Of a stretch of DNA of 64,000 bases, positions 1 through 64,000 are shown piece after piece. Source of the DNA: Peronospora farinosa (taxonomy: Eukaryota > Oomycota > Peronosporomycetes > Peronosporales > Peronosporaceae). Position numbers and translations under genes: made by a program. Each line of letters begins with the position of its first letter. Position 1 is the stretch's first letter. Location of the stretch: the NCBI GenBank assembly GCA_947646735.1, contig CANTFK010000094.1, positions 62,001 through 126,000 of the forward strand. Reading direction: 5' to 3'. Below the pieces are notes generated by a model. It ran no database searches and was not told the origin of the DNA. It was given only the letters and a program-made list of their open reading frames with translations.

Positions 1-540
1 GAGCTGAGTCAGCGTACGAGTCTTCACGGGAACGGAACGGGTCAGCAGATGATTCATCACAAGACACATCAGCAAAGGAATCGTTGTGAGACCGTGTCGA
101 GTCAGCATATGAATCTCGAGTTGAGTCAGCGTACGAGTCTTCACGGGAACGGAACGGGTCAGCAGATGATTCATCACAAGACACATCAGCAAAGGAATCG
201 TTGTGAGACCGTGTCGAGTCAGCATATGAATCTCGAGTTGAGTCAGCGTACGAGTCTTCACGGGAGCGGAACGGGTCAGCAGATGATTCATCACAAGACA
301 CATCAGCAAAGGAATCGTTGTGAGACCGTGTCGAGTCAGCATATGAATCTCGAGTTGAGTCAGCGTACGAGTCTTCACGGGAACGGAACGGGTCAGCAGA
401 TGATTTATCACAAGACACATCAGCAAAGGAATCGTTGTGAGACCGTATCGAGTTAGCATATGAATCTCGAGTTAAGTCAGCGTACGAGTCTTCACGAGAG
501 CGGAACGGGTCAGTAGATGATTCATCACGAGTTTGAGATA
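1..540 (-). repeat. 117-bp tandem repeat encoding a 39-residue Ser/Asp-rich unit
   Basis: Copies begin at 1, 118, 235, 352 and 469 with a period of exactly 117 bp (39 codons) and few substitutions; the array continues past the left edge. In the frame of the IQ gene each unit contains DSYADSTR, SHNDSFADVS and DPFRSRED. The last copy is the most diverged. Confidence 0.9.
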
Positions 541-3500
541 TTCCACTTAGCGAACTTGATGCCAAACTTCCACGAGGTTTGTCCAAGTCAAATGACATAT
601 CTTGGATGAAAGACCCAGAGCGGACAGAAGATGGTCGATCGAAATCGGATATGCTGCTGCTTGGACGCTCACTGCCGGCCTTCTCGAGGCTCTCTTCCAT
701 TATAGGTGAAGGTGGAAAAGTGCCAGGCTCACAAACAGATGTATCCGTGGCAAGGTCGGATGCTGAACTGTTGCTTTCTTCCGTCCTGTGACGATCTTCG
801 TCGGCACTTGAATTGTAAAGGCCATGCTCAATTAGCTTGGTTTCCTCCATTGCATCAACAAAAATGTCGCTGCTCGCATCACTTCTATCGTCATTAAATG
901 CCGAGTTGTACTCAGGAATTGAAAACTCAGGCGCCATGTTCACCGAGCCTGTAGAAATCCGCGCGCCGAAATCACTACGGGATAGTCGAGGTGATGAGTC
1001 CCGTTCATTGTCAAGTAACTCCTGGGATTGCATCGAGGCTAGAGCAAATGGGACTTCACCAACGAAGCTTGGTGCGTCTTCAAACTCGGAGTCGCCATCA
1101 CTGTCGTCCGACAGGTTAGAAAAACGTCCTGTTTGACTTAGAAGCTGAAGCTCTACCAACGTAGGCTGCCGACACATTTGGGATGCCGCTAGGTCAGACT
1201 CCTCTTGCCGAGAATTTCTCTCAGATTGCCATGATGCGGCATCATTCCGTCCATTATAGCCACGCCATGTGGCCTGAATTATCCGTGCGTTGTTCACCTC
1301 AATTTTCGCCTGGCGATCTGCTTGTCGCCGTTTTGCAACCTCGTTCACTATAACTGACCTCCGCCACCAGCACTGTATTTTCAGCGCCATTACATTCTTA
1401 AGACTCAATTGAGCCATTAGAGACGCTTGACGCTGCTTTCGCATCTCATTTACCTCTCGAGATGCGATAACCGTGCTGCTCTCGATCTCTGCTTGACGGG
1501 CAGCCTCCTCGGCGGCCATCTTGGCCGCTTCCTCTTCAGCTGCGGCAGCCTTGGCAGCAGCAACTTCAGCAGCCATAGCACGCAGCGTAGACACCTCAGA
1601 TCGAGCAGCCATACCACGCCAGTGGCTCTGGATCTTCGTCGCCATGTTACTCTCGATCTCTGCTTGACGGGCAGCCTCCTCGGCGGCCATCTTGGCGGCC
1701 ACCTTGGCGGCTTCCTCTTCAGCTGCGGCAGCCTTGGCAGCAGCAACTTCAGCAGCCATAGCACGCAGCGTAGACACCTCAGATCGAGCAGCCATACCAC
1801 GCCAGTGGCTCTGGATCTTCGTCGCCATGTTGCTCTCGATCTCTGCTTGACGGGCAGCCTCCTCGGCGGCCATCTTGGCGGCCACCTTGGCGGCTTCCTC
1901 TTCAGCTGCGGCAGCCTTGGCAGCAGCAACTTCAGCAGCCATAGCACGCAGCGTAGACACCTCAGATCGAGCAGCCATACCACGCCAGTGGCTCTGGATC
2001 TTCGTCGCCATGTTGCTCTCGATCTCGGCTTGACGGGCAGCCTCCTCGGCGGCCATCTTGGCGGCTTCCTCTTCAGCTGCGGCAGCCTTGGCAGCAGCAA
2101 CTTCAGCAGCCATAGCACGCAGCGTAGACACCTCAGATCGAGCAGCCATACCACGCCAGTGGCTCTGGATCTTCGTCGCCATGTTACTCTCGATCTCTGC
2201 TTGACGGGCAGCCTCCTCGGCGGCCATCTTGGCGGCCACCTTGGCGGCTTCCTCTTCAGCTGCGGCAGCCTTGGCAGCAGCAACTTCAGCAGCCATAGCA
2301 CGCAGCGTAGACACCTCAGATCGAGCAGCCATACCACGCCAGTGGCTCTGGATCTTCGTCGCCATGTTACTCTCGATCTCTGCTTGACGGTCAGCCTCCT
2401 CGGCGGCCATCTTGGCGGCCACCTTGGCGGCTTCCTCTTCAGCTGCGGCAGCCTTGGCAGCAGCAACTTCAGCAGCCATAGCACGCAGCGTAGACACCTC
2501 AGATCGAGCAGCCATACCACGCCAGTGGCTCTGGATCTTCGTCGCCATGTTACTCTCGATCTCTGCTTGACGGGCAGCCTCCTCGGCGGCCATCTTGGCG
2601 GCCACCTTGGCGGCTTCCTCTTCAGCTGCGGCAGCCTTGGCAGCAGCAACTTCAGCAGCCATAGCACGCAGCGTAGACACCTCAGATCGAGCAGCCATAC
2701 CACGCCAGTGGCTCTGGATCTTCGTCGCCATGTTGCTCTCGATCTCTGCTTGGCGGGCAGCCTCCTCGGCGGCCATCTTGGCGGCCACCTTGGCGGCTTC
2801 CTCTTCAGCTGCGGCAGCCTTGGCAGCAGCAACTTCAGCAGCCATAGCACGCAGCGTAGACACCTCAGATCGAGCAGCCATACCACGCCAGTGGCTCTGG
2901 ATCTTCGTCGCCATGTTACTCTCGATCTCTGCTTGACGGGCAGCCTCCTCGGTGGCCATCTTGGCGGCCACCTTGGCGGCTTCCTCTTCAGCTGCGGCAG
3001 CCTTGGCAGCAGCAACTTCAGCAGCCATAGCACGCAGCGTAGACACCTCAGATCGAGCAGCCATACCACGCCAGTGGCTCTGGATCTTCGTCGCCATGTT
3101 ACTCTCGATCTCTGCTTGACGGGCAGCCTCCTCGGCGGCCATCTTGGCGGCCACCTTGGCGGCCACCTTGGCGGCTTCCTCTTCAGCTGCGGCAGCCTTG
3201 GCAGCAGCAACTTCAGCAGCCATAGCACGCAGCGTAGACACCTCAGATCGAGCAGCCATACCACGCCAGTGGCTCTGGATCTTCGTCGCCATGTTGCTCT
3301 CGATCTCTGCTTGACGGGCAGCCTCCTCGGCGGCCATCTTGGCGGCTTCCTCTTCAGCTGCGGCAGCCTTGGCAGCAGCAACTTCAGCAGCCATAGCACG
3401 CAGCGTAGACACCTCAGATCGAGCAGCCATACCACGCCAGTGGCTCTGGATCTTCGTCGCCATGTTGCTCTCGATCTCTACTTGACGGGCAGCCTCCTCG

Positions 3501-6500
3501 GCGGCCATCTTGGCGGCTTCCTCTTCAGCTGCGGCAGCCTTGGCAGCAGCAACTTCAGCAGCCATAGCACGCAGCGTAGACACCTCAGATCGAGCAGCCA
3601 TACCACGCCAGTGGCTCTGGATCTTCGTCGCCATGTTGCTCTCGATCTCTGCTTGACGGGCAGCCTCCTCGGCGGCCATCTTGGCGGCCACCTTGGCGGC
3701 TTCCTCTTCAGCTGCGGCAGCCTTGGCAGCAGCAACTTCAGCAGCCATAGCACGCAGCGTAGACACCTCAGATCGAGCAGCCATACCACGCCAGTGGCTC
3801 TGGATCTTCGTCGCCATGTTGCTCTCGATCTCGGCTTGACGGGCAGCCTCCTCGGCGGCCATCTTGGCGGCTTCCTCTTCAGCTGCGGCAGCCTTGGCAG
3901 CAGCAACTTCAGCAGCCATAGCACGCAGCGTAGACACCTCAGATCGAGCAGCCATACCACGCCAGTGGCTCTGGATCTTCGTCGCCATGTTACTCTCGAT
4001 CTCTGCTTGACGGGCAGCCTCCTCGGCGGCCATCTTGGCGGCCACCTTGGCGGCTTCCTCTTCAGCTGCGGCAGCCTTGGCAGCAGCAACTTCAGCAGCC
4101 ATAGCACGCAGCGTAGACACCTCAGATCGAGCAGCCATACCACGCCAGTGGCTCTGGATCTTCGTCGCCATGTTGCTCTCGATCTCTGCTTGACGGGCAG
4201 CCTCCTCGGCGGCCATCTTGGCGGCCACCTTGGCGGCTTCCTCTTCAGCTGCGGCAGCCTTGGCAGCAGCAACTTCAGCAGCCATAGCACGCAGCGTAGA
4301 CACCTCAGATCGAGCAGCCATACCACGCCAGTGGCTCTGGATCTTCGTCGCCATGTTGCTCTCGATCTCGGCTTGACGGGCAGCCTCCTCGGCGGCCACC
4401 TTGGCGGCTTCCTCTTCAGCTGCGGCAGCCTTGGCAGCAGCAACTTCAGCAGCCATAGCACGCAGCGTAGACACCTCAGATCGAGCAGCCATACCACGCC
4501 AGTGGCTCTGGATCTTCGTCGCCATGTTACTCTCGATCTCTGCTTGACGGGCAGCCTCCTCGGCGGCCATCTTGGCGGCCACCTTGGCGGCTTCCTCTTC
4601 AGCTGCGGCAGCCTTGGCAGCAGCAACTTCAGCAGCCATAGCACGCAGCGTAGACACCTCAGATCGAGCAGCCATACCACGCCAGTGGCTCTGGATCTTC
4701 GTCGCCATGTTGCTCTCGATCTCTGCTTGACGGGCAGCCTCCTCGGCGGCCATCTTGGCGGCCACCTTGGCGGCTTCCTCTTCAGCTGCGGCAGCCTTGG
4801 CAGCAGCAACTTCAGCAGCCATAGCACGCAGCGTAGACACCTCAGATCGAGCAGCCATACCACGCCAGTGGCTCTGGATCTTCGTCGCCATGTTGCTCTC
4901 GATCTCTGCTTGACGGGCAACCTCCGCCTCGTGTTTTATGCGTAAAACTTCACTTCGTGCTTCAACCTGGCGCCAAGCACACTGAACGCGAATAACAGCG
5001 TCAAGTCGTGTTTGAGCATGAGAAATTGCTCCTCGCATTCTAAACATGGACTGAATTACTGTGGCTGCATCGCGCTCTTTCCGAAGCCATGCAACCTTTT
5101 TCCTGGCGTGTCGGCCTGCCAATATTCGAGCCGCAAACTCTTGAATATCATGGACTGCCTTCGTTTGCTTAGTGTAAGCAGCCTGAGTTTGTCTGGAACG
5201 AACGAGGGACTGCAGCAAAATGACAGCAGTTTTTCGGACTGCAACTTCGGTCTGATAGCGATTCCATTGGACTCGACCACGTACAATCTTTTGAATAACC
5301 ACTGCGCATGACTGTTCGCGCTGCAGTCGCTGACGGAGGTCTTCAACCTGCTTCTGGGCTTGGCGCCGACGATACTCAGTCTGGATTCGAATTGCAATTT
5401 TCCCGGCAGCACTGAGTTTATTGATATATGCGTTGCGAGCAATCACTCCACGCACACAAGACTGAATTCGTGTAGCCATTTCATGCTTGTGTCTGGCCTC
5501 CTTCCGTTCTTGCTCTTTTGTACGAAAGACTTGTCCACTATGTCCGTAGGATATACCATTGAATGTCAAAGGCTTCTTATTCTGTTTAGCCAATTCAGCT
5601 GTAACCAACATAACGGCATCAGTAAACGGATAGAGAAGCTCCAACAGAGAGAATCACAAGTAGTTCGCACCAGCTTTACGATCCATCTCTGCAAACTTCT
5701 GAGCCGCGGAGCGAACATCGAGCTCGGTCTTATCGACAATTGCGTTGACCTGTTCAATGTCGATTTCTACAGTACACACGCATCAGACATTCGCAGGTTC
5801 ATACCTAATACATGATGACAACATGCTGTAATGCGTACGCACCACCAAGAGACTGATTTCGCACAGACCCCATGGATCCAACCGAGTCCATAGACATTTT
5901 GCGCGTGGACTCCCACGACACCTTGCGTGCAGCTTCATCAAATTCTTTCTGTTCTGCTTTCTGCTCTTCTCGTGTACGAGTTTCGGCTGCCACAAAGTAT
6001 CACGGTCATTATTTTAGTACCATCGAAGGCAGAAAAAGAAAAAAGCGCGGACGCACCAAGTTGCGCTTGGAATCTAGCAAGTGCTTTCATAGACTGAGGA
6101 CTCGGTTTCTTGATTCGTGCAGTAGGGTCTGTAAACGGGTAGCGCTTGGCTAATTACATTAAACGCTCAATAGTTATATACGCGCAAATCTGATACCATC
6201 AACAAGATCAATTAACCTACCTTTCGGAGTTTCAGCACTCTCAGCGCGTTTAAGCACCATCATGCCGTTCTTCATGACATATTTATGCGAAACGTCACGC
6301 TGGTCGCATTTCGAAAGCGCCGCCTTGGCCTTTTCCTCGGCCTCTTTTTCCACCTGTGCAATTTCCTTTGCGTGAATGTAAACGCGATCAAAGTTAGGCG
6401 ATGAGAAGTTGCTCTTAGCTTCCTTAGCTTGTTGCTCGTTCTGCCGATCCAGTTGCTGCTGACGTTTCTTCTCATCTAGCTGCTCTTCAAAATATGTTTT

Positions 6501-7268
6501 GCCTCCTGAATAATTTCCAAGCGCCTTTTGCGCTTCCTGCTCCGCTTTCGTCGCCGTCTTGCGCTGTTTCTGGTAGTGATTATACGAGTGGTCGAACTCG
6601 GTGGAATATGTCGTTGTAGCGTGGAGATCCTTGGTATCCTTTTCCTTCTTGCGCTCCGTTTCCTCCAGATGTCGCTGCTGCTCTCGTTTTTCCGCTTCAA
6701 ACGTCTGTCCATTGCTAGTGTACTGCGCGAGTGACTCCTTAGCCTTCTGTTCCGCCAACCGTTCGTGCTCTTTCTGCTTCACCAAGTGGTTGTAAGCGTG
6801 ATCACTTTCAAGATCATAGGACGATTTCTTGGCCATAGCATCACGAACTTCCTGTACTGTGCGACGCTCCTGCTCTTCCCGCAGTTTGCGTTCCTGCAAT
6901 GCAGCATCCACGAGCGACTCGGAGCTTTTAACCTTTGCGTAGGACATCTTGGTCTTTTCTTCTAGCAAGTGACGTTGTGCATCATTGGTGACCGACTCGG
7001 TACTAACATCGTCTTGAGACTTGTCCCCCTTAGGAAGCTTAATAGGTTGTAAAAGTACCGATCGACGTTTCCAAGCTGGAGGGTCCGAATTTTGCACCCC
7101 GCCCTTGTTAAACATGGCACGAAGGCTGGCAACGCGGCCACGGGCCTCGGCCAAAGCTTTTCGTTCATCTGTAACGATTGAGCATTGAGATGGTATCAAT
7201 AATAAGAAAACGAGACTAGAAATAAGAAAACCAACCAACCAAACACACACACACATACCATCATTCAT
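1..7268 (-). CDS. Giant IQ-motif (calmodulin-binding) repeat protein, 3' end outside window
   Basis: Exons in minus order: 7268-7259, 7168-6221, 6149-6057, 5986-5843, 5766-5671 and 5598 to the left edge. The five introns are 70-90 bp, GT..AG, and every join restores frame. At least 2,296 codons are visible and there is no stop before the edge. The first exon is ATG AAT GAT G. The N-terminal ~350 residues are charged, coiled-coil-like, with loose repeats (DHAYNH, DHSYNH, DRVYIH). Next come about seven divergent IQ motifs (for example TRIQSCVRG, AVVIQKIVRGR), nineteen near-identical copies of ATKIQSHWRGMAARSE separated by Ala/Glu-rich helix, and two more IQ motifs (ALKIQCWWRR, ARIIQATWRGYNGR). 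A Ser/Asp-rich region and a 39-residue repeat array follow. IQ motifs normally bind calmodulin or myosin light chains on long helices, as in ASPM or myosin necks. The host pathway is unknown and no motor domain is seen in the visible part. Confidence 0.85.
1500..4918 (-). repeat. Nineteen-copy IQ-motif coding minisatellite (171/183/195-bp units)
   Basis: The 171-bp unit is repeated 19 times at near-identity. Most units carry an extra 12-bp block, giving 183 bp, and one near 3140-3170 carries two, giving 195 bp. Each unit encodes one IQ motif (IQSHWRG) plus an Ala/Glu-rich spacer. The 12-bp block adds the residues KVAA/KMAA. All length changes are multiples of three, so the host frame stays open. 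Long open frames in the other registers of this block are by-products of the repeat. Confidence 0.95.
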
Positions 7269-8679
7269 TGTTACGGACGTAAAGAGTAGAGAGAAAATCG
7301 AAGAGTGAGACGACAAGAGCGTGGCTCATTTCTTAGTTGATTAGATGGTTTGTTTTTTTTCTATACGAATGGCAAGTACAGGCATAGGTGACAATGACGA
7401 TGTGACAACGTAACGACAGGAGCCCCGGCTTTATCTCCCCAATCCCACTCTCATTTCTGTCATCCTCGTCTCTGATTCGTTAAATTGAAGATTAATAATG
7501 AGACTTGATTGGATACAAATAATGAACAGTTGCACAAGGATAATAACATGATGGTCTCTACTATTAGATGTCAATTGTATCACGTCTGACAGTAGTAAAT
7601 ATGTTGCCATCGGCCATCCGATCATGTTGCAAGTGCTGCGCTCAGTTTAAATGGCAATATTGTTTGTCCAAAATGAATTTTTCAAACAAGATTGCAGCAT
7701 GCACGTGTCACTGTGGAGCATACCGACATTCATCACCAATTCCATCGGGGAAGTCAGAATGAGTTGATGAGCGCCATTGTACTGAGCTGACGTCGCTAAA
7801 GTTTGGTTGACATCTGTATAGATGAAGCTCTGGGCAGATCACACGTTGTACCTGAGACTTTGTTGCTCAATGCGAGTCCTTGTATATCATTTGTCCTCCT
7901 CTCTTTTGATTCCTGGATGCTGAAGCGAAGATGTTGTCAGTCAGGCTTCGATGTAAAATTTAAGTCAGCGACAAGACTGCTCTTTAGAACCGTGTCCTAG
8001 ATATGACACAACCAAGCAATAAAGGTTGGCAAATAAGAATCGTCATCTCCTGACAAGCAGCCTCACAATGTTGTATTGATCAAATAACCACAAGTGCGCG
8101 CTAAGGAAGACAAGTTTGCGACGAAGCGAAAAACTGGCAGCTTAGATATGCCAATATATTGCGCGAAGAGTGACTTGAGCTTGACTCACAAGCTAAAGTA
8201 TCTACTAAACGTGTCTACTTTTATAAAGTGATTGTATTGCAAATTAATCTTTATAGATGGTATCCAAACAAATGATCATTCATGTCTCCACAAGTAGCAG
8301 TCACAATGCCGGAATAACGACTTACTTGATTATGCGTTGCTGCTAGACCCAAATTTTTTGCTCAATCAGCAGTGTCCAGTCTCCTCTTCGCATGTTCGCT
8401 CGCTCTTGGAGAATATTACCGCCAATGGCGATTGTAACGCGTCGTGGTGAGCTCCGGTGGTGCATCCCTGCTAAATCCGTGACATCTCGTTATATGGGAT
8501 GGCTACACAAAACGCTTTTAGCAGGATGCCGTGTAAGAATTTAAGCGCTATTCATGACCAAAACATTCCGTTTGCAAGGTCTGCTCCGATCTTTGATAAA
8601 GTACGGTACTTTGTTTTCGTTATACAGTGCAATACGCGTCTCCAGCCGCATCGTCGCTCTATAACTGTAATTTTCAGCC
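7269..8679. other. Intergenic region, divergent between the IQ gene and the transporter
   Basis: No convincing coding frame, RNA gene or repeat was seen in these 1.4 kb. The region separates two divergently transcribed genes and should hold both promoters. No TATA-like or initiator element could be assigned with confidence. Confidence 0.5.
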
Positions 8680-9711
8680 ATGCCCTCAACAAAGGGCCAC
8701 GCCGGTGAAGGCTCTTTGGTGCTTTCGATCATGTCATGTCTCGTCTACAGCGTCATGTCAAATGTCATGGTACTTACCAATCGCTATCTACTGGGCAACA
8801 AATATTATGGCTTTGATGAAAAGTTCTTTGTAGTAGCTGTACAAGCAGCTGTGGCTGTGCTAGTATTGGAGCTTGCAAAGATGCAAAAGATTGTATCGTA
8901 CGAATCATATGACAGTAAAGTTGCACGTAAGTGGGCACCTGTCACTTTCTTTTTCGTAGCCATGCTGTATACAGGTATGCAGGCCACAGCGGGACTTCCG
9001 ATCCACATTGTTACAGTTTTCAAGAACGTAACCAATATCATTATCGTCTTTGGTGAATGGCGTTTCTTTGGTGAGCGTGTAGGCGGCCTCGTTCTCGTGA
9101 GTCTCGTTGTCATGCTCATGGGTGCCGTCATGTCTTCGTACAGTGACGTGGGCGGCAGGGCCACGCCCTCATCACTCTCGGGCTACTTTTGGATGTTTCT
9201 TAATTGCGCTGCTACTGCCGGTTATGTCTTGTACATGCGTAATGCGACGTCGCGCTCCTCACTGAAGATCTCCAAGTTTGGCATGGCCTTTTACAACAAC
9301 CTTATCTCACTGCCGCTACTGGTGCCGCCGCTCGTGCTTAATGGCGAAGCTTTTACAGTCTGGAACAACCCGCTGCTCGCCAATATGAACTTTAACGTGC
9401 TGCTTTTTCTCAGTGGCGTGCTCGGGGTCGGACTCAATCTTGCTTCTTTTTGGTGTGTCTCCGCCACATCTGCTACCACGTACGCGACTGTGGGTGGTCT
9501 TAACAAGATCCCCACTACGTTTATCGGCGTATTGCTACTAGGGGAGCCACTCAAGTCTGACACCGCCATCTATGTCGCGTTCGGCATGATTGGTGGTATT
9601 CTGTACGGCTACGCCAAGTTTAAAGAGGGAGAGGCCGCTAAGAAACACAATGCTACGCACGACGTGCTGCCGCAGACCACGCACGACACCAAGGCGTTGA
9701 TCTCCTCGTAA
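8680..9711 (+). CDS. GDP-mannose transporter (VRG4-like, DMT superfamily)
   Basis: A single exon of 343 codons encoding a very hydrophobic protein with about ten predicted membrane helices and a short charged C-tail. The two nucleotide-sugar signatures of the VRG4/GONST family are present in order: FYNN near residue 205 and GGLNK near residue 272, matching the FYNN and GALNK motifs that bind GDP-mannose. The likely role is exchange of cytosolic GDP-mannose for lumenal GMP in the Golgi, feeding mannosylation of glycoproteins and glycolipids. The ATG at 8680 gives a typical short cytosolic N-terminus. The C-tail is Lys-containing but no clear retrieval signal was found. The family call is firm; the exact sugar specificity is inferred from the motifs. 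Confidence 0.88.
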   Translation: MPSTKGHAGEGSLVLSIMSCLVYSVMSNVMVLTNRYLLGNKYYGFDEKFFVVAVQAAVAVLVLELAKMQKIVSYESYDSKVARKWAPVTFFFVAMLYTGMQATAGLPIHIVTVFKNVTNIIIVFGEWRFFGERVGGLVLVSLVVMLMGAVMSSYSDVGGRATPSSLSGYFWMFLNCAATAGYVLYMRNATSRSSLKISKFGMAFYNNLISLPLLVPPLVLNGEAFTVWNNPLLANMNFNVLLFLSGVLGVGLNLASFWCVSATSATTYATVGGLNKIPTTFIGVLLLGEPLKSDTAIYVAFGMIGGILYGYAKFKEGEAAKKHNATHDVLPQTTHDTKALISS

Positions 9712-10394
9712 CAGATGAGGGCGGCTAAGTGATTGGTTGCCTGCCCTGGAGTGGATTTCTTGTTTTTGCCTATAAGTGCTGCATAGGAAGACAACATGTA
9801 TTGCAAGGCATTTCGCAGGTTGTGCTTTTGTTACATTGTCGTATGGATCATTGGCAGGGAATTGCACTTCTATTTTGATCTTTAACTATTCAGGGTTTGA
9901 AACGGTACAAATAGATGGCGTGTCAAATTCACTAGGCGTACGGAGTTACATATCATTGCCTGATTATTGCATCCTACAAACTCGGTAGATCTTCTGCGAC
10001 ATTGGTGATGCAGGTAGGATGCGTAAGATAACGTCTCTCTGCTGTGGAATAAATATCGCGTTATAACATTTCGGAAGTGGCTACAGCTGGACAACATAAG
10101 CTGGTAAAGTGTTACACCTGAATGCATGACTGGGAATTGATTGGGAGCAGTTCAAGAATAAAAACTTAGGCATCGCCGTGCTTTTTTCCTCTTTATGTAT
10201 TAAGTACCAAAAATCTAACTTTCCTGCTGTGCATGGGTATGCATTGCGGCTCTTGCTTGTGGTCGGGAAGCATAGGCAAGCTGCGGAGGTAGTGCAAGGC
10301 TGTTCATTGTGGTTTTAAGGTGCTTATTATCATCGACGTTCTTTTTCTCCTTATTAAAAATAAAGTCTTTTACTCATACACATAGATAGATACT
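9712..10394. other. Convergent intergenic region
   Basis: This stretch lies between the 3' ends of the transporter (+) and the SANT-like gene (-). Only 3' UTR-like AT-rich sequence was seen, with no supported feature. Confidence 0.5.
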
Positions 10395-11980
10395 TCAGGT
10401 AGCGCCTTGTGCGCCTTGACCATCAATTGGAATCCGATTAAGACGATGCTGTGACTGTGTTCCAGGACTTGCTGACATACGACTGCTCCGGAGCACATTG
10501 GAAGCGTCTAAACGTGAACCTGCCATATCTAAAAAGGCGTCTTCCAGCGCTGACTGGGTGATTGAGCCCGAGAACGGGTTGTCACCGTGGAACGAAGACA
10601 TGGCGGACATGCGCATCAGATGTGTGTTCATCTGACGCTGCAGGTCTCCGGACGATGCATCATTGCCAACTCTGTAGGCATCGTTTACAAATAGTGCTGG
10701 CTCGGTTCTAGCTTCTACTCCTCCAGTCTCGCCTATGCTACTGCTCGCATGACTCGCCGCGGATTGGCAAACAGACAAGTCTTCCTCCTTCAAGAATGGA
10801 TACTCTGTGAGGGTCAAGAAATGAAAAAAAAACAATTAGAAAGTATTTTTTCCTCGCAGCAAACATGCCGAACCATCACTACCTGAGTTGGAGATTTTTC
10901 GACTTAGACGAGGAGAACCGATGAGAGGAGAACCCAACGGAGGTGACATGGCCCCCAATTTTAGTCCTTTGAAGGCGTGCGTGAGAACCGACGCAATATT
11001 ATTCCGGTCAGCTATCGTTTCCATCCCATGTTGGCCCTAAAAACAAACATGTCAGTAGAATAACTAGCAGTAAGCGTTAACGCGATACTCTCAACCAAAG
11101 TAACGTGCCTCCGACTCAGAAGGCGATATGGATCCTTGGGACGATAGCCTCGGCGGTGACACCACAAACAGCTCTTTTGATTCATCATCTTCCACTCTAA
11201 TGCGACCTTGCAAGCTCTGTTTATGGTGCAAACTTGGTCGAGAAGCGAGCACTGGTGCGATGTACTTCGGGTCATTCACCAGACTCTCCCATCTGAATGG
11301 GCTTCCTTCTAAGCCAGTAGTTCCTGGCTTCTTTGCCGCAGGGCGAGCAACAGCAAATGGTGGCGGTGATTCAGGAGAAGTCGGTCTACTTGTCACAAAC
11401 GCTCCGAATGTGTCCAGTGGCTGCAGTTTCGGTGAAGTCACAGGCGTCGCAAAGTTGCTGAGTGACTGCTCGTCGAGACCTTCGTCCCCACTATCCAAAA
11501 GGAACTCTTCCAGCTCTTCTTCCAGCACCTTGATATTTTCCTTCTCTTCCTCTTCCACTTGTTGATCTTCTTCTAGTACATCGTATTGCTCACAAGCATC
11601 ATGTAAATACGCATAGCGCTTTACACAATCCACGGGAGAGCGGCGCACTACTCGAGAGACCTCTAGCCCTGTCAATACAAGTTCAATTTTAACCAAAACC
11701 AGTGCATTACAACCGCCATACTCTTCGTCAATTCATCGACGAAGAGTATGGCTAATCTCAATCAAAAGGAGCAATAAATTGCCATGGTTTACGCACAATT
11801 GACACCGACTGGAAACCTCTCCCCACTAGCCGTCGACTGCGTCACCAACAGCATTAACTTCTCGTCTGTGATGTGTGACCACTTGGCAGGACAAGGATGA
11901 GGTGGATAACGGATACTAGACCAGCGTGGCTCGCCCTGAAGCTCCTCGAGTTCCGTCGCTGCGGCCTTTGACGCTGCCAT
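10395..11980 (-). CDS. SANT/Myb-like domain protein with acidic and Ser/Pro-rich tail
   Basis: Exons: 11980-11797, 11668-11096, 11011-10883 and 10804-10395, giving 431 residues. The introns are 128, 84 and 78 bp with GT..AG ends. Joining exons 1 and 2 rebuilds a Myb/SANT-like helix bundle at about residues 32-86: WSHITDEKLM, then VNWLEVSRVVRRS and VDCVKRY, with spaced Trp and a final C..RY as in Myb repeats. A Glu-rich coiled-coil stretch follows (~95-125), then a long disordered region with many SP sites (PVTSPKLQP, SPPLGSPLIGSPRLS), typical of a phosphorylated nuclear regulator. ATG 11980 is preferred because upstream in-frame starts are not ATG. The boundary 11095/11012 is the least certain: the donor is GTTGAG. 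The function is unknown; DNA or histone-tail binding is possible. Confidence 0.7.
11715..11752. other. Perfect 15-bp inverted repeat inside intron 1 of the SANT-like gene
   Basis: The arms 11715-11729 and 11738-11752 are exact reverse complements around an 8-nt loop. It lies wholly within the 128-bp intron (11669-11796), which is longer than its neighbours. It could form a hairpin in the pre-mRNA. No function is known. Confidence 0.8.
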
Positions 11981-12054
11981 TTTGTGTCGATCCAAGAACA
12001 AGTGAAACTTAACAGTTACTTCAGAAATGTCCTCGACATGGCTACATTGAAAAC

Positions 12055-13209
12055 TTAAGGCAAGTGGAACTTCCAGATGCGTACGAGAGCATCGTCACCA
12101 GCAGAAGCGAGCAACAACGTCTTTGTACCATTTTCTTCCAAAAGTTGTGGACTCCATCGTACGCAGTTAATGTCGCTCGCATGTGCCTGTTTCTGGTCAA
12201 CTACTAGGTCGAAAGAGGATGATGTTCCTGTCGACTGGCCGCGAAACACTCGGATGGCATTGTCACCAGCACCTGTAACGACAACATTCTCATGCTTGGA
12301 CCAGTCTACACTGAAGATGGTGCGTTCGTGAAAGTCGGAAAGGGTCGACGTCTCTTTCCATTGCTTCAAGCTGCCAGATCAAACATCTTGTTAGTCACGA
12401 GTGCAAACTTTGTCAAACAAGACAAATTGATAACATCACACCTTCCGTCCTCATTCACGTCCTTACTGTTGGCGTCATACTGCCACACTTTCATGTCTTT
12501 GTCATCCGATACCGACACCATCTCAGTGCCCTGTGAATTCAATGCAACTCCCCACACCGTCGCCGTGTGGCCTGTCAGCGTCTCTTTGCAGTACCAGTCG
12601 TCTTCGTTCTCCGCCCATATACGGATAGTGTCATCGTAGCTTGTCGACACGAGGAGGTTCTCGGTTGGATGCCAAGCCACGCACTTGACGTCTTGCGTAT
12701 GACCGTGGAGCACCGAGATACACTCAAAGTCCGTGTCAGCATCAGCTTCCCAGATCCAGACACTCTTGTCACGACTGCAGGTTGCCAAATAATCTCCTGA
12801 CGGACTCCAGGCCACGCTCTTCACCTCGCTCTCATGGCCCTCCAGACTCGCAATGACTTCGTATGAACTGCCTTGCTTCTCCCATATAACTGCCGTGGCA
12901 TCAAAGCTCACGGACGCTAAGTAGCGACCATCTGGTGACCTATACATACATCATGTAAATGCTTTACTATTGACACTGATGCAAAGCAGCTCTAGAACGA
13001 AAACAAATTACGCACCACTCGCAGGCTCGAATAGTCCGACCCTGTGCGTCCTCCAAGATACCCACGCACTCCCAGACGCCGCTACTATTAGCTGCCCAGA
13101 GACGAATGGTACGATCTCCACTACAAGATGCCAATAACTTGCTGTCAAAGCGCCACGAAACGTGCCACACACGCTCATTGTGGCCTTCCAGTGCACAAAC
13201 CTGCTCCAT
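12055..13209 (-). CDS. CIAO1: Cytosolic iron-sulfur assembly WD40 protein CIAO1 (Cia1)
   Basis: Exons: 13209-13016, 12939-12442 and 12370-12055, giving 335 residues, close to the usual ~330-340. The introns are 76 and 71 bp. The joins restore ACEWSPDGRYLASVSFD and EDGSLKQWKET. Seven WD40 blades follow one another, with characteristic GH...W and W.P....L.S.S.D..I.IW patterns, for example LEGHNERVWHVSW, GHTQDVKCVAWHP and GHTATVWGVALN. The C-terminus reads DALVRIWKFHLP. CIAO1 is the docking scaffold of the CIA targeting complex (with CIAO2B and MMS19) that delivers 4Fe-4S clusters to cytosolic and nuclear apoproteins such as DNA polymerases and helicases. The gene is divergent from the homeobox gene at 13345, with only 135 bp between them. 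Confidence 0.9.
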
Positions 13210-13344
13210 CAATGGCTCTCTTTACATAATGGATACATTGTTACCAAATTGATCAACAAATAATAGGTATATGGATACCAAAAATTGGTCAAAATAGGCA
13301 CAATGATACCATTTCATCGTCCCCCCTTAGAGTAGGAAGGCCAA
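13210..13344. promoter_or_regulatory. Short shared intergenic (putative bidirectional promoter) of CIAO1 and the homeodomain gene
   Basis: Only 135 bp separate the two divergent start codons. The stretch is AT-rich and contains two loosely similar blocks with GGATAC followed by A-rich sequence (13230-13250 and 13270-13290). The promoter role is inferred from layout only. Confidence 0.4.
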
Positions 13345-15468
13345 ATGAGCAGCGCCATGAAGATGGACTTTATCTGCAAGGAACCGCAGCCACCAGAGAC
13401 AGATGAAGTAGGTATAAGTGACAATGAAAACTCTGAAGATGAGCAGCTTGAGTATGCAGCCTGGCAAGACGTGGATCTAAATCCGGCTGTGGAACTAGTA
13501 GCGAAGCTCGTGCGTGAGTCTTTGGACGCTGGTAAGACGTATAATAAGAGCATTACAGCCAAGACATCGCAGCTGCTCATTGGCTGTGATGGACTTATAT
13601 TGGAGATCAAAAGCTTGGTGGAAGCTCGTGCCGAGTCTCGTCTACGCTCGGGCCAGCGTCGCGGACAAAGTGGCGGCTGTGCGTGCGGCCAAGCGATGGC
13701 CATGCTGCCGTTACGTAATCCACACGAACGTCTCACTGTTACTGCAAAGAATGATGACGTATCTAATAAGAAGAAACAGATGGTCGATGAAACTACAGAA
13801 GATCATACGGACAGTGTACTGGCCAAGATGGAAACGACAATGATGAGATTAAAGGAGATGGCAGAGCTCATTCAGGCTACGAGTATGCAGGGAGAAGCTA
13901 ATTTGGTGTCTAAAGTGTCGCTGCAAAGTGGCACGTTCCAAGCACTGGAAGCGGCAGTGCAGGCCAGTGCTGCAGCAGCTACAGCTACGGCTATTGCACA
14001 GGAGCGAGGTCGCTCATCCTCGGCTTTTGGCAGACTGTGTTTGCCGATACAGGTCCAGAAATTGCAGGAATGGTACTACTCGTATCCACGTCCGTTGTTG
14101 GATGAACTGACGCTCATGCGCACAATTCTGAATTATCGACCGTATGCCAATCCATTCCAGGTGGGCGGACTGACGCTGGCACATGTGCGCGACTGGTTCA
14201 AACGACGTCGCTTCCGGGAGCGGATGCGGTATGTAAAGCTAGCGGTGGAAGCGGGTCATGATGCCCAAGCTGCAGAGGAGGAGATCGACTTGCGTCTGGA
14301 ACAGAGGATTGCTCACTTGCGTGCCTCCGTCGACCCGAATGACCTAGTCAAGGAGGTCGACCGCGTACGCGCTCAAAGTTATCTGTATGATGCAGCTGTG
14401 AACGCTTTTACGAGACCAAATAATGTCCGGTCTTACATCGCCGCATCGCATTCGGTTCCGACCACAGCAGAACAATACGGAAGCAATGCTAATGGTCGTG
14501 GCAAGCGACAGCGCACGCAGAACTCGGACTTGGATGATATTCAGATGGTTAAGCATGCCACCGTTTTGGAAGTGATGGCACTGCAAAATCGATTGCGCAG
14601 CTTAATGGAACAGCCCAAGACGACAGTGGTCACCAACGGATTACAGCAAGTGGTCGATTTGTTGCGTGCTATGAAGGTTGATCCCGATGTGCGTATTCAG
14701 TCGGGTATCGTGGCGGATTTGAAGCAAATTTTGAAAGAATATACGAAGCCAACACTGCTTCGCAAGGCTACGATTGCACTATTGGAAAGCCTGGGTATGA
14801 ATCGCCGCGCTGTGGCGGAACGTGACGCCGATGACGATGCTGCGTTGTCTACACCAGCAAGTCCGGCACTGAGTACAGCGTCAAGTGCGAGAGGACGAAC
14901 GAAACTGAAATATGAACACTCGCCGATGGAAGGTTTGGAAAGTAGCAGTGCAGTGTTTGATGACGCTTCTTCCCTTTTGCTCTCGGAAGAGCCATTGAAA
15001 AAGAAAGCGAAGCTTCCTGTTGATCCTCGCGCGAAGGAGAAAAAGGGTCGCGTTTTGCGTCCCATGAAATTCTCTATGGATCAGTTGACAGCGCTCGAAG
15101 CATGGTTCCAACAGAAGTACAAACCATCGCAAGAAGAAATGGAGGACTACTTGGTACAGTTGAATACCCCACCGTTACGAGACGTGAAGAAACAAAGGAT
15201 AGATGTGAACATGACACAGCTGCGGCGGTGGTTTAACAAACGTCGGTGTCTGCGTCGCCCTCCGTTTGCGCTGATGACACAGCAAGAGGCTGCTAAGGAA
15301 GGGTCAAAGAATCCTGCGATCCTCAAGGCTGTGTCAAGTCCTAGCACTGCCGTGGAGCCCGTGGAAAGTAAGAATGTCGATGAAGGTATTGTAATTGTGA
15401 GCCCCGAGATCGAACACCGGTCGTATGATGATACCAACGATGATTCTAGTGACGATGATGAGGTATAG
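13345..15468 (+). CDS. Protein with two atypical homeodomain-like domains
   Basis: A single exon of 707 residues. The first homeodomain-like segment (about residues 226-295) reads from LPIQVQKLQEWYYSYP to VRDWFKRRRFRERM. The second (about 565-635) reads from FSMDQLTALEAWFQQKYKPS to LRRWFNKRRCLRRP. Both keep the helix-3 WF core and the basic tail, but the residue that is normally Asn51 is Arg in the first and Lys in the second. Both also have longer loops than the 60-residue canonical fold, recalling TALE-type domains. The N-terminus is acidic, the linker is Ala/Gln-rich, and the C-terminus ends in an Asp-rich tail encoded by a GAT-rich tract that continues past the stop. A nuclear, DNA-binding role is likely. 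A partial, disrupted copy lies at 41170-41508 and 54075-54279. Confidence 0.7.
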   Translation: MSSAMKMDFICKEPQPPETDEVGISDNENSEDEQLEYAAWQDVDLNPAVELVAKLVRESLDAGKTYNKSITAKTSQLLIGCDGLILEIKSLVEARAESRLRSGQRRGQSGGCACGQAMAMLPLRNPHERLTVTAKNDDVSNKKKQMVDETTEDHTDSVLAKMETTMMRLKEMAELIQATSMQGEANLVSKVSLQSGTFQALEAAVQASAAAATATAIAQERGRSSSAFGRLCLPIQVQKLQEWYYSYPRPLLDELTLMRTILNYRPYANPFQVGGLTLAHVRDWFKRRRFRERMRYVKLAVEAGHDAQAAEEEIDLRLEQRIAHLRASVDPNDLVKEVDRVRAQSYLYDAAVNAFTRPNNVRSYIAASHSVPTTAEQYGSNANGRGKRQRTQNSDLDDIQMVKHATVLEVMALQNRLRSLMEQPKTTVVTNGLQQVVDLLRAMKVDPDVRIQSGIVADLKQILKEYTKPTLLRKATIALLESLGMNRRAVAERDADDDAALSTPASPALSTASSARGRTKLKYEHSPMEGLESSSAVFDDASSLLLSEEPLKKKAKLPVDPRAKEKKGRVLRPMKFSMDQLTALEAWFQQKYKPSQEEMEDYLVQLNTPPLRDVKKQRIDVNMTQLRRWFNKRRCLRRPPFALMTQQEAAKEGSKNPAILKAVSSPSTAVEPVESKNVDEGIVIVSPEIEHRSYDDTNDDSSDDDEV

Positions 15469-15828
15469 ACGACGATGATGATGACGATGATGGCAGTAGC
15501 GACGATGGCGAGCTTCTTATTGACCAGGCGTTGGCCTAGTTGGCTTGTAGCTGACTATGAACATGACGATCACTACTTTCAACTCCGTGTGTTGAGTCAG
15601 TAGGAAAGCTTCTAACAAAGGCAACCAAGGTACATAGAGTCACGTAAATGGAATGAAAGCTAGCCTCTGATCTTGTGCATGATGTGCTTTTTCACAATAC
15701 TCCTGCCTGTTTGTATGGAATCTCTTCCACGATATATAAGTATACTTATTGTATCATGTATCGGAACCTTTTTTTATTATGCATGCGATGTATACACTTG
15801 TATACATTCCTGTAAATCCCATTACCAA
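15469..15828. other. Intergenic, GAT-rich then AT-rich
   Basis: The first ~60 bp continue the GAC/GAT-rich tract of the homeobox gene's end. The rest is AT-rich leader sequence of the next gene, with several in-frame upstream Met codons that would add an unlikely hydrophobic leader. Confidence 0.5.
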
Positions 15829-16272
15829 ATGACGACAATCTCGACCAAGGACCTGGATGCCAAGCTACGAGTGCTACGGGAGAAGACGCTGGAGGAGGAA
15901 GGACACTGGCTGGAGCAAGGCAGCAAACTGTACGAGTACGAGGACAAGCTTCTGCGTGATACACTGCTTGAGGGAAACATTCTTATGGGTTGGGGAGAGC
16001 CTCGCACAGCGCCCGTGCGATTCCGTAACGCTAGAGTCCGGAAGCGCAAACGTGACCGACTGGAGATGACAGCGGAACGTTCTGAAGAGCATACGGGGTC
16101 CTTGATACCCACAATTTCTACTGAAGAGCAGCTTAAGGTAGATCGTCATCGTCTGGCCTCCTATTCGTCCGTTCAGTCACCTGCTGAGCCACTATACGCG
16201 ACGCTGAAAGAGCGTGGACGGAAGTTGGTGGAAGCCAAGAACAAGAAGCTAAAGAGACCAGTTGCTAAGTAG
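15829..16272 (+). CDS. EAF6/MEAF6-like histone acetyltransferase complex subunit (probable)
   Basis: 147 codons from ATG 15829. An open frame exists upstream from 15673 but adds a cysteine-rich hydrophobic stretch that does not fit. Residues ~15-50 form a short coiled coil that runs into LYEYEDKLLRDT, then GNILMGWGE. This is the arrangement of EAF6 proteins (L..IY.FE..YL.DT..GNI..GW). A basic segment follows (RVRKRKRDR), and the tail is Lys-rich (KNKKLKRP). EAF6 is a small subunit shared by NuA4/TIP60 and MOZ/HBO1 acetyltransferase complexes. The gene is convergent with the acyltransferase, with 175 bp between stops. The call rests on the short motif alone, so another small nuclear coiled-coil protein cannot be excluded. 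Confidence 0.6.
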   Translation: MTTISTKDLDAKLRVLREKTLEEEGHWLEQGSKLYEYEDKLLRDTLLEGNILMGWGEPRTAPVRFRNARVRKRKRDRLEMTAERSEEHTGSLIPTISTEEQLKVDRHRLASYSSVQSPAEPLYATLKERGRKLVEAKNKKLKRPVAK

Positions 16273-16447
16273 GCTAAGCACAGAGTCTAGCTGCCTAGCT
16301 ACCAAAAATGTATTAAGAAAGTGTATACATCTGTGGAACGACGGGAAGGGGGCACTAATGTCGAGTGGGTGAGGCACGACGACTGCATTAGAGCTCGAGG
16401 GCTTTCGTCGTGCTGCTGAGTAGCGCATGACAGTGTACAGAAATGGC

Positions 16448-18022
16448 TTAGCAGGTGAAGAACATGAGGGCTTCACCTGCGACCATCGTTACCAGTGAAA
16501 AGAGCATGAACGTGCCGTACGTGATGTCCAAATAGTAACAGACAAGGTCAACGGCTGTGAACGCCCACGACGTCACTTTGAACGTGATCGACCACGCGAG
16601 GTAGTGATAGAACATGTTCTTCAGGATAAAAGTGGTGCCCACGCGAGTGCCAATGTAGTCCGGCACATCCTCCGTGAAGGCCTTGAGATAGATGCGACGA
16701 AGTGCCAGACGGTTCTGGTTTCGGTTCAAATTCGGATCTGGCTTGTACTCCGGCAAGTAGCGCACCAACGTCTGCACAATGCATTAACGAACGTCACAAA
16801 CATAGAACAATCGGATCCTTAGCTCAAGTGAAAGACAGCATACGTGTCCGGGGATGCTGAACAGACGTCCAGGTGGCCACAGCTCGTACGCGCCGAACAC
16901 GATCGACGGCACCACGTTCTTCTTCGTTTCCTCGCGAAGGTAGAACGGTCCCTTCTTAAAATCTTGTAGCTGCAAATACGTAGAGTACATCCAGCATGTT
17001 AAAAAGCCCAGCCAAACATGATGCACCTCAAACCCATGCTTTACCGACCAAGCCGTCCTTCGAGCGTGTGCCTTCAGGGGAGATACAGACAGAATTGCCA
17101 CGTTCGTTCACCGACACCGCCAGCTCTTTTAAACTCTTTAGTGCTGATTTGCTATGATCAACAACGCACAAGACAATTCTTAGCTGTAACCAATTGTCAA
17201 ATAATTGCGACGCAAAAACAACGTACCGATGGGAACGATCAATGGCCACAAAGTCAAAGCCCCAGCGGGATGACCAACCTAGAAAAGGTATCAAAAAGAG
17301 ACTCTTCTTGACTGCAAACTTGAATGCAGTAGGTGATGATCCGTTTACAATGAACCCATCCAAATTGGACGAATGGCTGTAAAAAGTAGCAGAAAGTATC
17401 CAAGCAGTCAGTTTTCTCCCATCACATTAAAGCACTTCCCACCTTCTTTCTCTCACCTAAACATGCAGACGACTGAGTCTTTTAAATTCAACAAATTTTC
17501 CACTCCTTCCGCCTTGACATCCGTACAGGCCGTGACACACACCATTGCCGCTGTGCCCCAGGACACAATATCCATTGGAAGATAATTCCTCTTGACACCC
17601 ATTTTCTGGAGCATTGGAGTGAGTAATTTCAGTGGAATAAGCACTGTCACACAGCTTATCCAGCCCACAAGCACCAACGCCATTGTGAGCATCCGTACGA
17701 CCATGTATAGCTTCTCAATGGGCGACGAGCTACTTGGCAGCACGTCCAGCTTGAGCTGTTTGCGTACAGCATCAAGCTTTGTATTTGCGTCCTTCATTTC
17801 AGACGCCGTATCCCATTGGCTCTCAATACCCAGTGCATTCATACGCTCCTCCAATTCAATGCGGATAAGCTCGCTATCGTAATAGAGTTTGCGCTTGATC
17901 TGATTGCGTTTCGCCAGCGATCCTTCGTGAGCCAATGCCAGTGTAATTGGCAGACGCGCCTCCACGTCAGCAAGACGTTCTTTAAACTGCACGTCTTGAA
18001 GCACTTGGGCAGGTGTCGACAT
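16448..18022 (-). CDS. Lysophospholipid (1-acylglycerol-3-phosphate-type) acyltransferase, PlsC family
   Basis: Exons: 18022-17457, 17376-17227, 17151-17045, 16962-16844 and 16771-16448, giving 421 residues. The introns are 80, 75, 82 and 72 bp, and all joins restore frame and motifs. An N-terminal coiled region precedes a membrane helix (~105-135). Block I is HSSNLDG (HX4D catalytic motif) near residue 190, created by splicing. SPEGTRS (substrate-binding EGTR block) lies near 258, followed by DFKKGPF, also restored by splicing, and VVPSIVFGAYELWPPG. C-terminal hydrophobic helices follow. The enzyme transfers acyl groups from acyl-CoA to lysophospholipid in the ER during membrane lipid or triacylglycerol synthesis. 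The exact acceptor (LPA, LPC and so on) cannot be told. It is convergent with the EAF6-like gene and tandem with the PPR-exonuclease gene. Confidence 0.88.
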
Positions 18023-18135
18023 GGTGAACTGGTCGAAGGTCGATCTTTGATTGGCGTACGTTAGTTTTTACCAAGCTCAGGTCTCCGAATTAAAGTTACT
18101 TGACCTTGTTTTAGATAAAATGAGGCTTTATTCTC

Positions 18136-21100
18136 TCACTTATTACTGACAGCATCTTGTAGCAGTAGTAGACAAAAGGCGTCCAAAGCAGCATATGTCA
18201 CCTGTTGCAATGTCAATGGACGGCGTTCCCAGTCACTTTGTTGCTGCAACTTTGATAGCGGATATCCCAGTGCCTGTTTGATGTAGGTACTAAGCCCCTT
18301 TCGTCGACGATGGCGGCGTAAAAGCTTTTTAGACACGCAATCATCATCGGTTTCGTGAAACAAAACGATCGAGCCATCGACCAAATGTGTCGTCGTCTCA
18401 AGTGTTTCGTACGAAAAGTCCACCACGTTAACAAACGTGTCAAAGCACGTCACTTCTGGGAATGACCAACGTAAACGTTTGATGTCACCGTCAATGGCAA
18501 AGCCAAGTTTAGCAATTGTTGCCGAGGCAAACAAGTGCTCAAAGAGCTCCTCCAAGTCACCGAGGGCCATTGCCACAAAATCAAAAATAAACACGTAGTC
18601 GTCGCAAGCGACTTGCAAGATTGAGCATTTTGATGGCACAGTAGCTCGGCTATCGGGACGCCACTCGACGTCAAGTCCCAAACGAGTCACGCTGTCTCGC
18701 ATAAGCAGATCTGTGGCGAATAACAATGTCTCATCGCTGTCAACCACCACAATGTGCTCTTGAGCAAGTGGGATCTTTAAATACGACGTGTCATCGACAG
18801 GAGTTGCAGACGCATCTGCGTACACGGGTTTTGGCATTGCTGCGCGTGCCTGCATCAGGTATGGCCTGAATTCGGCGTCATGCTCGAGCTTAAACTCCCT
18901 GATAGCCTTGTGCGTACAACTGAAGGAAGATGATCCACCGTCCTCCCCATTCTCCTCCATAGTCGCGCTTTCCAACTCAATCACGTCTCGTACAAACTGC
19001 CGACGCATTTTCAACGTATCCTCCGTGTCTGACTTGAAAAACATCAGCACATTGCTCACTCTGCCATATACAAATATCTCGGCAAATTTAGGTCCAAGGT
19101 ATAACGCCGTCTCCGCGTCATACAATTCCGGCCGACGCATCAAGAAGCCCATTGTCTTATCGATGTTATTAGTTTCGAGAGCATCCTGGCAGAATGCTAG
19201 TAAGTCAGCTCGATGCGTCAGGTGCAGAAATACGACGTCATCCAATTCCTTCACAATATGGACAGACAGCACCGGCAATTGGCTGACACAATACTCTGCG
19301 TGCCGTTTCTCCATCTGTAGCTCGTCTGTTACCACAGCAAGCAACTGCTTTGCAAGCTTCCCTAGCGTTCGAAAAGTCAAATCCAGAAAGCGTAGTGCAA
19401 CAACTGACTGCAATAGAAAAAGACAAGGGTCTGGAGTGATCATGAGCGCGTCTCGAACGGATTGCTCAGCTGCGTTTTTCGAGTCTTTGTCTCGACTAGT
19501 AGTGAGGACCTGTACCGCATGCTGAGAAAACATCAACGGAGAACACGGCAAACCCGCTTTTGAACACCAATATCTGAAGCACGCCGAGTCTTGGTCAGGT
19601 CCATTGATCAGCGTGGCGTTTTGTTCAGCTTCGAAAGTCTCGCGGTCTTTAAAAACAAGCTCAAAAATTGCGCGGCGTGCATACAGAGTTTTCATCGCAA
19701 CTTTGCGTGACGATTCATCAAATACATCCCCGCGACGGGTGTATTTGAAGTAGAACTCGCGAAGCAGTGAGTCGTACACTGGTACTGGCATCATTAATGA
19801 AGTTTCTTGGAAATGCTGCAACATCACTTGAGCCTCTGATACCGTGTCACGTTGGATACAGCAGATGAAAAGCGCAATTTCGGTGGCAGCAGAACGCTGA
19901 AATCCATGCTTTAGCATAGCCTGCAGCGTTTCTTCTGTCCCAACGGAGTTGTTCTTATAGGCGCAAGACTTCATCAATTCCTCAAGAAATCCTTGCCTTT
20001 TCGTCTTCGCCCCACACTCCCCAACAGGTAGTTCGTACGCCAGAATGTTAAAGCCTTCTTCATGGCGGTATCCATACATACGCGCTACTTCGACGCCCAT
20101 CCGTTGAGTGAACACAATCTTGTCTTCACGCGCTAACGCAATCAGCTCGGCGATATGGTTACAGTTTGTCAGCAAGTATGCGCCGCGGACAAATTTGCGG
20201 TACATCGGGAGTTCTCGCGTAATGGTCGGTAGGTCCTCAATTTCCTGGACAACTTGCCAACCAAGAGGCTCATCACCACAGCACATGTACGCATCGACAA
20301 TGGCAACGTACGTCTTGGAAGTAGGCTCAAGTTGAGGTTGAGGGGGAATGAGTTTACCATCGTCATTGCCCTCATCGTCGCTGATAGTCTGCCAACCCTT
20401 CGTGGAGAGATCACGCATAGCATCGACAATGACCGATACATCTTCCTTCCACTTCCGCTTTCTGCATTGATGAATAAGCGTCTCAAAGTCGTTTCTGTGA
20501 AGAACGCAACATAATGGCAGAAGTCAGCAACAACATTCTACTACTAACGTACACGCAAAAGGAACATTGCCTACACAGTCACAATGGATCCACTTTGAAT
20601 GCGCGAAATCAGTCGATTGATATCATGGTGGACCACCGCTTTTCTAACTGATTGGGATGTTTGATGTCCCAGACAGCCAAGCACTTTCAATCCGCCAGCG
20701 GCAGTCGATGTCCCTTCCTGCTGTTGCAGCTTTACAATTTTACTGCGCTCTTCTGAGCTCAGCATGTCTTTCTCTACCCACTCAGTAAGTACAGGTTCCA
20801 AGCCATCATTATCCAACAACCCAGCCACCTGGCCCAGTGTGTAGAAGAAGCGGTCATTCACACGGAGCTTCGGTGAGTGTGCTGCAATCTCATTCAGTAC
20901 TCGAGTTGCTACCGCTCGATCTTTCCTCCTCGCACAAGTTTCCAAAGCCTCCAGGAGTAGTGCCTCATCAAAAGCGCCATCTTCTTGTGCATGAGCTAGA
21001 AACACCAGACACTGCTCCGTCTCGACACTATCATTCATTCCCACCGCACGAATCAATGTCGTGTACGTTACAATGTTCGGTTTAGACGTCGATAGCCGCA

Positions 21101-21639
21101 TTTCTTCGTATTTCTACGATAAAAAAACACACCAAAATCACACATGAGTCTCCTAATAAATCTACTACCACCTGTCTTTGCCCAATTTGTTTTACTTTAA
21201 TAGCACCCAGCATGTCTCCGTTCCTTGCCATGACGTCAATCAAAGCTGTATACGTGAATACATCGGGCGGGTAGCCGTGCATTTCCAGCAAATCGAATGC
21301 TCGCTGAGCCTCTCTCACACTGCCAGCACGCTGACTGGCCGTGACAATTGTATTGAGAGCGTAACTTGGCTGAAGTGTTGGCAACTTGGGAATGTTCCTA
21401 GTCTCATCGCCTTGTGTGGCGAGCTGCACCAGCCACTCCACATAATCGAATGCTCGCTCTATGGCTTCGTCCTCGCGACTCCCGTCCTTGTGCAGACCAA
21501 CCTTCATCCACTTAAAAATTGGCCGAAGAAATGCACGCGTTTCCCATGTAGAATAATCATCTGCAATCAGTAATTTACGCAGCAGCGGTCCCGAGACTTC
21601 GTCCTCTTCCCAGCGATACGTGCACCTCTTTGTCGACAT
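18136..21639 (-). CDS. Pentatricopeptide-repeat protein fused to a DEDD 3'-5' exonuclease domain
   Basis: Exons: 21639-21196, 21113-20575 and 20494-18136, giving 1,113 residues. The introns are 82 and 80 bp, and the joins give GAIKKYEEMRLSTSKPN and IVTVNDFETLIHQC. Residues ~80-330 hold PPR units such as SYALNTIVTASQRAG, PPDVFTYTALIDVMARNG and PNIVTYTTLIRAVG. A long helical middle region follows. The C-terminus (~900-1113) is an RNase D/EXD-like exonuclease: LGLDVEW (D-x-E), IAKLGFAIDGDIKRL, and YAALDAFCLLLL (Y-x3-D, DEDDy type). PPRs bind RNA in a sequence-specific way, mainly in organelles, so RNA processing or decay is likely. No clear mitochondrial presequence is visible at the chosen start. 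Confidence 0.82.
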
Positions 21640-21799
21640 TTTAAAGGTGGTGTGTATGGTGTGTCACACCAAAACGAAGGATTGTACCCACCCATGAGAC
21701 AAATCTTTCGATTGCATGTCATTTAATAACTTAAAAATGATCTTATAGTCTGATATTTACTAACTACAACACAGCAAAAGATCATGGAATTAATTTGCA

Positions 21800-22420
21800 A
21801 TATCACAGACAGACTGTAGAATCCAGCGTAGGAGACCGATAAGTACGCGTCAGCACGCGTGCCTTATCTAGTTTCCTAAGACGTCGCTGTCGCTGACTCC
21901 CATCCAGACCAACACCTCCGCTTGTCACTAACTCCAGCCGGACCAAAACTCCACATGTAGCCGTTGTCGAAACTGTGTGCAAAGCCCATACCGTGATGTG
22001 GTGCACGCCGCAAATGCTCACTGCCATCGCTGTGCAATTCGGCGTGTTTCTTCCGTGATTGACAAACTTGTTTTTGTTACTGTAGCGAAGCGCACCCAGC
22101 ACCGCGTCCTCATTCAGATCAAAAGAGCAGCTCATTCGGTCTTGACTTTAATCTACCTCGTCGATTCGTCTCGTCTAGCGCGATCTTCGCACCAGCGTGC
22201 TCATATGCCACCTCGCTCGCCCGCTGAAACTGCGTCTGTGGCATCGACGTGATATGTATATGTATAGGAGATGGACCAATCATTCTAGTCGGAGTCGTAT
22301 GTTGCTAAGTGTAAGGTTGTAGTCAGCTTCTGGCTGTAACTGGCTCTGCACTATGGACATGTGATGTTTACATGAAAACAGCAAGCAACAGTCATACTAA
22401 GTAGCGAGTAAGCATCATCA
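21800..22420 (-). pseudogene. SET-domain (E(z)-like) gene fragment 1
   Basis: Read on the minus strand. After upstream sequence (22405-22310) shared with the other fragments, the SET core can be followed with frame breaks: an H-V-D-A-T segment, AYEHAGAKIALDE, SFDLNEDAVLGALRYSNKNKF, then CTAMAVSICGVHHITVWAL. The terminal GEEL..DYGY motif is corrupted. It resembles the intact gene at 61110-61490 but shares changes with fragments 2 and 3, so the three likely derive from one diverged copy. Confidence 0.75.
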
Positions 22421-22564
22421 AAGTAATAAGAAGGCATTAAACCCCTTGATGACATATTTGTTGTGGTTCATGCGTGGCGCATCGGTTTTGCCTGATCTGC
22501 CTTCGAAGCTGTTCACGCAATCATTGTGCAACATTGCCCACCAAATTGTAACGGATCATAACGC

Positions 22565-23245
22565 CTAAGCTTACTTGCTAGGATCTTGGTACTTTCAGAC
22601 TGAGCACTCATCGCATGCGTGAGGTGACAGCTAGCCTGCCAACTGTTTGTTCACTTCTCGTCTTTTTCCAGCCTGCTATTCTGAATGCTCATTTTGTCGA
22701 CTCGTCCCATAGCTGCAGACGCCGCTTGCTGCGACTCCATCGTACACTTCGACGCCGTTTGTCGCCGACTCCCGTCCGGAGCAACACTACGCTTGTAGCC
22801 GTAGTCTACATCCAGTTCCTCGCCGACTGCGATGGTGCGCAACGCCATATCGTAATGTGGTTCACATTTAATTCACACCGCAAACACTTACTGCCTTCGC
22901 TGTGCAATGTGGCGTGTCTCTTTCGTGATTGACAAACTAGCTTTTTTGCTGTCCAGCACCGCGTCACCATTCACATCAAACTTGAAGCTCATTTGGGTCT
23001 TCTCAGTAATTAGATCTAGCTGCTTCGCCTCGTTTAGCGCGACCATCGCACCAGCGTGCTCGTATGCAGCCTCGCCCGCTGAAACTGCGTTCGTGGCATC
23101 GACGTGATATCCGTGTATAGAGAATGGACCAATAATCATAATCTAAGCCGTATGATGCGAGCTGTTAGACGTCTTGAGGGTAAAGCCAGCCCTTGGCTCT
23201 GACTGCAACGGTGTCAGAGTTTGCATTACCGCCTTACACTGAGAA
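22565..23245 (-). pseudogene. SET-domain (E(z)-like) gene fragment 2
   Basis: Minus-strand remnants include FSIHGYHVDATNAVSAGE, YEHAGAMVALNEAKQLD, MSFKFDVNGDAVLD and, after a small insertion, LRTIAVGEELDVDYGYKRSV. The similarity continues ~100 bp past the stop into the 3' flank of the intact E(z)-like gene (22565-22660 matches 61530-61680). This was therefore a DNA-level duplication, not a retrocopy of the coding part only. Frameshifts and a deletion of the core make it nonfunctional. Confidence 0.8.
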
Positions 23246-23339
23246 AGCGCTCTCAATTTACTCGTAAATATAACTCTGTTCTTTTGTTATGTTTTTTTCG
23301 CTTAAAAAGTGAATGTGTTCGCCTGTGTGCAGCCGCTAC

Positions 23340-24992
23340 TGTGTGCAGCCGCTACTTAGGCTTCACAGCCTCAGCCAGCAGACACTAATGTGTATGCTGG
23401 AAGTCAACATCAGCCTGCACGCCTGTTGCAGGTTCACGTAGCGCTTCGCCACGTAAAGATGTTGACCCAGAGTTAGTCGTTGACTACTCTGGTGAGTCGG
23501 ATGACGCATCCGGCTCAAAGTCACCTATTCCACTCCCGGGCTCTCCCCGGGGTGATACCTCGTCGTCTAATGCTACGAAGAGGGATCGTGGTACATTGAG
23601 TGAGTCAATGTACCGTGAAATGTTCGGGTCATCTGATGAATCAGACGACTCGCCAAACGAGTCGAAGGATATGGGGACCGTAAGGGTGATGTCAGGGCTT
23701 CTACTGACATCAATAATCATAGTGTCTGTACTTCTGTTGACACTAATGCTCGTGGTGTCGGTACTTCTGTTGACACCACGCAGGAGGCTTTAGATCGCAA
23801 CGTATTGCGTCTTGCTCCTGATCGCAAGCCATGGATGCTACCTAAGCATCTGCTTGATCGTTGGTCTGGAAAGACCAGCGAACGGTTACCCATACCGTTG
23901 TTTGATGTGTCAAAGCTTCATGGCCTTGACGCCAGTGCGAAGAACTTTCGCACTGAGAACGATTATTACATCGATGTGTCCCTTGAACATCGATGGTATG
24001 GCCCACACAAGAAGCGTGAGGCCGACGCGTTCCTCCAATCTTGGAACGCGTTTATCACCAACGTTTTAAACGTTGGGAAAGAGGCTTGGTTTCAAAGACT
24101 TTATGCTAGCCGCAATAAGTTTGAGAAACGAAGTACGTCCTGTGCATGCTATCGTTTGCACCGGTTATTTAGAGAGGCAGGCCTGTTATGCCTCTCTTGG
24201 GGCGACCCATGCCCGGGGTGCCTGAGCACCTCGTCAAGAGCGCCTAAGGAGGCGTACCTCCTTACTGAGCCCTGGTGGAGGGCTCGCATCTCTTCTGAAA
24301 TGCGTGAAGGGATTGCTACTTTGCAATCCCTTTACGAGCGCGCTGGGCGCTCGTTTTCCGATGGCCCTTCACCATCGGGTGCCCCTTGTCGTACTGTTCG
24401 ACAAGGCCGGGAACGTCGGCCATCAGTTGGGCCCGAGGTTCCCAGCTATCCGCCGAAGGCGAATAGCCACGCCACCGGACAAGATAACTCGTCCGACGTC
24501 CCTTCACCTCGCGGTGCTTTAGTAAGCGTTCCACGAGGAAGCGCTTCCCACCATGGGAGTCCACCAGCGGATGCGGTGGTGGAGGGAAAACCCTGTCCGA
24601 TTCTTTCTTTGGACTTGGCTGCTGAGTTAGACGGGTTTGCCCGTGTAACTCGTGAGCTCCGTTGTGATGTTGATCACGAACGGGATAAGCGTCGCCGCTT
24701 AGAGGACATTGTGCGACAGCTTGGGTTTGACCATGAGAAGTCTCGGGCAAACAATGCTGTCGCACTATTGGAGAATGAACGGCGGCTTCATTCTCTAAGT
24801 AACGAGCTGGCGACAGCTCGTCAGGAGATCGTCCAATATCATGGGAAGATCTCATCTCTACACGACCAGGTATCGAATCTGGTTCGTGACAACAAGAATC
24901 TGAAGGGGATTCTTGAGAGTAATGGCTATCTTCGTCGTTCGAAGAAGCCGCGTGTTGAATGTACGGACAAAGACGTCCCACGTAAAACGTAG
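23340..24992 (+). pseudogene. Antisense reading frame of Gypsy A (coiled-coil protein, N-part broken)
   Basis: On the strand opposite pol, an uninterrupted frame runs from 23805 to 24992 (395 codons). The upstream part matches copy B but carries a 16-bp duplication near 23330-23350 and a 10-bp deletion near 23670, with stops between them. Recognisable features are a Ser/Asp-rich acidic N-part, a Trp/Tyr-rich middle (PWMLPKHLLDRWSGKT, HRWYGPHKKREADAFLQSW), a Cys-containing stretch and a heptad-rich C-terminus (about 24640-24920, for example RRLEDIVRQLGFDHEKS) ending in a basic tail. Its last ~680 bp are antisense to the integrase C-terminus and chromodomain frame. No homolog is recognised. Confidence 0.6.
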
Positions 24993-25491
24993 GATGCGTA
25001 CGCATCCTGCGTGGCAACTCGATCGTGTATGCGTTGCCTAGGCGGCGCAATACACGAAACGGGCCGATGTACTTGGGCAACAATTTATTGCTGCCCACGT
25101 TAGTCACTACATGTTTAGGTAGGTTAACTGTTAACAGTAAAACTAAATCACCTTCAATAAATGTTTGAGCATTTGCCCTTCCATTATTGTCTGCGTTACG
25201 TTTTTGTGTATCCACCGCTTCCGCGATGGAATCTTGCACGAAACGGACTACCGCTTCACGAGTCAGCAGGAAATCCTCAGCTGACTCGTTGCTTTTGGGT
25301 GCAGTGCATTGTGAATGCACTGCAGAGATATCGGTTACTAATTCAGCGAGAACATTACTGTTCTCACTTGTGATACCTCGAACGATGCTGATATCTTCAA
25401 CATCGTTGTCAGTAAGAGCGTCATCGCTCTTACTTTCTTCCTCTTCACCGAAGTCGAATGGTACGACTTCGGTTACTTTCGCGTCGACCAT
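24316..25491 (-). pseudogene. Gypsy A integrase C-terminus, linker and chromodomain
   Basis: A 391-codon frame lying -1 relative to the upstream pol frame. It has an acidic start, the GPF..L..L GNAYTIELP integrase C-terminal barrel, and YVGRLCPYIQ. A ~150-residue Ser/His-rich linker follows, then a chromodomain with FLVERLLKHREV and SYLVRWRGYSPSADSWEP, and a basic tail. The chromodomain would tether the integrase to marked histones, as in chromoviruses. The linker DNA is the part that is coding in both directions. Confidence 0.75.
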
Positions 25492-28484
25492 AACGTCGTC
25501 GCGTGATGAGCAAGAGCCAGATTGGTTCTCGCTCGAGCGAGTTCCTCCCCCCTTGAATTAGAGTCACCTTCTACTAAGGTGGGGACACGTGGATGGCGAA
25601 GGCCATTCACGTAGAACGGTGTATGCGTCGTGGAGGCATGCACGGAGTTGTTGATGGCGAATTCGACCATCGACAAGAACTCACTCCAACTCGTAAACGA
25701 GTGGACGTACCCTCGAAGAATCTCTTCGAGGACGCGATTGGCGCGTTCAGTCTGACCATCAGTTTCTGGATGGTCAGAAGTAGACATTGTGAGCCGTGTT
25801 CCAAGTGTTTGGAACACGGAGCGCCAAAACTCAGCCGTGAACCGGGGGTCCCTATCGGACACAAGTTCACGGGGTAAACCGTGCAATCGAAAGATTGTAT
25901 CGATAAACACTCGAGCACAGCCCTCTGCTGTGATCGACTCAGGTACAGCAACAAGATGTACCATCTTGCTGAACCTGTCTACAAACACGAGAATACCATT
26001 ATTCCCGTGAGCGTCTTTGGGAAACCCAAAGACGAAGTCCATTGATACGGACTCCCAGCACTCTGCCGGAACAGGTAGAGGCTGCAATGGTGCACGGGGT
26101 GAAGGACTAGGCTTCACTCGTTGACACACCTCGCAAGCACGCACGTACTTGCGCACGAACTTATACTGGCGTGGCCAGTAAAAGTCGCGACTGACCGTGA
26201 GGTAGGTCTTCTCACGGCCGCGATGCCCACTTATTGGTGCATCGTGACATTCAAACATGATCCGTAACCTGAGATCATGTTGTGGCGGTACAACGACACG
26301 AGGCGTGTCGTTGTTGACGGCTGTATAGTACAGTAAGCCGTTCCGCTGGGTGTATCGATCGAGAGAAGATCGATACATGGCAGGCAAGCGCTTCTTAGCT
26401 TGCGTGGATGGGTCCTTGAGATACTCCATCAGGCGTACAAGATCATTATCTTGTGCGCATGCCCTTCTAATGTCGTCGAGTAAGCTCGACGACAAGACGC
26501 TGGTACTCAGCGTGGCGACAGTGGTGCTCACATCACTGTCGGATTGCACAGTCGGCTCTAGGTCAGGCCGACGTGAAAGAGCATCGGCGACGACGTTAAG
26601 TCGTCCCGGCTTATACTCCACGGAGAAGTTGTACTCCGCGAAGAACGACAACCATCTCGCCATTCGTTGCGAGAGGTGTGGACTATTTACAGCCGTGCGT
26701 AGTGACGCATGGTCTGTATATACAATGAACGGTCTATCTCCTAAGAGATAGACGCGAAACTTAGCCAGTGCATACTTCATGGCAAGGAGTTCCTTGTCAT
26801 GCACCGGGTAATTGCGCTCAGCCGGTTGCAGCTGACGCGATTGATAACAGACGACACGCTCGGCGCCGTCTGTATCATATTGCATCAATGCGCAGCCGAT
26901 TGCAAAATCACTGGCGTCATAGACCACATGAAATGGTCTGTCTTGATCGGCAATCGCCAACACTGGCGATTGCATCAAGCTTTGCTTGATACGTTCAAAG
27001 GAACGCTGACAGTCAGCGTTCCAGTTCCACTTTACATTTTTCTTGAGTAAACAAGAAAGATGTACTGTCATTTCGGCGTAATTGCGCGAGTACTTGTGCA
27101 AGTACGCTGCTAGACCAAGGAACTTCCTTAGTCCCTTGACATCGACTGGTACTGGCCAGTCGGTGATCGCCTTGATCTTTTCTGGATCAGGGCGTACGCC
27201 GTTCTTTCCGACGATGCACCCAAGAAGTGGTATTTCGCTAGCTGCGAATATACACTTCTTGAGGTTGGCGTACAACTTATGCTCTCGCATAAGTGTAAGA
27301 ACCTGACGGACGTGGAGTCTATGGACTTCCACGTCTGTTTTCCCGTCCATAGCTCGACTATGGACGAACACATCATCGAAGTAACTCGGTGCGAATTCGC
27401 GCACCGGTCTCAATAGATGTGAAACACATCTATTGAATGTGGCTGGTGCATTACTAAGCCCTTGCGGCATCACCAACCATTCCCAGAGCATACCACTGGG
27501 AGTGCTCACTGCTGTGTACGGGATGTCCCGTTCACGCATTAGGATCTGATAGAAACCATCCATCAGATCCATGGACGAAAAGATGGTACTCTTAGACATA
27601 CCATCTATGATTACGTCCTTTCTCGGTATCGGCGTTTGCGCCGGTATCGTTGCAGCGTTCAACTTATTGAACGCATGCACTATCCGCCACCCTCCTGTGG
27701 CCTTGCGCACACAGAAGGTCGGAGAGCTGTGAGGTGAAGTTGACTCCCTCACATGGCCCGCTGCTAGGCGATCGGCAAAGAACTTGTCGATCGCCTCGAC
27801 CTGTTCCCGAGGCAGTGGCCACTGCTTCATGACACAATATTTTGTGCCAGGAACAAGGTCGATCTCGTGTCGAGTACCTTTATCCTTAAGCAACTCGCAC
27901 GGAACGGATTCAGGGAATACATCCTTGAATTCGACCAAATCCTTATACAAAGGATTTGACTTCAGCGACTCCCAGGATTGCGATGTATATCGCTCAATCC
28001 GAGTCTTCTCATCAAGGACATTCTCGTCCATTGATGAGCTGCTGAGAACCCGTTCGTTCTCGTCAAAAACTGTTGCTGACCGAATGTCAGTCATGTACTC
28101 GTCCTCTGCGACGAGCACACAGATCTGCTTGACTTTGCCACTACGCAGATCACGCAAGAACCTTTTAGGTTCTAGCGTAGGCAACTGAGTTATCTCCGAA
28201 GTTAACTTCGGAGGCGCGATCAGATTAAGCGTATAAGCGCCTACGTTTGATCCGTCATTAACCAAGACGTTCAACGTCTCGGTTACTTCCTGGGGACTTA
28301 TTCCCTCAGGGCACTGGGGACTTATTCCCTCAGGGCACTGGGGCCTTATTCCCTCAGGGCACTGGGGACTTATTCCCTCAGTGATTATTTCCTGGGGACT
28401 TATCCCCGCAGGCTCGATGGAACCTGTTCCATCGACTTCCTCTAGCTGTGGTGGCGCAACCACAGCGAGATCCTCTACGATCAT
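25473..28484 (-). pseudogene. Gypsy A pol: RT, RNase H, integrase core
   Basis: A 1,003-codon frame. RT motifs are LMDGFYQI, MPQGLSNAPATF and YFDDVFVHS (active-site DD). RNase H motifs are VVYDASDFAIGCALMQ, HDKELLAMKYAL, VYTDHASLR and VADALSRR. The integrase has the HHCC finger (HDAPISGHRGREKT ... CEVCQRVK) and the D,D,E core (SMDFVFGFP, VSDRDPRFTAEFW, TDGQTERANRV). Catalytic residues look intact, but the frame is separated from gag-PR by a 1-bp deletion and from the integrase C-terminus by a -1 shift. Confidence 0.85.
28283..28385 (-). repeat. 24-bp coding minisatellite private to copy A
   Basis: About four copies of a 24-bp unit encode GISPQCPE octapeptides between the protease and RT regions. 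Copy B has no such expansion at the matching place (44041-44100), so it arose after the two copies separated. Confidence 0.85.
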
Positions 28485-28809
28485 TCTCCAGTTGATCTAG
28501 GATTACCGTGTTGCCGCTTCTGGGCAACCGGTTTACTCTTCGGTGAATGCTGCCCTCTAGGCGAGCATTCATGTCACGGTCCAATCGACTTATTCGAGTG
28601 GTGGACCTTCGGCGCTGCCTGTGCTTGTGCACAGCCGCCGGCAGCTTGCTCCACAGCGTGACTGTCTGTCACGCTGAGTTCTTGTGCAGTCGTACTAATG
28701 ACCGAACCACAAGTGAGGCCATCACACTCACTCGTAGTACATTCACACGCTTGTGAACGCTCCAAGACATTCATCAGATGGCCATCTGATGAACAAGCGG
28801 CAGGCATCT

Positions 28810-29505
28810 TCACGGTTCGATGCTGCCAGCTGACCCATGGCCCGTACCTTCTGAGCCATGTAATCCTAGGATGACATCAAATTTGTCATCCAGATCAAGT
28901 ACGATGCAATCATCATCGTACTTTTTGCCTTTAAGCGTGTAGTGAATTCCCACTACACGTTTCTTTACTGTTACGGATGTGCCCGTTGCAAGGCGCACCG
29001 TCATCCTCGTTGGAGGGGTCTCGCGCTCAACATATTTGAGCCTACGATCATCTAGCGATTGGCGTCGAACAAAGTTGTTCGAAGCCCCACAATCAACTAG
29101 GGCGCGAAGTGACATGTTCTTTGTCACTTCGATCTTCAAGGTGATAAGAGATACCTCATCACTGGGAGCTGCAACACACAGTGACTGTGTGTTGGGAGCA
29201 ACCTTCGTCAAGAGTCCCGCGAACTCTCTTGACGTTGCTGGATCAGTAGGGCGCTCCGCCCCTACTGACCCCGACCTTTTTTTTGATGGTCCACCACGTT
29301 GTTGCGATTTCGCGGCAACGTGGGACCCACGTCTCTGGCCCTTCTTGGCAGACGGTCGATCGTCACTCCCAGTGTTACGAGACACTGGGCGTGGGGCACT
29401 ACACTCATAAGCGTAGTGGACCAACTTCTGACAGCGATTGCACTTTTGCAATCTCTTGTACCCTGGAGAGCGAGGTCGCTCGCTCTCTACATAGGAGAGT
29501 TCCAT
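28810..29505 (-). pseudogene. Gypsy A Gag zinc knuckle fused to aspartic protease
   Basis: The 231-codon frame starts in the Gag C-terminus with a CX2CX4HX4C knuckle (CNRCQKLVHYAYEC, the usual Gly before His replaced by Val). It continues in frame into the protease: ALVDCGASNNFV (D-C-G-A instead of the usual D-S/T-G-A) and later FDVILGL. A 1-bp deletion near 28853 then shifts the frame relative to copy B. Confidence 0.75.
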
Positions 29506-29592
29506 TGGTTCTGGACCTCCGCCCTCCTGTCGTCTCGGTGGACGATAGGACCCCGAGTAGACGTGAGCCTGTTGTAGGCTAAAGTCCTCCTG

Positions 29593-30446
29593 TTACGCTG
29601 CAGAGATCGCTTGATCCAGCGATTCTAGTTCCAAGCGGAACAGGTGGGTCTTGACAGGACCATCTGTCAGACCCTTGATGAACACAGTAACCTGCGTGTG
29701 TTCATCGATTGGGTTCAGTACGATACAGCTAACGAGGTATCGTACGTGTTGGGCGTAAGCGTGTATATCACGCTTACCCTGTTTCAAATCCAGCAGCTCA
29801 GACCGAGCCCTGAATTCGGCGCGAGGCGGTTCAAACGTGTGTTTGAGCCGCGCCTTAAAGACATCATACGTTGGGAAAACGTATGGGTCATGCAGTTTGG
29901 GCCCTAAGGCCCAAGCTTTGGCACGTCCTGCTAAGCTCGACATGGCGAACTTGACCTTCATCGCATAGTCATCAGTGCGACGAGCCTCAATGGTATCGTC
30001 GAGTTCGGCGAACCATCTCAACAAGGAGTCACTTTCGACTGCCTTGTACTTGGAGACATCAATCTCCAAGGACTCGGGTCGACGTGCATACGCCGACCCG
30101 GAAGCAACAGCACTAGCCTGCTGTTGTCCAACAGTTCAGACTGTTGAGCACCCTGCTGCATCAACAAGTCAGCTTGTTGAGCGCCTTGTTCTCTCAACAG
30201 TTCAACCTGTTGAGAACCTTGCTCCTCTAGCAAGGTGAGTCTCTTTACAACTTCGTCAAGTTCATGTTGTATGAACTTGGCGATGGTTGCATGTTGGTCG
30301 TCTCCGCTAAGAGAGAGCAATATGGCACCAACGGCAGGGTTGCCGATGGTTTCAGCCATACGCTGAACCGCATTCCATTCGAGGTCACTCAAATGGCGGA
30401 AATCATCACGCGTTGCGTGATGACGTTCATCACCCGCTGATTCCAT
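29593..30446 (-). pseudogene. Gypsy A Gag
   Basis: Starts at ATG 30446. The first part (to about 30110) has a repeated EQGAQQ-type heptad region. The second part (30069-29593 in the frame displaced by -1) contains the capsid-like helical region (DVFKARLKHTFEPP, KQGKRDIHAYAQHVR). A GAA-to-TAA change near 29596 truncates it; copy B has no stop there. Confidence 0.75.
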
Positions 30447-30492
30447 AGCGGGAGGCGCGGTGGTCGCTGAACGGACCACGAAGTGCTACCAG

Positions 30493-30955
30493 GTGTAATG
30501 GGGCACCCTCCGACTATACTGATTACAGTATAGTCTACTTTCACTGATTACAGTGAAAGCAGGTGCCTCAATTACCTCTCTTACAAAAAAGACAGAGGAA
30601 GCTTTACTTCTAAACAAACGCTTAGAAGTAGAGGAAAAGAAAAACTGTATTTAATATAGTTAACTATCTTAATAAAACTAATCTGTTATAACCTATGTTA
30701 ACTATATTAAACTACAACTATGTATGTCGACAACTTGCCCTCCACTCATTGCGCGCGTCCATCGGTCATTGGTCAGCGCGTTGGTTGATATGATGGCCCA
30801 TATCAACCAATAAGAGGGCATCTCCAACTTCAAGGAGATCTAGGAACAATATTATAAGAAAAGGTAATATTGTCAAAATATTATTAGTTATAATAATATT
30901 TTTATTGACACTTCATATAAGTGTCAATATTATGTAACGGGCTCGCTCCGTTACA
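30493..30955 (-). repeat. 5' LTR of Gypsy A (463 bp)
   Basis: Bounded by TGTAA.../...TTACA ends. It matches the 459-bp left LTR of copy B. On the minus strand it is followed after two bases by the presumed primer-binding site TGGTAGCACTTCG. It contains the paired hairpins described for copy B. Confidence 0.9.
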
Positions 30956-33125
30956 GTAATAGATTGCCCCATTACATCATCCCCATCTTTATGTTGCGCT
31001 TCTTGCGATTTAATGAAAAAAATTGCTCAACGAAAAATCCAACGGCATAATCTTCGATCCTGCTTAGCTAAACACAATTGAGAAGCATGGATTGTGGCCG
31101 CTGAAGCACAGCCATTCCTGATAACCGCAATCTGGAACATCTGGCGACGATCCGAAGAGCAAACACCGCAGGTCATCGAAGAAGACTTGAAGACGTGGGG
31201 GCTATATAGTCTTAAAGGTACTGTTAAACCCGAGTCGCTTAAAAGACCTCTTTACACAAAACCGCACACTGCGAGGCAAGACAACGAGCAACGCATACAC
31301 CGACGACGCGTTGCAAAGATCTCGGTGGCCTTCATTAGGCGCCAGAATGCGAGTCGAAAAGCAATTGCAGCACAAACACCTGGGCAAAAATGCTAGCAAG
31401 GAATGGCAAGTATCGTGCATTTCTCGGTACCAATGGTGTACCTCAATTATTCTAGCGAGGCGACCCCCGTCAACTGTCGTGCTAGATACAGTGTATGTCA
31501 ATGGATTGGAGTAAGTAAAAGCGTTACTGATGCCATTTCTCCTTTATTTGCGTGGTTCATCACCGTTTAGCTCTAAACTTGCGTACTCACTTGGCTTCCA
31601 TGTGGTCGATTATTTTGCAATTAAAGCGCCTTAGATTGCACAAACGAAATTTGTTCGGCTATCGTTTGTGGTAAATTACAAAAAAATTCTACACTCGGTG
31701 GTGCTCTGTTGGAAGATTAGCAGCAATTAGGAGGTCGTGTAATTTCTTGATTATGCAGCTTGATGAAAAGAGTGGAAATGATCATGTTGCGCTGACGCGA
31801 GTGCATTTGACGTTACTTACATACATTAACAACCTAGAGGCAATGGTGTCTCCCTTACTTTGTAGCACGTGGTCCTTGAGTTGCAGCAGTACTCGTGGGA
31901 TCTTTCCATGGGTCCGTCCGCAAGCAGCTTTAATACTGGGCGCAGTAAGAGTGCGACCGCTTTTCGGCAACTTGCAAAGAGAAGGTTAGCTTTTAAGGAA
32001 TTAGGGGGTTTCTGAGGAAAAAAAACGTCAGGTGCGTCACACAACGAACGTGAACGCAAAAAAGGCTGTCGGGAACGGACCGACGTAAGGCAGGCGATGT
32101 TCCCGAGAAATTCGATCCCGATTTTCTGTGTGAAGAAAGACACTGTTGGTTGGCGCATTTTGCACGCTTTTAACAATCCAAATGACTCCACGACCTCAAA
32201 AAAACATGTATTGGATACCTTGTACGAAAGTGAGATATACAGCGACATAGATCTGACAGATGGTTTCCATGAGATCCTCATAAGAGACAGCACTCGGACC
32301 CAGGTTTACTGGGCTCAATCGACTATGTCGAGAGCAATGCACCTGGTACTATGTATTTATTTCGGTGTTTAATGGCTTCTTGGTCCTTGAACCCCGTTTT
32401 CTTGTTCCCCGTAGGGAAACCGTTTCCTGTAGCGGGTCGTAGAGTGTTCACACCTCAGGCCAACTATTTTGATGTTCTACTTGCAAAGCTTGAGCCGTCT
32501 TACCCCTGATGACGTCGGGGGGCAAAAGGGTTTCCCGCTCGGAAGAGGTGGAGGGACGTAGAAGCTTGGAAGGGGGGCTTAGAGCCGCCACGAGTAAAGC
32601 GATTCGAGTGTGTTTATTTATCTAATACATTGTATGCTTTTCTTGCCTAATTCTAAGCCTTCGATCTGAATAGTGCCATGTGTCGACTCTTGAAGGAAAA
32701 ACTGGCTCCTCGGTACCTATACGTTCTATAATCTTCGGGGTTTCGTGTATCATTTCTGCACCCTCGGGCATTGGGATCCTGGGGCCATTAGATTTTGGGG
32801 CCTTTTAACCCTGGGGCTCTTGGTGGACCCCAATTCCCTCCATACAAGCGCAAAGTTTGTAAGTCGTCTGCTTCAATCGAGGAGCAAGAACAGCCAAGCC
32901 GACAGTACACAAGGTGATACCCAAGCTGACGCGACACGGTATCGTGGTACCCCTCCGTAAGTCGGCAGTCCGGCGCTGTGTGTATGTAATCTTTTGCGTC
33001 GTTTGAGAATCCACTCCACCTTACTCTTAATCGCTACCAGCTTTGTATTTTACAAGCAGTCATCATTTAGCTTTCTTTCCTCTTGACTATAGACACATAA
33101 TAAGTAGTGCGATGATGAAAATGGC
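30956..33125. other. Decayed repeat-rich spacer between Gypsy A and Gypsy C
   Basis: Apart from the RT fragment at 32097-32300 no feature is supported. A 100-codon open frame at 31094-31396 has no recognisable motif. A short LTR-end-like sequence (GCCCCATTACA near 30965) may be a residue of another LTR. Confidence 0.5.
32097..32300 (+). pseudogene. Decayed Gypsy reverse transcriptase fragment
   Basis: The translation gives FCVKKDTVGWRILHAFNN and SDIDLTDGFHEILIRD. These match FCVRKATGGWRIVHAFNK and SSMDLMDGFYQILMRE of the other elements, with the intervening part shortened. It is an isolated relic. Confidence 0.75.
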
Positions 33126-33694
33126 TGTAACAGAATAATAGTTACACAGATTCGTTAAGTATCAAGTACTTAACGGGGAGATCAAAAAGGGTACGTGGTA
33201 CCTTAGACCTTCCACTTGATTGCGGCACATCAATGTGACCCACCCTCGTATCCATGAATGGATTCACATTCAACGGGGATGACGCCAGTTGGGACTGGGC
33301 GTCATGGTGAGACGTCATCAGCGAGCTTTAATACATGTAAGCTCGCACGTAAGGAGACACTTCTGAAGAGACGCGTATCCAATCTTTGCATAATAAACCA
33401 ATCAGTAGTTAATCTTACATTTGATTATTTCTATTAAATATAAGTCAGTCTTGAACCTACTAAACATCGCACACTATGCACGAGAAGATGTACAAGCTTC
33501 TGCGTGTCGTAAGTATAGCTCTTGTCTTATCAGTTCGTTGCGCGATTTGCTCCAAAGCGACCGACAACGGTTGGTACTGCGCTTAAGCGCCGGACAACAC
33601 CACCACCAGGTAAGACGGCACAACCGCTTTCTCACGCTGCTCGAAGGTGTGTGCTCGTAGAACGTGGCAGCTTCTTTCGAAGTGCCCGTCTACA
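33126..33694 (+). repeat. 5' LTR of Gypsy C (569 bp)
   Basis: Begins TGTAACAG and ends TCTACA, with the primer-binding site TGGTAGCACTAG three bases downstream. It contains palindromic blocks such as GTTAAGTA..TACTTAAC (33163-33183) and ATGACGCC..GGCGTCAT (33279-33305). Confidence 0.85.
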
Positions 33695-33779
33695 ATTGGT
33701 AGCACTAGTAGTCCTTCACACGACCCGTCTCTCTGAGCGTGCGTGTGGTTAAGATATCCCTCAACGTGGATTGGGGTGA

Positions 33780-34880
33780 TTTTCCTCACCTCTCCCAACA
33801 TCATAGGGAGCTGGCAGAGTATATGGCGCAGGGACTTGGTGAACAAGCCCTGGTCAACCTCTTGCATTGTCCTCCTGAGCAACATGTTGCTCACTGGAGC
33901 AATTCGAGACGTTTGTGCTCGGACAGCGTAGAGACGCGTCCGAGGAAAGCAATCAAGCCACGGCTGAGTCTATCAGTAAGACCAAGGATGAGCTTTTGTG
34001 TGAGCAAGCTCGGAACGAGGCGCTCAACAGAACTGTTGAGACGCTTTCGGCCCGGTCTAATCAGCCAATGCCCATTCGGATGGACCCTCCGAAGTTTGAT
34101 GGAACTAGCCCTCACTCGATTGTTCACTGTCTTTTAGCAGTTGAGCAATGTGGAGTGGTGCAGCTCATCGAAGACGACACCAGAGTGGTGTCGTATGCCA
34201 TGTCAAATTGCGTGGAAAAACGTCAGAGTGGGCTTACGCTGAGCTTATGGCAAATGCTGATGCGTTTCCATCATGGACGATCTTTGAAACAAAGAATCGC
34301 GCCATGTATCAGCCGCCTAACAATGAAGTGTTGCTTATGGCACGCATCTCTGAAGCACGACAGGCGAAGCGATATCTGCAAGAGTATGTGCAGGTGATGC
34401 GTTCGCTGTCTGCGTACATTAATGTGGATTCGATACGAAAAACATTAAGGTGGCCACGTTCATGAATGGACTACGGCACGGCCCATCGCGTCAGGCTCTT
34501 TTTAAAAAAGGTGTCAAATACAATGAAGGGGGCAATTCAAATCGCCATGGTTGAGGAGCAATCCTACAACAGTGCCTCGGCGACAGCTTATTATAAGCCG
34601 TCGGCCAAGACGTCTGATACCACTCCCATGGATTTAGGCAATGCAGACATGGTCTGATACATGTGCGGAAAGCGCGGCCATATGATGGCTCGCTGCTACA
34701 CCAAGCTCGCTGCTGGTGCTAAGGCAACCAGCAAGAAGGCTCCCTACTCGAAGGAATGTGCAAAGAATCAAGGTGCACGACGCACGGGCTCAGCACCTGC
34801 CCAAGATGGGTCGGAAGATGTGGGAGCGCAGTAGGGGTGGGATGCCCTACTGTCGTGGACTCTGAAGCTACCCCTATGTT
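33780..34880 (+). pseudogene. Gypsy C Gag remnant
   Basis: Pieces in different frames can be joined only across shifts: EQARNEALNRTVETLSARSN, PIRMDPPKFDGTSP, EWAYAELMANADAFPSW, NEVLLMARISEARQAKRYLQ, then a zinc knuckle CGKRGHMMARC whose first Cys codon is now TGA. Confidence 0.75.
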
Positions 34881-34989
34881 CAGTGTTATCGAACAAATGG
34901 GTAGCATAGTCCCTGAGGTACCAAAAGGTCGGACCTTGTTCATTTTGGCCTACAAAGACAACGAGACCTGTGGTCAGGCGGTAAGCTTA

Positions 34990-37900
34990 ACTTTAAGTTA
35001 AGCTGACCGACTTCCAACAATCCGTTGGAATCGGCAGTGGCTTCAATGGAGCACTGCTAGAAGGTGTTGGCTTAATGCGCTGACACTCTTTACAAGAGCA
35101 AATATAGTTGGCCACCCACCAGTATAGATGAGGCCACTAAAATTTCTCTGACACTCGTAAGAATGTCTTTTCACGACCCAGATGCCCACTAGATGGCGCA
35201 TCATGGCACTCGTGAAGTATCATCAGCTTGAGATCTGTGTCATGAGGGACATAGATTCTCAAGGGATCACAGGGTGACATCTAATGCCATAACAGGCCAT
35301 CACTGTAACTAAAGCGATTTAGTTTCGCTTTGAGGTGCGACGGAAGGGTAACCTTTCGTCCACCAAAATAATCCAGCAGCAGGCGACAATGTTCGTCTTG
35401 ACTGTAACACTCCTTTATATCGGAGGCCATTGAGCTCGTCACATGGTAGGCCTTCATGGCTGCCAATGTTGACGACTCAACTTGTGATTTCGCACGAGAC
35501 ACACTTTCCTGGTGCCTTGCCTCGAAGTCTGGTCTGCGCGATAACGCGTCAGCCAAGACGTTCGACTTACCCGGCTTATATTCAACTTTGAACTTAAATT
35601 CAAAGAAGAATGTTAGCCATCTCGCCATTCTCGACGAGAGGTGCGGTGAATTTATAGCGGTCCGCAGTGATGCGTGATCCGTATAAACCACAAAAGGTTC
35701 GGTGCCCAAGAGGTGAACTCGAAACTTGACAAGGGCATACTTAATCGAAAGTAGCTCCTTGTCATGCACAGGGTAATTCATCTCGGCAGCTTTTAAAATC
35801 CGAGACTGATACGATATGACACGGCCAATGCTGCTGTCATCCTTCTGTATGAGCGCGCTGCCGATTGCAAAATTGCTTGCATCGCAGACGACGCTAAAGG
35901 GCTTATCCGCGTCTGGCAATGCCAAGATCGGTGCCTCTACAAGATATTGCTTCACTGATGTAAACGCATCTTCTTGCTCCTTTGACCAAGTCCATTCTGT
36001 ATCGTTATTTCAAATCATCAGACAATGGCTTAGTCTGCTCCGCATAATTCTTGCTGTACTTATGCAAGTAATTAGCGATCTCAAGGAATGTGGCGCATAC
36101 CCTTCATGTGTCATTGGACTGGTCATTCCTTGATATTCTTTACCTTTTCTGGGTCTGCTTGTACACCATCTGCACCTACGATGCAGCTCAGTACAGGTAT
36201 CTCGGGGACCCCTATTACGCACTTTTGCAAGCTAACGTATAAGTGTGCGTCACCCAGAGTCTGCAACACAGCGTCTAAATGACGCTTGTGCGACTCTATT
36301 GCGCTCAGACCGTCCTCCACCCTACTATACACGAATACATCGTCAAAGGTTTTTATATGTATAAATATTATTTATATAAAAATAATGGGGCACGTAGGCA
36401 CGGTGCTGACGCATCACGTGATTCATTACTCGATTAAATGTTGTCGGAGCATTTTTCAACCCTTATGACATCACAAGCCACTCCCATAGCATACCGCTTG
36501 GGGTGCTTACTACCGTTTTGACTACATCAGTATATCTCATGAGAACTTGAAAGCAGCCATCCTTCACTTATTATAAGCATAAATCACGCGCCATCCCCCT
36601 GTTGCTTTACGCACACAGAAGGTCGGGCTGCAGTGAGGCGACTTGATCTCACGTACATGTCCCGCCTTGGCTCGCTTGTGGAAGAACTCATCGATATAAT
36701 CGACTTGTTCCTTTGGCAACTGCCATTGCCTGGTCACACAATACTTGGTGCCAGGATCCAGATCAATCTTGTGCCTGATGCCCCTATCGACCGGTAGGCG
36801 GCTCGGCACTACTGCTGGAAACACATCACGGTGTTTCCACAGAACATCATAGAACGGGCTGTCCTTCAAGGCATCCCAGCCTTGAGCAGCGAATCGTTTA
36901 TTTTTGTCGGTCTCCAAGACGCCCTCATCCATTGTGGACGGCGAGCAACAGTCCACCACGTTCTCTTCTAAAACTGGTGCGACTATCTCGTCGATCTTTC
37001 CTTCCTTTAGTTCGGACAGGAACAGATCCCACGTCATCTCCGAGAGATTTATTATCTCCTCGGCAGATGCCAAGACCAGTTGGAGCACCTCAACTGAGGA
37101 TGCCTCCGGCATTTGTCTTCGACGGCCTCGAGCAACTCGTTCGTAGGTCCGTCCTCTTGGACCGAGACTGATCCAAGGTTCACTCGTTTCGACGTTCCCT
37201 TGATCGTCTTAATACGTCTGATGCTCGTTGTTCGAGTCACCACGACCTTTGACCTGGAAGAAGGTGTAGTTGCTATATTAGACAACGCACTCCTTCCAAC
37301 CGCACCAGGCTCATGGCTCTGTGCCGGTCCTTGTGGCGCTTAACATCCTGTCAGCCCACCATAAACTGCCACAGGCTCTCGGATCTGTGCAGAACCATTT
37401 GACGAATGACTACCTGTCATCGCTGCACCAGTCCTTTTGACCTGGGTAGGAATATGTGTCACCTGGCTTTCTGTCAGGACACTTATAACTACCCCAAGCT
37501 CAACGAGCTGGGTAGTACCTGGTGCCGATTGACATACCGTCATCGCACCCTCGATTGTTTTGGACACAGCATCAGTCACATAAGCCTCTCGCAGGAGCAC
37601 ATCCTTACCATTGTCCTGCGTAGAGTCATCGACTGTGCGTGTACGCCAAGACATGATTGGTGTTTAGCCAACCAAGGCATGCCTAGGATGAGGTCATACG
37701 GACTCTCCATACCTAGCACTGTGAACTTCACTTTACAAGAAAAGTCACTGAAATTGAAGGCGAGTTCAACTTTTACCCCCTTCGAATTAACGAGCGCGCC
37801 GTTCGATAAACGAACGATCGCCTCTTCTCGCTTTCCATCAGGGCAAAGCGACTCATAACTCGCCGAACTCTTTTTCAAAGCCGAGAGTTTCACAAAATGT

Positions 37901-38048
37901 TGTGATGCACCCGAATCCACGAGAAGGGTTATCACTTGGTCATAGCCTCGTAACCAAGCACTATATACATACTGAGCAAGATGGTGCATTTGGCACCTTG
38001 TAGCACCAAGATCGAAGGAAAAGAGGCTACCCTCTTGTTTCTGGATCA
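34990..38048 (-). pseudogene. Inverted PR-RT-RNase H-integrase-finger block of Gypsy C
   Basis: On the minus strand from 38048 come, in order, a protease (LLVDSGASQHFVKLS, DLILGMPWL), RT parts (GWRVIYAYNK; FDDVFVYSR; VLSCIVGADGVQADPEKV), RNase H (VVCDASNFAIGSALIQ, HDKELLSIKYAL, VYTDHASLR, LADALSRRPD), and the integrase finger (ECHDAPSSGHLGREKTF ... CKECQRIKP). The block sits reversed between plus-strand gag and plus-strand integrase core, and ~55 residues of integrase are missing at the junction. Frame breaks and an AT-rich insertion (36355-36385) are present. Confidence 0.85.
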
Positions 38049-38950
38049 TGTGTATCGAATACACGGGATGTCTGATTTCATAGTATCGGATATGGATCCG
38101 CGTTTTACGTCAGGTTTCTAGCGTCATGTGTTTGAGTTGCTGAAAAGAAAACTTTTTATGTCAACAGCCGATCATCCCCAAACCGATGACCAAACAGAAC
38201 GGGCCAATCGAGTCGTGGCGGATGTATTACGTACAGTAGCGATTCCAAAGAAATGGAGCAAGCAATTGCCCTTCGTGGAGCTCGCTACTAATAACAGTGT
38301 TCACGTCAGTACGGGTGAAACACCGTTTTATATTAACAGACTGCGCCATCCTCGGACGCCAGTCTCGTTTGTGCGCAGCCCGAGTCTCAAAGGGGAGGGC
38401 CCCTCACTTCAATCGGTGCAAATGCCAAAGAGAATCAAAATTGCCCTGGTGACATTGCTAGTTTAGCAGTGGTCACGACACATATAGGTGTCAATGAGGA
38501 GGCACGGCAAGAAATGCCTGTGCTCCTTGACGACGACACTATCGTGTTCTCAATAGCGTCGACCCATGACCGACCCCTTGGAGGTGTCATAGGCGAGCTG
38601 GATGCTAACACGTGAGCGAATCTCAGCGCTTCATGGATGATCGATTAGCCATCACACGTAAAGTCCGTGACGCGATGGTAAGCGCATAGGTCAAGCAAAA
38701 ACAATATACGGACCAACATGGTCGCAAATACAATGAACACTTTAGTGTTGGGGACAAAGTGCTATTAAGTACTTCTACTCTACAAAAAATGCAATTGTTG
38801 TACTAGTACTAAGCTCTTGCCCCGATTCATTGGGCCATTTACGGTATTCGAGGAGGTTGAAGACCTAAATCGTAGGCTCACTCTCCCACCGTATATGAAG
38901 ACGCACCACGTTTTTTACGTGGGTCGTCTGAAACGGTATGTAGATCCATA
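38049..38950 (+). pseudogene. Gypsy C integrase core and C-terminus remnant
   Basis: The plus strand resumes inside the integrase: RIHGMSDFIVSDMDPRFTSGF, then TAG where Trp is expected, followed by STADHPQTDDQTERANRV (catalytic Glu region). After stops it reaches a C-terminal part resembling KLLPRFIGPFTVFEEV and HHVFYVGRLKRYV. It is clearly nonfunctional. Confidence 0.8.
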
Positions 38951-39283
38951 AGAGATCACATATCCACATCAGTTTAACGAGACCGATGGTGACGTCGACT
39001 GTGAGTCTAGCGTTGTTGCCGATCAGGCGACGGGGAAGCCGAACGACTTCCCGTATACGAGGGAGACGACAGAGGACTCCGCGCTTGACGCGGGTATTCC
39101 ATCACCAGTCGCTCATGCAGTCCAACGGACTTTCAGGCGGTCATTCCCGTTGAAGATCTTTCGTCGTCACATCTCGTAGATTCAAAGTCATTGACTCAAA
39201 AGATCAGACTCCTCTCTCTTCAGCGAAGCGATCTCCGCTTTCGACTGAATGGCAGCAGGATAGGTAGCCGCGAGTAGTTGTGC

Positions 39284-40459
39284 TTAATCGCTGCTCCTAT
39301 CGGGTGTCACCTGTGTTGGTGTATGCGGGTGGGAACACACGCTTCCTTGTTGGGAGGTTGTTGACCCACTGCCATGTGAAGCAAAGGTTTCATACTCTTG
39401 TCCAATGAGAAAGATATTTGAAGAGTTTCGACTCTTGAGAACCACTTGACGCGTTGCGCGTCGAAGTGATTGGGCTGGTGACTGCTTACAAGCAGAGGCA
39501 CCAGCTGCATTCGATCTATTAGGTCCTGATGGACTAGCAGGGGCAGTGTAGCGAGAAGGAGCAGGGGGTATGTTATCACCCAATATTTTTCGCACGCGTC
39601 ATCGCGAAGCTGGTTCTCTACGAACGCTGTTTCACTGCACCTGCATGTGGTTTAACACGGCGCAGGAACTCTTCTCAGTATCCGTCGGCTGATTCGTTGG
39701 AACTCAACACGACGGGGATAGGGAAAGCACGACCTCGTGCTTTGCCTTGCATTTTCCGTGATGGAAAGATGCTAAAAAGTTTATTAGCGTCAATAGTGAC
39801 ACGCTTTAGGAGCGTCGCGCTATTTTCACGTGAGTGTGATCCTCCGATGGCGGTGTCATTGGTGTCAAGACACCACTCACGTAGCCGCCCTCGCTACGGC
39901 GTGCTAGTGAGGCCGACTGTGTAGTCGATGGAGCTTTTTGATAACCCTCGCCTGAGTCTGACTCTCTATCATGGATTGTCAAGACGTCAGACGTAGGGTT
40001 GACAAAGGCTGATGATTTAGAATCGCCGACCTTCTGTTGAGTCGCGGCTGTTTCTTTCGAAGCAGCGCGCTCAGTTATGGTCGCTGTGCTCGTTGGCGCA
40101 GACGACGAGGCATGAACCTCGCTGTCAGGAAGCATGGAAGCTTTTTTGAAGGTTGGGTGTCTCAAATGATGGGGAAATATGTCCCATCAATACACTGTGC
40201 TCATCACCAATTTGATGTGATGGCAATGGCGTGCTCACATTGTAGTCAACAATGAGAGACAGGTCATCATCCGCACCATAGTAGTGTTCTCTGCTGACAA
40301 GTTGACATTAGATGTCGGCTTTGTCACAGACACACTTAGCGAAGGCTGCGAGTTATCGCGACGCGTACGCTTTGTGCTGGTTTGCATGGGTGACTTTTCA
40401 GGCGACCAATTAAACTTACCTCGTTTCAGTGGCATCTCCTTGCTTTCGATGTTTTGCAA
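39284..40459 (-). pseudogene. Antisense Ser/Thr/Pro-rich frame relics near the 3' end of Gypsy C
   Basis: Three minus-strand frames (40459-40235, 40165-39806, 39595-39284; 74, 119 and 103 codons) follow each other opposite to the element's sense strand. Their composition is low-complexity but protein-like (ASSSAPTSTATITERAASKE; PAPSRYTAPASPSGPNRS). The position matches the antisense frame of Gypsy A/B. Sequence similarity to that frame is not evident. Confidence 0.4.
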
Positions 40460-40491
40460 AAATGTAAAAATCGTCTTAAAGAGGGGGATGG

Positions 40492-41071
40492 TGTAACGGG
40501 CTAAAAGTTACACAGGTTCGTTAAGTATCAAGTACTTAACGGGGAGATCAAAAAGGGTACGTGGTACCTTAGACCTGCCACTTGGGTGCGGCACATCAAT
40601 GTGACCCACCCTCGTATCCATGGATGGATTCACATTCAACGGGGATGACGCCAGTTGGGACTAGGCGTCATGGTGACGCTTCAGATAGACGTCATCAGCG
40701 AGCTTTAATACATTTAAGCTCGCACGTAAGGAGACACTTTTAAAGAGACGCGTATCCAATCTTTGCATAATTAACCAATCAATAGTAGATTTATACATGA
40801 TTATTTCTATTAAATATAAGTCAGTCTTGAACCTACTAAACATCGCACACTATGCACGAGACGACTGCAAACAGCTTCCGTGACGCAGATAGGTGCTTGT
40901 ATTGAAGTTCATTGCGCGGTTCGCTCCAAAGCGATCGGCAACGGTTGGTACAGGGCTTTTTGGCGCCGACCAATACCGCGACCACCGCACGCTGAGGTAA
41001 GACGGTGAAACCGCTTCCTCACGTTGCTCGAAGGTGTGTGCTCGTAGCTTCTTTTGAAGTGCCTATTTTCA
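40492..41071 (+). repeat. 3' LTR of Gypsy C (580 bp)
   Basis: Begins TGTAACGGG after a purine tract and ends TTTTCA. It is colinear with 33126-33694 apart from small indels and a ~20-bp insertion around 40675. Confidence 0.85.
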
Positions 41072-41169
41072 AGGACGATGACGAGAACAATGATGACAAG
41101 GACAATGTAACGACGATGATGAGGGTAACAGTGACAATGACGGCGTTGGCCTAGACGGCTATTTGATAA

Positions 41170-41508
41170 AGAACAACATGGCAGTTGCGCGTCGCCAAAA
41201 TCGTCATCACTAGAACATTTGTCGGTATCCGGTATGCGATCTCTAGGCTCTCATCTACAAGATCTTCATCTACATTCATACCGCCTCGAGGACCGCAAGG
41301 TTATTTGACCCTTCTTTAGCAGCCTCTTGCTGTGTCATCAGCGCAAACGGAGGGCGACGCAGACACCGACGTTTGTTGAACCACCGCCGCAGCTGTGTCA
41401 TGTTCACATCTACCCTTTGTTTCTTCACGTCTCGTAATGGTGAAGTATTCAACTGTACCAAGTAGTCCTCCATTTCTTCTCGCGATGGTTTGTACTTCTG
41501 TTGGAACT
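41170..41508 (-). pseudogene. 3' part of a duplicated homeobox gene, right-hand remnant
   Basis: Minus-strand sequence matches 15100-15470 of the intact gene, including FQQKYKPSREEMEDYLVQL and LRRWFNKRRCLRRP, with scattered substitutions. It stops at 41508, where the left LTR of Gypsy B begins. The missing upstream part continues at 54075. Confidence 0.88.
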
Positions 41509-41967
41509 GTAACGGGGTGAGCTCGTTACATAATATTGACACTTATATGAAGTGTCAATAAAATATTATTATAACTAATAATATTTTGACAATATTACCT
41601 TTTCTTATAATATTGTTCCTAGATCTCCTTGAAGTTGGAGATGCCCTCTTATTGGTTGATATGGGCCATCATATCAACCAACGCGCTGACCAATGACCGA
41701 TGGACGCGCGCAATGAGTGGAGGGCAAGTTGTCGACATACATAGTTGTAGTTTAATATAGTTAACATAGGTTATAACAGATTAGTTTTATTAAGATAGTT
41801 AACTATATTAAATACAGTTTTCTTTTCCTCTACTTCTAAGCGTTTGTTTAGAAGTAAAGCTTCCTCTGCCTCTTGTGTAAGAGAGGTAATTGAGGCACCT
41901 GCTTTCACTGTAATCAGTGAAAGTAGACTATACTGTAATCAGTATAGTCGGAGGGTGCCCCGTTACA
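41509..41967 (+). repeat. 5' LTR of Gypsy B (459 bp) with multiple hairpins
   Basis: TGTAACGG...CCGTTACA. Perfect inverted repeats include 41652-41663/41670-41681 (12 bp), 41832-41839/41848-41855 (8 bp), 41902-41910/41915-41923 (9 bp) and 41927-41935/41940-41948 (9 bp). The last two share the identical loop TAAT. Confidence 0.92.
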
Positions 41968-41969
41968 CC

Positions 41970-41982
41970 TGGTAGCACTTCG
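41970..41982 (+). other. Primer-binding site of Gypsy B
   Basis: TGGTAGCACTTCG starts two bases after the LTR. The same first ten bases (TGGTAGCACT) follow the LTR of the unrelated Gypsy C, supporting use of one tRNA 3' end. The tRNA was not identified. Confidence 0.65.
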
Positions 41983-42014
41983 TGGTCCGTTCAGCGACCA
42001 CCGCCCCACCCGCT

Positions 42015-43207
42015 ATGGAATCAGCGGGTGATGAACGTCATCACGCAACGCGTGATGATTTCCGCCATTTGAGTGACCTCGAATGGAATGCGGTTCAGCG
42101 TATGGCTGAAACCATCGGCAACCCTGCCGTTGGTGCCATATTGCTCTCTCTTAGCGGAGACGACCAACATGCAACCATCGCCAAGTTCATACAACATGAA
42201 CTTGACGAAGTTGTAAAGAGACTCACCTTGCTAGAGGAGCAAGGTTCTCAACAGGTTGAACTGTTGAGAGAACAAGGCGCTCAACAAGCTGACTTGTTGA
42301 TGCAGCAGGGTGCTCAACAGTCTGAACTGTTGGACAACAGCAGGCTAGTGCTGTTGCTTCCGGGTCGGCGTATGCACGTCGACCCGAGTCCTTGAAGATT
42401 GATGTCTTTAAGTACAAGGAAGTCGAAAGCGACTCCTTGTTGAGATGGTTCGTCGAGCTCGACGATGCCATTGAGGCTCGTCGCATCGATGACGATGCGA
42501 TGAAGGTCAAGTTCGCCATGTCGAACTTGGCAGGACGTGCCAAAGCTTGGGCCTTAGGGCTCAAACTGCACGACCCGTACGTTTTCCCAACGTATGACGT
42601 CTTCAAGGCGCGGCTCAAACACACGTTTGAACCGCCTCGCGCCGAATTCAGGGCTCGGGCTGAGCTCCTGGATTTGAAACAGGGTAAGCGTGATATACAC
42701 GCTTACGCCCAACACGTACGATACCTCGTTAGCTGTATCGTACTGAACCCAATCGATGAACACACGCAGGTTACTGTGTTCATCAAGGGTCTGGCAGATG
42801 GTCCTGTCAAGACCCACCTGTTCCGCTTGGAGCTAGAATCGCTGGATCAAGCGATCTCTGCAGCGGAACAGGAGGACTTTAGCCTGCAACAGGCTCACGT
42901 CCGTTCGGGGTCCTATCGTCCACCGAGACGACAGGAGGGCGGAGGTCCAGAACCAATGGACCTCTCCTATGTAGAGAGCGAGCAACCTCGCTCTCCAGGG
43001 TACAAGCGATTGCAAAAGTGCAATCGCTGTCAGAAGTTGGGCCACTACGCTTATGAGTACGCCCAGTGTCTCGTTACACTGGGAGTGACGATCGATCGTC
43101 TGCCAAGAAGGTCCAGAGACGTGGGGCCTACGTTGTTGCGATTTCGCAGCAACGTGGTGGACCATCAAAAAACGGTCGGGGTCAGTAGGGGCGGAGCGCC
43201 CTACTGA
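42015..43207 (+). pseudogene. Gypsy B Gag
   Basis: ATG 42015. The N-part ends at 42395. The capsid-like part lies in the frame displaced by -1, open from about 42326, and runs to 43207. The two frames overlap by ~70 nt, and the same displacement exists in copy A. The zinc knuckle begins CNRCQKLGHYAYE but its last Cys is lost through a 10-bp deletion, after which the frame is wrong. Confidence 0.75.
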
Positions 43208-43259
43208 TCCAGCAACGTCAAGAGAGTTCGCGGGACTCCTGACGAAGGTTGCTCCCAAC

Positions 43260-46200
43260 ACACAGTCACTGTGTGTTGCCGCTCCCAGTGATGAGGTATC
43301 TCTTATCACCTTGAAGATCGAAGTGACAAAGAACATGTCACTTCGCGCCCTAGTTGATTGTGGGGCTTCGAACAACTTTGTTCGACGCCAATCGCTAGAT
43401 GATCGTAGGCTCAAATATGTTGAGCGCGAGACCCCTCCAACGAGGATGACGGTGCACCTTGCAACTGGCGCATCCGTAACAGTAAAGAAACGTGTAGTGG
43501 GAATTCACTACACGCTTAAAGGCAAAAAGTACGATGATGATTGCATCGTACTTGATCTGGATGACAAATTTGATGTCATCCTAGGATTACCATGGCTCAG
43601 AAGGTACGAGCCATGGGTCAGCTGGCAGCATCGAACCGTGAAGATGCCTGCCGCTTGTTCATCAGATGGCCATCTGATGAATGTCTTGGAGCGTTCACAA
43701 GCGTGTGAATGTACTACGAGTGAGTGTGATGGCCTCACTTGTGGTTCGGTCATTAGTACGACTGCACAAGAACTCAGCGTGACAGACAGTCACGCTGTGG
43801 AGCAAGCTGCCGGCGGCTGTGCACAAGCACAGGCAGCGCCGAAGGTCCACCACTCGAGCAAGTCGAGTGGACCGGGACATGAATGCTCGCCTAGAGGGCA
43901 GCATTCACCGAAGAGTAAACCGGTTTCCCAGAAGCGGCAACACGGTAATCCTAGATCAACTGGAGAGTTGATCGTAGAGGATCTCGCTGTGGTTGCGCCA
44001 CCACAGCTAGAGGAAGTCGATGGAACAGGTTCCATCGAGCCTGCGGGGATAAGTCCCCAGGAAATAATCACTGAGGGAATAAATCCCCAGGAAGTAATTG
44101 AGACGTTGAACGTCTTGGTTAATGACGGATCAAACGTAGGCGCTTATACGCTTAATCTGATCGCGCCTCCGAAGTTAACTTCGGAGATAACTCAGTTGCC
44201 TACGCTAGAACCTAAAAGGTTCTTGCGTGATCTGCGTAGTGGCAAAGTCAAGCAGATCTGTGTGCTCGTCGCAGAGGACGAGTACATGACTGACATTCGG
44301 TCAGCAACAGTTTTTGACGAGAACGAACGGGTTCTCAGCAGCTCATCAATGGACGAGAATGTCCTTGATGAGAAGACTCGGATTGAGCGATATACATCGC
44401 AATCCTGGGAGTCGCTGAAGTCAAATCCTTTGTATAAGGATTTGGTCGAATTCAAGGATGTATTCCCTGAATCCGTTCCGTGCGAGTTGCCTAAGGATAA
44501 AGGTACTCGACACGAGATCGACCTTGTTCCTGGCACAAAATATTGTGTCATGAAGCAGTGGCCACTGCCTCGGGAACAGGTCGAGGCGATCGACAAGTTC
44601 TTTGCCGATCGCCTAGCAGCGGGCCATGTGAGGGAATCAACTTCACCTCACAGCTCTCCGACCTTCTGTGTGCGCAAGGCCACAGGAGGGTGGCGGATAG
44701 TGCACGCGTTCAATAAGTTGAACGCTGCAACGATACCGGCGCAAACGCCGATACCGAGAAAGGACGTAATCATAGATGGTATGTCTAAGAGTACCATCTT
44801 TTCGTCCATGGATCTGATGGATGGTTTCTATCAGATCCTAATGCGTGAACGGGACATCCCATACACAGCAGTGAGCACTCCCAGTGGTATGCTCTGGGAA
44901 TGGTTTGTGATGCCGCAAGGGCTTAGTAATGCACCAGCCACATTCAATAGATGTGTTTCACATCTATTGAGACCGGTGCGCGAATTCGCACCGAGTTACT
45001 TCGATGATGTGTTCGTCCATAGTCGAGCTATGGACGGGAAAACAGACGTGGAAGTCCATAGACTCCACGTCCGTCAGGTTCTTACACTTATGCGAGAGCA
45101 TAAGTTGTACGCCAACCTCAAGAAGTGTATATTCGCAGCAAGCGAAATACCACTTCTTGGGTGCATCGTCGGAAAGAACGGCGTACGCCCTGATCCAGAA
45201 AAGATCAAGGCGATCACCGACTGGCCAGTGCCAGTCGATGTCAAGGGACTAAGGAAGTTCCTTGGTCTAGCGGCGTACTTGCACAAGTACTCGCGCAATT
45301 ACGCCGAAATGACAGTACATCTTTCTTGTTTACTCAAGAAAAATGTAAAGTGGAACTGGAACGCTGACTGTCAGCGTTCCTTTGAGCGTATCAAGCAAAG
45401 CTTGATGCAATCACCAGTGTTGGTGATTGCCGATCAAGACAGACCATTTCATGTGGTCTGTGACGCCAGTGATTTTGCAATCGGCTGCGCATTGATGCAA
45501 TATGATACAGACGGCGCCGAGCGTGTCGTCTGTTATCAATCGCGTCAGCTGCAACCGGCTGAGCGCAATTACCCGGTGCATGACAAGGAACTCCTTGCCA
45601 TGAAGTATGCACTGGCTAAGTTTCGCGTCTATCTCTTAGGAGATAGACCGTTCATTGTATATACAGACCATGCGTCACTACGCACGGCTGTAAATAGTCC
45701 ACACCTCTCGCAACGAATGGCGAGATGGTTGTCGTTCTTCGCGGAGTACAACTTCTCCGTGGAGTATAAGCCGGGACGACTTAACGTCGTCGCCGATGCT
45801 CTTTCACGTCGGCCTGACCTAGAGCCGACTGTGCAATCCGACAGTGATGTGAGCACCACTGTCGCCACGCTGAGTACCAGCGTCTTGTCGTCGAGCTTAC
45901 TCGACGACATTAGAAGGGCATGCGCACAAGATAATGATCTTGTACGCCTGATGGAGTATCTCAAGGACCCATCCACGCAAGCTAAGAAGCGCTTGCCTGC
46001 CATGTATCGATCTTCTCTCGATCGATACACCCAGCGGAACGGCTTACTGTACTATATAGCCGTCAACAACGACACGCCTCGTGTCGTTGTACCGCCACAA
46101 CATGATCTCAGGTTACGGATCATGTTTGAATGTCACGATGCACCAATAAGTGGGCATCGTGGCCGTGAGAAGACCTACCTCACGGTCAGTCGCGACTTTT

Positions 46201-46772
46201 ACTGGCCACGCCAGTATAAGTTCGTGCGCAAGTACGTGCGTGCTTGCGAGGTGTGTCAACGAGTGAAGCCTAGTCCTTCACCCCGTGCACCATTGCAGCC
46301 TCTACCTGTTCCGGCAGAGTGCTGGGAGTCCGTATCAATGGACTTCGTCTTTGGGTTTCCCAAAGACGCTCACGGGAATAATGGTATTCTCGTGTTTGTA
46401 GACAGGTTCAGCAAGATGGTACATCTTGTTGCTGTACCTGAGTCGATCACAGCAGAGGGCTGTGCTCGAGTGTTTATCGATACAATCTTTCGATTGCACG
46501 GTTTACCCCGTGAACTTGTGTCCGATAGGGACCCCCGGTTCACGGCTGAGTTTTGGCGTTCCTTGTTCCAAACACTTGGAACACGGCTCACAATGTCTAC
46601 TTCTGACCATCCAGAAACTGATGGTCAGACTGAACGCGCCAATCGCGTCCTCGAAGAGATTCTTCGAGGGTACGTCCACTCGTTTACGAGTTGGAGTGAG
46701 TTCTTGTCGATGGTCGAATTCGCCATCAACAACTCCGTGCTGCGTCTACGACGCATACACCGTTCTACGTGA
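43260..46772 (+). pseudogene. Gypsy B pol: protease, RT, RNase H, integrase core
   Basis: A long frame (>1,150 codons) covers the protease (ALVDCGASNNFV; DVILGLPWL), RT (LMDGFYQI, MPQGLSNAPATF, YFDDVFVHS), RNase H (DASDFAIGCALMQ, HDKELLAMKYAL, YTDHASLR, VADALSRR), and the integrase finger and D,D,E core (VSDRDPRFTAEFW, TDGQTERANRV). An indel near 46740 ends the frame early relative to copy A. The DNA is dense in short inverted repeats. Confidence 0.85.
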
Positions 46773-47878
46773 ATGGCCTTCGCCATCCACGTGTCCCCAC
46801 CTTAGTAGAAGGTGACTCTAATTCAAGGGGGGAGGAACTCGCTCGAGCGAGAACCAATCTGGCTCTTGCTCATCACGCGACGACGTTATGGTCGACGCGA
46901 AAGTAACCGAAGTCGTACCATTCGACTTCGGTGAAGAGGAAGAAAGTAAGAGCGATGACGCTCTTACTGACAACGATGTTGAAGATATCAGCATCGTTCG
47001 AGGTATCACAAGTGAGAACAGTAATGTTCTCGCTGAATTAGTAACCGATATCTCTGCAGTGCATTCACAATGCACTGCACCCAAAAGCAACGAGTCAGCT
47101 GAGGATTTCCTGCTGACTCGTGAAGCGGTAGTCCGTTTCGTGCAAGATTCCATCGCGGAAGCGGTGGATACACAAAAACGTAACGCAGACAATAATGGAA
47201 GGGCAAATGCTCAAACATTTATTGAAGGTGATTTAGTTTTACTGTTAACAGTTAACCTACCTAAACATGTAGTGACTAACGTGGGCAGCAATAAATTGTT
47301 GCCCAAGTACATCGGCCCGTTTCGTGTATTGCGCCGCCTAGGCAACGCATACACGATCGAGTTGCCACGCAGGATACGTACGCATCCTACGTTTTACGTG
47401 GGACGTCTTTGTCCGTACATTCAACACGCGGCTTCTTCGAACGACGAAGATAGCCATTACTCTCAAGAATCCCCTTCAGATTCTTGTTGTCACGAACCAG
47501 ATTCGATACCTGGTCGTGTAGAGATGAGATCTTCCCATGATATTGGACGATCTCCTGACGAGCTGTCGCCAGCTCGTTACTTAGAGAATGAAGCCGCCGT
47601 TCATTCTCCAATAGTGCGACAGCATTGTTTGCCCGAGACTTCTCATGGTCAAACCCAAGCTGTCGCACAATGTCCTCTAAGCGGCGACGCTTATCCCGTT
47701 CGTGATCAACATCACAACGGAGCTCACGAGTTACACGGGCAAACCCGTCTAACTCAGCAGCCAAGTCCAAAGAAAGAATCGGACAGGGTTTTCCCTCCAC
47801 CACCGCATCCGCTGGTGGACTCCCATGGTGGGAAGCGCTTCCTCGTGGAACGCTTACTAAAGCACCGCGAGGTGAAGG

Positions 47879-48103
47879 TAAAGATCTTGGATAGGTTGGA
47901 AGTGCTTGATTGTTTTAATGCAAAACGCAAAGTGATTCATTTGGTCCTTAGTTCGCTTACGCTACTCTAAGCCTAATGTTTACCCTCTGGATACACTCTA
48001 CTTGATCCAAACTTCAACTGCATCCAATCACCGAACTTCAACTGCATCCAATCACTGGAATGACGATAGTATCGCAGCTGGTCGAGGAGTCATATTGACA
48101 ACA
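47879..48103 (-). repeat. 3' LTR of Copia (225 bp)
   Basis: Holds two copies of a ~24-bp unit (AACTTCAACTGCATCCAATC) and the last codons of the gag-pol frame, which ends at 48052 inside the LTR. Confidence 0.92.
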
Positions 48104-51100
48104 CTCCCACTCGACTCGACAGCCGATGATGCCATAATGCCAAGTTTGCTTCGGAGCGTACTGAACTGTGGGCCGGGAATTGGCTTCGTCATGAGGTCGG
48201 CCAGCATGTCAAGTGTTGACACATACTGTAGCACAACTTGGCCATCTTCCACCTTCTCGCGTACGAAGTGGTATCGTATGTCGATGTGCTTGGTGCGCTT
48301 GTGAAACTCGGGATTCTTGGCCAACGCTATCGAACCTTGATTGTCCTCGTAGATCTTGACCGCTTCGTCCTTTGCCATTTCTCCAAGCTCGCATAGGAAG
48401 GCCTTCAACCAAACTGCCTCTTGAGTAGCTTCCGATAGTGCCATGTACTCAGCTTCCGTTGAAGACAGCGCCACCGTTTTTTGTTTCTTGCTTCTCCAAC
48501 TGATACACCCGCCGTTCATCATGAACGCGTAGCCACTTGTACTTCGGCGCGACTCAGTGTCGCCTGCCCAGTCTGCATCCGAATAGCCTGTAAGAGAATC
48601 GCCATCCGCCGTGAACTCGATGCCGTAGGTCTTCGTGCCTTGAATGTACCGAAATATCCGCTTTAGCGCTTGCCAATGTGTAGGACATGGATCTGCTGCA
48701 AATTGGCTGAGGACTCCCACTGCAGCGGCAAGGTCGGGACGCGTGCCAACCATAAGGTACATGAGGCAACCAACAGCACTTCGGTAGGGCACATTTGCCA
48801 TTGTGTCGCTGTGATTGCACCCATCCTCGCACATGGACTTCGCCAATTTGAGTCCTGGATCTTGTGGTGTCTTGACTGGATTGCTGTTGTCCATGCCAAA
48901 CTTAGTCAAAACGTCCTTGGCAAACTTGGTCTGACGCATCGATACCTTTCCACGTTCTTGATCGATTTCCATGCCAAGAAAGAAGTTGAGCTTACCCAAG
49001 TTGGTCATCTCAAATCGATCACTCAAGGCGTCCTTTACTGTATTGAGCATCTTGTCACTGCTGCTTGCAAGTACCAAGTCGTCCACATAGAGTGCGACGA
49101 AGATTATGGCTTCACCGTCGCGTTTCGTGTAGATGCAGTGGTCCGATTCACATTTCTTCAAACCAAGCTTCAGCATGAACTCGTCAATGGTCTTGTTCCA
49201 CATGCGCGGCGATTGCTTCAGTCCGTACAGCGATCGATTGAGCTTGCACACGAGGTTGGTATTGCTGTCCTTGACGTAACCTTCAGGCTGAATCATGTAA
49301 ATGTCTTCGTCCAGCTCACCATTGAGAAAAGCAGTCTTGACGTCCATCTGGTGCACGGTAAGATCATACTTCGCCGCAAGACTTAGCACGATTCGGATTG
49401 ACGTGAACTTTGCCACAGGCGCGAATGTTTCTTCATAGTCAATACCGAACTTTTGCGAGAATCCTTTTGCAACCAGGCGTGCCTTGAACCGCTCAATTTG
49501 TCCATCCTTGTTTTCTTTGACACGAAATACCCATCTGCAGCCGATTGCTTTGCGACCTTTGGGAAGCTGAACAAGATCCCATGTCTTGTTCTTGAGCAGC
49601 GAGTTGATTTCGGAGTCGCACGCTTCTTCCCATTTCACAGAGTTGATGGATTCCATCGCCGACCTGTGCGTGGTCGGCATTTCTCCCACTGAATCCACAA
49701 CGAATGCCGCCTCAAAATCTCCTTCAGCAATTGCCGACATGTTTTGTCGCTTCGAACTCGGAATTTCCGTTGCTTGATCAAGAGATTGTGTTCTTGGATG
49801 TCTTTTGTCGCCAGGCGCGAAGTCTGTCGTTTGGACGTTCTCAACGTCTTCATCTTCATTCATAGCGTCATCCGTATCTTCATGGTCCGTACTCAATTCC
49901 TCGTTGAGATCAGTGACCGCTTGTTCTTGGACAGATCTACCACCGTCGAAGACGTCTTCCATAAACTGCGCATCACGACTTACGGTGACGCGCCCACTTG
50001 ATATGTCCTCAAAGCGGTAGGACTTGAGATGCTCCGCGTAGCCCAAAAAACGGCATAGTGAAGCCTTGGCATCTAATTTCGAGCGTTTCTCGTGCGGAAT
50101 ATGGACGTACGCATGACATCCAAATACCTTGAGGTTTGTCAGTACAGGCTTCTTCTTCGTCCAGACCTCATAAGGTGACTTTTCTTCACTTATGGCTCTT
50201 GTTGGGCATCGGTTTCGCAGAAACATTGCCGTCGTCACAGCTTCGCCCCAATATTTCTTGGGTAATCCAGCGTGCTCCAGCATGCAACGAGCACATTCCA
50301 CGAGCGTCCGGTTCATTCGCTCCGCGACCCCATTCAGCTGTGGTGTGTACGGTGGCGTGTACTTTCGAACAATACCGTTCTTGGTACAAAACTTCGCCAT
50401 GTCTCCAGCCGTGTACTCGCCGCCGTTGTCACAAATTAGCGTCTTGACGCGATTGCCAGTTTGAGTCTCGGCAAGATCAACAAACTCAGCAAACTTGGTG
50501 GTCACTTCGGACTTCTTCTTCATAAGGTACACCACGCAGTATCTTGACTTGTCGTCAATGAACGTGACGAAGTATCGTTTACCACTAAAAGTTAATCTTG
50601 ACATAGGTCCACAGACGTCGCTGTGAATGACATCCAAAATCTTGGTTGAGCGTTTTGGTGCTGTCGATTGAAAACGCACGCGTGTTTGCTTACCAAGCGA
50701 ACACCCATCACAAACATCCCAGTCTTCGACAGACGTTATGTTGATTCCAACACCAAGTTTCTTCTTCACGATGGTATCAAGTCCATCGTGGCCCAAATGA
50801 CCAAGTCGAAGGTGCCAGAGGTACGACTTGGTGTCCCCATAACATCCCGACGACTTGGCTGCATTGGCTTCATCTCCCAGAAGTGGCGTCATTTGAAGCT
50901 TGAAGAGACCTTTACCCTCACGAGCTCCGATCTTCCACTTTATGCTATTCGCTTCGGCAAAACAGCCATCCGTGTCGAATGTTACAGGACCGACGTCCTT
51001 AGTAAATCGACCGACCGAGAAAAGGTTGCGGGATAGCTTGGGAATGTGCCACACCTTCGTCAGTACACCCTTCTTGATACCCTTCGGGGTCTTCATTGAC

Positions 51101-52131
51101 ATCATTATGTCACCACATCCAATTGCTTGCACGACACCATCGTCTGCAAGGTGTACGTCAATTGGAGAGAAGAGCTTGTAGTTTGTCATGAACTTCTTGG
51201 AGCACGTCATGTGCTGCGTCGCTCCTGAGTCGACCAGCCACACTTCATCCGCGTTGTCGGTGCTTTTACTCCAGCTAACCGAAAATAGATAGTCGCCGTC
51301 ATTGTCGTTCTGAGCGACGTTGGCGCGATGCGATCGGTATTGTTCCGTGTTGTCTTGGCCTCGCGAAGGACACTCCGCGATCCAATGACCCATTTTGCCG
51401 CAATTATGGCACGCCCCAGTCTTCTTCACCGGTCGCCCTTTGTTGCGCTTGTTGTCTCTTGTCATAAACGCTTGGCCATGGGTAGCTCCGTCGACGCTAC
51501 CACTTTGTTCCTTGCGTTTCATGTTCTCATGAAGAAGCCTAGACGACACTAGCTCCCACGTCAACGTATCAGCTCTCGATTCCAACGCAGTGATGAGGAA
51601 CTGGTACGATTCGCTGAGACTTCCAAGCAGCGTGATTACCAGGTCGTCAGCACTGACCGGAGCGCCGACTGCTTCGAGCTGCTCTGCCAGAGTCTTTACC
51701 TTATTGATGTGTTCCATCACATCGTCCCCTTCTTCCATCGTGACTGTGAAGAGACGACGACGAAGGAAGAGCTTATTCGCCAAGCTCTTCTTCTCGAAGT
51801 GGTCTTCAAGTCTTGACCATGCATTATGCGCATCACTTGCAGAGCGGACGAGCGGCAGTTGCGAATCTTCCATAGCCAAGCAGATAGCTGCCATGGCCTT
51901 GCGAGACTTCCTCTTGAACGACGCTTGGTCCATCGTGTTCGCCAAGTCACCAATCTTCACTTCCCCAGAGACGACCTCCCACAGGTCACGCTCCTCGAGC
52001 ACCATCTGCATCTTGAACTTCCAGGCGTGGAAGTTGGTTCCATCAAACTTGTTGATGCGATTCAGCGACGAGTGCTCCATAGCGAACGCGTAGTCGGCAG
52101 CAGAGGTTGAGGTGGCGGGGCTTGGGCTCAT
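48052..52131 (-). CDS. Copia Gag-Pol polyprotein
   Basis: 1,359 codons, intact. Gag (residues ~1-220; FDGTNFHAWKFKMQMVLEER) leads to the zinc knuckle CHNCGKMGHWIAEC. The protease is VWLVDSGATQHMTC, and the pre-integrase motif is HLRLGHLG. The integrase core is HSDVCGPMS, FIDDKSRYCVVYLM, ICDNGGEYT and GVAERMNRTLVE (D,D,E). RT has WVFRVKENKDG, RFKARLVAKGFSQ and LYVDDLVLA. RNase H has SDADWAGD, SSTEAEYMAL and EDNQGSIAL. The order PR-IN-RT-RH defines Ty1/Copia. All catalytic residues looked for are present. The start codon lies five bases inside the 5' LTR boundary, within the presumed primer-binding site. Confidence 0.95.
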   Translation of the reverse strand: MSPSPATSTSAADYAFAMEHSSLNRINKFDGTNFHAWKFKMQMVLEERDLWEVVSGEVKIGDLANTMDQASFKRKSRKAMAAICLAMEDSQLPLVRSASDAHNAWSRLEDHFEKKSLANKLFLRRRLFTVTMEEGDDVMEHINKVKTLAEQLEAVGAPVSADDLVITLLGSLSESYQFLITALESRADTLTWELVSSRLLHENMKRKEQSGSVDGATHGQAFMTRDNKRNKGRPVKKTGACHNCGKMGHWIAECPSRGQDNTEQYRSHRANVAQNDNDGDYLFSVSWSKSTDNADEVWLVDSGATQHMTCSKKFMTNYKLFSPIDVHLADDGVVQAIGCGDIMMSMKTPKGIKKGVLTKVWHIPKLSRNLFSVGRFTKDVGPVTFDTDGCFAEANSIKWKIGAREGKGLFKLQMTPLLGDEANAAKSSGCYGDTKSYLWHLRLGHLGHDGLDTIVKKKLGVGINITSVEDWDVCDGCSLGKQTRVRFQSTAPKRSTKILDVIHSDVCGPMSRLTFSGKRYFVTFIDDKSRYCVVYLMKKKSEVTTKFAEFVDLAETQTGNRVKTLICDNGGEYTAGDMAKFCTKNGIVRKYTPPYTPQLNGVAERMNRTLVECARCMLEHAGLPKKYWGEAVTTAMFLRNRCPTRAISEEKSPYEVWTKKKPVLTNLKVFGCHAYVHIPHEKRSKLDAKASLCRFLGYAEHLKSYRFEDISSGRVTVSRDAQFMEDVFDGGRSVQEQAVTDLNEELSTDHEDTDDAMNEDEDVENVQTTDFAPGDKRHPRTQSLDQATEIPSSKRQNMSAIAEGDFEAAFVVDSVGEMPTTHRSAMESINSVKWEEACDSEINSLLKNKTWDLVQLPKGRKAIGCRWVFRVKENKDGQIERFKARLVAKGFSQKFGIDYEETFAPVAKFTSIRIVLSLAAKYDLTVHQMDVKTAFLNGELDEDIYMIQPEGYVKDSNTNLVCKLNRSLYGLKQSPRMWNKTIDEFMLKLGLKKCESDHCIYTKRDGEAIIFVALYVDDLVLASSSDKMLNTVKDALSDRFEMTNLGKLNFFLGMEIDQERGKVSMRQTKFAKDVLTKFGMDNSNPVKTPQDPGLKLAKSMCEDGCNHSDTMANVPYRSAVGCLMYLMVGTRPDLAAAVGVLSQFAADPCPTHWQALKRIFRYIQGTKTYGIEFTADGDSLTGYSDADWAGDTESRRSTSGYAFMMNGGCISWRSKKQKTVALSSTEAEYMALSEATQEAVWLKAFLCELGEMAKDEAVKIYEDNQGSIALAKNPEFHKRTKHIDIRYHFVREKVEDGQVVLQYVSTLDMLADLMTKPIPGPQFSTLRSKLGIMASSAVESSGSVVNMTPRPAAILSSFQ

Positions 52132-52135
52132 AACC
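52124..52135 (-). other. Copia primer-binding site complementary to a tRNA-Met anticodon arm
   Basis: Immediately after the 5' LTR the minus strand reads GGTTATGAGCCC. Its complement, GGGCTCATAACC, has the tRNA-Met anticodon loop CTCATAA flanked by stem bases. This suggests half-tRNA priming, as known for Drosophila copia and Ty5. The ATG of gag-pol is inside this site. Confidence 0.6.
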
Positions 52136-52360
52136 TATAGATCTTGGATAGGTTGGAAGTGCTTGATTGTTTTAATGCAAAACGCAAAGTGATTCATTTG
52201 GTCCTTAGTTCGCTTACGCTACTCTAAGCCTAATGTTTACCCTCTGGATACACTCTACTTGATCCAAACTTCAACTGCATCCAATCACCGAACTTCAACT
52301 GCATCCAATCACTGGAATGACGATAGTATCGCAGCTGGTCGAGGAGTCATATTGACAACA
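52136..52360 (-). repeat. 5' LTR of Copia (225 bp)
   Basis: Same sequence as 47879-48103 except the third base (T for A on the plus strand). Confidence 0.92.
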
Positions 52361-53671
52361 GAAGGGACGTCGGACGAGTTATCTCGTCCGGTGGCGTGGC
52401 TATTCGCCTTCGGCGGATAGCTGGGAACCTCGGGCCCAACTGATGGCCGACGTTCCCGGCCTTGTCGAACAGTACGACAAGGGGCACCCGATGGTGAAGG
52501 GCCATCGGAAAACGAGCGCCCAGCGCGCTCGTAAAGGGATTGCAAAGTAGCAATCCCTTCACGCATTTCAGAAGAGATGCGAGCCCTCCACCAGGGCTCA
52601 GTAAGGAGGTACGCCTCCTTAGGCGCTCTTGACGAGGTGCTCAGGCACCCCGGGCATGGGTCGCCCCAAGAGAGGCATAACAGGCCTGCCTCTCTAAATA
52701 ACCGGTGCAAACGATAGCATGCACAGGACGTACTTCGTTTCTCAAACTTATTGCGGCTAGCATAAAGTCTTTGAAACCAAGCCTCTTTCCCAACGTTTAA
52801 AACGTTGGTGATAAACGCGTTCCAAGATTGGAGGAACGCGTCGGCCTCACGCTTCTTGTGTGGGCCATACCATCGATGTTCAAGGGACACATCGATGTAA
52901 TAATCGTTCTCAGTGCGAAAGTTCTTCGCACTGGCGTCAAGGCCATGAAGCTTTGACACATCAAACAACGGTATGGGTAAGCGTTCGCTGGTCTTTCCAG
53001 ACCAACGATCAAGCAGATGCTTAGGTAGCATCCATGGCTTGCGATCAGGAGCAAGACGCAATACGTTGCGATCTAAAGCCTCCTGCGTGGTGTCAACAGA
53101 AGTACCGACACCACGAGCATTAGTGTCAACAGAAGTACAGACACTATGATTATTGATGTCAGTAGAAGCACTGACATCACCCTTACGGTCCCCACCCGAG
53201 TCACTATCCTTCGACTCGTTTGGCGAGACGTCTGATTCATCAGACGACCCGAACATTTCACGGTACATTGACTCACTCAATGTACCACGATCCCTCTTCG
53301 TAGCATTAGACGACGAGGTATCACCCCGGGGAGAGCCCGGGAGTGGAATAGGTGACTTTGAGCCGGATGCGTGATCCGACTCACCAGAGTAGTCAACGAC
53401 TAACTCTGGGTCAACATCTTCACGTGGCGAAGCGCTACGTGAACCTGCAACAGGCGTTGCAGGCTGATGTTGACTTCCAGCAGACACATTAGTGTCTGCT
53501 GGCTGAGGCTGTGAAGCCTCAGTAGCGGCTGCACACAGGCGTGCAGCCGAGCTCTTGGCTGCCTTAGCAGCGACGCGCATTGACTTTGTCATAGCGTAAT
53601 TGTTGAATGAAAGAAAATTCAACAAGTTCTCCTTTTCCATAGTCACTAAACAGTCACTAATGTGACTGTTG

Positions 53672-53690
53672 GTTGAGGGGGGGGGGGTGA
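53672..53690 (+). other. Polypurine tract of Gypsy B
   Basis: A G-run of about twelve (GAGGGGGGGGGGGG then TGA) directly abuts the right LTR, the normal position of the plus-strand primer. Confidence 0.75.
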
Positions 53691-54074
53691 TGTAACGGGT
53701 GAGCTCGTTACATAATATTGACACTTATATGAAGTGTCAATAAAAATATTATTATTTATTGGTTGATATGGGCCATCATATCAACCAACGCGCTGACCAA
53801 TGACCGATGGACGCGCGCAATGAGTGGAGGGCAAGTTGTCAACATACATAGTTGTAGTTTAATATAGTTAACATAGGTTATAACAGATTAGTTTTATTAA
53901 GATAGTTAACTATATTAAATACAGTTTTCTTTTCCTCTACTTCTAAGCGTTTGTTTAGAAGTAAAGCTTCCTCTGCCTCTTGTGTAAGAGAGGTAATTGA
54001 GGCACCTGCTTTCACTGTAATCAGTGAAAGTAGACTATACTGTAATCAGTATAGTCGGAGGGTGCCCCGTTACA
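53691..54074 (+). repeat. 3' LTR of Gypsy B (384 bp, with internal deletion)
   Basis: Identical in layout to the left LTR but lacks ~75 bp corresponding to 41572-41650. The TAAT-loop hairpin pair is retained (54009-54055). Confidence 0.92.
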
Positions 54075-54279
54075 GGAACCATGCTTCGAGCGCTGTCAGC
54101 TGATCCATAGAGAATTTCATGGGACGCAAAACGCGACCCTTTTTCTCCTTCGCGCGGGGATCAACATGAAGCTTCGGTTTCTTTTTCAACGGCTCTTCCG
54201 AGAGCAAAAGGGAAGAAGCGTCATCAAACACTGCATGCTACTTTTTAACCTTCATCGACGAGTGTTCATGGTTCAGTTT
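54075..54279 (-). pseudogene. Duplicated homeobox gene, left-hand remnant
   Basis: Minus-strand sequence matches 14905-15110 of the intact gene (for example SMDQLTALEAWF before the break) and ends at the Gypsy B target duplication. With 41170-41508 it makes a ~560-bp 3' partial copy. Its far end stops 18 bp from the stop codon of the HROB-like gene. Confidence 0.88.
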
Positions 54280-54296
54280 ATGTAACTTACACCTAC

Positions 54297-56085
54297 CTAC
54301 CAATCTTCGTCTTCGTCTTCGTCCTCTTCATCTTCTCCAGCCAAGGCCATGGTACTTTCGCTATCATTAACTAATGCATTGCAAGCTGAGTGGGGTTGTA
54401 ACGACAGACTTCTTTGTGTAAGGTCGATTACGACACCGCTGTTGGAATTGCGAGATATTGACGGTGTGTCACCTACCGTTCCTGGCGCAAAGCGAACACT
54501 AACGGGTTTCATCGGCATCACGGAACCTGTTGATGTCGAATCGTCTTCTGTCATTGATGACCTACATGTGAAAATCACACGTCTTAACAAACAGACCCTT
54601 TTTGCTGTCATTACAATGACAGCGTACCTCTTTTGTGTATTCTGCTTCGTAATCAGGCTAACCAGGTGCGAGCCAGCATCCAGCAAGTCGCGACGCTTTT
54701 GAGCCCGAGTTGAATCCATGGCTGAATCGTCATTGTTCTCGTCAATTGTCTTTGGGAGTAATTTGCTCCATTGCCATTTTCCCAGGCCACTCCCTTCGTC
54801 TTGGTTCTTACGGCTCTTTTTGTGCTTGCCTTTCTTTTCAGTTGTCAGCGCTGCCGCAGGATCCGCTCGTACGGGTGGATTGCGATGGATTACTTGCCGT
54901 TGCGAAAGGAAAGTCAATTCAGCTGAAGTGTCGCAAACGGTGCGCTTTTGCAGGAATTTACGTGCTCCCAGCTCGTTTTCGGACGTCTTACTTTCGTTGT
55001 AGTGGTCATTGTCACTCTCCTGCTGAAACTCGATCTCTTTCTCTTTGTTGAATATGTCAACTGTATCGTTGGTTGTGGTACCATTCAATGGATCTTTCGA
55101 GATGAAAACTTGGCGGACGTTTTGCGGTGTGATATTCAAGTAGCTCTTTCGCCTTCCTGTAACCGGTGCATCAGTGGGCGTAAAAACCGACACCTTGTGG
55201 AGCAGAACACCGACACCAGCAACGAGAGCTGGTCCGAGATGCTCAATAAGTTCTCGATGGAAATAGCCTTCTACTTCTCCCGTCGGGTCCTTCAGAAATG
55301 AGTAGCAAACGCCGCCGACGATAAGTGCCAGCCTCGTACACTAGAAAATCAGTTTTATTCTTACATGCAGCACAGCGACAATTTCTTCGTCAACATAATG
55401 CACCGACTTAATAAGCACTAAGAGCTACCTCCAGCAGAACAAACAACAACAGCAGTAAGAATGCAGTACACTGAGAACTAAGTAGCGCAATTCATTACCT
55501 GTGGCACCTTTGCAAGAGCTTCATCGTCTTCTACGATGCTCTGCACTGTGTGCTTTAGACTACGAATCTTGATGTTGCCTGAACCAACACCACATTATCC
55601 ACATCAAACTGCACCTATCGTCACAGCTGGAAAACTCACCGTAAAGCATCCCTGACATAGCCGGCATGCCTAAGTACTGGCACATATCCACCCACGGACC
55701 ATGATCAAACACTGTCGCTATCGCCACCGAAAAACGATCCGAGTTAGTACTGGCGATGCAGTTGTGGTCTATCTGTGAGTTGTCCAGTCTGCACTCTAGT
55801 GTCAGTTTACTGCTCCACTTATTGCAATCGTTGACATTACTACACGCACAGGTCCGCGCGCTTCTTCATGATATCCTGCAGTGGCCCTGGTACGTGGCGC
55901 ATCCACTTGAGAATGCTCTGCTGCGATCCCATGTCTGTTATGTCGTAGTCAGTATACTCCACACCAGGGCAATCGCCACGCGTATAAGTAGACAGCCACA
56001 CACCTTCTTCGTCTTCATTGCGCTGCCGTTTCCCGCCCGAAGCGGCGTCGATCGGCCCAATCTTTTCATCGTTCCTACCACTCAT
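54297..56085 (-). CDS. HROB (MCM8IP)-like homologous recombination OB-fold protein
   Basis: Exons: 56085-55846, 55772-55640, 55578-55499, 55340-54628 and 54561-54297, giving 476 residues. The introns are 73, 61, 158 and 66 bp, all GT..AG and frame-restoring. Residues ~125-235 form an OB fold: GNIKIRSLKHTVQS, CTRLALIVGGVCYSFL, DPTGEVEGYFHRELIEHLGP, VAGVGVLLHKVSVFTP and YLNITPQNVRQVF. The pairing of KDPTGE.EG..H with VLL...V.VF and YLN.T..N is the signature of metazoan and plant HROB. HROB loads or activates the MCM8-MCM9 helicase in homologous recombination and crosslink repair. The C-terminus is disordered and ends in an acidic run closing with Trp. The first intron could alternatively use a nearby donor and acceptor. 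Confidence 0.72.
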
Positions 56086-56387
56086 ACTGTCGCAAATTTA
56101 GAGTTTTTACATCCAGGACCTAATAGAATTTGCATACAACGAGCAGATTCCAGGCTTGATTTCCTATTACGCAATCACCAAAACGCAGGAATCTATATAC
56201 AAGCATATATATTCTGCGTCAATGAAGAAAACAGCAAGTGCTGTTGGTAAGCAATGCATAAACAAAGTGATAAGGAAGAGCTGAGTGCTATTACTTCGTA
56301 TGTGCTGAATAACACCAAGCAAGAAATTCTTTGAACGCAAAGAGTCTGACGCAATGATGAAAACTTTATAATCATCATCTATGATGT

Positions 56388-56750
56388 TTAGTAATACAAC
56401 GGCACGATGTTGCGATGGATGAAGACAGTGAGGCCGAGGAACACGATAAATACTTGAAACCACAGGAAAGGCGACATCTTGATCTCCCTTCGCATCTCCA
56501 TCTTGGCCGTATGCATCTCCTCCGCTTCCTTGGCCAGACATGCGGTACATGTGGGGGTACCTTTGACGGGTACCGACAGGCGGTCCACGGGCACGTCGCA
56601 CTTCTTACAACTCACCATATTTGGCACTTTGCCAAGCGCAATCTCCTCCTCCAGCCGCATACGCTTCTCTCTTTCCTCCTGCTGAAGGCGAGCAGCCAAG
56701 ATCTGAGGACCGCGGATTAAGTTCAAGTACAGGAACAATAGCGAGTTCAT
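56388..56750 (-). CDS. Small zinc-ribbon-like membrane protein, hypothetical
   Basis: A single exon of 120 codons from ATG 56750. A basic, Glu/Arg-rich helix (~18-42) precedes CKKCDVPVDRL and, 16 residues on, CTAC, a possible zinc ribbon of two CX2C pairs. A second charged helix leads into a C-terminal membrane span (SPFLWFQVFIVFLGLTVF) with a short lumenal end, as in tail-anchored proteins. The family is not recognised. It is divergent from the E(z)-like gene, 215 bp away. Confidence 0.6.
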   Translation of the reverse strand: MNSLLFLYLNLIRGPQILAARLQQEEREKRMRLEEEIALGKVPNMVSCKKCDVPVDRLSVPVKGTPTCTACLAKEAEEMHTAKMEMRREIKMSPFLWFQVFIVFLGLTVFIHRNIVPLYY

Positions 56751-56965
56751 TGTTCAGCAATATCGACGTGTTGACTGTGATTTTTTGAGGAATCAAGTGA
56801 CAAATCTCGACAAATCGTACTTTAGATGGGTAATTTAAAGCAATTTACTGTAAAAACTAGTAACTTGACTAACGGTCTTATGTTTGATACAAAGCCTCGA
56901 GGTTTCCTTTCATCCAATCAGTTGAATGTACGATCCATTTCGCGTCTACACAAGATCAAGAGCAA

Positions 56966-59900
56966 ATGGTGGTGATCGTACTTGACGACAGCAGTGACGC
57001 GTCGTCAGAAGTCGAGATGGGGCGAGTATCAGCATTTAAGACACCCCCCGCATCGCCAGCAGTGTCGCAAGGACGCGAACAGTCCATCAGCTACACGAAT
57101 GCAGTGGAGACTGCGCTGGCGATGGCGGCGGCTTTAGAGACAAGGGAGTCGGCCAACAGTCACAGCTCCACCGAAAGAAAAGAAATGAAGGCGATTTCTG
57201 CGCCTCCACTGCTGTCTAAGAAGACCAATAATCTGTCCACAAAGCAGAAAATTGGCCGGAGACGACAGCAGCAAGATTTTGAACGGCGGCAGAGTGCGTC
57301 GAGATCCGCCATTAATTATCAAGACATGAGGAACAATCAGAAGACTGTGCATAGACGAAAAGATGGAGCAAAACGCCGATCTAGAGTGAGGTCCAATAGC
57401 TCCAGTGGTTATTCTAGTTCTGATTCGGGTTCTGGGTCTTGGCGTTGTCACTTTGGAGTTACCGAACAACGGCGAGTGCGACCAATCATTGAGCGTACCA
57501 AGGAAAAGAGCTCGAGCTTTTGGCGGCAGAAACAGCATCGACGTCGAGCCACTGTTGATCCAGCAAAGATGGTAATCCAGAATGAGATCGTTGACTTGTT
57601 ATCTTCTTCCTCCTCCAGCTTTTCTGATACATCTCTCGTCTGCCACTCGTCGGGTAGTGAGACGCCGACAAAGACGTCTGTGAAGGCTGGACAGAAGCAA
57701 CTGATGCTGACTGATCGTGTACTAAAAGAAAACCAGCCCCTGGCTTCTCGAACTTCTGGGCAACACGCCAAGCTTTTGTTGAATGGAAGTAAACATTCAG
57801 CAAAGAAAGTATTACGTGGTGGAAAACGCAAGCGCTTGTTGCCACAGATGCAATCAGAGTCTACTGGTGAAGTCAAGAAACGAGGTCTGGCACCAGGAAT
57901 ACTGTCAGCGAAGAAGAGTGACGTAAAAAATGTTACTAATATGGACGGCAGGCAACCTCTAGACGCTAGATTACAGTCCACGACCTTGGAACAGAACGCG
58001 CCGGTGTCTGTGTTGTCGTCAGGAGCGTCAATAGCATCAGCCTTACCTTCACCAGCCTCGTTACCAAGACAGATAACATCGCATGAAACTGTGGCAAAAC
58101 CGCCTTTTGCGTCACACTTAGCGAGCCAAGCGCATGAAGGAAAAGCCGACGTGTTGAGGCAAATTGATTGTCGCACACCTGTTTCTGCCAGTATGGCACT
58201 CTTTAAGACGGTAACTTCTACAGTATCGCAACCTGCACCTGAAGTGTCTGTGTGTCCTTTGGCTTCGCTGTCCCCGTCGGCAGTTCCGCGAAAGATGCGG
58301 CGGGTGTTGTCTCGCTTCAATGCAGATCGAGTGTCGCTTGACGACTTGCAGGCTCAGGAGCGAGAGCTTGCGTGGATCCAGGCGCAGCGCAAACAGTCGC
58401 AAAATCGATCCCGTTCCTTGAAGAGGGCTACTAGAAAGTCGCAAACGTGTCGTCAGGGGCTTTGCGTAGATGATTGTTCGGATTCAAAGAGCGTAGTTGG
58501 CTCGAAGGAAGGACAAAACAATGAATGGCAAATTGCGACAAAGGCGAAGCCTTCACATAGAGTCAAGAGGAGTCGTGTTGATGGATTTCACACTGCGATG
58601 CTCCACTCCACATCGTATCGCGGTGTCTTCTTCGATGAGGCCCCGTCAAATTTTGTTTGTGGTCACAAATGCAGTGTACCTTTTGAGTCAAATTGCGACC
58701 ACTCGCTTGCATTTTATGGTAAGCTATGGTAGTACTGCTGATTGTCTTGGAAGTCTTGCATATTCGTGCTGTCTGCTGCTTTGAGATCCGTGGCTTACCA
58801 ATTGTTGGCGCTGTTGCGATTGCTTTTTGCAGACGAAACCAACACGCTGATCAGTTACTGCTCAATCTTGGAGAGCTTTGGCAAACCGACCCAGTGTATT
58901 TCGTCCGTGTTCCCAAGCGAAGCGGCTAACTCACAAAGTGATGTTACTCGCTCGGTGAACTCCTTGGTGACGGCATATCTCCCCATTATCCGCCTCTGTT
59001 ATCGAAGAAAGGTACAAGCTATCTTGTCAGAGGCTCGACAGAAGATTTTTGCTTACCAAGCAGAAGTGAAGTCACACAGGATTACAGGCGGTGACAAGAG
59101 TATGGACGTAGTTTTTTTAGTACACTTGTCATTTGTTTGCTAACGTTACCGCGCAAATGTTTTTGTAGGATTGACACCACACTATTTGCTTCGCTCCTAT
59201 CCGGAGAAACGCGCTGTGAAACATCTTAAGTCCGTGGAGCACACGTTCAATTCAAGCTTCGGTGGTGCCTCCTTCCAGGTCGGGCGTGGTGACGGGCTCG
59301 TGCGAGAAAGGACTGTATCGGCGCTTGTTCAGGTGAATGCTGTCCAAGAGATTCGGCCGCTACGAAGGTATACAACGAGCGTGGGGCTGCGTACCAACTA
59401 TCGTGTTGAAGACGATCCGATCCTGCCCTACGCGGCTAAAGTTAGACAGCACAGAACTGACGGCGGAAGCGGTGGTGGTGAGTTAACGAAGAAGCATGAT
59501 CTACGAATCGGCCGCGTGGCCGACGACGAGGTGGCGGAGTATGTCTTGCGTCTAGTGGTTCGTCGTCTTGGCGACTCGGAGCAGGTGTTTCACGCATTGA
59601 AGAGCGAGCTCAACTTCACTCACGCATTCACGGCGTACAGTGAATTGAAAAAGTTGCACAACTCAAGGGTGCAAGCAAGTGCCCGACTGGACCATGTGAA
59701 AAAGCTTAGTCGTGACGGATCGCGCGCGGCGGATCCTAACGTCACAGCTATCGTTAAGTTGATGGAGCAGTGGTCGTTACTAAATGCCAGTAGCGCGAAA
59801 AAATTGAGGCGACGCTTGCAGCCACCAATAGGTAACTTCGAGTCAAACGTCGTAGACAATCTCGTAGAAAGCGCATCGGCGAGCATGAAAGCACTGGGGT

Positions 59901-61525
59901 TACGTGCGTCAGACTCCTACAGCAAGCTGGTCGGCGTGTATACTTGCTCGTTCTGCCGGATGTGCTACATGTACGCATGTCACGAACACGGTGGCGACCA
60001 CCCGCTGCCGACCAGGCGCATGGAGCCTACGTACCCCCGTGTTCGGCTGGTTCCACACTATCATTTACCAGATGAAGCTGCTTCTTCAACGGTTGCGTTG
60101 GATGAGAACGTGGTTAACAAGATTGCAGGAAAGGTTAGACTCGCCGACACTCCAGTAGCCAGCAATGTTCAGCGGGAGCAATCTGTACCCAAAGTGCAGC
60201 AGGATCAAGGCGGTCTTAGTGATGTTATAGACATGAGCGAAGACGCGACGACCGCTGATCCGTCCGAGTACGTGGACACTTCGCATATATCGCTGGTGGC
60301 GCCAAAGATGCGTTCATTTTTGTCGACGCGCAGTGCATGTGGGAAGTTGTGCCGGAAAAATAGCAACTTCACCGATGACCTGCATAACAGATTGTCACCA
60401 GCGGAGCTAGGCTTGATTCGAAAGCTTCGCGAGGCGATGGGTGATAACTCGTGCTTGTTGGCTGCTGTTGTTGGTGGAAATAGCTCCTGCATAGAACTAC
60501 ACCAGTTTATGCAGAAAGAGCGTTCTAGCGGCGAAAGCCAAAAGACAGAGGGCCTTGGGAGATCGTGGCTTCGTTTGCGCAGTTGGAAGCAAGGACAAAC
60601 GTTAGGCGGGGGTAACCACGAGCTGCTACGGAGGACTCGAGACCAGCGTTTGCAGGATCGAGGTACGGAGAACCACGAGTACAAACCATGCATGCACGAG
60701 GGTTTGTGCGACTCCACTGGCTGCTCATGCATGAAGCGCGATCACATGTGCGAGAAGGCTTGCGCCTGCTCTCGTGATTGTCCAAATAGGTGCGTGCAAC
60801 GCGACATTGTGCGACAATGTCCATTAGTCACTGCAACGATTATATTATCGAGCCGGTTTCTGGCCGTAGAAAGAAAGAACAGGCTGAAGCAATACGCTGA
60901 CTTCTTGCTTTCTGTCCGTAGATTTGAAGGATGTACCTGTACGCCAGGTGAATGCCGTACAAGCTTGTGTCAGTGCTATGCAGCTTTACGCGAGTGCGAC
61001 CCTGACGTTTGCGTATCATGCGGCTCAAGCGAAATGGTGGTGGCAATGGCGCTTAAAACCATCACAAAAGCCAAGACGTGTGACAATATGAGCGTTATTC
61101 GTGGGAAACACAAACGGCTAAGTATAAGCTTTTCGGATATCCACGGATATGGTATGTATGCGCGTGAAGCAATTGCAGCGGGCGAGTTTGTGTATGAGTA
61201 CGCTGGCGCGATGGTATCGCAGGATGAGGCGGAGCGGCGAGGTCTGATATATGACAAGACAGAAATGAGCTTTTTGTTTGATCTGAATGAGGACGCAGTG
61301 CTGGACGCGCTTCGCTACAGCAACAAAAGTAAGTTCATCAATCATGAAAAAGACGCACCGAATTGCACAGCGAAGGCAGTGAGCGTTTGCGGTGTGCACC
61401 ACATCACGATATGGGCATTGCGGACCATCGCGGTCGGCGAGGAGCTGGTTTTCGACTATGGCTACAAAAGGAGTGTAGCTCCGGACTGGAGTCGGCGACA
61501 AACGTCGCCGAAAGATACCAGATGA
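56966..61525 (+). CDS. E(z)/EZH2-type histone H3K27 methyltransferase (Polycomb)
   Basis: Exons: 56966-58718, 58833-59099, 59169-60789 and 60922-61525, giving 1,414 residues. The introns are 114, 69 and 132 bp. The N-terminal ~550 residues are low-complexity and basic. A SANT-like segment lies near 1080-1125 (LSPAELGLIRKLREAMGDN). The CXC pre-SET region (~1175-1250) reads CMHEGLCDSTGC ... CSRDCPNRFEGCTC ... CQCYAALRECDPDVC. SET (~1283-1400) has GYGMYAREAIAAGEF, YEYAGAMVSQDEAERRG, SFLFDLNEDAVLDALR and GEELVFDYGY. CPNRFEGC appears only if the in-frame intron 60790-60921 is removed. The product is the expected catalytic subunit of PRC2. The usual NHS of SET is altered to a NHEKDAPNC stretch. The enzyme is about twice the usual length because of its N-terminus. 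Confidence 0.88.
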
Positions 61526-61691
61526 GTTACAGCAAGCGGCGTCTACAGCTATGGGACGAGTGGACCAAATGGGCATCCAAGATCGCAGGCTGGAAAAAAG
61601 ACAAGGAGTGAACAGCCTAGCTGCCACCCCACGCATGAGCTGAGTGCTCTGTCTGGAAAGCATAAGATCCCAGCAAGTTACTATGATGATG
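61526..61691 (+). other. 3' flank of the E(z)-like gene
   Basis: No gene. The stretch up to the solo LTR matches the downstream part of SET fragment 2 (22565-22660, inverted), showing the extent of the duplication. Confidence 0.7.
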
Positions 61692-63339
61692 TGTAACGGG
61701 CCAATAGTTACACGAGTCCGTTAAGTATGCGATCTTAACGGGCAGTTCTAAAAAGGTACGTAAGTACTTAAGAACTGTTGCTTGGGTGAGACACACCAGG
61801 TTTCACACCCTTGTGTATGTGATATACACTACGTGTATTCACATTGATGGGGATGACGCCCCGCTGGGACTAGGCGTCATCAAATGACGTCCGTCAGTCA
61901 GTTAAGTCATTAAGTGAGCTATGATACATTTAAGCTCGCACATTGGGATGTACATTTTCAGAGATGGCTCCATCATATATATAACCAATCAGTAGTTATA
62001 TATATATCTAACGAGATTCTATTATATATAGGGAACTGCTACTTCCACCACACTTTTGTACATATATTTTATCTACACCACAATATAACTTTTATTACAA
62101 TGTCAAAACACTGTACAACACCACATTACACCACCACAGCACACACCGCGCCCCAATAGGCTTTGTACGGATTGCGTTGAAGTTATCATGATGCGCTTTC
62201 TACATTAGGACCTGACTAGAAGTGCGCGGGAAACAAGCACAAATTTAATGCCTGTGTGCTGACATGGGCATTGCGGTGCGTTCTGGTTGCTTGGTTGCTT
62301 GTAGCGTCAATTTATGAGAAATTATAGCCACTCCTAATGGACATTATGGTGACGAAGTACGACGTTTGCTGCTGGAATTATTTAATATGTTTAACCAAGT
62401 TGTGGGGTCAATCTGCTGCAATGTAATTACTAGTGCTATCGAAAACCGTCAGTCTCTGCAGACTCATCTTTATAACTGTCAGGTATCTGCCACAATACCC
62501 ATGGCAAAATCCTTAAACGAGGTTTTTTCAAGAAGGGACATGAAGAAGAGCAAGAAGCTAATTAAAATGGTTGAAGAAGGGGGGACGCAACAGATGAACC
62601 ATTCGTGCTGGTCGTGGCGCCGCAAACCTTAACATGCGCTTAGAAATTTGCGTAAAAAAGCGACGATCTGTTTAATGTGAATGCGACTTCGCCACATCTT
62701 GACCCATGACCAATATAATTAGCTCATTTACTAAACCTAATCCAGGCATCATATATTTCAGTTTTATCATTGCCTGATTCAACGTAAAGTTGTTAATTTT
62801 TTATTAACATCTGTAAGGACATCCTGCTGCCTTGCAGGATCCGTCACTAGGCACGTCTGTCATGTCTTTCCCGGCGCACAAGCTCAGAATGTTCGGCGAA
62901 TATACGTCGGTCAGTGTGAAGAGCTTAATTATGATGTAATGTGGTGGTGTGATGTGGTGATTGTTTTGTTTTGTTATTTAAACAAAGCTTATGGTGTGGT
63001 GGAAATAGTAAAAATGCGTCAAAGTTATGGTGTGGTGGAAATAGCAAAAACTGTGGTGGAAATAGCAATTCCCTATATATTACACTCTTGAGTTTGCTAA
63101 GTATCGCATACTGCCCACGAGATGCTGAATAAGCTTCTGCGTGGCGAAAGGGAAGCACTTATTTGAAGTCTGTTGCGCGATTCGCTTCGGCGACCGGCAC
63201 CGTTGGTGCTACCGCTAAAGCGGTCGACCAACCACCCCACTACCGCGCACGGAGGTTAGACGATTTATCCGCTTCCTCGCGTGCTTGAAGGTGTGTGCCA
63301 GTGTAGCACGTGACAGCTTCTTTGAAGTGACAGTTGACA
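61692..63339 (+). mobile_element. Solo LTR related to Gypsy C, interrupted by a TIR transposon
   Basis: Starts TGTAACGGG and ends TTGACA, with target duplication TGATG at 61687-61691 and 63340-63344. Both ends align with the Gypsy C LTRs, but divergently (for example AAGCTTCTGCGTG near 63130 against 33495). Without the inserted element it is ~600 bp. No internal region is present, so it formed by LTR-LTR recombination. Confidence 0.88.
62031..63073. mobile_element. Non-autonomous TIR DNA transposon inside the solo LTR
   Basis: The ends are imperfect inverted repeats, GGGAACTGCTACTTCCACCACA at the left and its complement with two changes at the right, flanked by TATATA on both sides (62025-62030, 63074-63079). 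On the right the subterminal block TGCTATTTCCACCACA, or close variants, occurs three times, and CACCACATTACA is inverted between both ends. An 88-codon frame at 62366-62632 has no transposase motif. Length 1,043 bp. The superfamily is not assigned; the true duplication could be TA only. Confidence 0.75.
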
Positions 63340-63369
63340 TGATGCTTACTCGCTTCTTAAGATAAGTGT

Positions 63370-63840
63370 TGGTTGCTGTTGTCATGTGACCATCACATGT
63401 GCATAGTGCAGAGCCAGTTTACAGCCAGAAGTTGACTACAACCTCGGGACTTTCAACAGTTAGAAACATAGGGATCAAACTGAGATTATTGGTTCATCCT
63501 CCATAAACGGATATCATGTCGATGCCCGGATGCAATTTCAGCGAGCGAGGTTGCATATGAGCACGCTAACGTGTAATTAGCACTGAACGAGGCGAAGCGG
63601 CGAGGTCTGCTTTATGAAAAGACAGAAATGATCTTCTTGTTTGATCTGAATGAGAACGCGATGCTGGACGCGCTTCGATACAGCAACAAAAGCAAGTTCA
63701 TCAATCACGAAAGAGACACGCCGAATTGCACAGCGAAGGCAGTGAGTGTTTGCGGTGTGCACCACATCACGACATGGGCATTGCGCAACATCGCGGTCGG
63801 TGAGGAGTTGGTTTTCGACTATGGCTACAAGAAGAGTATT
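63370..63840 (+). pseudogene. SET-domain (E(z)-like) gene fragment 3
   Basis: The plus strand shows NGYHVDA, FDLNE, LRYSNKSKF-like, NCTAKAVSVCGVHHIT, and GEELVFDYGYKKS in shifting frames. Upstream 63380-63450 matches, inverted, the sequence before fragment 1 (22310-22405). It contains stops and at least two frameshifts. After 63840 similarity ends and nothing further is recognised to the window edge. Confidence 0.8.
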
Positions 63841-64000
63841 GTTACGGGTCAAAGTCAACCTCTCGCGGCAGTGGAATGTCACCCTGTCGAGTATTCTCAT
63901 CAACAGCAACTACCGTTACAATATTTAGATTCATTGAGCATTTTCCATATCCCTCATACAAAGCAGTTGAACGCTCAGATAAAGAAACTGTTTTACGCTC

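What the first reader, a model, noticed from the sequence alone, without database searches (positions are those of the whole stretch)
41509..47878. Gypsy A/B DNA is a near-continuous string of short perfect inverted repeats
Across LTR, gag, pol and antisense frame, perfect inverted repeats with 7-12-bp arms and 0-13-nt loops recur every few tens of bases. Hand-checked in 43319-44038: 43319-43328/43336-43345, 43491-43499/43506-43514, 43527-43536/43544-43553, 43590-43598/43608-43616, 43658-43669/43670-43681, 43775-43783/43789-43797, 43850-43857/43863-43870, 43954-43961/43966-43973, 43986-43993/44000-44007, 44017-44026/44029-44038. That is ten with arms of 8 bp or more in 720 bp. A random sequence would give roughly 0.2 per kb (14 loop sizes x 4^-8 per position). 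Further examples: a 20-bp palindrome at 44167-44186; 44584-44592/44606-44614; 44944-44955/44959-44970; 46003-46012/46020-46029; 46066-46076/46080-46090. Host genes here (for example 13345-15468) and the Copia do not show this by eye, while the protein motifs are ordinary Gypsy motifs, so the pattern sits in codon choice. Possible causes: selection for a hairpin-rich genomic RNA (packaging, RT pausing, small-RNA interplay), or repeated quasipalindrome-templated correction during reverse transcription.
Basis: seen in the sequence. Interest (0 to 1): 0.87.

Follow-up and report, generated by a model that had tools for sequence, protein, structure and literature searches.

The report
Retrotransposon that writes itself into hairpins
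A family of Gypsy retrotransposons in an oomycete genome carries about ten short, perfectly matched hairpins per kilobase, hidden in its choice of codons, and the likely cause is that template switching during its own DNA synthesis keeps rewriting one arm of each hairpin from the other.

Summary
Confirmed: all 15 listed inverted repeats are perfect. Pol holds 39 with arms of 8 or more, against a mean of 1.1 (maximum 5) in 50 synonymous shuffles. All 30 family loci examined have 7.1-13.3 per kb. Four host ORFs and 29 other RT loci have 0-0.9, and a Copia nested in element A about 1.2. Three other Gypsy elements show it weakly.

Selection for folded genomic RNA fits badly: both strands fold equally well, and standing mismatches are not G.U-rich (8, against 14 A.C). 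The protein pays no clear cost. Stems resist change in inherited variants; private changes hit them about as often as other sites. In 7 of 72 hairpins some copies carry the loop exactly inverted, a published footprint of template switching. Inherited G-to-A changes nearly miss stems (3 of 418 G sites; 72 of 1170 elsewhere), which suggests that hairpins fold in minus-strand cDNA.

Best explanation: arm homogenisation by template switching during cDNA synthesis, filtered by protein selection. Correction of stems was not seen directly (stem-completing private changes 31, expected 32), and most inverted loops are in single copies, so selection for cDNA hairpins remains a serious rival.

The parts
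41508..41967 (+). 5' LTR of Gypsy element A (TGTAAC...GTTACA), 460 bp, hairpin-rich; target-site duplication GGAAC at 41503-41507
   Evidence: sequence read; hairpins
42392..43207 (+). gag ORF, 10 hairpins with arm >=8
   Evidence: Pfam Retrotrans_gag 5e-13; 10 against codon-shuffle mean 0.3
43311..46772 (+). pol ORF (protease, RT, RNase H, integrase), 39 hairpins with arm >=8
   Evidence: Pfam; 39 against codon-shuffle mean 1.1, maximum 5
46773..47878 (+). integrase tail region with SH3 (Tf2-1-like) domain, 7 hairpins, the lowest density in the element (6.3 per kb)
47879..52360 (-). nested Copia element (225 identical bases at both ends); few hairpins (5 in its ORF), used as an internal control
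52361..53690 (+). 3' part of element A before the 3' LTR; G-rich (polypurine-tract-like) run near 53676-53688; overlaps an antisense ORF 52309-53724 without Pfam match
   Evidence: 26 hairpins in 52361-54074; sequence read
53691..54074 (+). 3' LTR of element A, 384 bp, 76 nt shorter than the 5' LTR; target-site duplication GGAAC at 54075-54079
23339..30955 (-). Gypsy element B, a second copy of the same family with largely the same hairpins; the repeat match stops at 23339, so it appears to lack a 3' LTR
33126..41047 (-). Gypsy element C, about 70% identical to A in the alignable parts, weak hairpin excess (15 against 1.7)
42038..42058 (.). hairpin with inverted loop in one copy (AAC / GTT)
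   Evidence: L019
43850..43870 (.). hairpin with inverted loop in one copy (ATAAG / CTTAT; copy A itself has a third loop)
   Evidence: L028
44017..44038 (.). hairpin with two inverted-loop allele pairs (AG / CT and AA / TT)
   Evidence: CT in L014 and L027; TT in L021
45358..45380 (.). hairpin with inverted loop in one copy (TTG / CAA)
   Evidence: L008
45407..45430 (.). hairpin with inverted loop in one copy (GTAT / ATAC) and a compensatory A-T / G-C difference at 45413/45424
   Evidence: L012
46066..46090 (.). hairpin with inverted loop in three copies lying within about 22 kb on one contig (CCT / AGG)
   Evidence: L023, L025, L026
46945..46968 (.). hairpin with inverted loop in one copy (ATGA / TCAT)

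Best explanation
Element A is a Ty3/Gypsy retrotransposon whose DNA is packed with short perfect inverted repeats, and the likely cause is template switching during its cDNA synthesis, which would copy one arm of an imperfect repeat onto the other and sometimes flip the loop. Shown: the repeats are real, Watson-Crick-perfect, strand-symmetric, present in all 30 loci examined and hidden in synonymous choice; loops occur in both orientations; stems resist change in variants that are shared between copies. Inferred: RT pauses at a fold in single-stranded cDNA, the nascent strand uses the opposite arm (intrastrand) or the complementary strand (interstrand) as template, then returns. Purifying selection on Gag and Pol keeps only changes that the protein tolerates. 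Once the element is integrated the process stops and stems decay like other sequence.
For: Perfection and strand symmetry: folding energy per 120 nt of 41508-47878 is 13.7 kcal/mol below shuffles on both strands, sense minus antisense -0.03 +- 0.59. Standing single mismatches inside stems: A.C 14, G.U 8, other 12, against 73 perfect hairpins. Loop inversion: in 7 of 72 hairpins one copy's loop is the exact reverse complement of another's (4, 6 in the scan, 3 in both). Among inversions with three or more differing bases that scan found 4 at arms >=7 and 3 at all other centres. Published work gives arm homogenisation plus spacer inversion as the footprint of template switching (PMC8604942, passages seen; PMC8794818, abstract and discussion read). 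Maintenance in shared variants: at pol third positions private changes are equal (stem 0.244, other 0.243), shared ones differ (stem 9/312, other 67/740, p=2e-4). Stem-breaking changes relative to the null go from 228/254 (private) to 53/67 (shared by >=2) to 21/33 (shared by >=3). Single-stranded minus-strand cDNA: inherited G>A in stems 3/418, loops 13/132, elsewhere 59/1038 (p=3e-7, stems against the rest), private G>A flat by site class. Turnover: related Gypsies have mostly other hairpins. Internal control: the nested Copia shares the locus but has 5 hairpins in its 4.1-kb ORF.
Against: Stem-completing private changes are not in excess: 31 against 32. Inherited completing changes are only slightly in excess: 12 against 9.8. 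Hairpins completed by two or more private changes: 4 against 1.05, P=0.02; of the six hairpins with a median of two mismatches, only two were completed by changes in a single arm, as one switch would do. Compensatory double changes are few: 9 double-changed cells, 6 of them restoring a pair, against 541 single-changed cells. The explanation does not by itself give the preferred arm length of 8-10. The inverted loops could have arisen after integration: six of the eight inverted alleles are in single copies (five, one), and the three AGG copies lie within about 22 kb on one contig. The Copia too is slightly above its shuffles. No DNA from other species could be examined.
Confidence: 0.5

Rival explanations
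1. Selection for hairpins in the single-stranded cDNA. Stems would protect the minus strand from cytosine deamination or nucleases, or compact it, and elements with broken stems would leave fewer copies.
For: Inherited G>A (C>U on the minus strand) is 3/418 in stems, 59/1038 elsewhere, 13/132 in loops; 1/418 against 36/1170 for alleles in >=3 copies. Depletion of stem-breaking variants grows with allele frequency, as purifying selection would do. At third codon positions the other change classes together are also fewer in stems: 15 over 460 stem sites against 75 over 1145 sites outside stems and loops (my sums). Minus-strand pairing probability is lower at inherited G>A sites (0.514 against 0.638, p=0.003).
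Against: Over all sites other stem-breaking classes are not depleted (C>T 19/416 against 56/1113; G>T/C 11/418 against 22/1170), which selection on pairing should also remove. Plus-strand pairing also differs at inherited G>A sites (p=0.011), and private G>A sites show a slight minus-strand difference too (p=0.042). Loop inversions need a separate explanation.
Confidence: 0.25
2. Selection for a highly folded genomic RNA (packaging, RT pausing, escape from small RNAs), comparable to genome-scale ordered RNA structure in viruses.
For: Folding energy is far below shuffles. Inherited stem transitions lean to G.U over A.C, 28 against 14, with 75 and 77 elsewhere, p=0.055, or p=0.026 with loops added to the comparison. 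A few hairpins share their centre with related Gypsies more often than the null.
Against: Sense is no more stable than antisense. Standing mismatches are not G.U-rich. T>C, which makes A.C, is not depleted in stems (9/402 against 28/1009) and A>G, which makes G.U, is if anything depleted (7/402 against 32/1124), so the wobble reading of the transition bias fails. Most hairpins are not at the same place in relatives.
Confidence: 0.1
3. A host-genome process (gene conversion or replication template switching) acts on integrated copies.
For: Template switching with loop inversion is known in chromosomal genes of yeast (PMC8604942). Six of the eight inverted loop alleles are in single copies.
Against: Private changes, presumably mostly post-integration, hit stems about as often as other sites. 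Four host ORFs and 29 other RT loci in the same genome are not hairpin-rich and the nested Copia is only slightly above shuffles.
Confidence: 0.08
4. Chance or base composition.
For: None found.
Against: Codon and dinucleotide shuffles give about 1/30 or less of the observed number in gag, pol, leader and 3' part.
Confidence: 0.01

Closest known systems
Coding palindromes in mitochondrial genes of Nematomorpha (PMC6649704; abstract and discussion read)
   Same: Perfect inverted repeats embedded in protein-coding genes, no excess of imperfect long ones, protein conserved, positions turn over, phase bias; template switching named as one possible mechanism
   Different: There mitochondrial genes with long arms (up to 284 bp); here a nuclear LTR retrotransposon with about ten short ones (arms mostly 8-12 bp) per kb over coding and non-coding parts
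Template-switch homogenisation and spacer inversion of short inverted repeats in S. cerevisiae genes (PMC8604942; passages seen)
   Same: Perfect short inverted repeats in coding DNA, spacers exactly inverted between close relatives, recurrent flips
   Different: There ten spacer inversions were found in coding sequences of yeast strains; here 7 of 72 hairpins in one 6.4-kb piece of one element family, in an element that replicates by reverse transcription
Template switching that creates and maintains RNA hairpins (PMC8794818; abstract and discussion read)
   Same: Compensatory multi-base changes and loop inversions as footprints
   Different: RNA genes under structural selection; here no sense-strand preference
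Small inversions in hairpin loops of chloroplast DNA (search listing only; details recalled)
   Same: Loop flips between short perfect arms among close relatives
   Different: Isolated hairpins, not a hairpin-saturated element
Genome-scale ordered RNA structure of RNA viruses (recalled; search listing)
   Same: Excess folding energy along the genome, set in synonymous choice
   Different: Here strand-symmetric and Watson-Crick, not tuned to one RNA strand

Membership tests
Ty3/Gypsy LTR retrotransposon with chromodomain | gag, protease, RT, RNase H, integrase in that order; chromodomain | tested here: met
   Pfam hits in A; the chromodomain hit is in copy B only
Ty3/Gypsy LTR retrotransposon with chromodomain | LTRs with TG...CA ends and a target-site duplication | tested here: met
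   TGTAAC...GTTACA and GGAAC on both sides
Template-switch-driven inverted repeats | perfect arms with few imperfect ones | tested here: met
   73 perfect, 34 with one internal mismatch
Template-switch-driven inverted repeats | exact spacer inversion between relatives | tested here: met
   7 of 72 hairpins
Template-switch-driven inverted repeats | excess of changes that complete an arm | tested here: inconclusive
   completions by two or more private changes 4 against 1.05, P=0.02; all private changes 31 against 32; inherited 12 against 9.8
Template-switch-driven inverted repeats | the switching polymerase is the element's RT | not testable with these tools
   only indirect: stems resist change in shared but not private variants
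Coding palindromes of the Nematomorpha kind | long perfect arms (up to 284 bp) | tested here: not met
   arms of 8-12, two of 15
Selected genomic RNA structure | sense strand folds better than antisense; G.U accepted in stems | tested here: not met
Selected genomic RNA structure | hairpins at conserved positions in relatives | tested here: not met
   same centre 1 of 15 (L061), 3 of 17 (L060), 0 of 7 (C), nulls 0.06-0.08, so a few are shared above the null but most are not; two of the shared ones lie on Pol stretches conserved (my reading)
Known Rfam RNA family | match at gathering score | tested here: not met
   0 matches in 41400-54300

The most novel reading that the evidence does not exclude
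A retrotransposon family whose replication cycle rewrites its own genome into hairpins: fold-back template switching by its reverse transcriptase is frequent enough to drive protein-permitted stretches towards perfect short stems, and the resulting hairpins shield the minus-strand cDNA from deamination, so that a mutational drive and a benefit reinforce each other.
Probability: 0.3. Interest if true: 0.88.

Novelty: new variant of a known kind. Interest (0 to 1): 0.74.

Why it matters
It would be a natural case where a mutational mechanism, not selection for function, imposes secondary structure along protein-coding DNA of a whole element. It would give the open question of how perfect stems arise and persist a system with dozens of close copies. 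It also warns that strong folding energy and synonymous conservation in an RNA-based element need not mean a functional RNA structure: the strand-symmetry and G.U tests used here can tell the two apart. I saw no earlier report of a hairpin-saturated LTR retrotransposon in the results listed by the searches, which cover open-licence papers only and show capped lists.

Tried and rejected
Sense-RNA structure selection: disfavoured. The transition bias in inherited stem changes (28 to G.U, 14 to A.C) first looked like RNA selection; split by class it is nearly all G>A, and T>C and A>G go the wrong way for a wobble reading. Single hypermutation event as source of the G>A pattern: rejected, the alleles are spread over many different sets of copies. 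Deaminase motif: inherited G>A has 3' A at 0.41 against 0.29 for all G, not followed up. Stems limited only by the protein: not supported, terminal mismatches are synonymously resolvable in 20 of 49 against 21.1 expected. Threshold on stability: weak negative correlation of arm length with GC, rho -0.17, p=0.054. Intrastrand directional bias: the four pair orientations in stems are 214, 214, 247 and 220, no clear bias. External DNA relatives: none in viral contigs or genome contigs. Rfam and tRNA: nothing. Host identity: the closest Pol relative, 97% identical, is named Peronospora effusa; a host ORF found only four oomycete hits at 37-53% identity, so the species is not settled. Caveats on rows: L018 is copy B and L001 is copy A, so neither was entered a second time; the copy alignment holds A, B and 28 loci (30 rows) over 41508-47878 only. 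B was aligned over 3833 bases only. Columns with too few copies were dropped (thresholds 8, 10 or 15 copies). Nulls treat sites as independent although copies share history. The first alignments failed or missed reversed loci and were replaced; the first position comparison (part) returned nothing and was replaced.
Full report
What was checked. A scan for arms >=8 and loops <=15 gives 10-31 per 2-kb bin inside the two Gypsy copies A and B, and 0-6 per bin, mostly 0 or 1, elsewhere. Element A begins with a 460-bp LTR at 41508, is interrupted by a Copia at 47879-52360, and resumes to 54074 with a 384-bp LTR; a 5-bp duplication GGAAC flanks it. Pfam shows Gag, protease, RT, RNase H, integrase and an SH3 Tf2-like domain in A, and a chromodomain in copy B.

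Significance. In pol 39 hairpins stand against a mean of 1.1 and a maximum of 5 in 50 synonymous shuffles; gag 10 against 0.3. Non-coding parts are denser: LTR and leader 15.8 per kb, 3' part 15.2, gag 12.3, pol 11.3, integrase tail 6.3. Four host ORFs have 0-2 each. Twenty-nine other RT loci (L031-L059; LINE-like by the length of their RT match, not otherwise classified) have 0-0.80 per kb; all 30 loci of this family have 7.1-13.3 per kb. These 30 are the best of a capped list of 49 matches. For loops of 3-9 nt the arm-length counts run 15, 26, 25, 15, 5 and 4 for arms of 7 to 12 and none beyond, where single-base shuffles give 1.2, 0.5, 0.1 and then zero. The Copia nested inside A has a small excess only (5 against 1.0).

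It lies in codon choice. Pol residues wholly in stems are as similar to relatives (0.656) as those outside (0.655), with relatives among themselves at 0.645 and 0.648; codons with two stem bases are lower (0.579 against 0.628 among relatives, 44 columns). Third-with-third codon pairing, which leaves least synonymous freedom, is rare: 8 of 49. Stems do not simply run until the protein stops them: 20 of 49 terminal mismatches could be resolved synonymously, 21.1 expected.

It does not look like RNA structure. Local folding is 13.7 kcal/mol per 120 nt below shuffles on both strands of 41508-47878, sense minus antisense -0.03 +- 0.59. A sense RNA under selection should use G.U pairs. Standing one-mismatch stems instead show A.C 14, G.U 8, other 12, and the first pair outside the stems of A shows G.U 20 and A.C 20, of B 12 and 17. 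Related Gypsies L060, L061 and C have their own hairpins (8 in 3.5 kb, 18 in 6 kb, 15 in 7.9 kb), mostly at other places: same centre 3 of 17, 1 of 15, 0 of 7, with nulls of 0.06-0.08. These relatives are saturated at third positions (33-34% identity), and stem positions of A still pair somewhat more there than slid controls (0.41, 0.36 and 0.33 against 0.26, 0.25 and 0.24), which conserved first and second codon positions may explain (inference).

How it evolves. Twenty-nine other copies (B and 28 loci) of 41508-47878 were aligned to A. At pol third positions, changes private to one copy are equally common in stems (0.244 per site) and elsewhere (0.243); changes shared by two or more copies are not: stems 9/312, elsewhere 67/740, loops 21/101. 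Over all sites, stem-breaking changes are 228 against 254 expected when private, 53 against 67 when shared, 21 against 33 when in three or more copies. So stems appear to be kept while the element propagates and to decay afterwards.

Loop inversion. In 7 of the 72 arm >=8 hairpins of this piece one copy carries the exact reverse complement of another copy's loop: 42038, 43850, 44017 (two allele pairs), 45358, 45407, 46066 and 46945. The scan found 6 such centres with arms >=7 and 87 without such arms, among roughly 12,700 possible centres (my count); for three or more differing bases it found 4 and 3. It took the smallest window per centre, so 46945 is not among its 6; that case rests. Six of the eight inverted alleles are in single copies, and the three AGG copies lie within about 22 kb on one contig, so the timing relative to integration is open. 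Such inversions, with arm homogenisation, are the published footprint of template switching (PMC8604942, passages; PMC8794818). One compensatory difference (45413/45424) is A-T in copy A and G-C in nearly all others.

Minus-strand signal. Inherited G>A changes are found at 3 of 418 G sites in stems, 13 of 132 in loops and 59 of 1038 elsewhere (p=3e-7 for stems against the rest). No other class shows this over all sites, and private G>A is flat: 73/418, 28/132, 177/1038. With alleles in five or more copies it is 0/418 against 21/1170. G>A on the sense strand is C>U on the minus-strand cDNA, so the simplest reading, not tested, is deamination of single-stranded cDNA from which folded stems are protected; the hairpins would then really form in cDNA. 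Not explained by that reading: A>G is also lower in stems for alleles in three or more copies (2/402 against 24/1124, p=0.025), and at third codon positions the other classes together are lower in stems too (15 over 460 sites against 75 over 1145, my sums).

Against the explanation. Among 1098 private changes 31 complete a stem of 8 or more, 32 expected. Inherited completing changes are 12 against 9.8. Hairpins completed by two or more private changes are 4 against 1.05 (P=0.02), and several such cases alter both arms, which one switch does not do. So homogenisation itself has not been caught in the act; its rate must be inferred from the standing excess. Nulls ignore shared ancestry.

Verdict. 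The shuffles rule out chance, and strand symmetry argues strongly against sense-RNA selection. Between template switching in cDNA synthesis and selection for cDNA hairpins I favour the first, at 0.5 against 0.25, because it accounts together for perfection, strand symmetry, turnover, loop flips and the near-absence from the nested Copia. In the results listed by the literature searches (open-licence papers only) I saw no hairpin-saturated retrotransposon; the nearest published case I saw is mitochondrial (PMC6649704).

Noticed in passing
41508-41967 and 53691-54074: The two LTRs of element A differ by 76 nt in length: the 3' LTR lacks a stretch holding the hairpins at about 41560-41616, although a 300-base stretch of the two is reported as identical (rounded). 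LTRs of one insertion should match at birth.
   Followed up: partly
41275-41507 and 54075-54235: Element A is inserted in an inverted, 94-97% identical copy of part of the gene at 13345-15468.
   Followed up: partly
47879-52360: A Copia with a 1359-aa open frame and 225 identical bases at both ends sits inside the Gypsy, so it is probably a recent nested insertion.
   Followed up: partly
1427-4945: A 1172-aa ORF is made of a tandem array with spacings of 183 and 171 nt, with long open frames on the opposite strand too.
   Followed up: no
1-585: Tandem array with a 117-nt unit at the window edge.
   Followed up: no
11715-11752: An isolated perfect hairpin with a 15-bp arm beside the small ORF 11091-11696.
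   Followed up: no
21976-22945 and 61166-63828: A dispersed repeat present in several direct and inverted copies, roughly 77-92% alike.
   Followed up: no
52309-53724: A 471-aa antisense open frame covers the hairpin-rich 3' part of element A; no Pfam match.
   Followed up: partly
41508-47878 across family copies: Shared alleles fall in many different, often conflicting sets of copies, which suggests recombination between copies or recurrent mutation.
   Followed up: partly
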